Assembly: GCA_017460885.1 (NCBI GenBank)
Contig: JAFUAB010000022.1
Location: forward strand, 1-64,000
Direction of reading: 5' to 3'
DNA from: Lachnospiraceae bacterium
GTDB taxonomy: Bacteria; Bacillota; Clostridia; Lachnospirales; Lachnospiraceae
DNA length: 64,000 bases
Under the pieces are notes generated by a model that was not told where the DNA came from, did not search any database, and saw only the letters and a list, made by a program, of their open reading frames with translations. Both the position numbers and the translations under genes were made by a program. Shown piece by piece: positions 1 through 64,000 of this stretch (its first letter is position 1; each line of letters opens with the position of its first letter).

Positions 1-242
1 ATCTGATTTAAGGATTGCAACAAAAACGAAGTATGCAATCCATTCGACATTAATAACAACATATGAAGTGAAGGACACATCATATTCTGGGAATATACAG
101 GCTATCATAACTTCAGAAGAGTTGTTTGCGTAGTTGATGATCTTCTACGTTCAGGATAATGGACTAAGCGGAAAACCCAAAGACATAGTCAGTCAGTAAT
201 CCGATTTCAAACGATATCATTACGAAAGAAGCTACGCATTAT
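1..242. other. Left-edge stretch without a recognisable gene
   Basis: No reading frame of useful length with a ribosome binding site is visible on either strand, and no hairpin followed by a T-run was seen. It presumably holds the promoter region of the gene starting at 243. Confidence 0.5.
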
Positions 243-926
243 ATGAACAAACTCAAAGACAACATTTCCTACATAATCGGATTCCTGCTGCTGATCATCG
301 CGGTCATTGACCTTGCGAAGATGCTCATGAGCATAGACTCCGGCGGGATCATCAGATATCTGTATGACATTCTGTTCATCATAGGAGCGATAGTCTTTAT
401 ACTCAGTAACATATTGGGGATCATGCCTGTGAGCAGTTCTAAGAAAGCGCTGTTTGACGAGATACTCGGATACCTGTCTTCGCATGCTCCAGGAAGTGAA
501 GAAATGTATAAGGTTCCACCTGAATTGTATGGCATATTGGAGAAAAACAAGCGGGACGAAGAGGTACTCAGTCTGCTTGCCAAGGATATCTGTGCTTTCT
601 GCAATATCGACAGTTCTGATCTCGCGATACATATCCGGGATGATCTGGCAGAGGCTGCGGGAACATTTAATGCTTATTACAGTGAGATACACATAAGCCT
701 GATCAATACAAGAACTGCCGGAGAAGTTCTTGCGGTACTGATACACGAATGCATGCACTACATACTCAGGGAGAAGAAACTCCGGCTTGAAAGCAGAGAG
801 AAGAACGAGTATCTGACCGACATAGCCTGCCTGTACTTCGGATTTGGGGATTATATCAACAGAGGATATATCCTGGTCGGATACCTGAAGAGGAATGAGA
901 TTAGATACTTGATGAGACTGATTTAG
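243..926 (+). CDS. Membrane-anchored ImmA/IrrE-like metallopeptidase
   Basis: A 227-residue protein. Two hydrophobic segments (about residues 9-29 and 36-60) should anchor it in the membrane, followed by a soluble domain. The domain carries a zinc-peptidase HEXXH motif, HECMH at residues 168-172, and a downstream NEYLTD segment (Glu189, Asp193) that could supply the third ligand. This spacing resembles ImmA/IrrE-type (PF06114-like) metallopeptidases, but no helix-turn-helix partner gene is adjacent. The start codon lacks a clear Shine-Dalgarno sequence, so the true start may differ. Substrate unknown. Fold assignment is inferred from the motif and its surroundings. Confidence 0.65.
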   Translation: MNKLKDNISYIIGFLLLIIAVIDLAKMLMSIDSGGIIRYLYDILFIIGAIVFILSNILGIMPVSSSKKALFDEILGYLSSHAPGSEEMYKVPPELYGILEKNKRDEEVLSLLAKDICAFCNIDSSDLAIHIRDDLAEAAGTFNAYYSEIHISLINTRTAGEVLAVLIHECMHYILREKKLRLESREKNEYLTDIACLYFGFGDYINRGYILVGYLKRNEIRYLMRLI

Positions 927-1020
927 AATGGTAAATCATGATGCTCGTGAAGAATATGGCGGACAGTGTTGAAGACTCGTTAATCAGATCCTTGAGGGTT
1001 AAGAAGGTACCGTCATTAGG

Positions 1021-1506
1021 TCAGATATACCTGCTTATTATCTGATCCAGCGGGGCATTTGTATCGGTTTCGTAGCTTATGTCCACGGGAATGCCTTCGT
1101 TTACGGCCTGCTCACTCAACAGTTGGATGAAACGGTTCGTGACCATATCTTTTACAGGATCGCATATCATAAGGAACAGACCGTCACCCATGGTGATGGT
1201 CTTACTCATTTTAGGCGCCCATAACTTCAGGACTGATTCAAACCCAATGGAACAAAGAGTCATAGCCACATCGATCAGACACATCTGAAAGAACAGGGTT
1301 AACTCAAAGGACCGGTGCTTCCTGCGGAAAAACTGCACGATCAGCAAGGTCAGCAAAAAAAGTGCAGCAAACTCCAGGATCAGATTACATATCAGCTCCT
1401 GATGGTATTCGGGCCATAATTCCAAAAAAGGGATGCCATCCATAAATATCACCTGAAAGATTCTGTATTTATCGTAAATTCTATATATCAGATCATTAAA
1501 GTCCAT
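1021..1506 (-). CDS. Hypothetical two-helix membrane protein
   Basis: The reading frame opens at 1527, but a second ATG at 1506 gives the more natural start of about 161 residues. Two hydrophobic stretches (about residues 40-60 and 70-90) and a soluble C-terminal half are visible. I recognise no family or catalytic motif. It is transcribed divergently from the kinase-GNAT gene at 1605, and the 77-100 bp between them must hold both promoters. It is real-looking because it fills an otherwise empty interval on its strand, but function cannot be given. Confidence 0.45.
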   Translation of the reverse strand: MDFNDLIYRIYDKYRIFQVIFMDGIPFLELWPEYHQELICNLILEFAALFLLTLLIVQFFRRKHRSFELTLFFQMCLIDVAMTLCSIGFESVLKLWAPKMSKTITMGDGLFLMICDPVKDMVTNRFIQLLSEQAVNEGIPVDISYETDTNAPLDQIISRYI

Positions 1507-1521
1507 AGTTACAAAAATGCA

Positions 1522-1549
1522 TTGCAATTATGGATAAACTTTTTATAAT
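1522..1549 (+). promoter_or_regulatory. Sigma-A type promoter of the kinase-GNAT gene
   Basis: TTGCAA (1522-1527), a 16-bp spacer and a perfect TATAAT (1544-1549). It lies about 55 bp upstream of the ATG at 1605. Confidence 0.6.
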
Positions 1550-1604
1550 AAAACCACGGAAGTGACGTAGCGGTTAAAAGAGGCTGATTAAAAGAGGATA
1601 CGTT

Positions 1605-2660
1605 ATGGATCTGATATTGATACTCGGAAGCGGAGCGGTCGGGAAAATGACCGTCGGCCAGGAACTGATGAAGATAACGGATTTCAGGCTGTTTCATAAT
1701 CATATGATGATCGAGCCTGTTCTTGAGGTGTTCGGCGGTTTTCAGGGATCTCTGATATCCAAACTCAGAAACGATATATTTGACGAGTTTGTAAAGACCG
1801 AATATCAGGGGCTGATCTTTACCTATATGATGGCTTTTGATATGCCCTCGGAATGGGATTTTATTAATAGTCTCTCTGAAAAATTTGAGGCAACCGGCGG
1901 CACCTTATATTATGTTGAACTGGTAGCCGATCAACAGGAGCGTCTTAAAAGAAACCGTACTGAGAACCGCCTGAACAACAAAGCCTCCAAACGTGACCTC
2001 GATGTTTCGGATAACAGGCTTATATACGAAGACGCCCATTATCGTCTCATAAGTAAAGAAGGAGAGATTCCTTTCAAAAACTATATAAAGATAGACAATA
2101 CCGATCTTTCCCCCGAAGTCTGCGCCCGAAAGATAAAGGAGTACTTTAACCTGCCGGATAAAAGCATTATGGATATGATGCGGAAGGTAAGACTTGTGGA
2201 AGTTGCGGAGGAGGAAATCCCCGAACTATATGAGATGCAGGTTAGGAGCTTTATGCCTTTATATGAGAAATATAACGACGAGGGATCACCGGCGATAGAG
2301 TCGATAGACAGGGTCCGCAGAAGATTTGCCGTGGAAAACAGAAAGTATTATTTCATCATGAAGGACGGCGCAAGAGTCGGAGCGGTCAATATAGGACACA
2401 ACGATCCGAATGAGAAAAGAATTGCTTTCATAAGTCCGCTTTTTGTGCTGCCGGAATTTCAGAATCTGGGTATAGGTTATGCTGCGATACGGAAAGCTTT
2501 TGATATACTTCCGGATGTTACCTGCTGGAAGCTTGAGACCATTTTGCAGGAGCCGGCGAACTGTCATTTATACGAAAAGTGCGGATTTGTGAGAGTCGGT
2601 GAGGAGAAGCCGGTCAACGATGTGATGACGCTGATCGACTATGAACTGAACCTGGTTTGA
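1605..2660 (+). CDS. P-loop kinase-like / GNAT acetyltransferase fusion
   Basis: A 351-residue, two-domain protein. Residues 1-185 look like an AAA/shikimate-kinase-like P-loop protein: the loop is GSGAVGKMT near residues 8-16, with Met in the place of the usual Ser/Thr after Lys, as seen in a subset of these small kinase-like proteins. Residues about 190-351 are a GNAT N-acetyltransferase domain, with the acetyl-CoA loop recognisable around FQNLGIGYAA and a C-terminal LYEKCGF motif. Both halves are usually separate proteins, so this is a fusion. Substrates of both domains are unknown; a resistance or metabolite-modifying role is only a guess. A good promoter lies upstream. Confidence 0.75.
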   Translation: MDLILILGSGAVGKMTVGQELMKITDFRLFHNHMMIEPVLEVFGGFQGSLISKLRNDIFDEFVKTEYQGLIFTYMMAFDMPSEWDFINSLSEKFEATGGTLYYVELVADQQERLKRNRTENRLNNKASKRDLDVSDNRLIYEDAHYRLISKEGEIPFKNYIKIDNTDLSPEVCARKIKEYFNLPDKSIMDMMRKVRLVEVAEEEIPELYEMQVRSFMPLYEKYNDEGSPAIESIDRVRRRFAVENRKYYFIMKDGARVGAVNIGHNDPNEKRIAFISPLFVLPEFQNLGIGYAAIRKAFDILPDVTCWKLETILQEPANCHLYEKCGFVRVGEEKPVNDVMTLIDYELNLV

Positions 2661-2665
2661 CATTT

Positions 2666-2715
2666 GGGGACGGACAGTCAGTAGCTGGATCTGACGGTTC
2701 AGTGGTTCAAAATGG
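2666..2715 (+). repeat. GGGGACGG-type intergenic repeat, diverged copy
   Basis: The segment begins with GGGGACGGACAGTCAG (2666-2681) and ends with GGTTCAGTGGTTCAAAA (2696-2712). Both blocks resemble the two tandem copies at 19435-19494. It sits just after the stop of the kinase-GNAT gene. Confidence 0.4.
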
Positions 2716-2724
2716 AGAAAACAT

Positions 2725-2829
2725 ATGGCAAAGATTAGCTTAAAACCAAACAATGATTACTGCCCGCAGACACTGTTTCTGTACGGTACTTATGATGAGA
2801 GCGGAAACCCGGATTTCGGACTTCTATAA
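2725..2829 (+). pseudogene. N-terminal fragment of a flavin reductase family protein
   Basis: A 34-codon frame begins MAKISLKPNNDYCPQTLFLY and stops after FGLL. The sequence matches the N-terminus I know from flavin reductase-like (flavoredoxin family) proteins of Clostridia, which run to about 180-200 residues, so only the first sixth is left. A GGAG-like site precedes it (2714-2717). The stop lies 9 bp before the next gene, so the rest was probably lost by a deletion. Confidence 0.6.
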
Positions 2830-2838
2830 AAAGAGCAT

Positions 2839-3921
2839 ATGGACTTTGACGGATTTATAAAAGATATACAGGATAATGACTGGAATGTATTCGGCGTAGA
2901 GGTGTATCGTGACGGAGTGCTTAAACACAGTTACGGTGATACGACCGGACTTCATGAGATCTATTCGGCAACCAAGAGCGTGCTGTCGATAGCGGCGGGG
3001 ATCGCCTATGATGAGGGTCGGATCGAGCTTGACGGACCGTTTCTTGACTATATTCCAGAGGGCGCGGTCGGATCGATCCCGCAGAAACAGTTGGATATGT
3101 TTGCCGGGATCAGTATCGGGCGGCTTCTTACGATGTCCGTAAAAGGTTTTCCATTTCGACCTGAGGGGGATGACTGGCTGGACTACGCCCTTAACTGTGA
3201 GATAGATGAACCGGATAAGGCGGAGTTTGATTATAGCAACATACCGTCTTATCTTATGAGTGTCGCGCTTACACAGGCTTTGGAATGCGACCTTGGAGAG
3301 TTCATAGAGCAGCGTATATTTGCTCCGATGGGCATTACTTCGTATGACTATGTCAGATCTCCTGAGGGCTATTTCTACGGTGCCTCCGGCATGCGCCTTT
3401 CGGTCCACGATCTGAGCAAATTCGGGTTGCTCTTCTACAATAAGGGTATATTTGGCGGCAACCGTATCGTGTCCGAAGAATACGTGGATTTGGCAACGAA
3501 CGTCCGGCAGATGAACAGGGAAGGCGGATATGGCTTTTATATCTGGAAATACAGAGGCGGATTCAGCATAAACGGCAAGTGGAAGCAGAAGTGCTATGTG
3601 ATACCTCAGTCAGGGATTATTGTGACATTTCTTTCGCATATCGAGGATGATTCTCATGACCTGAAACAGAGTATGGAAAAGCATATCTTCGGTATCGGGC
3701 AGAGGGAGGAAGAGGCATTTGAGCGTATAGAGACCATGGAAGAACTGTTCGAAAAGGTCAAAAACGGCCGGGGCACAGACGAGGATCTGGCTCAGCTTGA
3801 AGCTTATTATACGAGTAAAGACTGGAGATATGATTTTGAACTGGATGAGGCAGGACTGCTGCCGGCATATCTGAAGCGCGGAGTTTTATCCGAAGACGGA
3901 GTATACAATTTGTTGGGATAA
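2839..3921 (+). CDS. Serine hydrolase, beta-lactamase / penicillin-binding-protein-like fold
   Basis: A 360-residue protein of the class C beta-lactamase-like serine hydrolase family (PF00144). The nucleophile motif SxxK is visible as SATK at residues 43-46, and the second motif Y-x-N as YSN at 132-134. A C-terminal extension of about 70 residues is charged and helical. No signal peptide is seen, so the enzyme is likely cytoplasmic, which argues for an esterase or peptidase role rather than secreted antibiotic resistance. The start has only a weak ribosome binding site (AAAAAGAG). The gene sits among decayed fragments, but its own frame is intact. Confidence 0.8.
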   Translation: MDFDGFIKDIQDNDWNVFGVEVYRDGVLKHSYGDTTGLHEIYSATKSVLSIAAGIAYDEGRIELDGPFLDYIPEGAVGSIPQKQLDMFAGISIGRLLTMSVKGFPFRPEGDDWLDYALNCEIDEPDKAEFDYSNIPSYLMSVALTQALECDLGEFIEQRIFAPMGITSYDYVRSPEGYFYGASGMRLSVHDLSKFGLLFYNKGIFGGNRIVSEEYVDLATNVRQMNREGGYGFYIWKYRGGFSINGKWKQKCYVIPQSGIIVTFLSHIEDDSHDLKQSMEKHIFGIGQREEEAFERIETMEELFEKVKNGRGTDEDLAQLEAYYTSKDWRYDFELDEAGLLPAYLKRGVLSEDGVYNLLG

Positions 3922-3953
3922 ATAAACCGAAGTATTCACGGATGCGAGTAAAA

Positions 3954-4359
3954 ATGAACAAAGCATTTGAAAAGATCAATGAAACAACATATGTATGTGA
4001 TGACGGTCATGTCAGATTCTTTCTGCTGATCGGAGATGATGAGGCTCTGCTCATAGACAGCGGGATGGAGACCGTAAATGCAAAAGAACTTGCTCATGTT
4101 CGGGCCTATGAGAGATCTGTCGGCGTATATCCTCAGTCTTGAGCGATTGCTGACGATGAAGAACGATATAAAGGAAATATATCCCTGTCACGGAACGTAT
4201 CCCATAGGAATGGATGTCGTCCCGGAGCTTATAGAGGGCGCCGGGAGGATCGAGAGGGGTGAGATCGTCCCTGTGATCACAGAGTTCTTCGGTAATCAGA
4301 TCGCCGAATACGACATAGGCGGCAATATATTGCTGTGCGATATAAGCAACCAAAACTGA
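3954..4359 (+). pseudogene. MBL-fold hydrolase with internal deletion and frameshift
   Basis: The first frame (ATG 3954, running to a stop at 4142) encodes the start of a metallo-beta-lactamase-fold protein, with the typical LLIGDDEALLIDSGM strand. From about 4085 the homology continues in the +1 frame, through FGPMRDLSAY to a C-terminus containing IYPCHGTYPIG, ending at 4359. The central part, including the HxHxDH metal-binding motif, is absent from both frames. The gene therefore lost over 100 codons together with its active site. The terminal halves are still recognisable, which suggests recent decay. Confidence 0.7.
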
Positions 4360-4454
4360 CATGAGCTATCGGAAAATGTAAAGTTTAATTGGTGGACGAC
4401 CTGCCTGCGTTCACATATTATTGAGTTAACAATAATTGCGGAGGTGGGAAAAAC

Positions 4455-5540
4455 ATGAGAAAACACTATTTAGACAACATCAGATGGATCACCGTTATCA
4501 TAGTCCTGATCTACCATGTACTTTACATGTATAATGCGGAGGGGATTCTTGGGGGCTTAGGCAGGATCACACATCTGCCGGTCCAGTACTACGATGCATT
4601 CCAATACCTGATATATCCCTGGTTTATGCCGGTGCTGTTTCTTGTTTCGGGTATCAGCACCAGACTATATCTGGATTTGCACTCGGACAGGGAATTTATT
4701 AAATCCCGAACCTTAAAACTTCTGGTTCCGTCAACGATAGGACTTTTTGTTTTTCAATTTATCCAGGGATATGTGAGTATGTCTCTGGGCGGAGGCTTTG
4801 ACGGACTGGCAGGCGAAGGCGTTCCGAAGCCTGTGATCTACCTTATAATGGTCGCATCCGGCAGTGGCGTGCTCTGGTATATGCACCTTCTGTGGATATA
4901 TTGCGTGGTGCTTGTGCTCATAAGAAAAATTGAGAAAGGAAAGCTTCTTAAGTCGGGTGCGAAAACTCCCCTGTGGCTGATGGCTCTTTTTATCCTTCCG
5001 GTCTGGGGCGCGTCTCAGATCCTGAATACGCCTATCATTTCCGTTTACAGGATCGCGTTTTACTTCGTATTTTTCATTCTTGGGTATTATGTTTTCTCAA
5101 ATGATGAAGTGATGGAGAGGCTGAAGAAGATCGCAGTGCCCCTGATCGCATTTGCCGCAGTTTTATGCATTGCTTTTACCATTATGTATTTTGGGGATAA
5201 CTATGCAGACAAGCCAATCAACAGAGGTTTTTTGTATGCGCTTGATGCTTATGCGGGGGCGCTTGCCATGCTCTCGGGATTTGCCCGTTTCGGTGATTTT
5301 TCAAACGACTTTACTAAGTGGATGACCGGTCACAGCTTCGGACTCTATGTGTTCCATTACCTTGGAATATCATCCGTTGCCCTGATATTTGCAAAACCCG
5401 GACTGCTGCCGGCACCGGTATGTTACATTTTCAGTCTTTTGGCAGGATTTGCATTCGGTTACGGCTTGTATGCTGTTATTTCCCGGATCCCGTTTTTCAG
5501 ATGGGCGGTTCTTGGAATCAGCAGGAAAAAGGAGAAGTAG
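4455..5540 (+). CDS. Acyltransferase family 3 membrane protein
   Basis: A 361-residue, strongly hydrophobic protein with about ten predicted membrane segments. The N-terminus (LDNIRWITVIIVLIYH) has the conserved Arg10 and His20-21 region of acyltransferase family 3 (PF01757), which moves acyl groups onto surface sugars or other envelope molecules. GGAGGTGGG precedes the ATG at good spacing. Its stop is directly followed by the ATG of the XRE-AbrB regulator at 5541, so the two are probably co-transcribed. The acceptor is not predictable. Confidence 0.75.
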   Translation: MRKHYLDNIRWITVIIVLIYHVLYMYNAEGILGGLGRITHLPVQYYDAFQYLIYPWFMPVLFLVSGISTRLYLDLHSDREFIKSRTLKLLVPSTIGLFVFQFIQGYVSMSLGGGFDGLAGEGVPKPVIYLIMVASGSGVLWYMHLLWIYCVVLVLIRKIEKGKLLKSGAKTPLWLMALFILPVWGASQILNTPIISVYRIAFYFVFFILGYYVFSNDEVMERLKKIAVPLIAFAAVLCIAFTIMYFGDNYADKPINRGFLYALDAYAGALAMLSGFARFGDFSNDFTKWMTGHSFGLYVFHYLGISSVALIFAKPGLLPAPVCYIFSLLAGFAFGYGLYAVISRIPFFRWAVLGISRKKEK

Positions 5541-5960
5541 ATGTTTAAGGATAATCTGGTTCAGATGCGCAAATTATTGCGGATGACTCAGGAGGATATA
5601 GCGGAAAAACTCGGGGTTACAAGGCAGTCTGTGGCAAAATGGGAAGCCGGTGACTCTGTTCCGGACCTTGATAAATGCAAGCAGCTCGCCGATATTTTCG
5701 GAGTGTCTTTGGATGATCTGGCCAATTATGAGCCTGAAGATAATCTGGGGCTTGCGGTTCCTCCGAGGGGAAAGCATCTGTTTGGGATGGTCACTGTCGG
5801 TGACAAAGGACAGATCGTTATTCCCGCAAAGGCCAGGAAACTGTTTGATATATCTCCCGGGGATCAGCTGGTGGTTCTTGGTGATGATGCTCAGGGGATA
5901 GCTGTGGTCAAGTCCGAGAGCTTCCTTGCTTTGGCGGATATGGTCAGCAAACTGAAATGA
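5541..5960 (+). CDS. XRE helix-turn-helix / AbrB-type domain regulator
   Basis: A 139-residue DNA-binding protein. Residues 5-60 form an XRE helix-turn-helix (MTQEDIAEKLGVTRQSVAKW). Residues about 80-125 look like a swapped-hairpin AbrB/MazE domain (VTVGDKGQIVIPAKARK, then GDQLVVLGD). The two DNA-binding folds are usually in separate proteins; together they would give a dimer with two contact surfaces. The ATG follows the stop of the acyltransferase without a gap, which implies translational coupling and makes that gene a likely target or partner. Confidence 0.8.
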   Translation: MFKDNLVQMRKLLRMTQEDIAEKLGVTRQSVAKWEAGDSVPDLDKCKQLADIFGVSLDDLANYEPEDNLGLAVPPRGKHLFGMVTVGDKGQIVIPAKARKLFDISPGDQLVVLGDDAQGIAVVKSESFLALADMVSKLK

Positions 5961-5991
5961 AGACGCGATCAGCATCCTTGCTTTGGCGGAT
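5923..5991 (+). repeat. 17-bp direct repeat bracketing a gene-fragment junction
   Basis: TCCTTGCTTTGGCGGAT occurs at 5923-5939, inside the end of the XRE-AbrB gene, and again at 5975-5991, at the start of the flavodoxin-like fragment. The copies are identical. This may be a footprint of a slipped or illegitimate recombination event that joined the fragment to this place. Confidence 0.7.
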
Positions 5992-6168
5992 TTTTCAAGA
6001 ATAAAAACCCTCGTCATCTGCGGATGCGGGTTCCCTGACTGGGAAGGGAATTTTGACGGGCTGAAAGCCATGTGCAATGTATGTTTCGGAGGTCCTGATA
6101 TGCTGTGCATACCGGAAACCCCCATGATGCCCAAAGAGGAGTATATACGTGGAGTCAACAGCAGGTAG
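5983..6168 (+). pseudogene. C-terminal fragment of a flavodoxin-like NAD(P)H/FMN reductase
   Basis: The frame has no proper start (a TTG at 5983; the frame is open a little further upstream). It encodes about 60 residues with ICGCGFPDWEGNFDGL and LCIPETPM, features I associate with the C-terminal part of NADPH-dependent FMN reductase/flavodoxin-fold proteins of Clostridia. The N-terminal flavin-binding part is missing. The segment follows the second copy of a 17-bp direct repeat, so it is best read as a truncated remnant. Confidence 0.5.
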
Positions 6169-6216
6169 TGCTATTTCATAACCGGCTATCGGATAAAAAA
6201 AGAGGTTCTATCGATA

Positions 6217-7602
6217 ATGGAGATATGGGATTTATACGACAAAGAAGGCAGGAGAACGGGACAGACATGGGAGAGAAGCTTTGATGGTTATAAGCAGATT
6301 CCAGATGGATATTACCATATGGTGGTAGATATCCTTGTTCAGCATGTGGATGGATCATTTCTCTTAACTAAAAGGGATACAAGCAAAGATGTGTATCCCG
6401 GATATTGGGAGGCCAGCGCGGGAGGATCCGCAATAAAAGGAGAAGAACCGGAAGAAGCTGCAAAACGTGAGCTTTTTGAAGAAACAGGCCTTACGGCAAT
6501 AAGCATGAAACTCGTAAGCCGTACATTCAGAGACCCCAGTCACAGCATGTTCTATTCTTTTCTTGCGACAGTAGACGCAGATAAAGATTCTGTCGTCCTG
6601 CAGGAGGGAGAGACAGTAGATTATAAGTGGGTGGATGACAGGGGATTTATCGATTATGTTGAATCGGATCTTGCGATAAAAACCCATAATGACAGATATA
6701 AGGATGTTATTGAACGGATAAAAGCAGGTATGAAGATCAAAATAGCGTATATACAGCTTCTTCCCGGAAAAGATATCGTTGAAAATCTTGAGATCGGGAA
6801 AAAGGCGTGTGTTGAAGCAAAAGAAGCAGGCGCGGATATAGTCTTGTTTCCTGAAATGTGGAGCGATGGCTATTATCTGCCGCAGGATGAGGATGAACTG
6901 AGAAACCTTTCCATCAGCAAGGATAGCGGATTTATAAATGAATTCCGTGAACTTGCGGCTAAATTGCAGATCGCTGTCTGCATAACATTCCTGGAAACGA
7001 ACGAACCGCGGCCACTTAACTCGGTCGTCTTTTTTGACAGATATGGTAAAGAGATCCTGCACTATTCAAAAGTGCATACATGTGCTTTTGACGATGAAGC
7101 GGTATTATCAGAAGGCGATGATTTCTATGTGACCGATCTTGATTACGGGAAAGGAACCGTTAAGGTAGGGGCTATGATATGCTTCGACAGAGAGTTTCCT
7201 GAGAGTGCAAGGATACTGATGCTCAAAGGGGTTGAATTGATCCTGGCACCCAACGCCTGTCCGATGGAGATCAACAGATTATCGGTGCTCAGAACGAGAG
7301 CCTATGAAAATATGGTTGCCGTAGCAACATGCAATTATCCTAAAGGGCATCCTGATTGCAATGGGCATTCAACTCTTTTTGACGGTGTCCCTTGGAATAA
7401 GGAGACAGGTTCCAGAGATATGTGCGTGTTTGAAGCTCCGGGAACTCCGGGAGTGTACGTCGCACAACTTGATCTGGATGAATTGAGAACCCACAGAAGT
7501 GGGGATATTATGGGTGATAAATACCGTCACCCGAACAAATATGCTATCTTATCAGATCCTGAAGTTCGGGATGTTATCGGTGGAGAATTTGTGCACTGGT
7601 AG
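6217..7602 (+). CDS. Nudix hydrolase / nitrilase-superfamily amidohydrolase fusion
   Basis: A 461-residue protein with two enzymes. Residues 1-165 are an IDI/YfcD-like Nudix domain with a complete Nudix box: G70, E76, R84-E85, E88-E89, G91. Residues about 172-461 form a carbon-nitrogen hydrolase with the catalytic triad visible: Glu213 (LFPEMW), Lys285 (YSKVH) and Cys322 (GAMICFDRE). The nitrilase half begins at Met172, a position that could once have been its own start. One half would cleave a nucleoside-diphosphate-linked substrate and the other an amide. Shared substrate unknown. AGAGG lies upstream of the ATG. Confidence 0.8.
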   Translation: MEIWDLYDKEGRRTGQTWERSFDGYKQIPDGYYHMVVDILVQHVDGSFLLTKRDTSKDVYPGYWEASAGGSAIKGEEPEEAAKRELFEETGLTAISMKLVSRTFRDPSHSMFYSFLATVDADKDSVVLQEGETVDYKWVDDRGFIDYVESDLAIKTHNDRYKDVIERIKAGMKIKIAYIQLLPGKDIVENLEIGKKACVEAKEAGADIVLFPEMWSDGYYLPQDEDELRNLSISKDSGFINEFRELAAKLQIAVCITFLETNEPRPLNSVVFFDRYGKEILHYSKVHTCAFDDEAVLSEGDDFYVTDLDYGKGTVKVGAMICFDREFPESARILMLKGVELILAPNACPMEINRLSVLRTRAYENMVAVATCNYPKGHPDCNGHSTLFDGVPWNKETGSRDMCVFEAPGTPGVYVAQLDLDELRTHRSGDIMGDKYRHPNKYAILSDPEVRDVIGGEFVHW

Positions 7603-7871
7603 TATGCGGTATTTGACGCAGTTAAGCAAAGATCAGATAGGACTTCCTGAAACCGAGGATCGTGTATGGACGAACTTCACAAGGTAGAAATCTGTTTTGT
7701 CCGGACAGCAAAATAACTCTCCTTATTTTGCCGCAAGATACATTTATCTATCTGTCAGCGGGTGTTATCATAGATTTAATCAGATCTGAAACAGATGATC
7801 CCAATCTCATAAGGGTCTGGTCAACAATAGTTAAGTGCCATGCGGCACGGTTTATTCGAGGAGGTGTGGTT

Positions 7872-9377
7872 ATGCCCAGCGTATTATCAATCATTCTGAT
7901 CAGTATTCTTGTTGTCGCACTTATAGCCATTATTGCGAGCGGTTATGTTAAGGCTCCGCCGGACATGGCGTACATCATATCCGGCTATAAGAAAAAACCC
8001 AGGATCCTCATAGGGCGGGCCGGAGTCAGGATTCCGTTTCTTGAAAGGAAGGATACACTTTCACTAAGGCAGATCTCCATAGACATCAAGACCAACGGTT
8101 TTATTCCGACACAGGACTTCATCGGCGTGGATATCGATGCGGTTGCCAAGGTTGCGATCATGAGAGACGAAGACGGCATACAGCGCGCTATGCAGAACTT
8201 CCTTAATATGCCGGAAGACATGATCATACAGTGCCTTACCGATTCACTTCAGGGTAATATGCGTGAGATCATCGGTACCGTTACTCTTAAGGAACTCTGT
8301 ACCGACAGAAAGAAGTTCGGTGACGAGGTACAGGAAAAGGCCCAGCAGGATATGAACAGACTTGGTATCCAGATCATATCCTGTAACATCCAGAAGATAG
8401 AAGACGAGAGAGATCTCATCAACGCACTTGGTCAGGACAATATGTCCCAGATCCAGAAGGACGCATCCATCGCCAAGGCAAATGCCGAAAGAGATGTTGC
8501 GATCGCTACAGCCAATGCACAACGTGAAGCAAATGAAGCCAAGGTAGCCTCCGACACCGAGATTGCCCAGAAGCAGAATGAACTTGCCATCAAACGCTCG
8601 GAACTCAAGAGAGAAGCGGATATCAAGCAGGCTGAAGCCGACGCCGCATATAAGATCCAGGAAGAGGAACAGCGTAAATCCATAGAGATCACTACCGCTA
8701 ACGCCAACCTTGCACGTCAGGAAAAAGAGATCGAACTAAAAGCAAGGGAAGTTGAGATAACAGAAAAAGCCCTTGAAGCCGAGATCAAGAAAAAAGCCGA
8801 GGCAGATAAGTATGCGGCTCAGCAGGCTGCAGATGCTAAGCTTTATACAACCCAGAAAACCTCAGAAGCCGAACTGTATGAGCGTCAGAAGCAGGCAGAG
8901 GCCGAGAAGTTTGAAGCCATACAGAAAGCAGAGGCTACCAAGGCCGAATCCGAGGCCAGAAGAATTGCGATGGAGAATGAAGCCGCCGGTATCAAAGCAA
9001 AAGGCGACGCAGAGGCTTCAGCCATCCAGGCTAAAGCAGAAGCTGAGGCTGCAGGTATCTTGAAAAAGGCGGAAGCCATGAAGCAGTACGGAGATGCAGC
9101 AAGACAGCAGATGCAGCTTGATACCCTGAAGGTATATTTCGAACAGCTTCCTGCCATCGCACAGGCTATCGCAGCGCCTATGTCGCAGATTGATAAGATC
9201 ACGATGTACGGCGAGGGTAATACCGCCAAGCTTACCGGCGATATCACGACCACCATCAAGCAGGTAACGGATGGAATTAAGGACTCAACAGGCGTTGATC
9301 CGTTGTCCCTCCTGGTCGGAGTATTGGGCGACCGTGCATTATCCGGAACAGGCAACAGTGATCCTGATGGAGAATAA
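7872..9377 (+). CDS. Flotillin-like SPFH membrane scaffold protein
   Basis: A 501-residue protein of the flotillin family (FloT/YuaG-like). One N-terminal membrane anchor (about residues 5-27) is followed by an SPFH/band 7 domain (30-200), a long Ala/Glu-rich coiled coil (about 205-440) and a Gly-rich C-terminus. Flotillins organise functional membrane microdomains in Gram-positive bacteria. The frame is open from 7662, but AGGAGGTG at 7859-7866 fixes the start at 7872, where the hydrophobic anchor begins. It ends convergently with the histidine kinase gene. Confidence 0.88.
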   Translation: MPSVLSIILISILVVALIAIIASGYVKAPPDMAYIISGYKKKPRILIGRAGVRIPFLERKDTLSLRQISIDIKTNGFIPTQDFIGVDIDAVAKVAIMRDEDGIQRAMQNFLNMPEDMIIQCLTDSLQGNMREIIGTVTLKELCTDRKKFGDEVQEKAQQDMNRLGIQIISCNIQKIEDERDLINALGQDNMSQIQKDASIAKANAERDVAIATANAQREANEAKVASDTEIAQKQNELAIKRSELKREADIKQAEADAAYKIQEEEQRKSIEITTANANLARQEKEIELKAREVEITEKALEAEIKKKAEADKYAAQQAADAKLYTTQKTSEAELYERQKQAEAEKFEAIQKAEATKAESEARRIAMENEAAGIKAKGDAEASAIQAKAEAEAAGILKKAEAMKQYGDAARQQMQLDTLKVYFEQLPAIAQAIAAPMSQIDKITMYGEGNTAKLTGDITTTIKQVTDGIKDSTGVDPLSLLVGVLGDRALSGTGNSDPDGE

Positions 9378-9439
9378 GATGCTGCCGGCTTGACATGAGT
9401 GCCAAGTTCCCCTTTATCAGATATAGATTAAGATCAAAA

Positions 9440-10639
9440 TCACCGTTTCGGGATGAACATGTTCACCCTGGTCCCGCCGGCTTCGCGAGCCTCAATCTGA
9501 AGTGTTCCGCCGCACATGGCTTCCAGACGCTTTCGTATACTGCTGATAGCAAATTGAGGATCTTCGTTTGACGGAGCATAGCCGGGACCGGTATCTTCAA
9601 CGATGATCCTGATGCCCGTATCCGTATCTTCTGTGGTTACAGAGACATATAACGGCTCCATATCGGGGTCAAGACCGTGCTTGACGGCATTTTCAACGAT
9701 CGGCTGGAGTGTCAGGGGCGGGATGCGGAAAAACGTGTCAGGAGTATCAAAATCAACAAATAACTGTCCTTCGAAACGCGCCTGTTCCACAGCAAGATAG
9801 GCGCGTGTGTGTTCTAACTCTTCTGAAAAAGGAATAGTATCATCCTTAGCTATGGCGGTGAAATTGGCTTGCAGGTATCGGGAAAAATCCTTGATCACGG
9901 CCTGTGCCTTTTCGGGATCCTGGGCGCACAGATAGTATATGCTCATCAATGTGTTATGGATGAAATGAGGACGCATCTGCAACACGGCGATGCGGGCGTT
10001 TTGCCTGGCAGATTCCTCCTGCTGTTCCTGATAACGCCTGACTAAACCGACCATAAGGAGAAACTCCATTAATATTCCCTGTATGTAGGATGGCGTGATA
10101 AAGCAGAGTAGAAATATGATCCACTGAATTACTGTCGGTCTTTTCCATCTTTTAAAAAGTCCGATCAATAAGACCGCAGTGATCGCTACGGACAGATAAA
10201 GGCAAATTATGGACCATCCCTCGCTGTGAACCTCATACCCCGGGGTAATGCTTATTTTGCCGGCAGCGTGCGCTGCGTTCTCTATAATGATAAGGAGTGC
10301 GACCAGTATGCATTGGCTGTACATAAGGGCGCTTCTGCGGTAGTCTTCACCGCAGGAGTAGAGGAAATAAGCCGTCATGAGCAGGGTCGGTACAGGAAAC
10401 AGCGGAATGTTTATGAGCATTACCAGATGGCAAACCGGTATCGGCGCATGGAAATAATTCATAAAAGCGCCTTCGACCAGGTTGGCGACCGCAACGATGA
10501 TCGATGAGGACATTATGGCGACGCACAGGCGTTTTGGCCATCTATCCACATCCCGAAGTATATATGTCAGTATAAGTCCGAATATACCGTATGGAATAGA
10601 TGCAGCTTCTGCAAACCAGCATCCGGGATCCTGCGGCAC
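9440..10639 (-). CDS. LytS/YehU-type sensor histidine kinase
   Basis: A 399-residue membrane kinase. About six hydrophobic segments (residues 10-205) lead into a His_kinase domain with the phospho-acceptor motif RPHFIHNTLMS (about residue 245). The HATPase_c domain has an N-box (PIVENAVKHGL), DTGPGYAPS and a C-terminal GGT motif. This class normally pairs with a LytTR response regulator; none is in the window. The likely start is GTG at 10639, which lies inside the frame of an upstream helix-turn-helix fragment in another frame. The first residues look spliced on, so the original start was probably lost. Confidence 0.78.
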   Translation of the reverse strand: MPQDPGCWFAEAASIPYGIFGLILTYILRDVDRWPKRLCVAIMSSSIIVAVANLVEGAFMNYFHAPIPVCHLVMLINIPLFPVPTLLMTAYFLYSCGEDYRRSALMYSQCILVALLIIIENAAHAAGKISITPGYEVHSEGWSIICLYLSVAITAVLLIGLFKRWKRPTVIQWIIFLLCFITPSYIQGILMEFLLMVGLVRRYQEQQEESARQNARIAVLQMRPHFIHNTLMSIYYLCAQDPEKAQAVIKDFSRYLQANFTAIAKDDTIPFSEELEHTRAYLAVEQARFEGQLFVDFDTPDTFFRIPPLTLQPIVENAVKHGLDPDMEPLYVSVTTEDTDTGIRIIVEDTGPGYAPSNEDPQFAISSIRKRLEAMCGGTLQIEAREAGGTRVNMFIPKR

Positions 10640-10755
10640 GCTTCCCAGTTGATAATACTCGGACGTTCTACATGAAGTCTGTCCGCCAGCTGCTTTTGGG
10701 TATAACCCTTTTCGATCCTGAGGCGCTTAAGCGTCTCACCAAAGGGTAAACTCAT
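10567..10755 (-). pseudogene. Truncated XRE helix-turn-helix gene running into the histidine kinase
   Basis: A 62-codon frame opens MSLPFGETLKRLRIEKGYTQ and continues with a complete XRE helix-turn-helix up to NWEACRRIPD. It then continues without homology and stops inside the kinase gene. XRE proteins of this kind usually carry a further helix and a C-terminal part. The N-terminal part of this gene and the body of the kinase gene appear to be joined by an out-of-frame deletion near 10600-10640. The fragment may still make a small DNA-binding peptide, as its start region has a GGAG site. Confidence 0.5.
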
Positions 10756-10771
10756 GATCCATCACACTCCT

Positions 10772-10785
10772 CTATACTAGTATAG
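10772..10785. promoter_or_regulatory. Perfect 14-bp palindrome upstream of the XRE fragment
   Basis: CTATACTAGTATAG is a perfect palindrome 17 bp before the start codon of the helix-turn-helix fragment. Size and position fit an XRE-type autoregulatory operator. No regulator can be assigned from sequence alone. Confidence 0.4.
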
Positions 10786-11006
10786 CTGTTCTTAAAGAAG
10801 CTATTTTGTATTTCAGACCATGATTTATAGTTGCTTACGATTGGTTCACCGATTAAAGCTCTAAAAATGCGTGACTTTAATATGCGTTAACCAGTGTTCA
10901 AGCATTTATGCCGTGAAATAAGCAAATGAATTGTATATGTAGTGGCTGCTAAACAAATAAGCTATCCACACATTGCTGATAAATGCTGGTATATATGGAT
11001 GATACA
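10786..11006. other. Gene-free stretch between XRE fragment and transposase
   Basis: AT-rich sequence without an ORF worth reporting. It should contain the left end of the insertion sequence, but no terminal inverted repeat matching the right side of the transposase gene could be placed with confidence. Confidence 0.4.
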
Positions 11007-11015
11007 TGATATAAT
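11007..11015 (+). promoter_or_regulatory. Extended -10 promoter of the transposase
   Basis: TGATATAAT is a perfect extended -10 element 60 bp before the transposase ATG. No good -35 is seen, as is common with extended -10 promoters. Confidence 0.5.
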
Positions 11016-11074
11016 AGATGCATAGGAATTAAGCGACAGCGCCAAATAACCTTGCATCAGATGGGAGAAATATC

Positions 11075-12523
11075 ATGTATAGATTCGAGAATCACCAGAT
11101 GGCATTCACTGATTTCAACCAGTCCTGTGGGATGCGGCTGGATCCGAAGAATGAATGGGTCTTGCTCGCGGATTCCATAAACTGGTCCAAGTGGGAAGCG
11201 GAGTACGCAAAGAACTTCAGTTCCGTCAAAGGAAACCCTGCGAAGTCATTCAGAATAGTGCTCGGGTCACTGCTGATACAGAAGAGGAAGGGGTTATCTG
11301 ACAGAAAACTTGTCAAAGAGATCACGGAGAACCCCTACCTGCAGTACTTCATCGGTCTTCCGTCATTTACGAGCAAGGCACCGTTTACGCCGCCCGCCCT
11401 GACGTATTTCAGGAAGAGGCTCAGTGCAGAAGACATAATGCAGATAAACAATGATTATCTGGAGACAAAGTCCCCCACGCCGGAACATGCTGAGGATAAG
11501 GAGAGTGAGCGAGCCAGGGAAGCCAAAGAAGGAACTCCTGAAGGAAATAAGGGTACGTTCATAATGGACGCTACCTGCTCTCCCTCAAACATCAGATATC
11601 CTCAGGACTTCTCTCTTCTTAACGAGGCCAGGGAGAAAGCCGAGAAGATGATAGATTTCTTCCACAAGAAGTATCATCCGTGGGTCAAGCCGAGAACTTA
11701 CAGGGAGACGGCCAGAAAAGATTATCTCGCACTTGCAAAGTCAAGAAGAAGGACGTCAAAACAGATCAGGGCCACGATACGAAAAATGCTCGGATACGTC
11801 AGGCGGGATCTTAGATACCTTGAGGAGTACATGTCGGCCGGCTATGCGCTCGATCCCAAATTCGTCGACAATTACCTCGTCATCCTGGAACTGTATCGTC
11901 AGCAAAAGCATATGTTTGACAACAAGACAAATCAGGTAGAGAACAGGATCGTAAGCATCAATCAGCCCTATATCAGACCGATAGTACGTGGAAAGGCGAG
12001 AGCGAAGACTGAGTTCGGAGCCAAATATGACATAAGCATAGACGAGAAGGGACATGCCAGACTGGAGACCATCTCCTTTGATGCCTATAATGAAGGCCTG
12101 GAACTTCAGAATGCGATAGAGCGCTATCGTGACAGAACGGGTCATTATCCGTCCCGTGTGCTCGTTGATCAGATATACAGAACCAGTGCGAACAGGAGAT
12201 ACTGTAAGGACAGGGGGATCGAGATGTCCGGTCCCAGACTTGGCAGGCCGCCAAAAGACAAAGCAAAAGCAGACAAGAAGGAATACCAGGATAATACTGA
12301 CAGAATCGAGGTGGAGCGATTCTTCAGCCGGGACAAGTACAGCTTTGGAGCTGCACTGATTACAACGAAGCTTGACGTCACGACGCTGGCATCTATTGCG
12401 CTGTCGGTACTGGCGGCGAACGTCTTCGAAGCAGATACGGGTGATTTTTTTGTGCTTTATTTGTCTGAGGCTGCAGATGGACTTGGAAAACAGTATTATA
12501 TGGAGTTTGAACCGGCAGCATAG
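11075..12523 (+). CDS. IS5/IS1182-type DDE transposase
   Basis: A 482-residue transposase. The N-terminal DUF772-like region (residues about 40-120) contains the RKGLSDRKLVKEITENPYLQ segment typical of this group. The DDE core is visible: first Asp in FIMDATCSP (about 167), second Asp in VLVDQIY (about 367) and Glu in RIEVERFFSRDK near residue 410. A long helical insertion sits between the first and second Asp. The frame is intact, so the element may be active. A GGGAGA site precedes the ATG. Terminal inverted repeats and target duplication could not be identified, so the element's borders are open. Confidence 0.85.
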   Translation: MYRFENHQMAFTDFNQSCGMRLDPKNEWVLLADSINWSKWEAEYAKNFSSVKGNPAKSFRIVLGSLLIQKRKGLSDRKLVKEITENPYLQYFIGLPSFTSKAPFTPPALTYFRKRLSAEDIMQINNDYLETKSPTPEHAEDKESERAREAKEGTPEGNKGTFIMDATCSPSNIRYPQDFSLLNEAREKAEKMIDFFHKKYHPWVKPRTYRETARKDYLALAKSRRRTSKQIRATIRKMLGYVRRDLRYLEEYMSAGYALDPKFVDNYLVILELYRQQKHMFDNKTNQVENRIVSINQPYIRPIVRGKARAKTEFGAKYDISIDEKGHARLETISFDAYNEGLELQNAIERYRDRTGHYPSRVLVDQIYRTSANRRYCKDRGIEMSGPRLGRPPKDKAKADKKEYQDNTDRIEVERFFSRDKYSFGAALITTKLDVTTLASIALSVLAANVFEADTGDFFVLYLSEAADGLGKQYYMEFEPAA

Positions 12524-12626
12524 GACAATATGAGCGCACATGTCTATGACAGAACATGGCATTTTGCGTCTGTGGAAGATATGGCCAAGTCGAAAACAGG
12601 GGGGCTATTCTTTAGGAGGATTAAGT

Positions 12627-13523
12627 ATGCTTAGCCTTTATCATGCTTTAATTTATTTCATGATCTTCTCGGTGTTCGGATGGATCCTGGAGGTTGTGTT
12701 TCATGCCGTCACGCTGGGCAAGGTGATCAACCGGGGATTTCTTAACGGTCCTTATTGCCCTGTTTACGGATGTGGCGTGCTGGTCGTTATGTATGCGGTG
12801 CATTTATGTGACGTTTGGGAGGTTTTTCACCTAAGCGGAGGAGCGCATGACTTAAAGGATGCCTTCGTGATGTTCCTTTTCGGATTTGTATTGGCCACTG
12901 TTGTGGAATTGCTGGCAGGGTGGCTTCTGGATGTCTGCTTTCATATGAGATGGTGGGATTACAGCGACCGGCCTTTCAATCTGCATGGTTACATATGCCT
13001 TGAATTCTCGATTATCTGGGGACTGTGCATATCCTTTGTCGTCAGGATGGTACTGCCTGTACTTCAGAACTGGCAGGCTACCGTTTTCAGGCCGGTTACT
13101 GCCGGGTATGTGATCATCACTGTGGTTTACATAATATTTGCAATGGACATTGGTGTCAGCATAGCGATCGTTATCGGCCTTAACAAGTACCTTAAAGAAT
13201 TGGACGAGATACGCGACTCTCTGCGCAGATTTAGCGATCGCCTCTCGACAGGAATAGGCGATTCCACGATCAAAACCACACAGACCGTCGAAAGCGGCAG
13301 GGTGCAGGCAGCACTTGCGCGCATGGAATTTGAATCAGACGCACGGCCAGAGCTTGAGAGGAAAAAGGCCGAGATGGAGAAACGACTTTCCGGGCTTCGT
13401 GACAAGCTTACCCGTCACAGGATATTTGGATACGGACGCATACTGAGAGCCTTTCCCGGAGCTGAGCACAGATATTATCGCGAAACCCTGCGTGACCTGA
13501 TAATGGAAATCGGAAACCGATAA
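12627..13523 (+). CDS. ABC_trans_CmpB-family membrane protein (putative ABC transporter permease)
   Basis: A 298-residue protein. The start ATG at 12627 is set by TTAGGAGG at 12612-12619; an upstream in-frame extension belongs to the IS flank. Residues 1-200 hold about five to six hydrophobic segments with the signature GWILEVVFHAV and NRGFLNGPYCPVYG of PF06541, often annotated as a permease although transport has not been shown for most members. The C-terminal third is a charged helical tail (residues 215-298). The IS copy lies directly upstream and may have replaced the native promoter. Confidence 0.75.
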   Translation: MLSLYHALIYFMIFSVFGWILEVVFHAVTLGKVINRGFLNGPYCPVYGCGVLVVMYAVHLCDVWEVFHLSGGAHDLKDAFVMFLFGFVLATVVELLAGWLLDVCFHMRWWDYSDRPFNLHGYICLEFSIIWGLCISFVVRMVLPVLQNWQATVFRPVTAGYVIITVVYIIFAMDIGVSIAIVIGLNKYLKELDEIRDSLRRFSDRLSTGIGDSTIKTTQTVESGRVQAALARMEFESDARPELERKKAEMEKRLSGLRDKLTRHRIFGYGRILRAFPGAEHRYYRETLRDLIMEIGNR

Positions 13524-13548
13524 TGGTAATATGGTACCATATTCCATT
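13522..13548. promoter_or_regulatory. Inverted repeat just upstream of the GH13 gene
   Basis: A perfect 16-bp palindrome, AATATGGTACCATATT (13528-13543), is flanked by AATGG and CCATT arms that also pair if one T is bulged. It touches the stop of the CmpB-like gene and directly precedes the ribosome binding site (AAAGGAGG) of the GH13 gene. It could be a repressor operator for a sugar-responsive regulator, or an RNA hairpin controlling access to the ribosome site. No T-run follows, so it is not a terminator. Confidence 0.5.
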
Positions 13549-13568
13549 TAAAGGAGGAGAAGATTATT

Positions 13569-15110
13569 ATGCCAAACTGGTTAAAGAATGCAGTGTTTTA
13601 TGAGATATATCCGCAGACTTTCAAGGATACCAATGGTGATGGTATCGGGGATCTTAATGGGATCATTGAGAAACTGGATTACGTAAAAGATCTTGGTTGT
13701 AATGCCCTTTGGATCAATCCCTGTTTCGATTCACCTTTTAAGGATGCGGGTTATGATGTCAGGGATTACAAGAAGGTTGCTCCAAGATACGGGACAAATG
13801 AGGATCTGTACTCGCTGTTTGACGAGGCACACGCAAGAGGGATTCATGTGCTTCTTGATCTTGTACCGGGGCATACTTCCGAGGAGCATGAGTGGTTCAT
13901 TGAGAGTAAGAAAGCGGAGAAGAACGAGTATTCAAACCGCTATGTCTGGACCGGCAGCTGGATTCAGGGAATAGCCGGACATCCATACATCGGAGGAGAG
14001 GCTGACAGGGATGGCTGCTATATGCTGAATTTCTTTAAGTGCCAGCCGGCTCTTAACTATGGCTTTCTAAACAGAACCGAGAACTGGCAGCTTCCTCCTG
14101 ATCACCCGGATTGCATCGCTACAAGAGAAGCCCTTAAGGATGTTATGAGATTCTGGCTTGACAGGGGATGTGATGGCTTCAGAGTTGACATGGCTGACTC
14201 TCTGGTAAAAGAGGATGATGAGAACAAGTCAGCTACCGGCAGGATCTGGAAGAATATCAGAGAAATGCTTGATAGGGATTATCCCGAGGCGGCTATTATT
14301 TCCGAGTGGTCCAACCCCGAACAATCGCTAAAAAACGGTTTTCATGCAGATTTTTACCTTGACCATCAGGGCAATGGTTATAATACGCTTCTTCGCGATT
14401 ATGAGACCGACGGCGGAGATCACAGCTACTTCAAGAAAGACGGCAAGGGTGACATCATGCGTTTTTTGCATGACTACCTGCCAAAGTACAATGCAACAAG
14501 GGATGACGGTTATATAAGCTTTATTACATGTAACCATGACACTCCGAGACCGGGAAGAACACTTGATATTAATGAACTTAAGCTTGCTTATGCAATGATC
14601 CTTACACTTCCGGGAGTTCCTTTTATCTATTACGGCGATGAGATCGGCATGAGATATCTTGATATTCCAACAAAAGAGGGCGGCTATACAAGAACCGGCT
14701 CAAGAACTCCCATGCAGTGGGACAGCAGCAGAAATTACGGCTTTTCAGATGCTGATACTGACAGTCTTTATCTTCCTCAGGATACTTCGGAGGATGCGCC
14801 AACTGTTGAGGCTCAGCTAAAGGATTCGGATTCTTTGCTTAATGAGGTTAAGGCACTTACTGCCCTCAGGCATAAATATCCTGACCTTCAGGCGGACGGA
14901 AGTTTTGAGGTGGTGTATGCCGCAGATGAGCGGTTCCCATTTGTATTCAGGAGAGGGAAGCTCCTCATTGCCGTTAATCCTTCTGCGGAAAAGGCAAGTG
15001 CCGGGATAACGGCGACGGGAGAGATTGTACATCAAATTGGTGAGGTTTCTTTAAATGGAGAAGAACTTATCATGAAACCACAGTCGTTCGCTGTTGTTGA
15101 AAGTGAATAA
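13569..15110 (+). CDS. GH13 alpha-glucosidase / alpha-amylase family enzyme
   Basis: A 513-residue enzyme with the complete GH13 (beta/alpha)8 signature. Catalytic residues are recognisable: nucleophile Asp207 (GFRVDMADS), acid/base Glu246 (IISEWSNP) and transition-state Asp324 (CNHDTPR). The metal/loop motif DGIGDLNGI (residues 24-32) and the N-terminal FYEIYPQTF are those of oligo-1,6-glucosidase, trehalose-synthase and related intracellular enzymes. No signal peptide is present, so it acts on imported oligosaccharides. Exact bond specificity cannot be read. A strong AAAGGAGGAG site precedes the ATG, and a palindrome lies directly upstream. Confidence 0.85.
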   Translation: MPNWLKNAVFYEIYPQTFKDTNGDGIGDLNGIIEKLDYVKDLGCNALWINPCFDSPFKDAGYDVRDYKKVAPRYGTNEDLYSLFDEAHARGIHVLLDLVPGHTSEEHEWFIESKKAEKNEYSNRYVWTGSWIQGIAGHPYIGGEADRDGCYMLNFFKCQPALNYGFLNRTENWQLPPDHPDCIATREALKDVMRFWLDRGCDGFRVDMADSLVKEDDENKSATGRIWKNIREMLDRDYPEAAIISEWSNPEQSLKNGFHADFYLDHQGNGYNTLLRDYETDGGDHSYFKKDGKGDIMRFLHDYLPKYNATRDDGYISFITCNHDTPRPGRTLDINELKLAYAMILTLPGVPFIYYGDEIGMRYLDIPTKEGGYTRTGSRTPMQWDSSRNYGFSDADTDSLYLPQDTSEDAPTVEAQLKDSDSLLNEVKALTALRHKYPDLQADGSFEVVYAADERFPFVFRRGKLLIAVNPSAEKASAGITATGEIVHQIGEVSLNGEELIMKPQSFAVVESE

Positions 15111-15214
15111 GTTCCCAAGGCAGTTGTCAGAGCTTTCGTTTTCAGACCGGTCATTGCGGCTCGAATTTCAATATGATAAACTGTCAATAGTAATATTTTG
15201 CAAAGGAGAATCAT

Positions 15215-16603
15215 ATGGATTTTACTTTAAACGCGGAAAAATATAAAAATCAGTTATTGACGCAGGAAGAACAAAAGAATATCACTCCGGACCAGATGAT
15301 GGACCGTCTGGAGGAGCAGCAAAGATTTGACACAGGCTTCGAGGGGTATAAGGTCCGTTTTGAAAGTCAGGAGGATTTTGCTGAGGGACAGAAGATCCTC
15401 GTTTCGGACGAAGCACTCGTGCAATACTATGAGAAAAAAGATCCCTCGATGCTTGCCGGGTTAAGATCCAAATCTTCTATCAACGTTTGCGGCAAGAAGG
15501 CGGAGAAAAAGAAGCTCCGCCGCAAGTACCTTGATGCGCGTTCCGACGAGAAGATGGAGGAAGCCGAGGCCAGGAAAATGTGGGATGCGGACGTGAAAAA
15601 ACTCCGCGATTCCGGAGAGTGGGGGCAGGGAGCCAGATCCTATAATAATCTGGAGGAGGCTAAGGAAGCATTAAAACAGCAGGATACCGATGAGATCATA
15701 GAATGCTTTAAGATCCTGGGAAAGAGTGAAAAAGAGCTTAAAAAAATCCGTAATAGAGTCTCCGGGCTGGGATATCTGCGCAGACAGCAGCTGAAAAAGC
15801 TGGCCAATAAATCTGCGCTGGATGCCGACCTTAACGGGATGGACAGTGAACTCCTCAGGGAAAAGCAGACCAGATATGTTAAGACAAAGGTTAAGACGGC
15901 GGACTGGGAAAGCTATCGCATGGTACGTACCATACAGGAGTATAAAAGTAACCATCAGCTGCCGGATGATGCACAGGAGAAGATTGATAAATATAATAAA
16001 ACACACAAACCGGCACTTGATAATGCATATATAAACAGAACTTTAGTCGGCTTTATGAAAGAGGTTAAGTATACCACAGAGAATGGCAAAAAAGTTCCGG
16101 CCACCAAACAGGATGAGGAAAATCTCAAATGGAATAATACTTTTGTCGATTCCTTGTTATCTGATAATGAAAGCGATTGGGAATTCCGCTTTAAGGCAAT
16201 GGATGACATGATACAGGAGTGCTGGCAGTTCAGTCTTCCGCTTCTTAAAAAAATGCAGGATGGAACATTTGATTATAAGAAAGACATAATAGACGATGTT
16301 GCCACCTATTACATGCATTCACGACACCAGCTTCTTATGAGCGGCTGGAATGAAAAGGACAAAAGGTCGAGTTTATTCCACAGCAAATATGCAGAAAGTA
16401 TCGACCAGGATTATCGGGAGGAACTTGATGCAAGATATAATTGTATGACCCTAATGTATAGAGCGATGGATTACAGATATGCGGATAAGGGGATTGATGT
16501 TACGAATTTTGAATTAAAGTATCTGGGTTCGGACAATTCGGAGATAGTGAATACTATTATCGAGACTGCGAAAACGTTTCTTCCGAAATGTAATCTGGAA
16601 TGA
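15215..16603 (+). CDS. Charged helical protein of unknown function
   Basis: A 462-residue protein, rich in Lys, Glu, Asp and Arg, with no signal peptide or membrane segment. Secondary structure looks almost entirely helical. No catalytic motif is recognised. The central and C-terminal part (about residues 290-430) has a pattern of Tyr, Arg and Leu spacing loosely like segments of the 1650-residue protein at 40676-45628, so the two may share a module; this is an impression from reading, not an alignment score. AAAGGAG precedes the ATG. It stands before two GNAT-like genes on the same strand with 72 bp between. Confidence 0.6.
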   Translation: MDFTLNAEKYKNQLLTQEEQKNITPDQMMDRLEEQQRFDTGFEGYKVRFESQEDFAEGQKILVSDEALVQYYEKKDPSMLAGLRSKSSINVCGKKAEKKKLRRKYLDARSDEKMEEAEARKMWDADVKKLRDSGEWGQGARSYNNLEEAKEALKQQDTDEIIECFKILGKSEKELKKIRNRVSGLGYLRRQQLKKLANKSALDADLNGMDSELLREKQTRYVKTKVKTADWESYRMVRTIQEYKSNHQLPDDAQEKIDKYNKTHKPALDNAYINRTLVGFMKEVKYTTENGKKVPATKQDEENLKWNNTFVDSLLSDNESDWEFRFKAMDDMIQECWQFSLPLLKKMQDGTFDYKKDIIDDVATYYMHSRHQLLMSGWNEKDKRSSLFHSKYAESIDQDYREELDARYNCMTLMYRAMDYRYADKGIDVTNFELKYLGSDNSEIVNTIIETAKTFLPKCNLE

Positions 16604-16675
16604 TCGGATAAAGGTATCTGTCCGTCAGGATGAACGGGTATGGAATGAATTTTTTGTTTTTTTGAAAGGATAATA

Positions 16676-17524
16676 ATGAAAGTTATAAGAATCAGCGATA
16701 GTTTGTTTCCAAAGTTTGAACTGATACTCACGGCTGAAGCGGCAGAACGTCTGACTCCGGGGCCTGACAGGGCACAGGATACCTTCGCTATGGGCGTGGT
16801 AGACGATGACATGCCGCTTGGTGCCATTGCCATAAAGTGCAGCCCTCCCACTGCGGAGGTCATATCCTTATACGTGGTGGAGGAATACAGAAGACTTGGC
16901 ATCGGCTCACATCTTGTGCTTGAAGCCATTACGGATGCCATGTCCCTGCCCGGCATCACGGAACTTATCGTACCCTATAGTGATAACCCCGGAGAAGATA
17001 TGTATACCTCTTTTTTCAATGGCGTGGGAATGGAGGTCGTAGATGTTGGGGCTGAGTACAGGGTTACGGTAAAGGATGCCCTTTCGTCACCGGGGCTTTC
17101 CGACAGGTTCAATCGTAAAGAGTCCACGTTAAGCTGGTCTGAGCTTTCCTCTCCACAGCGGAAAATACTTTTTGCGGAAGGGGCCGGACTCTACGATTAT
17201 TATATGCAGCACAGACTTCGCGAGGATCTGGTATTTGTTTCGCTGAACGAACAGGGTGATGGCTATCGTGGCTGTATCGCTGTCGTTGAGGAGAATGGGG
17301 AACTGATCCTGGCCTGGCTCAGAGCAGACAGATCTCCCATACTGATGATGGAACTGATCCACTGCGCACTGAGACAGGCTGAGGAGAATGGGGAGCAGGA
17401 CAAGGTGCTTCGCATTCCCACGATCAATTCCACATCCGATTCCATGGTGAAAGATCTGTTTGGCGATACCCCTGAGTTGGAGTATTATTCCAAACGGGCA
17501 GTGTTTGACTTTGATGAGGAATAA
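16676..17524 (+). CDS. GNAT N-acetyltransferase, probably double-domain
   Basis: A 282-residue protein. The N-terminal half (1-125) is a GNAT domain with the acetyl-CoA loop RRLGIGSHL at about residues 75-83 and beta-4 strand ISLYVVEEY. The second half (145-282) keeps the same length and strand order but no clear acetyl-CoA loop, as in proteins with one active and one degenerate GNAT fold. The start is supported by GAAAGGATA. The following gene has a similar layout and probably arose by duplication. Substrate unknown. Confidence 0.7.
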   Translation: MKVIRISDSLFPKFELILTAEAAERLTPGPDRAQDTFAMGVVDDDMPLGAIAIKCSPPTAEVISLYVVEEYRRLGIGSHLVLEAITDAMSLPGITELIVPYSDNPGEDMYTSFFNGVGMEVVDVGAEYRVTVKDALSSPGLSDRFNRKESTLSWSELSSPQRKILFAEGAGLYDYYMQHRLREDLVFVSLNEQGDGYRGCIAVVEENGELILAWLRADRSPILMMELIHCALRQAEENGEQDKVLRIPTINSTSDSMVKDLFGDTPELEYYSKRAVFDFDEE

Positions 17525-17558
17525 GACCTCATATTGCTTTGAAGTGGAATGGTAAAAT

Positions 17559-18455
17559 ATGGAGTATATTGACATTACGGCAGATAATGTAAACATTTTT
17601 TTCCCTGCGGCAGAGCAGTGGCTTATAGATGACCTTCGGCTCGGCCGATTTTTGGGCGTGGCCGCTATGGAGGCAGGAGAAAGCGTAGGACAGTTGGCGT
17701 ATACGATACGTCGTAACGAGGAAGGCAAAGGATGTTATGGCGCATTGTATTATCTCTCGGGGGATGAAGCTGTTATGGAGGCACTCCTGGAAGAGTATTA
17801 CGAGCGCTGTCTGGGCTTTGACGTAAGCCGGACTCTGGTAGAAACCCCTCTTAAAGAAACAGCGGATTTCCTGGCAAGGCACGGCTTTGAAATGGAGGAA
17901 GGCGAGAGCATCATTCTTACGTTTCCGCTGGAGGAACTGGAGAAGAATCCGGCACTGCAGGAAAACCTGCCTTCCACAATATGTGCGTTGTCAGAGGTAT
18001 CACCGCTGGAATGCAGGTATTTTCTACAGATGTACAGCGAACGGCTGAATAATATTCCTTTTTATAGTATTGAGTCTACGCCGATCGAACGGTATGATCC
18101 CGATATATCCTGCGTTTCTGTTACCCCGGACGGGATAGACGCTGCCTTTCTTTTGAGCTATGATGACGAGACCCGGACCGTATTTCCGGGGATTCTGGCC
18201 GGCTTTGGTAAGGATACACCCAGAACCTTACCCTATCTTCTGATATTTTCGGCGGCTGCCGCTTTACGGAAATATCCCCGGGATACCGGGGTTTACCTAT
18301 ACCGTCGCGACAAAAGGATCGCCAATCTCGTCAGCGCCATTCTGGGTGACATGAAGGGTGAAACCGTCTGGCATGGCATCATGGAGATGGACAACTTTGG
18401 TATGTGGGACAAACGTGCGATGAACAAATGGCGCTGGATCCGAAGGAATAAATGA
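17559..18455 (+). CDS. GNAT-like paralogue with degenerate acetyl-CoA loop
   Basis: A 298-residue protein 34 bp after the GNAT gene. It has the same two-half layout: an N-terminal half ending ADFLARHGFEMEEGES, as GNAT proteins end with a small hydrophobic strand, then a second half with LYRRDKRIANLVSAILGD. No R/QxxGxG/A loop is visible in either half, so acetyl-CoA binding is doubtful. It may act as a partner subunit of the gene before it. Function otherwise unknown. Confidence 0.55.
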   Translation: MEYIDITADNVNIFFPAAEQWLIDDLRLGRFLGVAAMEAGESVGQLAYTIRRNEEGKGCYGALYYLSGDEAVMEALLEEYYERCLGFDVSRTLVETPLKETADFLARHGFEMEEGESIILTFPLEELEKNPALQENLPSTICALSEVSPLECRYFLQMYSERLNNIPFYSIESTPIERYDPDISCVSVTPDGIDAAFLLSYDDETRTVFPGILAGFGKDTPRTLPYLLIFSAAAALRKYPRDTGVYLYRRDKRIANLVSAILGDMKGETVWHGIMEMDNFGMWDKRAMNKWRWIRRNK

Positions 18456-18518
18456 TCAAGCGCGGAAAGCTTTGAAATAGTGAGGAAAATTCCCCCATAA
18501 TATAAAAGGAAGAATGAT

Positions 18519-19295
18519 ATGGAAAACAAAGAAATACAGGAAAAATACGGCATAAGCAAAAAGATGGGTATCGGAATTCTCGTACAGACGATCCTTATCT
18601 GTTTTGTGCTGGTGGTTACACTGGTCGGGCTTGTTGCCAGATTTCACAGTGTTCAGAGAGTGATCGTTTATACCGGTCAGACGGTGGTTTGTATCGGCTT
18701 TATCCTTCTCGGTTTTGTGCAGTTTAAGAAGCGGGACAGGAATCTGCTGCAGTTTCTGCTCTATCTGTATGCTTTTCTGGAGATATTCAGATCAGCTTTC
18801 TTAAATACCAACGGCATCGGAATGTTTGTTTCGGGTATATCCAGACTGCTGCTTGCAGCGATCGGAGTCGGATGCGTCCTGATCGCTGAACGCGCGGATA
18901 AACAGGAAAGCCGGATAATCGCCATGTGCCTGCTGATCCTGGAGCTGGTTCTTTATCTGGTTTTCATTTTCGGTTATCCGGGAATGATGTACGGCAGACT
19001 GAATCGCTATTTCCCGTTAGTGAATATTTTTATTACCGGATCCGTCAATCTTTTCCTTCAGGCCAAATTCGAGCAGCTGGGAGCAGCAGACGACAGCTCG
19101 GGTGTAAAAAACTTCAGCCGTGTTGCCGTTATTTCGGTTATCGTGTCAGTTGCAATTGCAATCGCATCCCTTTCGGCGGTAAGCTATGACCACTCAAAAC
19201 GGATGAAAGAGGAAGCGGCTTCACAGACAGAAAGCACCGGGGGTTCCGACACTTCGGATACAGGATCCGGCGAAACACAGGGTCAGTCAGAATAG
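18519..19295 (+). CDS. Multi-pass membrane protein of unknown function
   Basis: A 258-residue protein with about six to seven hydrophobic segments between residues 20 and 230, and a hydrophilic C-terminal tail rich in Ser, Thr, Glu and Gly (about residues 232-258). No family is recognised. The start at 18519 follows AAAGGAAG. It is on the same strand as the GNAT-like pair, with a 63-bp gap, so it may belong to the same unit. Confidence 0.6.
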   Translation: MENKEIQEKYGISKKMGIGILVQTILICFVLVVTLVGLVARFHSVQRVIVYTGQTVVCIGFILLGFVQFKKRDRNLLQFLLYLYAFLEIFRSAFLNTNGIGMFVSGISRLLLAAIGVGCVLIAERADKQESRIIAMCLLILELVLYLVFIFGYPGMMYGRLNRYFPLVNIFITGSVNLFLQAKFEQLGAADDSSGVKNFSRVAVISVIVSVAIAIASLSAVSYDHSKRMKEEAASQTESTGGSDTSDTGSGETQGQSE

Positions 19296-19318
19296 AGAAT
19301 TGACCGGGCGCATTTGCT

Positions 19319-19540
19319 ATGGCAATGAAGGATATTAAGGATGCTGAGATTCAGCTGACCGGAATTAATGAGAACAATAAAGGGTATTTCTGGGAGAACA
19401 TGCCTTCCGAGGCATACTTTGCCGTAGGACACTCGGGGACGGAGTCAGTGGTTCATTTTTTGACACCCGGGGACGGAGTCAGAGGTTCATTTTTATTTGC
19501 CGATCAGATTGTCGATGAATTTACGCGCAATATTATGTAA
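19319..19540 (+). other. Doubtful 73-codon frame overlapping repeats and the LysR gene
   Basis: The frame starts MAMKDIKDAEIQLTGINENN and runs through two GGGGACGG repeats into the antisense of the LysR gene. The first 38 codons could be a remnant of a real gene; the rest is repeat sequence. I see no family. Probably not a functional gene as it stands. Confidence 0.25.
19435..19494 (+). repeat. Two tandem GGGGACGG-type repeats
   Basis: Two 26-bp units with one difference, each starting GGGGACGGAGTCAG and ending GGTTCATTTTT, lie at 19435-19460 and 19469-19494 (34-bp period). The second copy ends at the stop codon of the LysR gene. Intergenic elements beginning GGGGACGG are common in Clostridia and other anaerobes and are often linked to REP-associated tyrosine transposases. 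A diverged copy is at 2666-2715. Confidence 0.7.
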
Positions 19541-20389
19541 TGGGTGTTCGTCAGAATATATCAGGACATATGATGCGCGTATGTCTTTATCCGAGATCGT
19601 TTTGATGCATACACTTTCATGGTCTGTAACGATATCTTCTACAGCTGCGGGATAAATGGCAACTCCCAGACCCTGGCGGCATAATTCATACGCGGTCACC
19701 ACGTTTGAAATGCGTGCGATCACGTGAGGCATCTTTTCACCGCCGCCAAGCCAGTCGCTGATCTCGCGCAGCCGTGATTCCCTTGAAGGAATGATCAGAT
19801 CGCAGTCTGCAAGCTCGAGCATGGATATGGTCTGTGAATCCGTGCATGCAAGGGGATGACCGGCAGGGATCATGGCGACCCAGGGCTCGGTATATAAGTG
19901 ATGGGAGTGTATTCCCTGCGGATCATAGGGTTCCATAATCAGACCGACGTCACTCAACCCCTTATGAATGCGGTTAACTACTTCATCGGAATTTCCATTC
20001 CAAAAACTATATTGTACATCCGGATACAGCTTGGAGAATTCCGATACCAGCTTTGCCATGATGTTTGGGCCTTTGCCCTCAACCTCTGCCAGATACAGGG
20101 TTCCCTGCAGTCCTTTGCTTACGTTGCGCACGTCGGCGATCGACTGCTCTGTCATTGAGAGTATTCTGGTCGCATAGTCCCTGAAGAGCACTCCTTCTTC
20201 GGTCAGCTTGAGCGAATGATGCTCCCTGACAAAGAGAGGCGTGCCGAGTTCTTCCTCGAGGTCCCTGATCTGACGGCTCAGGGGAGGCTGTGCGATCATC
20301 AGCCGCTCCGCAGCCCGCGTAAAGTTCATCTCTTCTGCCAATGTCACGAAATAGCGTAAGTGCCTTAGTTCCAATCCAAAAATCTCCAT
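19493..20389 (-). CDS. LysR-family transcriptional regulator
   Basis: A 298-residue LysR-type regulator. The N-terminal winged helix-turn-helix (residues 5-65) contains FTRAAERLMIAQPPLSRQI, and the C-terminal type 2 periplasmic-binding-fold effector domain spans about 92-298. Regulators of the CatR/BenM/CynR kind have this length. The target would normally be divergent, but the DNA to its right carries only a short doubtful ORF before purF. A 15-bp inverted repeat lies 72 bp upstream of its start. Its stop abuts a GGGGACGG repeat. The effector is unknown. Confidence 0.88.
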   Translation of the reverse strand: MEIFGLELRHLRYFVTLAEEMNFTRAAERLMIAQPPLSRQIRDLEEELGTPLFVREHHSLKLTEEGVLFRDYATRILSMTEQSIADVRNVSKGLQGTLYLAEVEGKGPNIMAKLVSEFSKLYPDVQYSFWNGNSDEVVNRIHKGLSDVGLIMEPYDPQGIHSHHLYTEPWVAMIPAGHPLACTDSQTISMLELADCDLIIPSRESRLREISDWLGGGEKMPHVIARISNVVTAYELCRQGLGVAIYPAAVEDIVTDHESVCIKTISDKDIRASYVLIYSDEHPLHNIARKFIDNLIGK

Positions 20390-20460
20390 ATCAGACCGGG
20401 GCAGATCCGGTGCAAATGCACTTTCGGCTGACCCGGGAAGACAAAACGTGGGAACGAATA

Positions 20461-20475
20461 ATACCTAAAAGGTAT
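20461..20475. promoter_or_regulatory. Inverted repeat, candidate LysR binding site
   Basis: ATACCT-AAA-AGGTAT is a perfect 6-bp dyad with a T-N11-A-like layout of the type LysR regulators bind. It lies between the LysR gene and the short ORF at 20510. Confidence 0.4.
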
Positions 20476-20825
20476 CATGACCCATTCATTATATGTATTT
20501 TACTATAGTATGTCAAAGGTCTATCATAAGATCAACAAGCAAACAGGTTCCGCAAAAGCAAAGCAGAGAATCAAAGCACTACTTGATGAACGCATGACTG
20601 AGATTCAAAGCACTGCGTGATGCAGACGCTGGGTGACCGCGGAGCTTCAGCCGGGAGGCAATGGCCTTTCGGAAAAACAAAGGGGGAAATCATTATGTTT
20701 AAGAAAATTGAGATGTTTTTGGAAGAAGTTTACGCTGAGTTTTCATACGGAGTTCGCGGTTAAGGATTGCGGGGCAAAAATAGTTCGATTTGAAGCCGGT
20801 ATAAGATCGGAATATAAAATCAGGC
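20476..20825. other. Gene-poor stretch with a 36-codon ORF and no clear gene
   Basis: An ATG at 20510 opens a 36-codon frame, MSKVYHKINKQTGSAKAKQR and onward, ending at 20620. Its end holds an imperfect 20-bp direct repeat around ATCAAAGCACT, so it may be a remnant. An ATG at 20695 opens a 22-codon frame. Neither resembles a known protein. A longer frame over 20633-20932 runs through the purF leader and is not credible. Confidence 0.35.
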
Positions 20826-20906
20826 TTGACAAAATCCCTTTCATGGTTTTAAATATGGTTTTGAAAGAGGCAAAGGCGCTTCGACATAATGTCGGAGCGC
20901 CTTTTT
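20826..20906 (+). promoter_or_regulatory. purF promoter and CAAAGGCG leader hairpin
   Basis: TTGACA at 20826-20831 with a weak TAAATA -10 at 20850-20855 places transcription start near 20862. CAAAGGCG begins at 20871. The hairpin has a 13-bp stem (20874-20886 with 20890-20902), a TAA loop and a T-run (20902-20906). It is an intrinsic-terminator shape between promoter and gene, i.e. an attenuator. The same CAAAGGCG opening occurs before glnN, amt-PII and gltB. Confidence 0.65.
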
Positions 20907-20938
20907 GGTTGTGCGCCATGGGCGTTCTCTAATGAACC

Positions 20939-22336
20939 ATGGGGACGATGAGTATGGATGAGATCAGAGAGGAATGCGGAGTATTCGGAATATGGAACGC
21001 CCCCGGATCACAGGTCAGTCAGGACATATATTACGGACTGACAGCGCTTCAGCATCGGGGTCAGGAATCCGCAGGAGTAGCGACATGTGATACGACGGGT
21101 GAAAGAGGCAATATCTGTATCCGTAAGGATATGGGACTTGTATCGGAGGTATTCGATGAGGCTGCTCTATCAGACCTGAAGGGCAACATCGGCATAGGGC
21201 ATGTCAGATATTCCACTACCGGAGACAGTAGCATACAGAATGCTCAGCCGATAGCCTTTCAATATCTCAAGGGCTCGCTTGCCCTGGTTCATAACGGCAA
21301 CATAGTAAATGCCGGAGAGATCAAGACCCGGCTTCTCAAAGAGGGCTGTGTGTTTGGAGCAACGACGGACTCGGAAGTGATCGCAACGCTGATCGCCAGG
21401 ATCAGAGCCCGTACCGGTTCCATCGAGGAAGCGGCGGAGGAAGCCGCTAAACAGCTTATCGGCGGGTATGCACTGATCATTATGAGCCCCAGAAAGCTGG
21501 TTGCTGTCAGAGATCCTTTGGGTATAAAGCCGTTATGTATCGGCAGGACAAAGGAAGGATATGTCATAGCATCCGAAAGCTGCGGATTGACTGCGATCGA
21601 TGCGGAGTTTGTCAGAGACGTTGAACCGGGGGAGATAGTAATCCTCTCTAAAGATGGGATCAGATCCGCATACCGGCCATCAACGCATCACAAAACAGCT
21701 CATTGCATTTTTGAGTACATATATTTCGCACGTCTGGATTCGGTGATGGACAGCGTAAGTGTATACGAGGCAAGAATGCGAGGGGGAATGGCTCTGGCCA
21801 AAGCCCATCCGGCAGATGCAGATGTGGTGACAGGCGTTCCGGAATCGGGCATAACCGCTGCAGTCGGGTTTGCGTTAGAATCCGGGATCCCATTTGTACA
21901 TGCCTTTCACAAGAACAGCTACATCGGACGCACGTTCATCAAGCCGACGCAGGCTGAGCGGGAGTCCGCGGTGCACATGAAGCTGAACGTGATACCGGAT
22001 GTCGTAAAGGACAGACGGGTCGTCCTGATCGATGATTCCATAGTCAGGGGCACTACCATCGCAGGACTGATCTCAATGATGAGGCAGGCCGGAGCGAGAG
22101 AGGTTCATGTACGGATCAGTTCACCGCCGTTTCTGTATCCGTGTTATTACGGAACCGACGTTCCGGACAATTCGGAACTGATCGCCAGCAGCATGACTAC
22201 CGAAGAGATCCGTGCCCGCATAGGAGCGGATTCACTTGGGTACATGAGACTGGAAGACCTGGATCGAATGACAGGTGACATAGGAGTCTGTAAGGCGTGC
22301 TTTGACGGGGAATATCCCGCTGAAGAACCCTCATAA
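20939..22336 (+). CDS. purF: Amidophosphoribosyltransferase (glutamine PRPP amidotransferase)
   Basis: First committed step of purine synthesis: transfers glutamine amide nitrogen to PRPP. Up to 465 residues. The glutaminase domain starts at the catalytic Cys of EECGVFGIW, which is exposed after removal of a propeptide; ATGs at 20939, 20948 and 20954 would give propeptides of 12, 9 or 7 residues. The phosphoribosyltransferase motif VVLIDDSIVRGTT is intact. Cysteines matching the 4Fe-4S ligands of the B. subtilis type are present (AHCIFEY and CKACFDGEYP). The gene stands apart from other pur genes and heads the glutamine cluster, with the same type of leader as glnN, amt-PII and gltB. Confidence 0.93.
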   Translation: MGTMSMDEIREECGVFGIWNAPGSQVSQDIYYGLTALQHRGQESAGVATCDTTGERGNICIRKDMGLVSEVFDEAALSDLKGNIGIGHVRYSTTGDSSIQNAQPIAFQYLKGSLALVHNGNIVNAGEIKTRLLKEGCVFGATTDSEVIATLIARIRARTGSIEEAAEEAAKQLIGGYALIIMSPRKLVAVRDPLGIKPLCIGRTKEGYVIASESCGLTAIDAEFVRDVEPGEIVILSKDGIRSAYRPSTHHKTAHCIFEYIYFARLDSVMDSVSVYEARMRGGMALAKAHPADADVVTGVPESGITAAVGFALESGIPFVHAFHKNSYIGRTFIKPTQAERESAVHMKLNVIPDVVKDRRVVLIDDSIVRGTTIAGLISMMRQAGAREVHVRISSPPFLYPCYYGTDVPDNSELIASSMTTEEIRARIGADSLGYMRLEDLDRMTGDIGVCKACFDGEYPAEEPS

Positions 22337-22359
22337 GCTTTTTAACATAATAAAGTGAG

Positions 22360-22402
22360 CAAAGGCGCTCAGTGATTCTAAATGAGTCATTGGGCGCTTT
22401 TT
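22360..22402 (+). promoter_or_regulatory. glnN leader hairpin with CAAAGGCG
   Basis: CAAAGGCG at 22360-22367 opens a stem that pairs AAAGGCGCTCAGTGA with TCATTGGGCGCTTTT (G-T pairs included), loop of about 11 nt, T-run 22398-22402. It lies 23 bp after the purF stop, so it could also end purF transcription. A clear promoter is not seen; AT-rich TTTAACATAAT at 22341-22351 may supply a -10. Confidence 0.55.
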
Positions 22403-22439
22403 CTTTAATACAAAACCAGGATCAGAGAGGAGAAGAATT

Positions 22440-24536
22440 ATGGAGAAAATACCTGAGATTTACGGCAAACTTGTTTTTAACGACAGGATCATGAGGGACA
22501 AGCTCCCGGGTGATGTGTACAAGGCCCTGCGTAAGACCATCAAAAAGGGCACGCATCTGGAGCTGGACGTGGCCAATGCGGTAGCCATAGCCATGAAGGA
22601 ATGGGCAGTGGAAAACGGAGCTACCCACTTTACCCACTGGTTCCAGCCCATGACCGGGTACACTGCGGAAAAGCATGACAGCTTTATCTCACCCACCGAT
22701 GACGGACAGGTCATCATGGAGTTCTCGGGCAAGGAGCTGGTCAAGGGTGAACCCGATGCTTCATCCTTCCCCTCCGGAGGCATCAGAGCCACGTTCGAGG
22801 CCAGGGGCTATACCGCGTGGGATCCTTCTTCACCGGCCTTCATCAAGGACGGAACTCTGTGCATCCCCACAGCATTCTGTTCATACACCGGCGAGGCTCT
22901 GGACAAAAAGACTCCGCTGCTGCGCTCCATGGATGCACTCAGCAAGGAGGCCGTACAGATCCTTAGGCTGCTTGGGAACGACGACATAGAGAGTGTGATC
23001 ACTACGGTGGGACCGGAGCAGGAATACTTTCTGATAGATGAAAAGGACTATGCCAAAAGACGTGATCTGATATTTACGGGCAGGACGCTTATCGGCGCGC
23101 CATCGCCCAAGGGACAGGAGATGGACGATCATTATTTCGGCGCTCTTCGTCCGAGAGTATCGGCATACATGCATGACCTGGATCTGGAGCTGTGGAAGCT
23201 GGGAATACCCGCCAAGACCAAGCACAATGAGGTGGCTCCTGCGCAGCATGAGCTCGCTCCGGTCTTTGATACCACTAATGTGGCGGTAGACCGTAACCAG
23301 CTGACCATGGAGGTTATGAAAAAGACAGCCAAGAAGCACGGGCTGGTGTGCCTGCTGCATGAGAAGCCCTTTGCCGGGATCAACGGATCCGGCAAGCATA
23401 ACAACTGGTCAATGACGACCAATACAGGCATCAACCTGCTGGATCCCGGCAAGACACCTGCCGAGAATACCCAGTTTCTCATCTTCCTGGCAGCGATCAT
23501 CAAGGCCGTGGACGAATATGCGGATATGATGCGTCTAAGCGTGGCATCAGCAGGAAACGATCACAGGCTCGGGGCCAACGAGGCTCCTCCCGCCATTATT
23601 TCGATCTTCCTCGGAGACGAGCTGACGGCGGTCATAGATTCCATCAAAAACGACACGTTCTTTAAGAGGGATGAGAACGTCGTGATGGAGACGGGAGCAG
23701 CGGTAATTCCTCATTTCAACAGGGACAATACCGACAGAAACCGTACCTCGCCGTTTGCCTTTACCGGCAACAAGTTTGAGTTCAGGTCGCTGGGATCATC
23801 CGCATCGGTTGCTACGCCGAACATAGTGCTCAACACCGCGGTTGCCGACGCGCTTTCGGATTTCTATGAGGTACTTAAGGATGTTCCGAAGGATAAGCTG
23901 GATGAAAGCGTACATGCCCTTATTAAGGACACGTTTGCGAAACACGAGAGGATCATCTTCAACGGAAACGGATATACCGACGAATGGGTCAAAGAGGCGG
24001 CTGACAGAGGACTGGATAACCTTAAGTCCACACCTGACGTGCTGCCCAGGTTCATAGCGGATAAGAGCATTAACCTGTTTACTAAGCACGGCATCTTCAC
24101 GGAGACCGAGATCAGGTCCAGGTATGAGATCCTGCTGGAAAACTACTGCAAGACCATTCACATCGAGGCATGTACCCTTCGCGAGATGATCAGACAGGAT
24201 TTCGCACCGGCCGTTGTCAAATACATGGAATCGCTTTCAAGGAGTATCCTGAGCAAAAAACAGATATCCTCACGTATTTCCACCTCAGCGGAAGAGAAAA
24301 TGCTGGAAAAGGTTTCGGCGGAGTATGAGGCGCTTTACGTGGCACTTGAAAAGCTGGATGCCGATATAGAAAAGGCGGAGACTATGGAAGACGGGCTGGA
24401 TCTGGCCAAGTTTTATCATGATCCGGTATTTAAGGACATGGAGAAGGTCAGGAGCATAGCGGATGGCATAGAGATACATATTCCCGAGGAATTCCTGCCT
24501 TATCCGACATATTCCAGGATACTGTTCTATGTGTAA
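22440..24536 (+). CDS. glnN: Glutamine synthetase type III
   Basis: A 698-residue enzyme making glutamine from glutamate, ammonia and ATP. Length and features are those of GS III (about 700 residues, against 450 for GS I): the N-terminal THFTHWFQPMTG motif, GPEQEYFLID, KHNEVAPAQHELAPVF, NGSGKHNNWSM and FEFRSLGSSAS. The C-terminal 200 residues are the GS III-specific helical region. GAGGAGAAG precedes the ATG. It is likely the main ammonia-assimilating synthetase here, since the second one at 38738 is short and diverged. Expression is probably set by the leader hairpin at 22360. Confidence 0.95.
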   Translation: MEKIPEIYGKLVFNDRIMRDKLPGDVYKALRKTIKKGTHLELDVANAVAIAMKEWAVENGATHFTHWFQPMTGYTAEKHDSFISPTDDGQVIMEFSGKELVKGEPDASSFPSGGIRATFEARGYTAWDPSSPAFIKDGTLCIPTAFCSYTGEALDKKTPLLRSMDALSKEAVQILRLLGNDDIESVITTVGPEQEYFLIDEKDYAKRRDLIFTGRTLIGAPSPKGQEMDDHYFGALRPRVSAYMHDLDLELWKLGIPAKTKHNEVAPAQHELAPVFDTTNVAVDRNQLTMEVMKKTAKKHGLVCLLHEKPFAGINGSGKHNNWSMTTNTGINLLDPGKTPAENTQFLIFLAAIIKAVDEYADMMRLSVASAGNDHRLGANEAPPAIISIFLGDELTAVIDSIKNDTFFKRDENVVMETGAAVIPHFNRDNTDRNRTSPFAFTGNKFEFRSLGSSASVATPNIVLNTAVADALSDFYEVLKDVPKDKLDESVHALIKDTFAKHERIIFNGNGYTDEWVKEAADRGLDNLKSTPDVLPRFIADKSINLFTKHGIFTETEIRSRYEILLENYCKTIHIEACTLREMIRQDFAPAVVKYMESLSRSILSKKQISSRISTSAEEKMLEKVSAEYEALYVALEKLDADIEKAETMEDGLDLAKFYHDPVFKDMEKVRSIADGIEIHIPEEFLPYPTYSRILFYV

Positions 24537-24566
24537 AATCAAAAAATAATACAGGATAACTGATCG

Positions 24567-24602
24567 CAAAGGCGCGGATGTGGAAACATGTTCGCGCTTT
24601 TT
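24567..24602 (+). promoter_or_regulatory. amt-PII leader hairpin with CAAAGGCG
   Basis: CAAAGGCG at 24567-24574, an 11-bp stem (24572-24582 with 24587-24597, three to four G-T pairs), a GAAA tetraloop and a T-run (24598-24602). AT-rich TAATAC at 24547-24552 has the same distance to CAAAGGCG as the -10 elements of purF and gltB. The element is 30 bp after the glnN stop and could also terminate glnN. Confidence 0.55.
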
Positions 24603-24655
24603 GCATATATTTACAGATCATTCACGAAAGACGTGATGACAGAGAGGAGAAGATT

Positions 24656-26425
24656 ATGGAAGAGATCATGAGTTTGATTAACAGTGAGGTGTACGGAGTC
24701 TGGTTCCTTATAGGAGCAGCTCTCGTATTCTGGATGCAGGCAGGGTTTGCAATGTGTGAGGCCGGTTTTACCAGAGCCAAGAACGCGGGCAACATCATCA
24801 TGAAGAACCTGATGGACTTCTGCATAGGTACCGTAATGTGGTTCATTTGCGGAGCATCATTGATGCTGGGTGAAAACATCCTGAACGGATTTGCGGGTGG
24901 ATTCAGCTTTGACGTGTTCACGAACTATGGCAATTTTGATTACTCCGCGTTCGTGTTCAATCTGGTATTCTGTGCGACCACAGCCACGATCGTTTCAGGA
25001 TCGATGGCAGAGAGAACCAAGTTCTCCAGCTATTGCATTTATTCGGCAGTGATAAGCGCGATCATCTACCCGATAGAGGCACACTGGACCTGGGGAGGAG
25101 GCTTTCTGGCACAGTGGGGATTCCACGATTATGCGGGATCCAACTGCATCCATATGGTAGGCGGTATTTGCGCATTCATCGGAGCATGGATGCTGGGACC
25201 CCGTATCGGAAAATTTGAACGTGACAAAGCAGGTAAAGTGACCAAAGTAAATGCCTTCCCCGGACATAATCTCGTAATAGCGGCTCTCGGGGTATTCATC
25301 CTCTGGCTCGGCTGGTACGGATTCAACGGTGCGGCAGCGACGGATGTTCCCACACTGGGATCGGTATTTCTGACCACAACGGTAGCGCCTGCAGTAGCGA
25401 CGGTCGTATGCATGATCTTCACCTGGATCAAATACGGCAAGCCCGACGTATCGATGTGCCTGAATGCATCACTGGCAGGACTTGTGGCCATTACTGCGCC
25501 GTGTGACGTCACTGACTGTGCCGGAGCAGCCATCATAGGAGCGGTAGCCGGTCTGCTGGTGGTATTCGGAGTATGGTTCAACGATAACGTGACTCATGTC
25601 GACGATCCCGTCGGTGCCGTGGCAGTACATATGTTAAACGGCATCTGGGGAACCATCGCGGTAGGTCTTTTTGCGACAAGTACGGCACCCGGATTTGAGA
25701 TCGCAGGGATCACCGAAGGCCTTTTCTACGGCGGAGGATTCGCTCAACTCGGCAAACAGCTGGGAGGGATGTTCATCACCATTGCATGGACGGTAGTGAC
25801 GATCCTGATAGCGTTTACGATCATCAAAAAGACCATTGGCTTAAGGGTCAGCGAGGAAGAGGAAATATCGGGACTGGATTCCACCGAACACGGACTTCCG
25901 TCGGCGTATGCGGGCTTTGCGATCATGGATATCGCCAACACCATGACTATGGAAGTAAATGAGAATACTAATCTGGGTTCGGAAAGCTATGACGAGGCAT
26001 CGGAGGCAAAGAGGAACGCGGCAGTGCCCGTGATCCGTGAGGCACAGTCGCCGATCCCGGAGATGAACACAGGTATATCCAAGGTGGTCATCATAGCCAA
26101 GCTTTCCCGCTATGACAAGCTGCGCAAGGCCATGAACGAACTGGGAGTTACAGGCATGACCGTCACTCAGGTCATGGGATGCGGAGTGCAAAAAGGAGCA
26201 GGTGAAAAATACCGCGGCGTTGAGATCGATTCCACTCTGCTTCCCAAGGTTAAGCTTGAGGTAGTTGTCAGCGCGATACCGGTTGATAACGTGATAGAAG
26301 CAGCGAAGAAAGCACTGTATACCGGTCACATAGGCGATGGCAAGATATTCGTATATAACGTGCAGAAGGTCGTAAAGATCAGAACGGGAGAAGAGGATTA
26401 CGATGCACTGCAGGACGTAGAATAA
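24656..26425 (+). CDS. Ammonium transporter fused to a PII signal protein
   Basis: A 589-residue fusion. Residues 1-410 are an Amt/Mep channel with about eleven membrane segments and both pore histidines recognisable (SNCIHMVGG and AVHMLNGIWG). A hydrophilic linker (about 410-470) leads to a complete GlnB/GlnK-type PII domain (about 472-589), with T-loop QKGAGEKYRG and the ATP-binding signature TGHIGDGKIFVYNV. PII normally is a separate trimer that plugs Amt; here each Amt subunit carries its own. The position of the uridylylated Tyr51 is Ile (RGVEI), so control must be by nucleotides and 2-oxoglutarate alone. GAGGAGAAG sets the start at 24656. Confidence 0.93.
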   Translation: MEEIMSLINSEVYGVWFLIGAALVFWMQAGFAMCEAGFTRAKNAGNIIMKNLMDFCIGTVMWFICGASLMLGENILNGFAGGFSFDVFTNYGNFDYSAFVFNLVFCATTATIVSGSMAERTKFSSYCIYSAVISAIIYPIEAHWTWGGGFLAQWGFHDYAGSNCIHMVGGICAFIGAWMLGPRIGKFERDKAGKVTKVNAFPGHNLVIAALGVFILWLGWYGFNGAAATDVPTLGSVFLTTTVAPAVATVVCMIFTWIKYGKPDVSMCLNASLAGLVAITAPCDVTDCAGAAIIGAVAGLLVVFGVWFNDNVTHVDDPVGAVAVHMLNGIWGTIAVGLFATSTAPGFEIAGITEGLFYGGGFAQLGKQLGGMFITIAWTVVTILIAFTIIKKTIGLRVSEEEEISGLDSTEHGLPSAYAGFAIMDIANTMTMEVNENTNLGSESYDEASEAKRNAAVPVIREAQSPIPEMNTGISKVVIIAKLSRYDKLRKAMNELGVTGMTVTQVMGCGVQKGAGEKYRGVEIDSTLLPKVKLEVVVSAIPVDNVIEAAKKALYTGHIGDGKIFVYNVQKVVKIRTGEEDYDALQDVE

Positions 26426-26445
26426 GCTGATCTCCAAATGGTTTT

Positions 26446-26535
26446 GTATACTTGTACAGGTGGGCCCCGGGACATCCCGGGGTTTGCCGTATAAAGACAA
26501 AAATGTCTTGACAAAATCGTATACCTGTATACAAT
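26446..26535 (+). promoter_or_regulatory. gltB promoter with paired GTATAC operator-like sites
   Basis: TTGACA (26508-26513), 16-bp spacer, TACAAT (26530-26535) is a strong promoter. The palindromic GTATACCTGTATAC (26519-26532) covers spacer and -10. A related site, GTATACTTGTACA, lies at 26446-26458, 73 bp upstream or about seven helical turns. The pair looks like an operator for a repressor, perhaps with looping; the protein is not identifiable here. Confidence 0.6.
26465..26482 (+). terminator. GC-rich hairpin after amt-PII
   Basis: CCCCGGGA and TCCCGGGG form an 8-bp stem around CA, 40 bp after the amt-PII stop. Only TTT follows, so termination would be weak. Confidence 0.4.
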
Positions 26536-26548
26536 AGTATGAGATGGA

Positions 26549-26602
26549 CAAAGGCGTTCATCAGAGACGGAGACAGTCTCCGTTTCTGGTGGACGCCTTT
26601 TT
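26549..26602 (+). promoter_or_regulatory. gltB leader attenuator hairpin with CAAAGGCG
   Basis: CAAAGGCG starts at 26549, about 7 nt after the expected transcription start. The stem is 22 bp (26552-26573 with 26577-26598, three G-T pairs, loop CAG) and a T-run follows (26598-26602). The gene starts at 26618. A terminator this close to a promoter and before the gene can only act as an attenuator. Confidence 0.75.
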
Positions 26603-26617
26603 GCGTGAGGTGATAGT

Positions 26618-29600
26618 GTGAAAGATAAGAACAAACTGATTAATTATGACCGTGATCATGATGCCTGCGGCATAGGTGCCGTGGTAAACATCGACGGGCA
26701 CGCGGATCACTCGGTGCTTGATGATGCGCTGCACATAGTCGAGAAGCTGGAGCACCGTGCCGGCAAGGACGCAACGGGACAGGTTGGAGACGGAGTCGGT
26801 ATCCTGGTTCAGATTTCCCACAGATTTTTTAAGCGGGCGGCATCCGAATGCGGCATAGAACTGGGAGATGCCAGGGACTACGGGATAGGCATGATATTTC
26901 TTCCTACGGATGATCTCAAGAGAACCTTTATCTGTCGTATGCTGGAGGTCATTTCGGGTAAGGAGGGAGTAAGATTCCTCGGTTGGAGACGGGTTCCGGT
27001 ATGTCCTGATGTGCTCGGACAGCCGGCGGTCGATTCCATGCCCTGCATCATGCAGTGTTTTTTTGAGAGACCTGCAAATATCTCCCGTGGAATAGAATTT
27101 GACCGCAGGCTGTATGTGATCAGACGTGAATTCGAGCAAAGCGCCGAAGATACTTATTTCTGTTCCCTTTCATCCAGAACCATTGTCTATAAGGGAATGT
27201 TTCTGGTGGGCCAGCTGCGCAGATTCTATCCTGACCTGCAGAGTGAGGAGTATGAATCTGCGATAGCATTGGTCCATTCGAGGTTTTCCACCAATACCAA
27301 TCCAAGCTGGGACAGAGCTCACCCCTACAGATTCCTGGCTCATAACGGTGAGATCAATACTATCAGGGGCAATTCGGACAGAATGCTGGCCAGGGAGGAG
27401 ACCATGACCAGTCCTGTTCTTTCCGAGGATATGGGTAAGATATATCCCGTGATCTCGGCCAGTGGTTCGGATTCCGCGATGCTGGACAATACGCTGGAAT
27501 TTATGTACATGAACGGTATGGACCTGCCTCTTGCGATCATGACGCTGGTTCCCGAACCGTGGAAATACAACAGGTTCATGAGTGAGAACAAGAAGGATTT
27601 TTATCATTACTATGCTACAATGATGGAACCCTGGGACGGTCCGGCAGCACTGTTATTTACGGACGGAGATGTGTTCGGAGCAACACTGGACCGTAACGGT
27701 CTGCGCCCTTCCAGATACTATATTACCGATGACAACAGACTGATACTGTCTTCGGAGGTGGGAGTTCTGCCCGTACCGGCTGAGCGTATCGTCAAAAAGT
27801 CGCGTCTGCAGCCGGGACGTATCCTGCTGGTTGATACCGTGGAGAAAAGGATCATCTCTGATGACGAATGCAAGGAGTATTATGCCGGCCGGCGTCCCTA
27901 CGGCGAGTGGATCGATTCGCATCTCATACATCTGTCCGATCTGCATATCCCGAATCATAAGGTTCCGTCGGAGGATCAGAGCGACAGGGACAGACTGTAC
28001 AAGGTTTTCGGTTATACATACGAAGAAGTAAAGAACGATATCCTGTATATGGCCAGAGAGGGTGTGGAGCGAACCGTATCAATGGGACATGACGTGCCGC
28101 TGGCGGTTTTGAGCGAGCATCATCAGCTGTTGTTCTGGTATTTCAAACAGCAGTTTGCCCAGGTTACCAATCCTCCCATCGACTCGCTGCGTGAAAAGAT
28201 AGTCACGGACACCACCGTATACATCGGATCGGATGGAGATCTTCTGAACGAAAAGAGTGAAAACTGTACGGTTCTTGAGGTCAATAACCCCATACTGACC
28301 GGAGTCGATCTGATGAAGATACGTACTCTGAACCAGAAGGGCTTTAAGAGTGAGACGGTCTCACTGCTTTACTATAAGCATACCTCGCTTGAGAGAGCGG
28401 TTGAGCAGCTGTATGTTTCCGTTGACCGGGCTGTCTCCGGAGGAGCCAACATAATCATCCTCTCTGACCGCGGAGTGGATGAAAATCATGTGCCGATACC
28501 TTCACTGCTTGCAGTATCCGCCGTTGAACAGCATCTGGTGCGCACCCGCAAACGAACAGCGGTTTCACTGATCCTTGAGAGCGGCGAGGTCAGGGATGTG
28601 CATCAGGCAGCATGCGTTCTCGGATTCGGAGCCAGAGCCGTAAACCCGTATCTGGCACACGAGTGCATAGGAGAACTGATAGATATCGGTCTTTTGGATA
28701 AGGATTATCATACGGCGGTTGATGACTATGATGAGGCCCTGCTTAAGGGTGTTGTCAAGATCGCAGCCAAGATGGGAATATCGACGATACAGTCATACCA
28801 GTCCGCAAGGATATTTGAGGCCATTGGTTTAAGCAGAGAAGTGATCGACAGATTCTTCGAGGGAACATTAAGCCGTGTCGGAGGAATAGGCATCAGACAG
28901 ATCGAGGAAGGGATAGCCTTCAGACATGATCACGCCTTCGATCCTCTGGGACTTCCGGTGGATGCGTCGCTAGACAGTATTGGTTTCCACAACTTAAGAA
29001 GCGGTGAGGACAAGGAGGATCATCTGTATAATCCCACGGCTATAATCCTTTTGCAGCAGGCTGTCAGAAGCGGTGATTACGAAAGGTTTAAAGAGTATAC
29101 GGCATTGGTGGATGACAGGGCTCATCCCCATACTCTCCGGGGACTTTTGGAATTTGTTCCCGCCGGAGAGCCTGTAGAGCTCGATGAGGTAGAACCTGCA
29201 TCCGAAATAGTGAAGAGATTCCAGGTTGGAGCCATGTCTTACGGATCCCTTTCACAGGAAGCCCACGAGACCATAGCCATAGCCATGAACAGACTGGGAG
29301 GAAGATCCAATACCGGAGAAGGTGGTGAATCTCCGGACAGGTTCGGTACCGAGAGAAACAGCGCCGTCAAGCAGGTGGCTTCGGGCAGATTTGGAGTGAC
29401 AGGCAGATACCTGCTCAGCGCGCAGGAGATACAGATCAAGATGGCGCAGGGCGCAAAGCCCGGAGAAGGCGGTAATCTGCCCGGCAAAAAGGTATATCCA
29501 TGGGTGGCAAAGACCAGACATTCCACGCCGGGAGTACAACTTATCTCACCGCCGCCTCATCACGATATATATTCGATAGAAGATCTGGCACAGCTGATAT

Positions 29601-31144
29601 ATGATCTCAAAAATGCAAACAGGAAAGCGCGTATCTCCGTCAAACTGGTATCCGAAGCCGGTGTAGGCACTATCGCGTCAGGAGTCGCAAAAGCCGGTGC
29701 GCAGGTGGTCCTGATATCCGGCTATGACGGCGGTACGGGCGCTGCTCCGGGCAGTAGTATCCACTCCGCGGGACTCCCCTGGGAGCTTGGAGTAGCAGAG
29801 ACCCATCAGGCACTTATTCAAAACGGTCTGCGTACCCGGGTGCGTATAGAAACGGACGGCAAGCTCATGAGCGGAAGGGATGTGGCTATCGCGGCACTCC
29901 TCGGAGCGGAGGAATACGGGTTCGCGACGGCACCGCTTGTATCGCTCGGATGCATGATGATGAGGGTATGCTCCAAGGACACCTGCCCGGTGGGAATAGC
30001 AACCCAGAATAAGACTCTTCGCAGCAGATTTAAGGGAAGACCGGAGCACGTTATGAATTTCATGATGTTCATAGCCGAGGAGCTTCGCGAGATCATGGCT
30101 TCACTGGGATTCAGGACCGTGGATGAGATGATAGGACGCACTGACTGCCTTAGGAAAAGAGATGCGCAGATACATTCCCGTGCCGCATCGGTAGATCTTG
30201 ATCTTATACTGAATTCCGGTATTGGCGTGGAGTCGGGCCGTCAGCGGTTTGATCCGGCGGACACCTACGATTTTCATCTTGAAAGGACACTTGATGAATC
30301 TGTTCTTCTGCCGTGGTTTGAAAAAAACAAAAATACGTCCTGCTCAGTGACGATTGATGTAAAGGTGGATTCCACAGACAGAACCTTCGGTACCATACTT
30401 GGATCGGTTATCGCCGAGGATGGTCGGGATTTCCCCGAGGATTGCTTCACGGTCAACTGTGAGGGCGGAGGCGGACAGTCCTTCGGTGCCTTTATCCCGG
30501 GAGGGCTGACCCTCAGACTTAAAGGAGATGCCAATGACGGCTTTGGAAAAGGCTTATCCGGCGGTAAACTCATAGTGGTTCCTCCCGATGGCAGCCGGTT
30601 TAAGGCCTCCGACAACGTGATAGTGGGAAATGTGGCGCTGTACGGCGCAACCTCGGGGAAGGCCTATATATGCGGCATGGCCGGCGAGCGGTTCTGTGTC
30701 AGAAACTCCGGTGCATGTGCGGTAGCAGAGGGCTGCGGTGACCACGGACTTGAGTATATGACAGGCGGACGGGCGGTGATACTCGGCACCACAGGCAAAA
30801 ATTTTGCAGCGGGCATGAGCGGCGGTATCGCTTATGTACTGGATAAGGAACATACTCTCTACCGCAAGATCAACAAGGACATGGTTGAACTGATCGATGT
30901 CACCGAGAAATATGATATCGAGGAGCTTAGAAGCATATTGACGGATTATCACAGGGAAACGGGATCGGTAAAGGCCGGAGCGATACTTGACAGCTTTGAT
31001 GATTACATCTGTGATTTCAAAAAGGTCGTTCCGACGGATTATCAGAAGATAATCTCGGCGATCGCCAGATATGAGGAACAGGGAATATCACTCGAGGCCG
31101 CGGAGCTTGAAGCGTTTAAGGAAGTAACGGGCAGTAATATCTGA
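26618..31144 (+). CDS. gltB: Glutamate synthase large subunit
   Basis: A 1508-residue enzyme that makes two glutamates from glutamine and 2-oxoglutarate. The type II glutaminase domain begins at Cys17 (DACGIGAVV) after a short propeptide. The FMN-binding synthase domain (about 790-1190) carries the 3Fe-4S ligands as C-x5-C-x4-C (CMMMRVCSKDTCPVG). The C-terminal GXGXG beta-helix domain spans about 1250-1450. The start is GTG, with AGGTGAT upstream. Followed at 34 bp by the small subunit. Regulation: promoter with operator-like dyads plus leader attenuator. Confidence 0.95.
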   Translation: MKDKNKLINYDRDHDACGIGAVVNIDGHADHSVLDDALHIVEKLEHRAGKDATGQVGDGVGILVQISHRFFKRAASECGIELGDARDYGIGMIFLPTDDLKRTFICRMLEVISGKEGVRFLGWRRVPVCPDVLGQPAVDSMPCIMQCFFERPANISRGIEFDRRLYVIRREFEQSAEDTYFCSLSSRTIVYKGMFLVGQLRRFYPDLQSEEYESAIALVHSRFSTNTNPSWDRAHPYRFLAHNGEINTIRGNSDRMLAREETMTSPVLSEDMGKIYPVISASGSDSAMLDNTLEFMYMNGMDLPLAIMTLVPEPWKYNRFMSENKKDFYHYYATMMEPWDGPAALLFTDGDVFGATLDRNGLRPSRYYITDDNRLILSSEVGVLPVPAERIVKKSRLQPGRILLVDTVEKRIISDDECKEYYAGRRPYGEWIDSHLIHLSDLHIPNHKVPSEDQSDRDRLYKVFGYTYEEVKNDILYMAREGVERTVSMGHDVPLAVLSEHHQLLFWYFKQQFAQVTNPPIDSLREKIVTDTTVYIGSDGDLLNEKSENCTVLEVNNPILTGVDLMKIRTLNQKGFKSETVSLLYYKHTSLERAVEQLYVSVDRAVSGGANIIILSDRGVDENHVPIPSLLAVSAVEQHLVRTRKRTAVSLILESGEVRDVHQAACVLGFGARAVNPYLAHECIGELIDIGLLDKDYHTAVDDYDEALLKGVVKIAAKMGISTIQSYQSARIFEAIGLSREVIDRFFEGTLSRVGGIGIRQIEEGIAFRHDHAFDPLGLPVDASLDSIGFHNLRSGEDKEDHLYNPTAIILLQQAVRSGDYERFKEYTALVDDRAHPHTLRGLLEFVPAGEPVELDEVEPASEIVKRFQVGAMSYGSLSQEAHETIAIAMNRLGGRSNTGEGGESPDRFGTERNSAVKQVASGRFGVTGRYLLSAQEIQIKMAQGAKPGEGGNLPGKKVYPWVAKTRHSTPGVQLISPPPHHDIYSIEDLAQLIYDLKNANRKARISVKLVSEAGVGTIASGVAKAGAQVVLISGYDGGTGAAPGSSIHSAGLPWELGVAETHQALIQNGLRTRVRIETDGKLMSGRDVAIAALLGAEEYGFATAPLVSLGCMMMRVCSKDTCPVGIATQNKTLRSRFKGRPEHVMNFMMFIAEELREIMASLGFRTVDEMIGRTDCLRKRDAQIHSRAASVDLDLILNSGIGVESGRQRFDPADTYDFHLERTLDESVLLPWFEKNKNTSCSVTIDVKVDSTDRTFGTILGSVIAEDGRDFPEDCFTVNCEGGGGQSFGAFIPGGLTLRLKGDANDGFGKGLSGGKLIVVPPDGSRFKASDNVIVGNVALYGATSGKAYICGMAGERFCVRNSGACAVAEGCGDHGLEYMTGGRAVILGTTGKNFAAGMSGGIAYVLDKEHTLYRKINKDMVELIDVTEKYDIEELRSILTDYHRETGSVKAGAILDSFDDYICDFKKVVPTDYQKIISAIARYEEQGISLEAAELEAFKEVTGSNI

Positions 31145-31178
31145 TACCGGCAATCTGACCGGTGATAAGAGGTGAAAA

Positions 31179-34329
<3,151 letters not shown>

Positions 34330-34404
34330 TGAATGCAGATCGATCCGGCTTTGCACTGACAGGCATGAACGGTCCTCTGATGAAGGATATATCCGGAGAA
34401 AGAC

Positions 34405-35520
34405 ATGAATAACAAAAAAAGAAAGATCATAACCGAAGACGGAATCATATATGAAGGATATGCATTCGGTGCGGATGCGGTGACTGTCAGCGAGATGGTT
34501 TTTAACACATCAATGGCCGGATATCAGGAGATAGTTTCCGATCCGTCATATACCGATCAGACGGTTGTGATGTCATACCCTCTGATAGGCAATTACGGCA
34601 TCACCGACGAGGATTATGAGAGCAGGATCCTGGGACTGCGCGGGATGATCGTCAGGGATATAAATGATTCTCCGTCCAACTTCAGATACACCAGGACTCT
34701 GTCAGAGCTGCTGGAGGATTTCGGCGTTCCTGGAGTTTACGGCGTGGATACAAGACGGATCGTCAGAAGTATACGGGATCGCGGCTCACATCGTATATTG
34801 ATCACGGATGAGGATATCTCCGCAGCCGAGGGAGTGGATATGATAAGGAATACACCGGTCCCGCATGACCAGGTATCCAGAGTCAGCTGCAAAAAAAGAT
34901 GGTATTCCCGTACCGCCAATCCCAGGCTGAATATTGTTGCGATTGACTGCGGGATCAAATCAAACATAGTGAGAATGCTTAATAAATCGGGCTGTAATGT
35001 TACTGTTGTGCCATATGACACATCGCCGGAGGAGATCAGGCTCATGAATCCCGACGGACTGTTTGTTTCAAACGGTCCGGGGGATCCCGAGGACGTACCG
35101 GTTGTGATCGACACATTGAGGCAGTTAAAGGGTGTTATGCCGATATTCGGGATCTGTCTTGGACATCAGCTCATAGCACTCGCATACGGTGCACGAACCT
35201 ATAAACTGGGATTCGGACATCGCGGGGGCAATCACCCGGTAAAGGAGCTGTCTACCGGGCGTATAGAGATGACCAGCCAGAACCACAGCTATGCCGTAGA
35301 CGAAGGATCTCTTCAAGATACTCCGCTTAAGGTTACCCATATCAATCTGCTTGATAACACAATAGAGGGAATGGAGTGCAGAGAGGACCGGGTGTTTTCC
35401 GTGCAGTATCATCCGGAGAGCTGTCCGGGGCCGCAGGATTCGGCGTATCTGTTTGAGAGATTTACGGAAATGTGCCGACAGAACCGTCCCGCTGACACAC
35501 CGCTGACGCAGAAGGGTTGA
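34405..35520 (+). CDS. carA: Carbamoyl-phosphate synthase small subunit
   Basis: A 371-residue glutaminase subunit that hands ammonia to CarB. The N-terminal CPSase_sm domain spans 1-135. The class I glutaminase follows with GICLGHQLIALAYGA (nucleophile Cys) and the catalytic HPE near residue 345. Length is normal. CarB follows after 3 bp, so the two are translated together. A 75-bp gap separates it from pyrG; a dyad (GATCGATGCAT and its partner) spans the pyrG stop but has no T-run. Confidence 0.94.
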   Translation: MNNKKRKIITEDGIIYEGYAFGADAVTVSEMVFNTSMAGYQEIVSDPSYTDQTVVMSYPLIGNYGITDEDYESRILGLRGMIVRDINDSPSNFRYTRTLSELLEDFGVPGVYGVDTRRIVRSIRDRGSHRILITDEDISAAEGVDMIRNTPVPHDQVSRVSCKKRWYSRTANPRLNIVAIDCGIKSNIVRMLNKSGCNVTVVPYDTSPEEIRLMNPDGLFVSNGPGDPEDVPVVIDTLRQLKGVMPIFGICLGHQLIALAYGARTYKLGFGHRGGNHPVKELSTGRIEMTSQNHSYAVDEGSLQDTPLKVTHINLLDNTIEGMECREDRVFSVQYHPESCPGPQDSAYLFERFTEMCRQNRPADTPLTQKG

Positions 35521-35523
35521 AAT

Positions 35524-38500
35524 ATGCCAAAGAGAGAAGACATAAAAAAGATACTGGTCATAGGTTCTGGGCCGATCGTGATCGGACAGGCCGCCGAGTT
35601 TGATTATGCCGGCACACAGGCCTGTCTGGCACTGAAGGAGGAGGGTTATGAGGTTATACTGGCCAACTCGAATCCCGCGACGATCATGACAGATACCTCA
35701 GTGGCGGATAAGGTATATATGGAACCACTGACGCTTGAATATGCCGCCAGGATCTGCCGTTATGAGAGACCTGATGCGATCGTACCGGGGATAGGAGGAC
35801 AGACGGGGCTCAATCTGGCGATGCAGCTTGCGGACAAGGGCGTGCTGCGTGAGTGCGAGATAGAGCTCCTGGGAACCGATGCCGACAGCATCAGGACAGC
35901 TGAGGACAGAGAGCTGTTTAAGGAGCTGTGCGAAAGGATCGGCGAGCCCGTGGTTCCATCGATGATCACCTACAGTATCGATGAGGCATTGCAGGCCGCC
36001 TGCGAGATCGGATACCCGGTGATACTCAGACCCGCCTTTACGCTGGGCGGTACAGGCGGAGGCTTTGCATACAATGATGAAGAGCTGAGGGAGATGATGA
36101 AGAATGCCCTTGCTCTTTCTCCTGTCCATCAGGTACTCATAGAGAAGAGCATAAAGGGCTATAAGGAGATCGAGTATGAGGTCATCAGGGACGCCAATGA
36201 CTGCGCTATAACCGTCTGCAACATGGAAAACCTGGATCCGGTTGGGATACATACCGGAGATTCGATAGTAGTCGCGCCTTCACAGACGCTAACTAACAGG
36301 GAATACCAGATGCTGCGTGACAGTGCGCTGAAGATCATACGTGCCCTCGGTGTACGCGGAGGCTGCAACGTCCAGTTTGCCCTGGATCCCCAGTCCTTCA
36401 GATACTATGTGATAGAAGTCAATCCCAGGGTATCCAGATCATCCGCTCTTGCATCCAAGGCTACGGGTTATCCCATAGCCAGGGTCAGCGCCAAGATCGC
36501 GGTAGGAATGGATCTGGACGAGATCCGTCTGGCCAATACTCCGGCGTGTTTTGAACCCGCACTGGATTATGTCGTGACCAAGATGCCGAGATTTCCCTTT
36601 GATAAATTTACACTTGCTTCAAATACACTGTCCACTCAGATGAAGGCAACCGGAGAGGTTATGGCTGTCGGCAGAACCTTTGAAGAGAGCCTGCTCAAGG
36701 CAATACGCAGTCTGGAGGACGGAAAGAACCACATACACCTGGAGAAATTTGATTCCGCAAATATGTCCAGGGACGAGCTGATGGATTACATCAAAGAGGG
36801 AACCGATGACCGTATCTATGCTATAGCGCAGCTTATGTGGATAGGAGCGGATCCGGGGCTGATATGCCATGAGACCGGCATAGACATGTTCTTTCTGGAT
36901 AAGATCAGATCGATCGTGGAATTTGAAAAAAGGATCGAGGGAGCCGGGCTTACGCCTGAGCTTCTGATCAGCGCCAAAAGGGTAGGATTCTCGGATTCGT
37001 ATATCGCGGAGCTGCTGGGTATCCCGGAGATCGAGGTATTCGAGAAACGTCGTGAATGGAATATCAGGCCGGTATATAAGATGATCGATACCTGCGCCAG
37101 CGAGTTTGAGAGCTACGTACCGTATTTTTATTCCACCTATGAAGATGAAAACGAGTCGGAGGTGACAGAACGTGAGAAGGTGATAGTGCTCGGCTCCGGA
37201 CCTATCCGCATAGGTCAGGGAGTGGAGTTTGACTATTCCACCGTCCATGCGGTCAGAAGGATACGTGAGCTGGGATATGAAGCCATAGTGATAAATAATA
37301 ATCCCGAAACAGTATCAACCGATTATTCCACTGCGGATAAGCTTTACTTTGAGCCCCTGACCGCTGAGGATATCATGAATATCATCGATCTGGAGAAGCC
37401 GATGGGGGTTATAGCAACCCTGGGCGGCCAGACTGCGGTGAATCTGGCGCAGCCTCTTGCTGAAAGAGGCGTACGCATCATCGGAACCGATTGTGAAGCG
37501 ATCACCAGAGCCGAGGACCGCGATGACTTTGAAGGAGTTATAAGTGAGCTTGGCATACCGCATCCCAGGGGTGTGGCCGTAACGGATATAGAGGAAGGGA
37601 TCAAAGCGGCCGCCGATATAGGCTATCCGGTGCTGGTCCGTCCGAGCTTCGTGCTGGGCGGGCGCGCCATGGAGATAGTGGCCAATGAGGAAATGCTTAA
37701 GCACTATCTGAAAAATGCTGTTGAGGTGGATGCTGACAGGCCCGTACTTGTAGATAAGTATATTGTTGGCAAGGAGGTAGAGGTGGATGCAATATGTGAC
37801 GGGCAGGATGTGTTCTTGCCGGGCATTATGGAGCTTGTTGAAAGAACAGGCGTGCATTCCGGAGATTCAACGAGCGTATATCCGCCTTTTTCCATATCGG
37901 AGCATGTTAAGGGTCTGATAACGGACTATACCCGCAGGCTCGGTCTCGGAATCGGTATAAAGGGACTGTTCAATATACAGTTCATTGTGGACGGTGATAT
38001 GGTTTACATAATAGAAGTAAATCCGAGGGCATCCAGAAGCGTTCCGTTTCTGTCCAAATCCACGGGGCTTCCGCTCGTAGGCATCGCCACCGGGGTTATG
38101 CTGGGTATAAGCCTGCGTGATCAGGGGATCGGGGAGATGTCACCGCCCGAAAAGAAATACTGGTTCGTCAAGGCTCCGGCATTTTCATTTGCCAAATTGA
38201 ACGGCATGGATGCATATCTGTCTCCGGAAATGAAGTCTACCGGTGAGGCCATAGGCTATGACAGCAGGCTGAACAGAGCCTTCTACAAGGCATTGCAGGC
38301 TACCGGGATCAAGATGAAGGACTACGGTACGGTAATAGTCACTCTTGCGGATGAGGACAAGGAAGAGGCACTTCCGCTGGTCAGAAGGTTCTATGAAATG
38401 GGCTTTAATATAGAGGCCACGGTCGGTACCGCCGATTATCTTAAGAGCCATGGCATACGCACGCGCATGAGAGGAAAGCTTTCGGAGGGAAGCGAAGAAA

Positions 38501-38709
38501 TACTTGATTCTATCAGGGCAGGGTATGTAAGCTATATAATAAATACCAGAGCCATTCTGTCGGGTGTACATTACGAGGACGGAGTAGCGATCCGGCAGTG
38601 TGCCGTAATGAACGGAGTCACGATGTTTACATCCCTGGATACGGTCCGTATACTGTTGGATGTACTTGAGGAAATGGCACCGTCGATCGCGGCGATCAAT
38701 ACAGTGTAA
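35524..38709 (+). CDS. carB: Carbamoyl-phosphate synthase large subunit
   Basis: A 1061-residue synthetase producing carbamoyl phosphate for pyrimidines and arginine. Two homologous ATP-grasp halves are visible: both contain the [11 protein letters not shown]-type opening (residues about 10 and 557) and the EVNPRxSRS motif (about 299 and 838). An oligomerisation region separates them and a C-terminal MGS-like allosteric domain (about 935-1061) ends the protein. Starts 3 bp after carA. Confidence 0.95.
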
Positions 38710-38737
38710 TTTAGTTTACATAATATAGGAGAAGAAT

Positions 38738-39910
38738 ATGAATTACTCACTTGAAGAGATCATGCAGTATATCGAAGAGGAGGATGCCAAGTTTATCCGT
38801 CTGGCGTTCAGGGATGTGTTCGGTGTACAGAAGAATGTTTCCGTAATGCCGGATGAGCTTGCAAAGGCCTTTGAAGAGGGTATTGCGATCAACGCTTCCG
38901 CCATAGCGGGTTTTGAGTCCTCCGGCTATGCAAATCTGTATCTGCGTCCGGATGCATCCACTCTTACTGTACTTCCCTGGCGCCCGGACCGCGGTCGCGT
39001 ACTCAGGATGATCTGTGACGTATATACTCCGTCGGGAGAGCTTTTTGAATGCGATACCAGAGCTCTGCTAAAAAAAGCGGTAGGCGAGGCGGAAGCGGCA
39101 GGGATATCATTTATGATAGGCTCGGAGTCGGAGTTCTATCTTTTCAAAAAGGATGAGGACGGCAATCCGACCGATATCCCGTATGACGAGGCCGGATATC
39201 TGGATATCGCTCCTCTGGACAGGGGGGAGAACATAAGGCGTGAGATCGTTCTTACCATAGAGGAGATGGGTTTGAAACCGGAGAGGTCCCACCATGAAAG
39301 AGGCCCGGGACAGAATGAGATAGACTTCCATTACGGAGAGCCGCTGACGGCGGCAGACCATGCAATAACCTACAAAATGGCCGTCGATACCATTGCCGAC
39401 AGAAACGGGCTTAAAGCCGATTTTTCACCGATGCCTCTGGATGGTAAACCCGGCAACGGATATCATATCAATATCTACGCTGCGGACCGTGACGGAAGAG
39501 ATGTTTGCAGATACGCGGCAGCAGGCATCATAAACAGGATCCGTGATATAACCCTTTTCCTGAATCCTTCGGATGATTCATATTCGAGGTTCGGTATGAG
39601 TACGGCGCCCAATCGGATCAGCTGGTCATCGGATCTGGATTCGGAGCTGATATCCGTGACTGCATACCGTAATATGATCCGAACCGAGCTCAGATCCCCC
39701 GATGCAATGAGCAATCCTTATCTTGCATATGCCCTGATCATTTTTGCGGGCCTTGAGGGTATCCGTTCGCAGATGGAGCTTCCGATCGAAAAGGATCCCG
39801 ATGGAGCATTACTTCCGCAGAGCAGGGCGGAGAGCCGTATGGTCGCGGGGGAAAGCAGTTTTGTCGCCGATTGTATCCCTGCCGGGATAATCAAAGCCTA
39901 TTTACGGTGA
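38738..39910 (+). CDS. Short, diverged glutamine synthetase I-like protein
   Basis: A 390-residue protein homologous to GS I, which usually has about 440-470 residues; the C-terminal part is shortened. Kept features: GSESEFYLF (metal-binding Glu), HHERGPGQNEIDF, GNGYHINI and RTELRSPD. Changed features: the FDGSS signature near residue 51 reads INASA, and the conserved NRS-type loop is replaced (APNRISW). It may be a low-activity enzyme, a ligase for another amine, or a glutamine-sensing partner of the ANTAR protein, which follows at 10 bp. GGAGAAG precedes the ATG. Family clear, activity uncertain. Confidence 0.75.
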   Translation: MNYSLEEIMQYIEEEDAKFIRLAFRDVFGVQKNVSVMPDELAKAFEEGIAINASAIAGFESSGYANLYLRPDASTLTVLPWRPDRGRVLRMICDVYTPSGELFECDTRALLKKAVGEAEAAGISFMIGSESEFYLFKKDEDGNPTDIPYDEAGYLDIAPLDRGENIRREIVLTIEEMGLKPERSHHERGPGQNEIDFHYGEPLTAADHAITYKMAVDTIADRNGLKADFSPMPLDGKPGNGYHINIYAADRDGRDVCRYAAAGIINRIRDITLFLNPSDDSYSRFGMSTAPNRISWSSDLDSELISVTAYRNMIRTELRSPDAMSNPYLAYALIIFAGLEGIRSQMELPIEKDPDGALLPQSRAESRMVAGESSFVADCIPAGIIKAYLR

Positions 39911-39920
39911 ACGGATCAAG

Positions 39921-40520
39921 ATGACTCGAAGCACAGACCGCCAACTTAATATACTGGTCGTATCATCCTCAGGCAAATTCAATGAATTCATCACTAAGGT
40001 TCTGATGAACAAAAGATATGCTGTTCCGGATATTACGGAGAGTGCGTCCAAAGCGCGCCGTCGGATGAATGAGAGGGATTATGACTGTGTCATTGTCAAC
40101 ACGCCGCTTATCGATGAATACGGGGTGGATTTTTGTATGGACATCGGCGCTGCATATAACGTAGGGATACTTATGCTGACTACAGCGGAAACCTACACGG
40201 GTGTCGCAGATAAGAATGCCGATCTGGGGGTAATGACCTTAGCCCGCCCTTTTACCAACCGTTCAGTTGATCAGGCGATACGTCTGATATGTGCCATACG
40301 TGATAAATACCGTCAGGCTGAGGAAAAGGTCAAAACTCTCGAAGAGAAGATGGAGGAGATCCGCCTGACCAACAGGGCGGTGAACAAGGCCAAATGGATC
40401 CTCATAGAACGGGAAGGCATGAGTGAAGATGAGGCTCACAGACATATAGAAAAAACCGCCATGGATTCAGGATTTACCCGCAGAGAGGTTGCCGAGGGAA
40501 TAATCGGAAGAGGTTCGTGA
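39921..40520 (+). CDS. ANTAR-domain response regulator, likely RNA antiterminator
   Basis: A 199-residue protein. The N-terminal 120 residues have the fold pattern of a receiver domain (LNILVVSSSGKFNEF, MLTTAET), but the acidic pocket is not complete, so phosphorylation is doubtful. A coiled-coil linker (about 128-150) leads to a C-terminal ANTAR domain (about 142-195: NRAVNKAKWILIEREGMSED, then AHRHIEKTAMDSG). ANTAR proteins bind nascent RNA hairpins and prevent termination; in Clostridium such a gene (nitR type) follows glnA and controls nitrogen genes. Here it is probably in one operon with the GS-like gene and is the prime candidate to read the CAAAGGCG leaders. Confidence 0.85.
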   Translation: MTRSTDRQLNILVVSSSGKFNEFITKVLMNKRYAVPDITESASKARRRMNERDYDCVIVNTPLIDEYGVDFCMDIGAAYNVGILMLTTAETYTGVADKNADLGVMTLARPFTNRSVDQAIRLICAIRDKYRQAEEKVKTLEEKMEEIRLTNRAVNKAKWILIEREGMSEDEAHRHIEKTAMDSGFTRREVAEGIIGRGS

Positions 40521-40552
40521 GTCTGTATCGGGATACACAAATTCGGAGGAAG

Positions 40553-40590
40553 GCACTTTTCGGCTTTGCCGGAAGGTGCTTTGATTTTTT
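40553..40590 (+). terminator. Intrinsic terminator after the ANTAR gene
   Basis: A 12-bp stem (40553-40564 with 40568-40579, two G-T pairs), TTT loop, then TTTGATTTTTT. It closes the nitrogen cluster. Confidence 0.8.
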
Positions 40591-40610
40591 CGAAAGCTTG
40601 ATTTTTGTTA

Positions 40611-40639
40611 TTGCAGTTCGATGATTACGAGAATAAAAT
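40611..40639 (+). promoter_or_regulatory. Promoter of the 1650-residue protein
   Basis: TTGCAG (40611-40616), 17-bp spacer, TAAAAT (40634-40639), 37 bp before the ATG. Confidence 0.55.
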
Positions 40640-40675
40640 TATATCGTGACATTGTTCTTTTGATCGGAGGTTGAA

Positions 40676-43600
40676 ATGTCTGAGTTAAATAATTGTGGAG
40701 AAATACAGTTCAGGGAAAATATAAATATTAATTCCGGCTTAATAACGGAGAACAGGAACAGTAATGAGAATATAAAACTGTTAGATGAGATCAACAAGAT
40801 CAACAATTTCAGTTTGTTACCGGAAAATCTGAGGGATCAGGATCAAAAAAATAATGCAGGGGCCAGAAATCAGGAAAAGTCCAAAGGAAGCAATGCAGAA
40901 AAAAAGTTTAAGGAAATTGACAGTGCTTCCGGTAAGATCATCAGAAACAACAAGGAAGTAAAGAAACCCAACTCCAATAATATTGAAGATGATGATGAGA
41001 AAGAAGAAGATGAATTCGGAGACATAACTCTGATACATTTTCGCGATGATAATCTGAAGCTTGATGATCTTGATGCTGATAATGATTCTTTTCTGAAGGA
41101 AGAGAATCAGATGGAAATAAATGTTACCGGGGCGGAAATAAGAGCTTCCAAAGTCAGGGAAAAAGAAAAAGCCAGGTCGAAAAAAACAGTAGATCGGGAC
41201 AAGGCTAAAGAGAATATAAAAAAATATCATGACATGCTTGAGGGAGCAGAGGACAGTATTTTTGGTGCTGAGGTCAGAAATCTTACAAAGACCAGATATG
41301 CTTCGGTGAGCGCCTTCAAGAAAAAGAAGCGTACCGATGAAGCTCTCGAACGTGAAAAATATGCAAAAAAAATAGAGGATACCATTAATGTCAGGGCTTT
41401 AGTGAACAATGAAGGGGACGATCCCGACTATATCACGGACAAAGAAACGCTCCTAAGTAAGATCAAAACGTTTATGAACATGCGTGACGACGAATACGAT
41501 CTGGACACGGATGAGAAATTTGCCGCCAATCTGGAAAAAAACTATCAGCTTACCAAATACGCCGAGCGTATGAGAAAATATGTGAATGATGCGATAGAGG
41601 GCAGATTTATGCCCGACAGCGTGGATCTGAATAAGCTTCAGAAGAAGATCAACAGCTTCGAGGAGCTTAAGAAGTATCTGGATGTACGTGTCAGGATCGT
41701 AACCAGTCCGTTCTACAAATATTGTGCAAGTCAGGATGTTGCATATTCGGATGACCAGCTGAATACTTTTATCAGCGGATTTGATTCCAAGAACGCGAAA
41801 TACAGGGAGGATAACGGAGAGGTACTTGAGTATCTGAAGAATATCAAGACATTCCGCGATCTTAAGTTTATCCGTAAAAAAGGCGTTGCGAGCGTCTCTA
41901 AGATAACCGATGAGCGTGGACTGCGTGAAGCCGAGCTGCTTCGTCATAAGGCTGCCAAACAGTCGATAGTCCGCGCAACTGCAGGGCAGTCGCTTCAGAT
42001 TTCCGATCTGAGACTCTATTCCGGGCAAAACCGCTTTACGGAAGAGAAGTTCATGAGTCTGCGCAGGGAATTTGCAGCTACGAAGCTCAGCGACCTTCAT
42101 TTTGAAAGCTTTTCCGATATGACCGTCTATGCGCGGATCAACGAGGAACTATTTGAAAGAGCCAGAACCATGGAGCATATGCTCTATCTTGCGGTATCGG
42201 ATGATCATCAGATCGATATCCCACGCGATGAACTCCATGCTATTCGTGCCAGGATCAGGGCATTTGATGTTATGGAACAGCTGTATCACAGTGTCAGAAA
42301 TGAGATGGTCCGTCATCCCGATGAGACCGTTGAAAATAAGACCTACAGTGAGATATGGAGCAGTGCGATCGATCTGATAAGCTCTAAGAATGTTGCCGGG
42401 AACAACGCAGTTTTCCCTGAAGTGGGCGCAAATCTTGATAAGTATTACAGGACGGTCCTCAAAAGTTTCCGTACCGGAAACAACGCGGCTCGTGACGATG
42501 CAGCCATAAAGAGCAGTATCATCAATGATCATCGGACATATACCCGTATATATGACGAGGTAATAACGGAAATCCGTTTTGACAGCTTCCTCGAGGCATA
42601 CGGGAAGAAGAGGAATATTAACGCAAGGGCTCTTTTTGTACCCGTTAACACATGGAAGAAGTATATGACGGGCAAATCGGTCGCAGAGGCGGACAGGGTC
42701 GTTAAGATCCTCTCGTCCGGTAAGGAAGAGGAAAAAACCCGGCTCATGGAGAGCGTTAACAGATCTGTAAATGCCGCAGCCGTAAATGACGGACAGGAGA
42801 TCGCGGAAGATCGTAAGGAAAGTATACTGCGTGATCAGCAGCCCGGGATGGAACGCATGCTTAACGGCGGGCTGAGCGAACTCATAGGCCCGGTGGGAGC
42901 AGGCTTTAAGGAGAGAAAGCTAACCGAATCACAGAGAGCGGAGCTGCTTAAGAAGGAGGGCAGCGAGCTTTTTGAAAAGAATTCTGATGCAGACACCATC
43001 CGTGATAAACAAAAGGAGTTTAACAGGAAACTGTTTACGATCAAAAATCGCATAACGACCGAAAACAGAGCCAAAGTCGGAGATAAGACAATGGATGATC
43101 TTGCAGCCGTTATGATCGGTAATTTTGTCGAGAGTGAAAGAACCACGGATGAGATGAACCTCTTTGTGAACGGGTATGCAACGGACAGAACTGCCGGTCT
43201 GGATCTGATCACCCGTTCGATCATGGCGCTTGAGATCGTTGTTCCCACTGAGTTTGAAGAAGCGAGTGCGAAGATGATCGCCGGGAACGCGGGAATGTTT
43301 GAAGAGATCACCAGAAAGGCATATGCGTACAGAAACCTGATGCGTGCCAATCCCGAATATCTCAAGAGCCTTAAGTCCCGTTTTGTCGGCGATGATGAAC
43401 AAAGTGATTATGATAAGGTGAATGAAAAGCTTAACCGGATGTTTGCTTATTCCGATTATTACCGCGCCTGCAAACTGGTGCTTAACGATAATTATTACAT
43501 TCTGCACGGTAATGATGAGATCGGCAGAAGTAATACCAGAGGTATGAACAGGGAACAGCGTCATCTCTATGATCTGATGAGGCTGGTGGATGTATGTCAT

Positions 43601-45628
43601 GGCCGTATGCAGGATAATGTCACTGACGACCGCCTCGGTGAAGCCGTCTTTTCCGTTGAAGAGACACTTGATACATATGAAAAGCAGTCCAGGATGCAGG
43701 GATACCGTACAGGGCGTGTCGATCTTACAAAGGCGACCGTAGCCCATACCGAAGAGGTACGAAAGCAGACAGAGAAGTTTCTGCACAAAATCTATACCGG
43801 TGGAAATATCAGAGACGACATCATGGAATACAAACCGGATCAGGACGATAGAGTGGAACGCTACAGAACAGCCGGTGTCGAGAATTATCTGGATGCATAT
43901 AAGACCCGGGAGGAAATGGGGGCCTATTATAACAGGGACAAGGGCGTGAATTTCCGTGATCCCGCTCAGCAGGCTCTGTTTGATAAGCTTTATAAGCTGG
44001 TAAAGCCCGGAGCAGCAGAGTTTGAGATCGGCTTCGATAACAGCTTTGGCGAAGAACAGGGCGAAAAATGGAAAATAAAAACCCAGATCTCCAGATTTTT
44101 GGGTGATCTGATCTACCAATGGTATGATAAAATGCCGGAGGAAGAGATGATCGATCTGATAGAGGGTCTGACTATTCAGCAGAGGATCGAGATCAGGGAT
44201 AAGCAAACATTTGATTATGCAAGGGAGAGGTGGCTCAGATCTGCCAAAAAACTCTTTGAAATACAGTATGAGACTTTAAAGAATCTGGAAAATACTTATG
44301 GTACACTTATGGCCGATATGCCGACGGCTGTGTTTATGAATTCACTCGTAGACGGGGGGATGAGAGATCTGCTGCTCAGGTGCCGTATAGGCCAGAATCT
44401 GACAGAGGCCTGTGATATGGATACCTGCACATATAACGATCAAAAGATCTCACTCGGACAGTTGCTTGTTAATGAAAAGCTGCTCGATCAGAGCACTCTT
44501 GATGATTCCAAAAAGAAACAGGCCGAATTCTATCAGATCCAGACTCTGACTGTAAACAGCTATCTAAGTAAGGCGGATGATCTGTTTGATGTAACCGGAA
44601 ACAAGGATAATGACCCCACGTTGAACGTGTCATACGGATATACAAGCTACTATTCACTGAAAAATGCCATTGATAAGAACGATATCGGAGGGCCTCATCT
44701 GAACTATTCAGACAGCAGAAAACTGTGGAAGGATGCATTATCATCAGGAAAGAAGTATCTCACCGGAACTGAAGAGACAAGCCTGTTCGCGGGTGATTTT
44801 TACAGACTGCACGGATCAAAGGAACGTAACGAGATCAAAAAACTCAGACGTAAGGGAATGGAATTCGATAAGCAGACCCGTGTATACCTCAGGGATCGCA
44901 GTGATCTGCTCTATAATAAAACATTGACGAAGGCACATATTAATGCTGAAGAGCTGGATGCGGATAAGCTTACGATGATCAAGAAGCTGATGGTATTCCA
45001 TCCCGGGTTCTCCAGATTTTATCCGGATAATGATCAGCAGTATATTGCAAAGACGGATGAGTTTATTAACAATATCAGGCTTTTTGCGGGTGTCGGGGTA
45101 GCAGACGACAAGCTTAAGTCCTCCAGGCAGCAGGCGTTTGAGTATTTTCGAAAGAGTGCAGCCAAGCTGGTTACGGATGTATCTGCAAGAACCCCGGATG
45201 AGCTTTTGAAGAACAGCCGTGTGCTGCAGGATGATGCACCGGTCCTGGGCAGTGAAATGATGAAAATGGAAACCTGTCATGCGATGTATGAATTGCTGCA
45301 GGATATGGTAAAGTATGGTGATGAACTTAACTGGTTTACCGAAGACGCCAGAGAAAAACTCAAGAAAGATGTATTTCTTAACCTGCGTATGGAGGTCATG
45401 AGACTCAGTATTTCAAGCAATTATTACCAGAACCTCAAGGATATCTCGGGCAGGAAGGAAACCGAACTGGCCAGGAATTATATGTCGCTTCAGGCTTTGG
45501 GAGGAGAAAAGACCAGATTTGAAACCAATAATCTTGAGAGGTGTGTATTCTCGGATAAGGGTGTCACAAAGCTGTTAAAGCAGTTTGGAGTGCGTCTGGA
45601 TCCTTTTTTGAGAGATGATCATCACTGA
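40676..45628 (+). CDS. Giant charged helical protein of unknown function
   Basis: A 1650-residue protein without signal peptide or membrane segment. The first 180 residues are low-complexity, Asn/Glu/Lys/Asp-rich and probably disordered; the rest is mostly helical and strongly charged. No known domain or catalytic motif is recognised. Segments with repeated Tyr/Arg spacing recur, e.g. SPFYKYCASQDVAYS (about 345), RNLMRANPEYLKSLK (about 885) and HPGFSRFYPDNDQQYIAKTD (about 1440), suggesting several diverged copies of one helical module. The protein at 15215 may share it. GGAGG precedes the ATG and it has its own promoter, so it is transcribed alone. Size and isolation fit an effector, scaffold or surface-associated factor, but that is a guess. 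Confidence 0.7.
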   Translation: MSELNNCGEIQFRENININSGLITENRNSNENIKLLDEINKINNFSLLPENLRDQDQKNNAGARNQEKSKGSNAEKKFKEIDSASGKIIRNNKEVKKPNSNNIEDDDEKEEDEFGDITLIHFRDDNLKLDDLDADNDSFLKEENQMEINVTGAEIRASKVREKEKARSKKTVDRDKAKENIKKYHDMLEGAEDSIFGAEVRNLTKTRYASVSAFKKKKRTDEALEREKYAKKIEDTINVRALVNNEGDDPDYITDKETLLSKIKTFMNMRDDEYDLDTDEKFAANLEKNYQLTKYAERMRKYVNDAIEGRFMPDSVDLNKLQKKINSFEELKKYLDVRVRIVTSPFYKYCASQDVAYSDDQLNTFISGFDSKNAKYREDNGEVLEYLKNIKTFRDLKFIRKKGVASVSKITDERGLREAELLRHKAAKQSIVRATAGQSLQISDLRLYSGQNRFTEEKFMSLRREFAATKLSDLHFESFSDMTVYARINEELFERARTMEHMLYLAVSDDHQIDIPRDELHAIRARIRAFDVMEQLYHSVRNEMVRHPDETVENKTYSEIWSSAIDLISSKNVAGNNAVFPEVGANLDKYYRTVLKSFRTGNNAARDDAAIKSSIINDHRTYTRIYDEVITEIRFDSFLEAYGKKRNINARALFVPVNTWKKYMTGKSVAEADRVVKILSSGKEEEKTRLMESVNRSVNAAAVNDGQEIAEDRKESILRDQQPGMERMLNGGLSELIGPVGAGFKERKLTESQRAELLKKEGSELFEKNSDADTIRDKQKEFNRKLFTIKNRITTENRAKVGDKTMDDLAAVMIGNFVESERTTDEMNLFVNGYATDRTAGLDLITRSIMALEIVVPTEFEEASAKMIAGNAGMFEEITRKAYAYRNLMRANPEYLKSLKSRFVGDDEQSDYDKVNEKLNRMFAYSDYYRACKLVLNDNYYILHGNDEIGRSNTRGMNREQRHLYDLMRLVDVCHGRMQDNVTDDRLGEAVFSVEETLDTYEKQSRMQGYRTGRVDLTKATVAHTEEVRKQTEKFLHKIYTGGNIRDDIMEYKPDQDDRVERYRTAGVENYLDAYKTREEMGAYYNRDKGVNFRDPAQQALFDKLYKLVKPGAAEFEIGFDNSFGEEQGEKWKIKTQISRFLGDLIYQWYDKMPEEEMIDLIEGLTIQQRIEIRDKQTFDYARERWLRSAKKLFEIQYETLKNLENTYGTLMADMPTAVFMNSLVDGGMRDLLLRCRIGQNLTEACDMDTCTYNDQKISLGQLLVNEKLLDQSTLDDSKKKQAEFYQIQTLTVNSYLSKADDLFDVTGNKDNDPTLNVSYGYTSYYSLKNAIDKNDIGGPHLNYSDSRKLWKDALSSGKKYLTGTEETSLFAGDFYRLHGSKERNEIKKLRRKGMEFDKQTRVYLRDRSDLLYNKTLTKAHINAEELDADKLTMIKKLMVFHPGFSRFYPDNDQQYIAKTDEFINNIRLFAGVGVADDKLKSSRQQAFEYFRKSAAKLVTDVSARTPDELLKNSRVLQDDAPVLGSEMMKMETCHAMYELLQDMVKYGDELNWFTEDAREKLKKDVFLNLRMEVMRLSISSNYYQNLKDISGRKETELARNYMSLQALGGEKTRFETNNLERCVFSDKGVTKLLKQFGVRLDPFLRDDHH

Positions 45629-45646
45629 TATTGATAACGAAAACGG

Positions 45647-46192
45647 TCACCTGAATATCTCTTCGATCGCCCCGGCGATCACCTGAATGATCAGTTCATT
45701 CTCTTCTGCGGGATGTTCGTGACGAAGAAAAGCAATACCTGTAAAGAAAAACTCGAGTTTGAGGCGGTTTTCTCTTGTATCCGGAAGGAGATTGAGGGAG
45801 ACCGCCTGTTCCATAAATGCGTTGCATATGTGAAATGACAGTGTTCTGTTGTATTTAAAATTCCTGTCATGGAAAAACGGGTCCATGGACATTTTTTCAT
45901 GACTGAAAAAGTCCAGAACAAGACGTCTGGCAAATTCTTCCGGATCGCTGAACATATAGTTCAGGAGATCAAGTTCCATGATCATCTCGGTAATATGCTT
46001 GGCCAGAGCATCCTGATAAAGAGAGTATATATCAGAGTAGTGGAGATAAAATGTAGCTTTGTTGATCTCTGCCTTTTCCGCGAGTTCGGATATCGTGATC
46101 TTTTCCAGCTCTTTCTTCTTAAGCAGTTCTATAAGCGCGTTATATATTGCCCTTTCGGTCTTGATCACTCTAAGATCTTTTTTCTTTTGCAT
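45647..46192 (-). CDS. TetR/AcrR-family transcriptional regulator
   Basis: A 181-residue regulator. The N-terminal TetR helix-turn-helix is clear: ITISELAEKAEINKATFYLH (residues 33-52). The C-terminal ligand domain resembles TetR_C proteins of Firmicutes. It is divergent from the MATE-ATPase operon, with an operator-rich 158-bp gap between them, so it most likely represses itself and that operon. The ligand is unknown and could be the product or substrate of the operon. Confidence 0.85.
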   Translation of the reverse strand: MQKKKDLRVIKTERAIYNALIELLKKKELEKITISELAEKAEINKATFYLHYSDIYSLYQDALAKHITEMIMELDLLNYMFSDPEEFARRLVLDFFSHEKMSMDPFFHDRNFKYNRTLSFHICNAFMEQAVSLNLLPDTRENRLKLEFFFTGIAFLRHEHPAEENELIIQVIAGAIEEIFR

Positions 46193-46233
46193 TTCAGTCT
46201 CCGCATGACTCGCCGGATAAATCCGACAAAGTG

Positions 46234-46321
46234 TTAATTAATCGACATTCCGAGGACACCTGTCTATTAATCAATCATTTATTATTCATTGTTGATTAAT
46301 TAATATACAATTGTCGATTAA
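46234..46321. promoter_or_regulatory. Nested inverted repeats, candidate TetR operators
   Basis: Outer pair: TTAATCGACA (46238-46247) and TGTCGATTAA (46312-46321). Inner pair: ATTAATCAA (46266-46274) and TTGATTAAT (46292-46300). Both share the core ATTAATC and are centred around 46280. A TACAAT -10 candidate (46306-46311) for the right-hand operon lies within. This arrangement fits cooperative binding of the TetR protein. Confidence 0.6.
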
Positions 46322-46350
46322 ATATTATCATGTAAAAGCAACTGTGTCAA

Positions 46351-48126
46351 ATGGGAGTATGGGATAATGTTCCGGAATATGGTAATATAGATAGCATGAT
46401 CAGAGATTCCAGATTTCTGCAGAAAAAGTTCAGAAATGAGCTCATTCCCGTTATGATCTCCCTGCTTGGCGGAACCGTAAATACGCTGATCGATTCTGCG
46501 TTCGTGGCCAGGAAACTTGATTCCGATGCACTTGCGGCACTAGGACTGAATATGCCTGTCTTCCTGACACTATGCCTTATCGGGTGTCTTTTCGGCTCCG
46601 GGGCTTTTGTCTCGGCATCCAGAGAGTTCGGACACCACGGCACCGAAAAAGCTGCCCGTTTATATCATACGGCTCTTTTGTCCGCGGTTATCGCAGGCGG
46701 GATCGTAATGCTCACAGGGATATTTTTTTCGGATGGCATATCAGTCTTTATCTGCAATGATGCCGGGATCCTTCCTATGGTAGAGGATTATTGCAGGATA
46801 ACACTGATCGGTGCGCTGCCTTATGTTCTGATATATTTTCCGAACTATTTCCTGCAGCTGGATGGTAAAACACGTAAGATATCCCGGGTCATGCTCACAA
46901 TGATGCTTACGGATATCCTGTTTGACTGGATCTTTATATATCTGCTGGACATGGGAGTGGCGGGAGCCGCTTATGCCTCGGTATTTTCAATGGTCATAGC
47001 GTGTATATACGGGTTCGCCTGTCTGCAGGATCGTGACGGAATATTTTATTTCAGGTGGAAGTATCTGGGATTTACCGGCTTAAGGAGCATCCTGTCACTC
47101 GGAAGTACGCAGGCTATAGGCAGTCTGATGGCGACTCTCAGGATGTTCTTTCTGAACCGGCTTATCCTTATGGCCGGAGGTACCGATGCAATGGCGACAT
47201 GGACTGTCATCAATTCCATGATAGAGATCTCCAAATGCATTATTTCCGGGGTTCCGCGAACAGCTTCACCGCTCCTTGGAGTGTATATCGGCGGATATGA
47301 CGATGAGGGTATCAAGATGCTGGTCAGGCTTGAGATCAAAACGGGAATGATATTGGTTTCGATATTCTCCGCAGTGCTCATTATCCTGAATCATCCCATC
47401 GGGTTGTTTTTCAAACTGGATCGATCGGTTCTGATACCGCTCGTATGTCTGTGCATATCGCTGGAAGCCGAGCTGATATGTTCGGTTCTGGGATCATATT
47501 ATAACGTTGCCGGAAGAGTGGGCCTGTCCAATTATTCCATGATCCTCAGATCCTTTCTTTGCCCGGTTCTGAGTGCCTTTGTACTTTACCTGTGTAAGGG
47601 ACTGATCTGGCTTTTTATGCCCGTGGGGATGATCCTGTGCCTGCTCTGTACGTTATTCCTGGCGAGCAGGATCGCGTATCCCAACAAATCCGGGATGACC
47701 TTTAATTCCGGGATACTGTTTTTATATTCCGAACGAAACGGGCTGAAGGATGTTGTCAGCCTGTCGATAGACGGAACCGATGAAAAGATCTGTGAAGCCA
47801 GTGAAGCCATAGTGGATTTCTGTGTAGACAACAGCATGGATCTCAAAACAGCCACCAAGCTTGGGCTTTCCCTGGAAGAGGTTATGACCGTTATGGCTGA
47901 AAAAAGCCTCAGATCCAAGGATGAGCCGGTGGATGTCAGAGTCTTTTCGGATAGAAAGGGCACCGGTATCACAATAATGTGCTCCGGTAGCAGATACGAT
48001 CTTTTTGAAGAGGCACAGGAGAGCGAAGACGATTTTGACCTTGGGATCAGGCTTATACAGAAGATTGCAAGAGAATGCGATTACACATATACCTTAGGCT
48101 TAAACATACTTACGGTAGGAATCTGA
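46351..48126 (+). CDS. MATE efflux transporter fused to an anti-sigma-like ATPase domain
   Basis: A 591-residue protein. Residues about 15-440 are a MATE/MatE-type transporter with twelve membrane segments and the usual internal two-fold layout. Residues about 465-591 form a cytoplasmic domain like RsbW/SpoIIAB ATPases: an N-box-like LSLEEVMTVMAEKS (about 509-522) and a final helix region DLGIRLIQKIA. The DxG nucleotide motif is degenerate (SGSRYDLF), so ATP binding is doubtful. A start at 46396 is possible, as no good ribosome site precedes 46351. Next gene starts 1 bp after its stop. It couples export to the signalling genes at the end of the operon. Cargo unknown. Confidence 0.78.
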   Translation: MGVWDNVPEYGNIDSMIRDSRFLQKKFRNELIPVMISLLGGTVNTLIDSAFVARKLDSDALAALGLNMPVFLTLCLIGCLFGSGAFVSASREFGHHGTEKAARLYHTALLSAVIAGGIVMLTGIFFSDGISVFICNDAGILPMVEDYCRITLIGALPYVLIYFPNYFLQLDGKTRKISRVMLTMMLTDILFDWIFIYLLDMGVAGAAYASVFSMVIACIYGFACLQDRDGIFYFRWKYLGFTGLRSILSLGSTQAIGSLMATLRMFFLNRLILMAGGTDAMATWTVINSMIEISKCIISGVPRTASPLLGVYIGGYDDEGIKMLVRLEIKTGMILVSIFSAVLIILNHPIGLFFKLDRSVLIPLVCLCISLEAELICSVLGSYYNVAGRVGLSNYSMILRSFLCPVLSAFVLYLCKGLIWLFMPVGMILCLLCTLFLASRIAYPNKSGMTFNSGILFLYSERNGLKDVVSLSIDGTDEKICEASEAIVDFCVDNSMDLKTATKLGLSLEEVMTVMAEKSLRSKDEPVDVRVFSDRKGTGITIMCSGSRYDLFEEAQESEDDFDLGIRLIQKIARECDYTYTLGLNILTVGI

Positions 48127-48127
48127 A

Positions 48128-50398
48128 ATGAACAGTCTTTATCCTTTATTAACGGGCAGATTCATAGAGGGCAGGACGGATCTGGACAGGCTTATCACCC
48201 CGGCGATCCTGCATATTTTTCGCAGAACAACCCTGGATTATATGAAAAACTGCAACTGTCCCCCTCTTTCTTCGGAGCAGCGGCATAAGATCAGAGATTT
48301 CTACGGCAGATATACCCGCGTAGATCCGCTCTATCACAGAGTATATACCGGCCGTTCGGGGCAGTTCTTTACGGAATATATGCCGGATGATATATACTTT
48401 GGCCGGATAGAACCCTTTTATACCGACAGACTCTGCTCCAGAGCGCTTGATAACAAATGTTATTACTATAGTTTCTTCTCAAACGTGAAGCTGCCGCGGC
48501 TTATAGTCATGAGGATAGGCTCAAACTGGGTTGATGCAAATTTACGGCTGATCAGCTTCCGGGATGCATGTGAGCTGGTCGGTAAAGAGCAAAGATGTGT
48601 TGCCAAGAGAGCCCTTTATTCGGAGGGCGGTTACGGTCTTGCCTTTCTGGAGGGAGAGGAAGCCGTTTCCGGATTTAAGAGGTTTGTCCGCAAGAACAAT
48701 ACCGATATAGTGGTTCAGGCTGTGATAGACCAGCATCCCGAGTATTCGAGGCTTCATCCTCAGTCCGTTAATACCGTCAGACTGATGTCGCTGCTTACGC
48801 CGGAGGGAGTTAAGGTATTTGCGGGAGCCGTCCGGATAGGAACCGGTGCCAGCAGAGTCGATAATCTGGCTGTTGGCGGAGTGTTCTGCGGATTGGACGG
48901 ATCGGGTAATCTGTCCCGGATAGGAGTATTGAATGACGGAGGAGTGGTCACATCTCATCCGGAGCTGGGCTACAGCTTCGAAGGGATCAGATTGCCGTAT
49001 TATGACAGGGCGGTAGAGCTGGTGGAGCGGGCTCACGGCATAATGGCTCATTGCAGGCTGGCATCCTGGGATGTGGCGATAGACAGCGAGGGAGATGCTG
49101 TTCTGATAGAGACAAATCTTTCGCTTGGTACGATCCACAGTATGCAGGTCTGCTGCGGACCGATATTCGGTGAGGACACCCGTAAGATACTTGATGAGGT
49201 TTATTTCGACAAAAAGGGCAGAAAAAGAAGGAAGCCTTATCTGGGACTTAACCCCAGAGACTATTATTATCTCAGGGATAATCTGCTGGGAATACTTCGC
49301 GGCTATTACAAACCCGGTTATACCCATATACAACTGCTTGGAAACACGGCACTTCGTGTGATAGATAAAAAGCTGATCGATGAAGTATCCGGTCTGTATC
49401 CGGAGCTTACGGATGAGCAGAAGCAGGAGACACGGGATTATTACAGACCTTATGTCAGACGCGTTAATACGGATTCCCATAAGGTATATTCCGGTAAATC
49501 CGGAAGGTTCTACCCCGATTATATCCCCGAGGATATGTATATGTGCGATATAGACAGATATCTTAGTGACAGGGAAACTGCTTATTATCTTGATAACAAA
49601 TGCTATTATTACCGCCTTTTTGCCGGAATAAGGCAGCCGGAAGCGGTAGTGATGCGCATAAACGGGATCTGGATGGATGCAGATTACCGTGTGATCGACA
49701 AAAAAGCGGTTGCAATGAAGCTGTTTGCGGCAGACAGCATAGTAGTTAAAGCCGCCAACGGTTCTGAGGGAGGAGTCGGCGTTACTTTTCTGGAGCTTGG
49801 CAGGATCAGCGGCAGAAGGGAAAAAATCTCCGCATTCTCGAATGTTTTGCGGGGTATGAAAAACGATATCATCGTTCAGAAGACGATAGGGCAGTATGCT
49901 CCGCTTAAAGCTCTTCATCCCGAATCACTGAATACTTACAGGATCGTATCACTGCTTATAGACGGCGGGGTCAGGATAATTGACAGGTGTCTTAAGATCG
50001 GAGTCGGCAGCAGCAGGGTAGATAACGGCAGCTCGGGCGGGATATTCTGCGGAGTCATGAGTAATGATACACTTGGACCGATAGGAACATTTATGAACGG
50101 ACGCGTGATAAAGCGCCATCCGGATCTTGGATATCTCATAGAGGGAACGCAGGCATATCATATAAAAGAATGTGAGGAGCTCGTACAAAGGGCACATCCC
50201 GTACTCGGGCATCACAGACTGGTATCCTGGGATGTGGCAGTAGATGAAAGCGGATCTGCCGTTTTGATAGAAGCCAATCTGGCCCTGGGAGGCAGTGACC
50301 AGGTTCAGGCGGTGTGCGGCCCTTTTTTCGGAAAGTATACCGGGGCAGTACTTAAGGAAGTATATGGAGATCGCAAAGCTTTACGACAAAATAAATAA
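48128..50398 (+). CDS. Tandem-duplicated ATP-grasp (sugar-transfer-associated type) protein
   Basis: A 756-residue protein made of two homologous halves, about residues 45-365 and 412-750. Each half contains YLDNKCYYY/ALDNKCYYY, a VNTVRLMS/LNTYRIVS strand, a G-[TV]-G-[AS]-SRVDN loop, RL[AV]SWDVA and a final metal-binding [IE]ET/EAN-L strand (VLIETNLSLG, VLIEANLALG). The pattern matches the ATPgrasp_ST family (PF14397), ATP-dependent ligases often near polysaccharide or glycopeptide genes. The duplication suggests two coupling steps or one degenerate half; both keep the acid residues I can see. It overlaps the next gene by 35 bp. Confidence 0.75.
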   Translation: MNSLYPLLTGRFIEGRTDLDRLITPAILHIFRRTTLDYMKNCNCPPLSSEQRHKIRDFYGRYTRVDPLYHRVYTGRSGQFFTEYMPDDIYFGRIEPFYTDRLCSRALDNKCYYYSFFSNVKLPRLIVMRIGSNWVDANLRLISFRDACELVGKEQRCVAKRALYSEGGYGLAFLEGEEAVSGFKRFVRKNNTDIVVQAVIDQHPEYSRLHPQSVNTVRLMSLLTPEGVKVFAGAVRIGTGASRVDNLAVGGVFCGLDGSGNLSRIGVLNDGGVVTSHPELGYSFEGIRLPYYDRAVELVERAHGIMAHCRLASWDVAIDSEGDAVLIETNLSLGTIHSMQVCCGPIFGEDTRKILDEVYFDKKGRKRRKPYLGLNPRDYYYLRDNLLGILRGYYKPGYTHIQLLGNTALRVIDKKLIDEVSGLYPELTDEQKQETRDYYRPYVRRVNTDSHKVYSGKSGRFYPDYIPEDMYMCDIDRYLSDRETAYYLDNKCYYYRLFAGIRQPEAVVMRINGIWMDADYRVIDKKAVAMKLFAADSIVVKAANGSEGGVGVTFLELGRISGRREKISAFSNVLRGMKNDIIVQKTIGQYAPLKALHPESLNTYRIVSLLIDGGVRIIDRCLKIGVGSSRVDNGSSGGIFCGVMSNDTLGPIGTFMNGRVIKRHPDLGYLIEGTQAYHIKECEELVQRAHPVLGHHRLVSWDVAVDESGSAVLIEANLALGGSDQVQAVCGPFFGKYTGAVLKEVYGDRKALRQNK

Positions 50399-51938
50399 AT
50401 ACAGGGATTCGTTTGCGGAGAATAACCGCAATACGCTTATGCGGATCCTTAATGACAATTCAGGGACCGAATTTGGGACGGAATACGGTTTTATCACCCT
50501 GGATACGGAGGAACGGTATCGAAGCAGTGTACCGATAAGTCATTATTCCGATTATGACGGTTATATCCAACGCATGTATCTGGGAGAGAAGAATCTGCTA
50601 TACCGATACGATACTTACAGCTTTCTGGAAACCTCGGGCTCCACGGATGCGGGCAAGCTTATTCCGATAAGCGTCAGGTCACTCGAACAGTTTGGAGATG
50701 ATATGGACAGATATCTGCAGGAGCATGCGCGTACTCACGGAGGCAGGAGACTGCTCGTATCCTTTCTCAGGACGGATCTCGGCAAAAAAAGCGTAAGACA
50801 CGATACGATGCTTTTTACAGCGTCATATTACAGGTATCTGTATGAAAAAGGACTGCTTCCGACGGATGTGCTGGCCGGCGGTAAAGAACTGAATTTCTAT
50901 GCGTCGGCTTGTGACTTTTTGTATGCTAAGCTGTGGATCGCCTTTGCATATGGTGATCTTTGCACTCTTGAATCGGTTTATCTGTATGATCTTCTGATCT
51001 TTTTCCGGTATATGGAAGAGCATTATGAAGAAGTGATATCGGATATGGAGCAGGGAAGTGCAGCGGAGGATAAGGATATCCCGCCGGAGATCAGAAGCAG
51101 TCTGGGATCGATACCCGTTGATCACGACAGACTTGCCATGATCAGAAAAGAATGCGAAAAAGGTTTTGACGGCATTGCAGCCAGACTGTGGCCCGGGCTG
51201 AGCCTGATAAGCGGCATCGGAAGCAAGGCTTTTCAGGTTGAGGAGATATCGCTCAAAAAATACACCGCTGACATACCCGTCTGGCATTATATATATGCTG
51301 CTTCGGAGTGTGTTATGGCGGTTCCCTCCGGAACCGATACATATGATTATATCCTGCTTCCCGGAAATGCCTACTTTGAATTCCTTTCGGTGGATGAGGA
51401 ACGTGTCGTACTGCCTCGGGAACTGAGGATCGACTCCTGTTATGAACTTGTATTGACGACTTTCTCGGGCTTATACAGGTATGCAATGGGTGATATGATC
51501 AGGGTTACGGGCTTCGAGGGTAGTGTTCCGGTCATCAGGTTTATGTATCGCAGGAATCTGGTAATGAATATAGCCGGAGAAAAGCTGAGCATGGATACTT
51601 TGGACAGGGTTGTACGCAGATGGAGCAGAGAAACCGGCAATGAGGTGTGGCAGTATTATTTTTATGAGGATTATTCGCAGATGCCGGCATGTTATCACGG
51701 AGTTATTGCGACATCCGATGGAAAAAGTGTTATTATAGACAAAGACGAAATTGATGTTTTTGAGCGGATTCTCAGAGAATTCAGCAAAGACTATGATGAT
51801 CTGCGCAGACTGCGGACGATACGCAGAGCCGAGATCGAATTCGTGGACAAGGACGAGATCATGACACGGCAGTCGGAAAGAAACAGCGGGGCCGGACAGC
51901 CCAAACCGGTGCATATATGGAGGAAAGCACATGACTGA
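50364..51938 (+). CDS. GH3-family adenylate-forming acyl-amido synthetase
   Basis: A 524-residue protein of the GH3 family, known from plant auxin- and jasmonate-amino acid synthetases and found in some bacteria. Seen: the phosphate-binding loop LETSGSTDAGKLIPIS (about residues 85-100) and the C-terminal signature SGLYRYAMGDMIRVTGF, followed by a FMYRRN...EK stretch. Such enzymes activate a carboxylate with ATP and join it to an amine, usually an amino acid. The start at 50364 (AAGGAAG upstream) overlaps the ATP-grasp gene by 35 bp and its end overlaps the phosphatase by 8 bp, so translation is coupled. Substrate unknown. Confidence 0.8.
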   Translation: MEIAKLYDKINKYRDSFAENNRNTLMRILNDNSGTEFGTEYGFITLDTEERYRSSVPISHYSDYDGYIQRMYLGEKNLLYRYDTYSFLETSGSTDAGKLIPISVRSLEQFGDDMDRYLQEHARTHGGRRLLVSFLRTDLGKKSVRHDTMLFTASYYRYLYEKGLLPTDVLAGGKELNFYASACDFLYAKLWIAFAYGDLCTLESVYLYDLLIFFRYMEEHYEEVISDMEQGSAAEDKDIPPEIRSSLGSIPVDHDRLAMIRKECEKGFDGIAARLWPGLSLISGIGSKAFQVEEISLKKYTADIPVWHYIYAASECVMAVPSGTDTYDYILLPGNAYFEFLSVDEERVVLPRELRIDSCYELVLTTFSGLYRYAMGDMIRVTGFEGSVPVIRFMYRRNLVMNIAGEKLSMDTLDRVVRRWSRETGNEVWQYYFYEDYSQMPACYHGVIATSDGKSVIIDKDEIDVFERILREFSKDYDDLRRLRTIRRAEIEFVDKDEIMTRQSERNSGAGQPKPVHIWRKAHD

Positions 51939-53637
51939 GAATAAAAAGGTCCGCAGAGCAGGGCTTACAGTCAAGATCATAGCGTTGTTCTTTATAGTGG
52001 GCTTACTTATATATGTCGGAGCTATCGTTGTAGGTTACATGCAATATGATCATTCCATCAAGGAGTATTATGATCAGATGGCCTATGATGCGTCGGAGAT
52101 AGCTGCCGGATATTTTGAGGATGGTGAACTCGCCCGGTATGCCCGTGCAGCCTATGAATATAATTACGGCAGGGTTACCGAAGAAGAGACTCAGGCCATT
52201 ATGGCGGAACCAAGGTATCAGGAGATGATCTCCGATCTGCATAAGCTTCGCGCAAGCGTTGAAGCAAACGATGTTTTTGTGGTGGTTCTGGATGTCGATG
52301 TTATGAAGAACTTCACCGAAGAGGCATATGCAGAAAAAAAGTGGAAGCCCATCTACTATATCGCCGACAGTTACACGATTCCCGAAGAGAATTACCCCCT
52401 CGGCGGTAAGGGCGGGATCGAACTGATGTTTAAGGACGCGGTACTGGAATCATACTTAAGCGGAGAGAGATATCAGGGGTTCTATATTTCGGAAAGCAAA
52501 TTCGGATACAATATGACAGCCATGTATCCGGTCGTTGAAGACGGCAGCTCGGTTGCCTTTGTCGGGGTCGAGATCCCGATGAAGACTCTGCAGACCAACA
52601 TCGCCAAGTTTGTTACCCGCGTTTCACTTATTACACTGCTTATTGTCATACTCAGTCTCATAACGGTGATCGCGTTCTCCTACAAGTATGTTATTTCTCC
52701 GATCAAGCTTGTATCATCGGAGGCGAATCATTTCATCGAAAACCAGACCGAGATATCCGAGAAGCTGCGTACGATCCGGACCCGTGACGAGATCCAGACC
52801 CTCAGCGAGAGCATTTATCAGATGGAGGTCGGTATCAATGAGTATATTGACAATCTACAGAGAGTCACGGCCGAAAAGGAACGTATAGGTGCTGAATTAT
52901 CCGTAGCCACACAGATACAGGCAGATATGCTTCCATCGATATTTCCGCCTTTCCCGGACAGGCATGAGTTTGATATTTTTGCAACCATGGATCCGGCCAA
53001 GGAGGTTGGAGGAGATTTCTATGACTTCTTCCTGGTGGATGATGATCATCTTGCACTTGTGATGGCGGATGTATCCGGTAAGGGAGTTCCGGCGGCCCTG
53101 TTCATGGTGATAGCCAAGACTCTGATCAAGAACAGAACTCAGATGGGAGGAACTCCCGGAGATATCCTGGCAGATGTTAACGATCAGTTGTGTGAAGGGA
53201 ATAAAGCCGAACTGTTTGTTACGGTCTGGCTTGCCATAATAGAGATATCCACCGGAAGGGGGATCGCGGCAAATGCGGGACATGAGCATCCCGCTATACG
53301 TCGTGCCGGCGGAGATTGGGAACTTGAGATTTATAAGCATTCACCTGCCGTGGCCACTATGGAGGGACTTCCTTTCAGGGAGCATGAATTTGAGCTTCAT
53401 CCCGGTGACAGACTCTATGTATATACCGACGGAGTGTGTGAAGCCACAGATTCGGAAAACGTTCTTTACGGACCCGACAGGATGCTTGCGGCATTGAACA
53501 GGGAGCCGGAAGCGGAACCGTCAAAGCTTCTCGAGAACGTGAAGAAGGATATAGACATTTTTGTCGGAGAGGCACCGCAGTTTGATGATATTACCATGCT
53601 TGGACTTATCTGGTATGGAACGGAGGGAAACGCATGA
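51931..53637 (+). CDS. Membrane-bound SpoIIE/PP2C-type phosphatase with HAMP domain
   Basis: A 568-residue sensor phosphatase. One membrane segment (about residues 13-35), an extracytoplasmic sensor region (36-225), a second segment (about 230-252), HAMP and coiled coil (253-320), and a C-terminal PPM phosphatase domain (about 330-565) with EVGGDFYDF, ADVSGKGVPAALFM, NAGHEHPAI and YTDGVCEATD. All metal-binding Asp residues are kept. These phosphatases normally dephosphorylate a STAS anti-anti-sigma protein, but no STAS gene is in the window. It overlaps the GH3 gene by 8 bp and the RsbW-like gene by 4 bp. Confidence 0.88.
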   Translation: MTENKKVRRAGLTVKIIALFFIVGLLIYVGAIVVGYMQYDHSIKEYYDQMAYDASEIAAGYFEDGELARYARAAYEYNYGRVTEEETQAIMAEPRYQEMISDLHKLRASVEANDVFVVVLDVDVMKNFTEEAYAEKKWKPIYYIADSYTIPEENYPLGGKGGIELMFKDAVLESYLSGERYQGFYISESKFGYNMTAMYPVVEDGSSVAFVGVEIPMKTLQTNIAKFVTRVSLITLLIVILSLITVIAFSYKYVISPIKLVSSEANHFIENQTEISEKLRTIRTRDEIQTLSESIYQMEVGINEYIDNLQRVTAEKERIGAELSVATQIQADMLPSIFPPFPDRHEFDIFATMDPAKEVGGDFYDFFLVDDDHLALVMADVSGKGVPAALFMVIAKTLIKNRTQMGGTPGDILADVNDQLCEGNKAELFVTVWLAIIEISTGRGIAANAGHEHPAIRRAGGDWELEIYKHSPAVATMEGLPFREHEFELHPGDRLYVYTDGVCEATDSENVLYGPDRMLAALNREPEAEPSKLLENVKKDIDIFVGEAPQFDDITMLGLIWYGTEGNA

Positions 53638-54056
53638 AAAGATTGCAGACAGAAGCAAAGCTGGACAACCTGAATGAAGTTTTGGCCTTTGCGGATGAGA
53701 TACTTGAGGAAGCCGGATGCTCAATGAAGGATCAGACTGCGATTGATATTGCCTTAGAGGAAATGTTTGTTAATATCGTGAGTTATGCCTATACAGACAG
53801 CGGCGTTCCGGAAAGTGAACAGACAGCGGAGGTGATCATGGATGTGTCCGGAGATCCGGCTTCAGTGAGCATTACGCTTATAGACGGCGGGATCCCGTTT
53901 GATCCGCTTGCCAAAGAGGATCCGGATACCACTCTGTCGGCAGAGGAAAGACAGATCGGCGGATTGGGAATATATATGGTCAAGCAGACCATGAACAGGG
54001 TCGAATACCGGAGAGAAGACAACAAGAACATCTTTACTATGGAGAAGACTATCTGA
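53634..54056 (+). CDS. RsbW-like anti-sigma factor / serine kinase
   Basis: A 140-residue GHKL ATPase. The N-box ALEEMFVNIVSYAY (about residues 40-53), G1 box DGGIPFDP (about 84) and G2 box IGGLGIYMVKQTM (about 107-119) are all intact. Such proteins hold a sigma factor or phosphorylate a STAS partner. ATGA overlap with the phosphatase gene indicates coupled translation, so both act on one switch. The partner is not encoded nearby. Confidence 0.88.
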   Translation: MKRLQTEAKLDNLNEVLAFADEILEEAGCSMKDQTAIDIALEEMFVNIVSYAYTDSGVPESEQTAEVIMDVSGDPASVSITLIDGGIPFDPLAKEDPDTTLSAEERQIGGLGIYMVKQTMNRVEYRREDNKNIFTMEKTI

Positions 54057-54080
54057 TCACAGAAAAAAGATCATAAAAAA

Positions 54081-54113
54081 GGCACGACCTAAGAGTTCTT
54101 CTTAAGGCGTGCC
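54081..54113 (-). terminator. Terminator of queT
   Basis: GGCACG and CGTGCC plus an inner CTTAAGA/TCTTAGG pairing form a strong hairpin. On the minus strand it is followed by TTTTTT, so it ends queT transcription; on the plus strand it lacks a T-run. Confidence 0.75.
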
Positions 54114-54125
54114 GAATACGGATGT

Positions 54126-54644
54126 TCAGACTTTACCGGTAAACTTAAATATCACCGCTCTGTTGGGGTAAAGAACCGTGAACAGGATCAGCCCGAGGAT
54201 TCCGCAGGAGATCACCTCGCCTGCTCCGACGGTAAGCATGAAATACGGTATCGATCCCTCGAATCTGTAAACGTATGCCAGTACGAAAGGAACTATAATT
54301 GTATTGGCAATGATGGGGGGAAGGGGACTCAGGCATTTGGCCGTTTTGTTATGGTTCAGCTTCTGTGAGATGGCGTATGTACCCAAAGCGCCGAGCAGCG
54401 TGGCAAGAGAGCCGAATACCGTATCAAGCGGCATGCAGCCGGTCAGGATATTGCTGATGATACATCCGGCAAACAGACCGGGTATTGCCGCCGGAGTAAA
54501 GAAGGGAAGTATTGTCAGCGCCTCGGAAAACCTTACCTGGATCGCGTAATTGGCCAGCCCGAAGGCGTTTGCCAGAAGCGTAAGAACGACATAGACGGCT
54601 GCTATCACAGCCCCCTGGGTGATGAATAGTGTTTTGTTTTTCAT
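54126..54644 (-). CDS. queT: QueT-family queuosine-precursor transporter subunit
   Basis: A 172-residue membrane protein with about five to six hydrophobic segments. The sequence IQVRFSEALTILPFFTPAAI and DTVFGSLATLLGALGTYAI are typical of QueT (PF06177), the substrate-binding subunit of an energy-coupling-factor transporter for the queuosine precursor preQ1/preQ0. The frame is open upstream to 54734, but GAGAGGAG sets the start at 54644. A preQ1 riboswitch-like element lies in its leader, which supports the assignment independently. Confidence 0.88.
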   Translation of the reverse strand: MKNKTLFITQGAVIAAVYVVLTLLANAFGLANYAIQVRFSEALTILPFFTPAAIPGLFAGCIISNILTGCMPLDTVFGSLATLLGALGTYAISQKLNHNKTAKCLSPLPPIIANTIIVPFVLAYVYRFEGSIPYFMLTVGAGEVISCGILGLILFTVLYPNRAVIFKFTGKV

Positions 54645-54675
54645 TGTTCTCCTCTCTCGTGCGATGCACGATGCA

Positions 54676-54717
54676 CCTGTAGTTTTGTTTAATGTCAGGA
54701 AGGTTTCGAACTGACAT
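54676..54717 (-). promoter_or_regulatory. preQ1-I riboswitch candidate upstream of queT
   Basis: On the minus strand, stem ATGTCAG/CTGACAT (54717-54711 with 54698-54692) encloses a 12-nt loop containing ACCTTC. The 3' tail TTAAACAAAAC...CAGG follows, whose AGG can pair with loop CCT to form the H-type pseudoknot. The A-rich tail and loop resemble the type 2 preQ1-I aptamer, whose tail reads UUAACAAAACAAGG. It sits about 20 nt before the ribosome binding site. Confidence 0.72.
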
Positions 54718-54743
54718 TTGCGCAAAAACCGCAAAACACGTCA

Positions 54744-54772
54744 ATTATTCTCTCTTTTCGTTGTTATGTCAA
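54744..54772 (-). promoter_or_regulatory. queT promoter
   Basis: On the minus strand: TTGACA (54772-54767), 17-bp spacer, AATAAT (54749-54744), 27 bp upstream of the riboswitch. Confidence 0.6.
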
Positions 54773-54854
54773 GACAAATTTGACATATTTATCCTTCTAT
54801 ATATTTTAATATTGTGACGTATTCCGATAGTATATTGATTTGGAAGGTGGTAAT

Positions 54855-54938
54855 ATGTATAAGGCGCATTTGGGGCTGAACAATCATTTCCATGAAACGG
54901 AGAGCTTGAAATGTATAAGGACGAACACTTCGAAATAG
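54855..54938 (+). CDS. Small upstream ORF overlapping the citrate synthase start
   Basis: A 27-codon frame, beginning MYKAHLGLNNHFHETESLK, has a much better ribosome binding site (GGAAGGTGG, 4-5 bp before the ATG) than the citrate synthase itself. It ends at 54938, 28 bp inside citrate synthase and in another frame. The first ten bases, ATGTATAAGG, are repeated at the citrate synthase start. It could be a leader peptide that controls citrate synthase translation, or chance. No known peptide is recognised. Confidence 0.35.
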   Translation: MYKAHLGLNNHFHETESLKCIRTNTSK

Positions 54939-56305
54939 AACTTCCGACTATTGAGGACATGGGAGATCTGAAACCCGATTTTGACAGACTTGTGGAAGAT
55001 CTGCATAAAACATGCGGTATAGATCAGAATCTGTATTTGGAGTACGACGTTAAGAGAGGTCTCAGGGATGCCTCCGGTAAGGGTGTCCTGACCGGCCTGA
55101 CGGAGATATCCGACGTTGTTGCTTATGATATGGTAGGCGGACACAATATTCCGGCCGATGGTCGATTGTACTATCAGGGAGTAAATGTGGTTGACATAAT
55201 TGATGGAATGAAGGGCAGACGCTTCGGTTTCGAAGAGACTTCATTCCTTTTATTATTTGGGCATCTTCCCAATACGGAAGAGCTTGATTCATATCTTCGC
55301 ATAAGTGAGAGCCTGCAGGATCTGAGCAACCGTTTCATCAGGGATGTGGTTATGAAAGCCTCCAACGGAAATATAATGAATGCTCTTCAGCGCTGCGTGC
55401 TCACACTGTATACCTATGATGCCGATCCGGACGGCATTTCTCCCGAGAACGTTCTGAGACAGAGCCTGGAGCTGATCAATAAGCTTCCGCTCATTGCAGT
55501 GTATTCTTATAATTCGTATTGTCACTTCCGCAGGGATGAGTCTCTTGTGATACGCAATCCGAGAACAGGTCATTCACTTGCCGAAAATATACTTTATATG
55601 CTGAGACCCGATGGGATTTATACCGATCTGGAGGCCAGGGTACTGGATACGGCGCTCATACTTCATGCCGAACACGGCGGAGGCAACAACTCATCATTTA
55701 CGACTCATGTTGTGACCTCGTCGGGTACGGACACATATTCTTCGACAGCCGCCTCCATAGGGTCACTCAAAGGCCCCAGACACGGCGGTGCCAATATCAA
55801 GGTTCAGAATATGTTCGCAGCCATCAGGGAAAACGTATCGGACTGGGACGATAAGGATCAGATCAAGTCTTATCTGAGTGATATTCTGGACAAAAAAGTA
55901 TTTGATAAGGCCGGCCTGATATACGGAATGGGTCATGCGGTCTATACGCTTTCGGATCCCAGAGAGGTGATCCTCAAGAAATACGCAAAGGGACTTGCCG
56001 AAGAGAAGGGACTTGAGGCCGAGTTCAGGCTTTACGAGAATGTCGAATCCGTGGCGGGACAGATGATAATGGAACGCCGTCATCTTGAAAAGAATGTATG
56101 TGCCAATGTGGACTTTTATTCGGGATTTGTATATTCAATGCTCGGTATACCGGAGGAACTGTTTACACCCATCTTTGCGATAGCCCGTATGCCGGGGTGG
56201 TGTTCACACAGACTTGAAGAGCTTATGAACGCATCCAAGATCATCCGGCCCGCATATAAGTATGTCGGACACCACGTGGACTATACACCGATCGATAAAC
56301 GATAA
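54911..56305 (+). CDS. Citrate synthase
   Basis: A 464-residue enzyme condensing oxaloacetate and acetyl-CoA. Catalytic His residues are in LHAEHGGGNNSSFTTH and YGMGHAVYT, the second within the conserved GMGH signature, and the Asp in ANVDFYSGF. GPRHGGAN marks the CoA-binding turn. The length (about 30-80 above many enzymes) comes from the N-terminal region typical of Clostridia. In an anaerobe it serves 2-oxoglutarate and glutamate synthesis, in line with the nitrogen cluster. The ribosome binding site is GGAGAGC; a small ORF overlaps the start. Confidence 0.92.
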   Translation: MYKDEHFEIELPTIEDMGDLKPDFDRLVEDLHKTCGIDQNLYLEYDVKRGLRDASGKGVLTGLTEISDVVAYDMVGGHNIPADGRLYYQGVNVVDIIDGMKGRRFGFEETSFLLLFGHLPNTEELDSYLRISESLQDLSNRFIRDVVMKASNGNIMNALQRCVLTLYTYDADPDGISPENVLRQSLELINKLPLIAVYSYNSYCHFRRDESLVIRNPRTGHSLAENILYMLRPDGIYTDLEARVLDTALILHAEHGGGNNSSFTTHVVTSSGTDTYSSTAASIGSLKGPRHGGANIKVQNMFAAIRENVSDWDDKDQIKSYLSDILDKKVFDKAGLIYGMGHAVYTLSDPREVILKKYAKGLAEEKGLEAEFRLYENVESVAGQMIMERRHLEKNVCANVDFYSGFVYSMLGIPEELFTPIFAIARMPGWCSHRLEELMNASKIIRPAYKYVGHHVDYTPIDKR

Positions 56306-56326
56306 TCAATGAGGGTATAAACTGAA

Positions 56327-58342
56327 ATGAACATATTTAGTTTACTGACACTGTTTGGCGGCCTGGCGATGTTCCTGTACGGAATGCGTCTGATGGGAGA
56401 CGGACTGAAGGAGAGCTCGTCCGGAGCCCTTAAGGTTATCATGGAAAAGGCTACCAACAATTTCTTCAAGGCCTTTTTGCTGGGAGTGGCCGTGACGGCA
56501 CTGATCCAGTCATCGACCGCGACGATAGTCATCACCTCCGGTCTTGTCGCGGCAGGCATTATTTCTCTCAGACAGTCGCTTGGCATTGTGATCGGCGCGA
56601 ATGTGGGAACCACGATTACAGGTCAGATCATACGACTGCTGGATATCGATTCGTCATCGGCAAGCTGGCTGCAGCTTTTCAGACCTTCTACACTGGCCCC
56701 CATCGCACTTATTATCGGTATCGTACTGATAATGTTTGTATCGTTCAATAATTCCAAGACTATAGGAAGCATAGCCATAGGCTTCGGCATTCTTTTTTCA
56801 GGTCTGCTTAATATGACCGAAGCTGTCGACGAACTCGCGGGGAGCGGCACTCTGGCCGGGGTTCTGACCAGATTCGGCAGTAATCCCCTGATCGGATATC
56901 TTGCCGGTACCGCAGTGTCGTTTGTACTTCAGAGTTCTTCGGCCGCTATCGGTATTCTTCAGGCTTTTTCCGCATCCGGTCAGCTGCAGTTCAATGCCAT
57001 ATATTCGGTGATCCTGGGAATATATCTCGGAGACTGTGTGACTACCGCGATCGTCTGTTCAATCGGTGCGAAGCCCGATGCGAAACGTGTCGGTATAATC
57101 AATATTCTGTTTAATCTCGGGAAAACGGTTCTGGTCTTTCTGGCCGTTCTGATCCTCAGACTTACAGGTATCATAGATCCCATATGGAATATGACCGTAA
57201 CATCCGGTTCGGTAGCCAATACTCACACGATTTTTAATATCTGCAGTGCCGTCCTGATGTTTCCGCTGGTGGGAGCCATGGAAAGACTCAGTTACGTGAT
57301 CGTAAAGGGAGATTCCGAGGATACCTCGGATAAATATGCCGAGCTTCTGGAATCCCTTAACCCCGCGTTCTTTAATACACCGGCACTGGCTCTTCAGGGA
57401 TGCTATTCGGTGCTTGACACGATGTTTAAGCTGTCGCGCGACAATATCCGTAAGGCGATGGCCTTGCTTGAGGATTTCAATGATCAGCTCTGGAATGAGG
57501 TCAGGGACGAAGAGACCAATATCGATATGCTTGCGGATCGTGTCAGTAATTATCTTGTGCTCCTGTCACCTCACATAACACTTGATATGCATGTAACCAT
57601 CATGGACCAGTATTACAAGCTTGTCACCGAATTTGAACGTCTCGGGGATCATGCCATGAATATCGGAGAGGCGGCTTATAATCTCCATATCAATAATCTG
57701 GCCTTTTCCCACAAAGCACAGAATGAGCTCAGCGTGATGAATGAGCTTATCGAAAACATCCTGTCCAGGACGGAAACCGCTTTTGAAAACAGAGACGTGG
57801 AGGCGGCCCGGCATATAGAACCTCTTGAGGAAGTAGTGGATGATATGGTGGAGGCTCTCAGAGACAGACATCTGGAGAGGCTCAGGAACGGCAAGTGCAG
57901 TATAGATGTGGGCGTCATCTTTATGAATCTGCTGGTGGACATAGAACGTATTTCGGATGTCTGCTCCAACGTGGGTGTGTCGGTAGTGGCCAGGGTGATG
58001 CCTCAGATGATGACTTCATCCCACGACTACATCTTCCATCTGCATTCAGGCGATGATCAGACATTCAATCAGGAGTATGAGGAGGCTCACAAGAGGTATT
58101 TTGAAGAGCTTGATGAAGTCTCCGTTAAGCGTAAGAAGAACGATAAGGACGAAAAAGAAGAAAAGCCCGAGAAGATCGAAAAGACATCGAAGTCCGTTAA
58201 GTCCTCCAAGGCCGATAAATCGTCCAAACCCGACAAGAATGCCAAATCCGTTAAGGGCGACAAAAAATCCAAATCAGTCAAGAACGAAAAGGATTCCAAA
58301 GCTTCAAAGTCGGGTAAATCGGGCAGCAGATCCAAGAAGTGA
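56327..58342 (+). CDS. Na/Pi cotransporter family protein with PhoU domain and Lys-rich tail
   Basis: A 671-residue protein. Two inverted Na/Pi-cotransporter repeats are marked by QSSTATIVITSG (about residue 64) and QSSSAAIGIL (about 202), within about eight to nine membrane segments (1-310). A cytoplasmic PhoU-like helical domain spans about 340-570. The last 75 residues are low-complexity, built from Lys-Ser and Lys-Glu/Asp, with repeated units such as SVKSSKADKSSKPDK. The family imports phosphate or exports it under control of PhoU. The tail is unusual and highly basic toward its end. It starts 22 bp after citrate synthase. Confidence 0.85.
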   Translation: MNIFSLLTLFGGLAMFLYGMRLMGDGLKESSSGALKVIMEKATNNFFKAFLLGVAVTALIQSSTATIVITSGLVAAGIISLRQSLGIVIGANVGTTITGQIIRLLDIDSSSASWLQLFRPSTLAPIALIIGIVLIMFVSFNNSKTIGSIAIGFGILFSGLLNMTEAVDELAGSGTLAGVLTRFGSNPLIGYLAGTAVSFVLQSSSAAIGILQAFSASGQLQFNAIYSVILGIYLGDCVTTAIVCSIGAKPDAKRVGIINILFNLGKTVLVFLAVLILRLTGIIDPIWNMTVTSGSVANTHTIFNICSAVLMFPLVGAMERLSYVIVKGDSEDTSDKYAELLESLNPAFFNTPALALQGCYSVLDTMFKLSRDNIRKAMALLEDFNDQLWNEVRDEETNIDMLADRVSNYLVLLSPHITLDMHVTIMDQYYKLVTEFERLGDHAMNIGEAAYNLHINNLAFSHKAQNELSVMNELIENILSRTETAFENRDVEAARHIEPLEEVVDDMVEALRDRHLERLRNGKCSIDVGVIFMNLLVDIERISDVCSNVGVSVVARVMPQMMTSSHDYIFHLHSGDDQTFNQEYEEAHKRYFEELDEVSVKRKKNDKDEKEEKPEKIEKTSKSVKSSKADKSSKPDKNAKSVKGDKKSKSVKNEKDSKASKSGKSGSRSKK

Positions 58343-58487
58343 CAGTCTGTTTGGATTTCTGTAATTGCGAATTATACGTTCAGGATTTATAATGGAATTC
58401 AGACTGTGTTTGCGCAGATTCATTTGATCTGTGTGCCGGCTCGGTACATTACGCGTGAAAATACAACAACAGTGTAAGAGGTATGAT

Positions 58488-61070
58488 ATGAATTTAGCTG
58501 AAAGGATATTCGGAACACATTCGGAGAGGGAGTATAAGAGACTTCAGTCAACCCTGGATCAGATTGAATATTTAAGAAGCACGGTAATGGCTCTGACCGA
58601 TGAACAACTCAGGGATAAGACCGTTGAATACAAAAAAAGGGTAGCCGGAGGCGAAGCTCTTGAGAGCATTCTTCCCGAAGCGTTTGCGGTAGTCAGGGAA
58701 GCATCACGGAGAGTTCTCGGAATGGAGCATTTCCGCGTTCAGCTTGCGGGAGGTATCATTCTCCATCAGGGGCGTATCGCCGAGATGCGTACAGGTGAAG
58801 GTAAAACGCTTGTATCCACCTGTCCGGCTTACCTGAATGCACTGACCGGCAAGGGCGTACATGTAGTTACCGTAAATGATTATCTGGCCAAGCGTGATGC
58901 CGACCAGATGGGGCAGGTTCACCAGTTCCTGGGACTGACGGTCGGAGTTGTATTAAACCAGATGTCATCGGAAGAGAGAAGGGCTGCATATAACTGTGAC
59001 ATAACATACGTTACCAATAATGAGCTCGGTTTTGACTACCTGCGTGATAACATGGTCATATACAAGGAACAGCTGGTTCAGCGCGGTCTTAACTATGCGA
59101 TCATCGACGAGGTCGACTCCGTGCTTATCGACGAGGCCCGTACACCGCTGATCATATCGGGACAGTCCGGCAAGTCCACCAAGCTCTACGAGGCATGCGA
59201 TATCCTCGCCAGACAGCTCAAAAGGGGTGATGACCTTCCCGAGATGACCAAGATGGACGCGATCATGGGAGTGGAACGTGAAGAGACCGGCGACTTTATA
59301 GTTAACGAGAAGGACAAGGTTGTAAACCTTACCGCCCAGGGTGTCAAGAAGGTAGAGCGGTTCTTCCAGATAGATAACTTTGCGGATCCCGAGAATCTTG
59401 AGATCCAGCATAATATCATACTTGCGCTCCGTGCCCATAATCTCATGTTCAGGGATCAGGATTATGTGGTTAAGGATGATCAGGTGCTCATAGTTGATGA
59501 ATTTACCGGTCGTATCATGCCCGGGCGCCGCTATTCGGACGGTCTGCATCAGGCGATAGAGGCCAAGGAGCATGTGAAGGTCAAGAGGGAGTCCAAGACT
59601 CTTGCAACGATCACCTTCCAGAATTTCTTTAATAAATACACCAAGAAGGCCGGTATGACCGGTACGGCCGTTACCGAAGAGAAGGAATTCCGTGACATTT
59701 ATTATATGGATGTTGTGGAGGTTCCCACCAATAAGCCGGTGATCCGTATCGATCATCAGGACAGCGTGTATAAGACACGCCGTGAGAAACTGAACGCGAT
59801 AGTCGATGCGGTTGTGGAAGCGCATGCAAAGGGACAGCCGATCCTTGTGGGTACTATCAACATTGATGCTTCAGAGGAACTGTCAAAGCTGCTGACCAAA
59901 CGAGGCATCGAGCATAAGGTGCTGAACGCCAAGTTCCATGAGCTTGAGGCCGAGATAGTGGCGGACGCCGGCATTCACGGAGCGGTTACGATCGCTACCA
60001 ATATGGCGGGCCGTGGTACCGATATCAAGCTGGATGAGATCTCCAGACGCGTCGGAGGACTCAAGATAATAGGTACAGAGAGACATGAGTCAAGACGTAT
60101 AGATAACCAGCTTAGAGGTCGTTCCGGACGTCAGGGAGATCCCGGCGAGTCCAGATTCTATATCTCGCTCGAGGATGATCTGATGAGGCTGTTCGGCTCC
60201 GAAAAGATGATCAATATGTTCAACGCTCTCGGGATTCCCGAGGGACAGGAAATACAGCATTCCTCACTGACCAAGGCTATCGAGGGCGCGCAGAAGAAGA
60301 TCGAGTCCAACAACTTCGGAATACGTAAGAATCTGCTGGAATATGACCAGGTTATGAACGAACAGCGCGAGATCGTCTATGAAGAGAGACGCAGGGTTCT
60401 GGACGGCGAATCAATGCGTGACGTTATCTATAAATATATCATCGATATAGTTGAGAATAATGTGGATACGGCTATCAGCGATGATTCCCGTTCCGACGGA
60501 TGGGATCTTGAGGAACTCAATCAGCTGCTGCTTCCGGTCATTCCGCTTGAACCGGTCACGATTGAACGCATCGGTCCCAGGATGACCAAGAATGAGCTTA
60601 AGCAGAAGCTCAAGGAGGAGGCTGTCAAGCTGTATGAGCAAAAGGAAGCCGAATTCCCCGAGGCGGAGGCGATACGTGAGATAGAGCGCGTTATCCTGCT
60701 CAAGGTCATCGACCGCAAATGGATGGATCATATCGATGATATGGACCAGCTCAGACAGGGTATAGGTCTGCAGGCTTACGGGCAGAAGGATCCCCTTGTT
60801 GAATACAAGATGAGCGGTTACGACATGTTCGATGAAATGACTCAGAATATCAGGGAGGATACCGTCAGACTGCTCATGAGAGTCAAGATCGAGCAGAAGG
60901 TTGAACGTGAACAGGTTGCCAAGGTTACCGGTACAAATAAAGACGATACCGTGGCCAGGGGCCCTGTCAAAAGAGAAACACAGAAGATATATCCCAATGA
61001 TCCCTGTCCCTGCGGTTCGGGCAAGAAATACAAGAACTGTCACGGACGTCCGGGAATGTCGCTGGATTAA
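58488..61070 (+). CDS. secA: Preprotein translocase ATPase
   Basis: An 860-residue motor that drives secretion through SecYEG. Walker A is [13 protein letters not shown]-like Walker B is [13 protein letters not shown], the RNA-helicase motif VI is [13 protein letters not shown]. The C-terminus has the zinc-binding SEC-C motif [14 protein letters not shown]. The frame is open from 58431, but the conserved N-terminus and AGAGG fix ATG at 58488. Sits before prfB, as in many Firmicutes. Confidence 0.96.
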
Positions 61071-61090
61071 TATAATACTGAAGAGGACTT

Positions 61091-62230
61091 ATGGTAGAAC
61101 TGGATAATATGAAGTCCGAGATCCTGACCTACGAGACCCCGCTTGCCGAGATCCGTGCGTCACTGGATGTGACTTCCAAGGAAAAGAGAATAGAAGAACT
61201 GGATATGGAGATGCAGTCCCCGGGATTCTGGGACAATCCGGATATATCCAACAAAAAGGTCAAAGAGGCCAAAAATCTCAAAGATACGGTGGATACTATC
61301 AACGGCTTGGACAGTACCTACAGGGATATCCTTGAACTGATCGAACTCGGATACGAAGAAAATGATCCCGAGATCATACCCGATATCCGGGCCGAGCTTG
61401 ACGGATTCGAAGAAACCTTCGAAAAGCTGAGAGTTTCGACACTCCTGTCCGATGAGTATGACGGATATAACGCCATTATCAAGATAAATGCCGGAGCGGG
61501 CGGTACCGAGAGCTGTGACTGGGCTTCCATGCTGTATCGTATGTATCTGAGGTGGTGTGAGCGCCACGGCTGTTCGGTTGAGGAACTGGATTATCTCGAC
61601 GGAGACGAGGCGGGTGTCAAATCGGTCACCTTCCAGGTGAACGGAGAGAATGCCTACGGCTATCTGAAATGTGAAAAGGGGGTACACAGACTTGTGCGGA
61701 TCTCACCTTTCAACGCTCAGGGCAAAAGGCAGACTTCGTTTGTTTCCGTGGACGTGATGCCGGATATAGAAGAGGATATAAACATCGATATCAAGGATGA
61801 GGATATCAGGATAGATACCTATCGAAGCAGCGGAGCCGGCGGTCAGCATATCAATAAGACATCATCGGCCATACGTATTACCCACTTCCCTACCGGAATA
61901 GTTGTTACATGCCAGAACGAGAGAAGCCAGCTGCAGAACAAGGACAAGGCTATGCAGATGCTGAAAGCCAAGCTCTATATGCTTCAGAAGGAGGCTAATG
62001 CCGATAAGCTTTCGGATATACGAGGCGAAGTCAAGGAGATAGGCTGGGGTAACCAGATACGGTCGTATTTCCTCCAGCCCTACAAGATGGTCAAGGACCT
62101 GAGGACCGGAGAGGAAACTGCCAATGCGGATGCTGTTCTTGACGGTGGCATTGACCTGTTTATCAATGCTTATCTCAAATGGTTAAGCGTGGGCTGTCCC
62201 GAAAGAGGAGTGGTCAATGACGAGGGCTGA
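61091..62230 (+). CDS. prfB: Peptide chain release factor 2
   Basis: A 379-residue release factor reading UGA and UAA. The SPF anticodon motif (RISPFNAQ) and the GGQ motif (SGAGGQHINKT) are intact. Many prfB genes contain an in-frame UGA near codon 25 and need a +1 frameshift; here the equivalent place reads straight through as ASLDVTSKEK with no CTTTGAC slip site. Full length comes from one frame. Starts 20 bp after secA with AGAGG upstream. Confidence 0.95.
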   Translation: MVELDNMKSEILTYETPLAEIRASLDVTSKEKRIEELDMEMQSPGFWDNPDISNKKVKEAKNLKDTVDTINGLDSTYRDILELIELGYEENDPEIIPDIRAELDGFEETFEKLRVSTLLSDEYDGYNAIIKINAGAGGTESCDWASMLYRMYLRWCERHGCSVEELDYLDGDEAGVKSVTFQVNGENAYGYLKCEKGVHRLVRISPFNAQGKRQTSFVSVDVMPDIEEDINIDIKDEDIRIDTYRSSGAGGQHINKTSSAIRITHFPTGIVVTCQNERSQLQNKDKAMQMLKAKLYMLQKEANADKLSDIRGEVKEIGWGNQIRSYFLQPYKMVKDLRTGEETANADAVLDGGIDLFINAYLKWLSVGCPERGVVNDEG

Positions 62231-62570
62231 TAACAGGATGTCGTCGGCTTCACTGATCCTGGGTATCATCTCATGCATCAGTGCAGCGCTGATGACGGTA
62301 TATCTGCCGTTTATATTTGGCGGTCTTTCCATTATCTGTGCGATTTTGTCCCGGGACAGATCCGGGATTCCCGATCGTAATGCAAAAGCGGGCATAACCG
62401 TCAGCGTGATATCGATAGTCATCAATATTGTTGTCATTTCGGTATCGGTATATACGGTTTTTAATAATCCGGAGCAGTTTGCCATGTTCAATTCCTTGTT
62501 TGAAAAATTCTACGGAATGGACTTCCGGACTTATATGGATACTTATATGAATGAAGGTCTTCACATCTGA
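62217..62570 (+). CDS. Small two-helix membrane protein (DUF4190-like)
   Basis: A 117-residue protein with two hydrophobic segments (about residues 10-45 and 57-82) separated by a basic loop RDRSGIPDRNAKAG, a layout common in DUF4190-type small membrane proteins. The ATG overlaps the prfB stop by 14 bp, so it is probably the last gene of the secA-prfB unit. A terminator starts inside its last codons. Function unknown. Confidence 0.65.
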   Translation: MTRADNRMSSASLILGIISCISAALMTVYLPFIFGGLSIICAILSRDRSGIPDRNAKAGITVSVISIVINIVVISVSVYTVFNNPEQFAMFNSLFEKFYGMDFRTYMDTYMNEGLHI

Positions 62571-62597
62571 TGGGAACAGAAGACCTTTATTTTTTTG
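62554..62597 (+). terminator. Terminator of the secA-prfB unit
   Basis: AAGGTCTTC (62554-62562) pairs with GAAGACCTT (62579-62587), followed by TTTATTTTTTT. The 5' arm overlaps the end of the preceding gene. Confidence 0.8.
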
Positions 62598-62614
62598 ATG
62601 ACAATATCCGGACA

Positions 62615-62637
62615 TTGTAATATACTATATATTACAA
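62615..62637. promoter_or_regulatory. Perfect 10-bp-arm palindrome upstream of the SprA-like gene
   Basis: Arms TTGTAATATA and TATATTACAA flank CTA. It is probably an operator over the promoter of the gene at 62677, as it lies between the previous terminator and the ribosome binding site. AT content and arm length fit GntR- or BlaI-type sites, but no regulator is nearby. Confidence 0.55.
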
Positions 62638-62676
62638 AAGTGTCTTTTGTTATTTTTTGCGAAAGGAGGGTACCGT

Positions 62677-63186
62677 ATGAGCATTTCCATAGGCGGCAGA
62701 CTTGGATATGGTATGTGGGGTAATTTTTCCGGAGCTGCGGGCGTGAGTCCGAATGGACAGACGCAGGGCACCGGCACGATCAAAAACCCCGGCGAAGATA
62801 CCAAAGTAACTCCGGGACGTAAATCATCGCCTGCCGAATGTGAGACCTGTAAGAACCGTAAGTACCAGGACGGTTCAGATGAGATGGTATCCTTCAAGAC
62901 CGCTCAGCATATGGATCCGAGTGAAGCGGCCACCAGAGTACGCGCGCACGAGCAGGAGCATGTTGCCAATGCGTACGACAAGGCGGCTCAGAATAACGGC
63001 AAGGTTCTTCAGGCCAGTGTCGCGATCCATACTGCGATCTGTCCGGAATGCGGTACTACTTATGTTGCCGGCGGACTTACGACTACCAAGATCAAATACA
63101 GCGATGAATCCAATCCTTATCAAAAGGACATGAAGGCCCGGCATGCAGATGCATTGCGCGGACAGAATGTGGATATGGCTGTATAG
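62677..63186 (+). CDS. SprA-related putative metalloprotease
   Basis: A 169-residue protein with the zinc-peptidase motif HEQEH (about residues 90-94) in the context RVRAHEQEHVANA, which matches the SprA-related/CJM1_0395 family (PF12118). Two Cys pairs, CETCKN (about 55-58) and CPECG (about 119-122), may bind a further metal. The N-terminal 40 residues are Gly-rich and look flexible. No signal peptide. AAAGGAGGG sets the start at 62677. Substrate unknown; the family has no well-defined role. Confidence 0.7.
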   Translation: MSISIGGRLGYGMWGNFSGAAGVSPNGQTQGTGTIKNPGEDTKVTPGRKSSPAECETCKNRKYQDGSDEMVSFKTAQHMDPSEAATRVRAHEQEHVANAYDKAAQNNGKVLQASVAIHTAICPECGTTYVAGGLTTTKIKYSDESNPYQKDMKARHADALRGQNVDMAV

Positions 63187-63194
63187 CTAAGAAT

Positions 63195-63956
63195 ATGAAT
63201 AAGAAATATAATCCCCCCGCTCTGCTTAAAGGACTGGCAAGAGAGAGGCTTGCCGGCAATTTCGGAGTGACAGTCAGAGCGTATATCTGGTCGAGAGTAA
63301 TAATGGTACTCATAGCATGGCTGACTATGTCCGTTTCACTATCGGATACAGGCGGTCGTGTTTTTTATGTTGTCATCTATGTGATATCTCTTATGATATC
63401 AGGGATCTTTGATGCCGGCAGTGCCTTTCTCTATCTGCATATCATCAATGGACGTAAGGCTTATCCCGGCATGATCTTCTATTGTTTCAGACACCATACC
63501 GACAGGTCGGTTCTTCTGACAGCCTATCTTTGCGTTCTCGAAACGCTGTACAGTCTGCTTTTTGCGGTATCATATATTCTGTACGGTACCAGCGGGCAGA
63601 CGGGGTATCTCGGACTGATGATCATAGGAGCGGGTATCATGTTTGCCGGATATCTGCTTGTACATGCCTTATATCTGCCCATGTACTATCTGATGCATGA
63701 TTTTCCGGATTACAGCGCTGTAGAGATCATCAGGCTGTGTCCAAAGCTGACGATGGTTAATATCGGGAGACTTGTAAGTCTCTATATCAGCCTGATCCCG
63801 CTTAAACTGCTTGAGATCCTTTCACTCGGAGTCGGAGCACCCTGGGTGGAATCATATATCAGTGCTATCGAATCGGAGTATTATATGGATCTGATGAATC
63901 CGGTCAAGGCGGTATCCGATCCGGAACCTTCGTATCACGATGGCGTAAATTATTAA
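63195..63956 (+). CDS. DUF975-like integral membrane protein
   Basis: A 253-residue protein starting 8 bp after the SprA-like gene. The N-terminus (LLKGLARERLAGNFG) has the AR-x-x-L-x-GN pattern of DUF975 proteins, followed by about five to six hydrophobic segments with a C-terminal amphipathic end (ESYISAIESEYYMDLM). Function unknown. Tight spacing suggests an operon with the preceding gene. Confidence 0.65.
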   Translation: MNKKYNPPALLKGLARERLAGNFGVTVRAYIWSRVIMVLIAWLTMSVSLSDTGGRVFYVVIYVISLMISGIFDAGSAFLYLHIINGRKAYPGMIFYCFRHHTDRSVLLTAYLCVLETLYSLLFAVSYILYGTSGQTGYLGLMIIGAGIMFAGYLLVHALYLPMYYLMHDFPDYSAVEIIRLCPKLTMVNIGRLVSLYISLIPLKLLEILSLGVGAPWVESYISAIESEYYMDLMNPVKAVSDPEPSYHDGVNY

Positions 63957-63967
63957 GGAGTAATGAA

Positions 63968-64000
63968 ATGGATATAGTTTGTTTGGATCTGGAGGGAGTA
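63968..64000 (+). CDS. Start of a thrH-like phosphoserine phosphatase gene (cut by window edge)
   Basis: Only 11 codons are in the window: MDIVCLDLEGV. The haloacid-dehalogenase motif I (DLEG, with Asp as nucleophile) in this exact context matches the N-terminus of ThrH-type phosphoserine/homoserine phosphotransferases. AAGGAG lies 8 bp upstream. The identity is a likely call from very little sequence. Confidence 0.5.
   Translation, partial: MDIVCLDLEGV

What the first reader, a model, noticed from the sequence alone, without database searches (positions are those of the whole stretch)
46351..54056. MATE-ATPase, double ATP-grasp, GH3 ligase, SpoIIE phosphatase and RsbW in one coupled operon
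Five genes overlap or touch each other (gaps of 1 bp, overlaps of 35, 8 and 4 bp). Two ligase families that build amide bonds (ATP-grasp, GH3) are joined to an exporter and a partner-switch pair. A divergent TetR gene with nested operators controls the unit. I know of no described system with this set. A reasonable model is production and export of an amino-acid conjugate or similar signal, with PP2C/RsbW sensing at the membrane. The usual STAS partner and sigma factor are missing from the window.
Basis: partly seen in the sequence, partly recalled or inferred. Interest (0 to 1): 0.75.

Follow-up and report, generated by a model that had tools for sequence, protein, structure and literature searches.

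The report
Partner-switch-controlled amide ligase and exporter operon
An operon joins enzymes that probably stick amino acids onto fatty or other acids, a pump that probably exports the product, and an on/off protein switch that normally controls gene expression but here seems to have no such target.

Summary
Five genes at 46351-54056 form a tight unit: MATE with a degenerate RsbW-like tail, double ATP-grasp, GH3 ligase, membrane SpoIIE-type PP2C, RsbW. A divergent TetR gene lies across repeated operator-like half-sites.

The full set is rare but real. Of 62 GH3 loci, 17 have partner-switch genes within 6 kb. A PP2C gene lies near GH3 in 15 of 44 genomes tested (15 of all 54 fetched) against about 1 expected. 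In a well-supported GH3 group with the window, 8 of 10 loci are linked, across family, order and class.

The "missing" STAS is beside the module in relatives. Genome G116 has GGDEF-STAS-ATP-grasp-MATE-GH3-PP2C-RsbW in one run. The window genome keeps its best STAS candidate on another contig, beside a GGDEF protein and a closely related PP2C. No SigB/F/G sigma factor was found above cut-off, so the output is probably not a sigma factor.

Best model: GH3 (with ATP-grasp) makes an acyl-amino-acid product, MATE exports it, and the switch gates the process, perhaps by STAS docking on the MATE tail. Families are shown; substrate, product and output are inferred. New variant of a known kind.

The parts
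45647..46192 (-). TetR-family regulator, divergent from the operon
   Evidence: TetR_N 26.8 bits, cut-off 24
46234..46328 (.). operator-like region: four copies of a TGT(C/T)GATTAATTAA-like half-site in both orientations
   Evidence: direct and inverted repeats; function not tested; the stretch is A+T rich, no shuffle control was made
46351..48126 (+). MATE transporter fused to a C-terminal RsbW-like HATPase tail that lacks the N-box Asn and G1 Asp (alternative start 46396)
48128..50398 (+). double ATPgrasp_ST ligase; by eye both copies keep the Lys/Gly-Gly and Glu-x-Asn motifs (motifs recalled)
   Evidence: two stretches, 219 bits; alignment A4; Foldseek matches include carbamoyl-phosphate synthetase, RimK, Ddl and ATP-grasp peptide ligases (model pLDDT 66.5)
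50364..51938 (+). GH3-family acyl-acid amido synthetase
   Evidence: GH3 domains; best solved relative 7dk8 (GH3.8), E 6.9e-40; three nucleotide-binding motifs conserved
51931..53637 (+). membrane sensor with cytoplasmic SpoIIE-type PP2C phosphatase
   Evidence: SpoIIE 149 bits; Foldseek matches to RssB, SiaA-PP2C and an RsbU domain (model pLDDT 77, pTM 0.44); sensor domain unnamed
53634..54056 (+). RsbW/SpoIIAB-like kinase with intact N-box, G1 and G2
   Evidence: HATPase_c_2 84.5 bits; alignment read by eye
54081..54113 (.). hairpin between the operon and the convergent QueT gene; its T run, read by eye, favours termination of the minus-strand gene
   Evidence: sequence and fold

Best explanation
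The operon makes and exports an amino-acid conjugate under partner-switch control. GH3 activates a free acid (most likely a fatty acid) with ATP and joins it to an amino acid; the two ATP-grasp domains add or join further residues; the MATE protein moves the product across the membrane. A TetR repressor controls transcription. The membrane PP2C senses an outside signal and dephosphorylates a STAS protein that RsbW phosphorylates. STAS is supplied from contig C44. Its free form acts on a target other than a SigB/F/G sigma factor: most likely the MATE tail (a dead HATPase fold that could bind STAS without phosphorylating it), the C44 diguanylate cyclase, or both. Shown: gene families, motifs, linkage across genomes, no SigB/F/G match over the cut-off, position of the STAS genes. 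Inferred: substrate, product, direction of transport, TetR control, and what STAS binds.
For: GH3 matches plant acyl-acid amido synthetases over 394-484 residues (10 solved sequences) and keeps the Ser that, matched by motif, is essential in OlsH (11 of 11 rows; OlsH data in PMC12493201 section 7). Linkage: PP2C within 6 kb of GH3 in 15 of 44 genomes, expected 1.03; the 10 fetched genomes left out of that count add none. In 62 GH3 loci: MATE-HATPase 11, STAS 12, SpoIIE 15, RsbW 8. GH3 group with support 100/99 in which 8 of 10 loci are linked. STAS in the module on the same strand: L033, L037, L038, L140. G116: its only STAS besides one in a 554-aa frame, its only HATPase_c_2 over the cut-off and its one listed PP2C all lie in the module, and it has no SigB/F/G over the cut-off. 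Window genome: the two best SigB/F/G-profile hits are RpoD and a FliA/WhiG sigma. Best STAS candidate L059_6: 60% identical to the G116 module STAS, in a locus with GGDEF and a PP2C whose catalytic part is 69% identical to the window's. MATE tails without the N-box have a PP2C neighbour in 10 of 13, the others in 8 of 45, p 1.5e-4. Among 44 further MATE-HATPase fusions, 3 lie by LPG_synthase_C genes (Pfam) and 8 by NRPS-type adenylation domains (my own profile; Pfam-checked only in L205).
Against: 45 of 62 GH3 loci have no partner-switch gene within 6 kb (some are cut by contig ends), and 29 of 44 further MATE-HATPase fusions have none. In 4 of the 15 loci with PP2C (L036, L046, L122, L123) it is on the opposite strand from GH3, so it is not in one operon. 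GH3 and the switch genes can occur apart: G233 has ATP-grasp, MATE-HATPase and a PP2C-sensor gene at a contig end and its GH3 on another contig. No substrate or product is known. STAS binding to the MATE tail is pure inference. The window genome is a 55-contig assembly with 6.6% estimated contamination, so an absent sigma factor could be missing sequence, and the C44 contig could in principle be foreign. Other genomes with the module (G057, G225, G314, G985) do have SigB/F/G sigma factors. The enrichment model assumes uniform placement and ignores relatedness; the tail comparison is post hoc, by regular expression, with one known misassignment (L226).
Confidence: 0.5

Rival explanations
1. The partner switch controls c-di-GMP, as in SiaABCD: STAS acts on the GGDEF protein, and the ligase/exporter genes share the operon because the product (for example a surface lipid or polymer) is needed in the same state. 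The MATE tail is a vestige.
For: G116 has GGDEF directly before STAS in the module and the window genome has STAS and GGDEF in one run on C44. Control of diguanylate cyclases by STAS or STAS-like proteins is known (SiaD, HsbD, BgrR; two passages of PMC8457831).
Against: A GGDEF protein of this kind is near GH3 in only 1 of 62 loci (profile from two seeds), while STAS, PP2C and RsbW recur without it. The tail is kept as a domain across divergent fusions, which a vestige need not be.
Confidence: 0.25
2. Detoxification: GH3 conjugates a toxic acid (plant phenolic, bile or fatty acid) with an amino acid and MATE pumps the conjugate out; the TetR protein is relieved by the acid, and the PP2C senses envelope stress.
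For: TetR + MATE + conjugating enzyme is a usual layout of inducible resistance (recalled). Solved GH3 enzymes act on benzoates, jasmonate and auxin (molecule names). A MATE, ABC or MFS gene by my profiles lies within 6 kb in 30 of 62 GH3 loci.
Against: It gives no role to two ATP-grasp domains. TetR next to GH3 was not counted in all loci; with the window TetR as query, one of the 21 other loci (L040) had a match beside GH3. MATE-HATPase fusions also lie by NRPS and LPG-synthase-type genes, which build products.
Confidence: 0.15
3. Ordinary anti-sigma operon that happens to lie beside unrelated metabolic genes; RsbW controls a general stress sigma factor.
For: PP2C, RsbW and STAS are the standard parts of SigB control (recalled). 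Four module genomes (G057, G225, G314, G985) do have SigB/F/G sigma factors.
Against: No SigB/F/G over the cut-off in the window genome, G261, G116, G233 or G079; the two best hits in the window genome are RpoD and FliA/WhiG. Linkage of PP2C to GH3 is far above chance under uniform placement.
Confidence: 0.05

Closest known systems
OlsH/OlsI N-acyl-ornithine pathway of Singulisphaera acidiphila (PMC12493201; abstract, sections 6-8 and the first of two parts of section 9 read)
   Same: GH3-fold, ATP-dependent amide synthesis without CoA or ACP; same three nucleotide-binding motifs; amino-lipid product
   Different: Not the OlsH equivalog (51 bits, cut-off 620); no hydrolase-type O-acyltransferase among the five genes; instead ATP-grasp, MATE and a partner switch
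SiaABCD of Pseudomonas aeruginosa (PMC8457831 two passages; PMC7647112 abstract)
   Same: Membrane PP2C, kinase and STAS-like protein whose output is not a sigma factor; a diguanylate cyclase-type gene is present in the G116 module and in the window genome
   Different: SiaA model 56 bits against a cut-off of 700; STAS here is the SSAGLR type, whereas SiaC is DUF1987; ligases and exporter are new parts
SpoIIE/SpoIIAB/SpoIIAA and RsbU/RsbW/RsbV partner switches (recalled)
   Same: Same three protein families, with intact RsbW motifs and STAS serine
   Different: No SigB/F/G over the cut-off in the window genome; RsbW models below their cut-offs
MprF aminoacyl-lipid synthase-flippase (recalled)
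   Same: Couples an aminoacylating enzyme to a lipid-moving membrane protein; three LPG_synthase_C genes lie beside MATE-HATPase and PP2C genes in L210, L212, L213
   Different: The window uses GH3 and ATP-grasp with a MATE protein

Membership tests
GH3 acyl-acid amido synthetase | GH3 N, middle and C domains | tested here: met
   153, 73 and 27.2 bits, each cut-off 23.6
GH3 acyl-acid amido synthetase | three nucleotide-binding motifs and the essential motif-I Ser | tested here: met
   SGSTDAGK, YAASE, GLYRYAMGD; the Ser is invariant in 11 of 11 rows; motif definition from PMC12493201 section 6, matched by eye
GH3 acyl-acid amido synthetase | joins an acid to an amino acid | not testable with these tools
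   needs an enzyme assay
OlsH (lyso-ornithine lipid synthetase) | NF052613 curated cut-off | tested here: not met
   51 bits, cut-off 620
Partner-switching system | PP2C and HATPase_c_2 kinase in one unit | tested here: met
   149 and 84.5 bits; intact boxes
Partner-switching system | STAS antagonist with phosphorylatable Ser | tested here: inconclusive
   not in the window; SSAGLR-type STAS beside the module in L033, L037, L038, L140 and on C44 of the same genome; interaction untested
SigB/SigF type partner switch | cognate SigB/F/G sigma factor | tested here: not met
   none over the cut-off in the window genome; the two best hits are RpoD and FliA/WhiG
SiaABCD | SiaA equivalog | tested here: not met
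   56 bits, cut-off 700
ATPgrasp_ST (PF14397) | curated cut-off | tested here: met
   219 bits, cut-off 31.4, two stretches
MATE transporter | MatE domain | tested here: met
   76 bits, cut-off 24.9; NCBIfam matE 123 bits is under its cut-off of 147
RsbW-like kinase (MATE tail) | N-box Asn and G1 Asp for ATP binding | tested here: not met
   EEVMTVM and CSGSRYD in the window

The most novel reading that the evidence does not exclude
A partner switch whose receiving partner is a transporter: the ATP-binding residues of the MATE tail have been lost and the tail now docks STAS, so that sensed dephosphorylation of STAS opens or closes export of a lipid- or acid-amino-acid conjugate made by GH3/ATP-grasp. 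The same chassis is re-used with NRPS and LPG-synthase-type enzymes in other genomes of the same bacterial family.
Probability: 0.3. Interest if true: 0.82.

Novelty: new variant of a known kind. Interest (0 to 1): 0.64.

Why it matters
Known outputs of partner switches are mainly sigma factors (recalled) and, in some cases, diguanylate cyclases (PMC8457831 passages). Here the switch genes travel with a ligase and an exporter, in several genomes where no SigB/F/G sigma factor was found, which points to control of an export or synthesis machine by protein docking. It also gives bacterial GH3 enzymes, of which one from a planctomycete has a demonstrated product in the literature seen here, a defined genetic setting and a list of testable partners. 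The organisms are unnamed, probably Clostridia (inferred from one named relative, L052).

Tried and rejected
Defence system: no PADLOC match at E 0.001 for the five proteins. Plasmids: GH3 matches in 8 records at 23-30% identity, none covering 80%; not followed. Sensor domain of the PP2C: no Pfam family at a convincing score, and the 50 Foldseek rows shown of 523 name PP2C-type proteins, so its ligand class stays open; a relative (L213) has an sCache_3_2 match below the cut-off. The double ATP-grasp model is of moderate confidence (pLDDT 66.5), so only the general fold is used. Literature: full-text searches for GH3 with ATP-grasp and MATE (1 paper), OlsH/GH3 (20 of 27 listed), N-acyl amide with GH3 and Clostridia (15 of 443), sugar-transfer-associated ATP-grasp (none), partner switch with transporter (7), MATE with RsbW (3), SiaABCD (3), anti-sigma antagonist with MATE/GH3 (10 of 941) and bacterial GH3 (10 of 195). 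No listed title or abstract start described this set; unlisted papers were not seen.

My first neighbourhood tables chose the longest of overlapping ORFs and so missed RsbW in L033, L038 and L140 and STAS in L154; one search exposed this and recounted in all frames. The count of 15 of 44 genomes was made by eye from the places and includes G302, whose PP2C match carries a stop, and G539, whose match lies at a contig end. The 44 are part of the 54 handled genomes behind the 62 loci; the other ten (G233, G060, G080, G370, G499, G569, G564, G534, G915, G822) have no SpoIIE within 6 kb of the fetched GH3. In the family sample, seven GH3-bearing genomes with mostly weaker matches (G023, G052, G128, G187, G190, G240, G253) were not fetched.
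Full report
Check of the observation. That start and those of PP2C and RsbW have good ribosome sites inside the preceding gene. Pfam supports each name: MatE, two ATPgrasp_ST stretches, all three GH3 domains, SpoIIE, HATPase_c_2, and a divergent TetR_N. The MATE tail is an RsbW-like HATPase only in outline: 20.8 bits, below the cut-off, with the N-box Asn and G1 Asp gone. Between the divergent genes lie four related half-sites. A hairpin separates the unit from the convergent QueT gene.

Is it a real unit? The window GH3 protein found relatives in 25 of 299 genomes of its family. A profile of 11 GH3 proteins matched 46 of 392 genomes drawn from the order and 27 of 391 from the class; the samples overlap. 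I fetched neighbourhoods for 60 of these GH3 loci, the better-scoring ones, from 54 genomes (window genome included), plus one named contig (L052), and annotated them with profiles built from window and locus proteins. With the window that makes 62 loci. Within 6 kb of GH3, in all six frames: MATE with HATPase tail 11, STAS 12, SpoIIE 15, RsbW 8, any partner-switch gene 17, two or more kinds 11, ATP-grasp 3. So 45 of 62 loci have no partner-switch gene; some of these are cut by contig ends. In four of the 15 loci with SpoIIE (L036, L046, L122, L123) it lies on the strand opposite to GH3. As a control, 44 of the 54 genomes were searched for SpoIIE: they hold few each (1 to 11 matches), yet 15 of 44 have one within 6 kb of GH3, against 1.03 expected under uniform placement, Poisson tail 4e-13. 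The ten genomes left out add none. Relatedness is not corrected for.

The GH3 tree (69 rows, midpoint root) puts the window with G261, then G116 and G985 (another family of the class), then G314 (another family of the order) and G233, then G057, G225, G076 and G060 in a group with 100/99 support. Of these 10 rows 8 have partner-switch genes; in G076 that is only a SpoIIE gene on the opposite strand. The two without are L039, whose GH3 begins about 140 bases from a contig end, and L034 (G233), whose ATP-grasp, MATE-HATPase and PP2C-sensor genes lie together on another, 4.9-kb contig. The tree needs at least five gains or losses of the partner-switch + MATE-HATPase state; which of them are gains cannot be told.

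Gene orders (unless noted). Window: MATE, ATP-grasp x2, GH3, PP2C, RsbW. G261: MATE, ATP-grasp x2, GH3, PP2C, at a contig start, with RsbW and STAS together on another contig. G116: GGDEF, STAS, ATP-grasp, MATE, GH3, PP2C, RsbW. G057 and G225: STAS, MATE, GH3, PP2C, RsbW, with two extra genes after STAS in G225. G314: STAS, GH3, MATE, PP2C, RsbW. G985: STAS, GH3, PP2C fused to RsbW. The same-genus genome G041 in the family sample has no GH3 match but does have a MATE-HATPase fusion.

The switch and its output. The window genome has five STAS places. The one on C44 (L059_6) is 60% identical to the G116 module STAS; the two other stand-alone ones are 34-35%. It lies in a run with a 210-aa and a 253-aa protein of no Pfam match at 0.001, a GGDEF protein and a dCache PP2C whose catalytic part is 69% identical to the window's, close to the 73-74% seen between the window and the G261 and G116 module enzymes. 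I therefore take it as the most likely partner in trans. The window genome, G261, G116, G233 and G079 have no SigB/F/G sigma over the cut-off; G057, G225, G314 and G985 do. In the window genome the two best hits are RpoD and FliA/WhiG. In G116 the only HATPase_c_2 over the cut-off, the only STAS besides one in a 554-aa frame, and the one listed SpoIIE (a second match fell below the listed rows) all lie in the GH3 unit. That makes a SigB-type output unlikely there.

The MATE tail. A profile of the fusion matched 117 of 299 family genomes at 1e-60, a count that includes plain MATE proteins. In 40 loci fetched from that list I found 44 further fusions: partner-switch genes within 6 kb of 15, some on the opposite strand; LPG_synthase_C of 3 (Pfam); NRPS-type adenylation domains of 8 by my own profile, Pfam-checked only in L205. 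Of 58 distinct tails, 13 lack the N-box by a simple pattern: 10 of these have a SpoIIE neighbour against 8 of the other 45 (Fisher p 1.5e-4), and 7 of 13 against 7 of 45 have RsbW (p 0.009). The pattern miscounts L226 as intact, related rows are not independent, and the test was made after seeing the trend. It suggests that a tail loses its own ATP site when a full switch is at hand, and then serves as a dock.

The chemistry. GH3 is closest among solved structures to plant GH3 enzymes (GH3.8, 7dk8, E 6.9e-40). OlsH, a bacterial GH3, makes N-acyl ornithine from free fatty acid, ornithine and ATP (PMC12493201: abstract, sections 6-8 and part 1 of section 9 read), and its essential motif-I Ser is invariant here. 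The window protein is not the OlsH equivalog, so the amino acid is open. The double ATP-grasp protein has no solved relative by sequence at E 0.1; its moderate model resembles carbamoyl-phosphate synthetase, RimK, Ddl and ATP-grasp peptide ligases. The four ATP-grasp proteins over 40% identity, the window's included, each lie next to a MATE-HATPase gene. An amide ligase pair feeding one exporter is the simplest reading.

Comparison. It works like a partner switch with a non-sigma output; the nearest described cases control diguanylate cyclases (SiaD, HsbD, BgrR; passages of PMC8457831). It is not a member of SiaABCD nor, in this genome, of the SigB/F type. No paper listed in the searches described the set (listings were capped). 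I call it a new variant of a known kind. What is not shown: product, transport, phosphorylation, any protein contact, TetR control and co-transcription.

Noticed in passing
L226:9918-11513 (-), L229:6065-7708 (+): Na+/dicarboxylate (SDF) symporters with an N-terminal region that by eye looks like a degenerate RsbW-type HATPase; the first lies beside STAS and a MATE-HATPase gene. Transporter-HATPase fusions may be a wider class.
   Followed up: partly
L219 (G041, same genus): 4292-5962 (+): SulP sulfate permease with C-terminal STAS two genes upstream of a MATE-HATPase fusion.
   Followed up: no
L058 (own genome C51): 8939-10478 (+): STAS gene next to an ABC ATPase fused to an RsbW-type HATPase (396 aa): another possible partner switch with a transport-type output.
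   Followed up: no
L210, L212, L213: LPG_synthase_C (aminoacyl-lipid synthase type) next to MATE-HATPase and PP2C genes, in L213 also RsbW; in L212 in one protein with a formyltransferase domain.
   Followed up: partly
L141, L142, L143, L146, L147: Tandem GH3 genes beside paired ABC transporter genes in other families of the class, with STAS upstream in L141 and L142.
   Followed up: no
window 40676-45628 (+): 1650-aa ORF with no Pfam match at E 0.01, convergent with the TetR gene.
   Followed up: no
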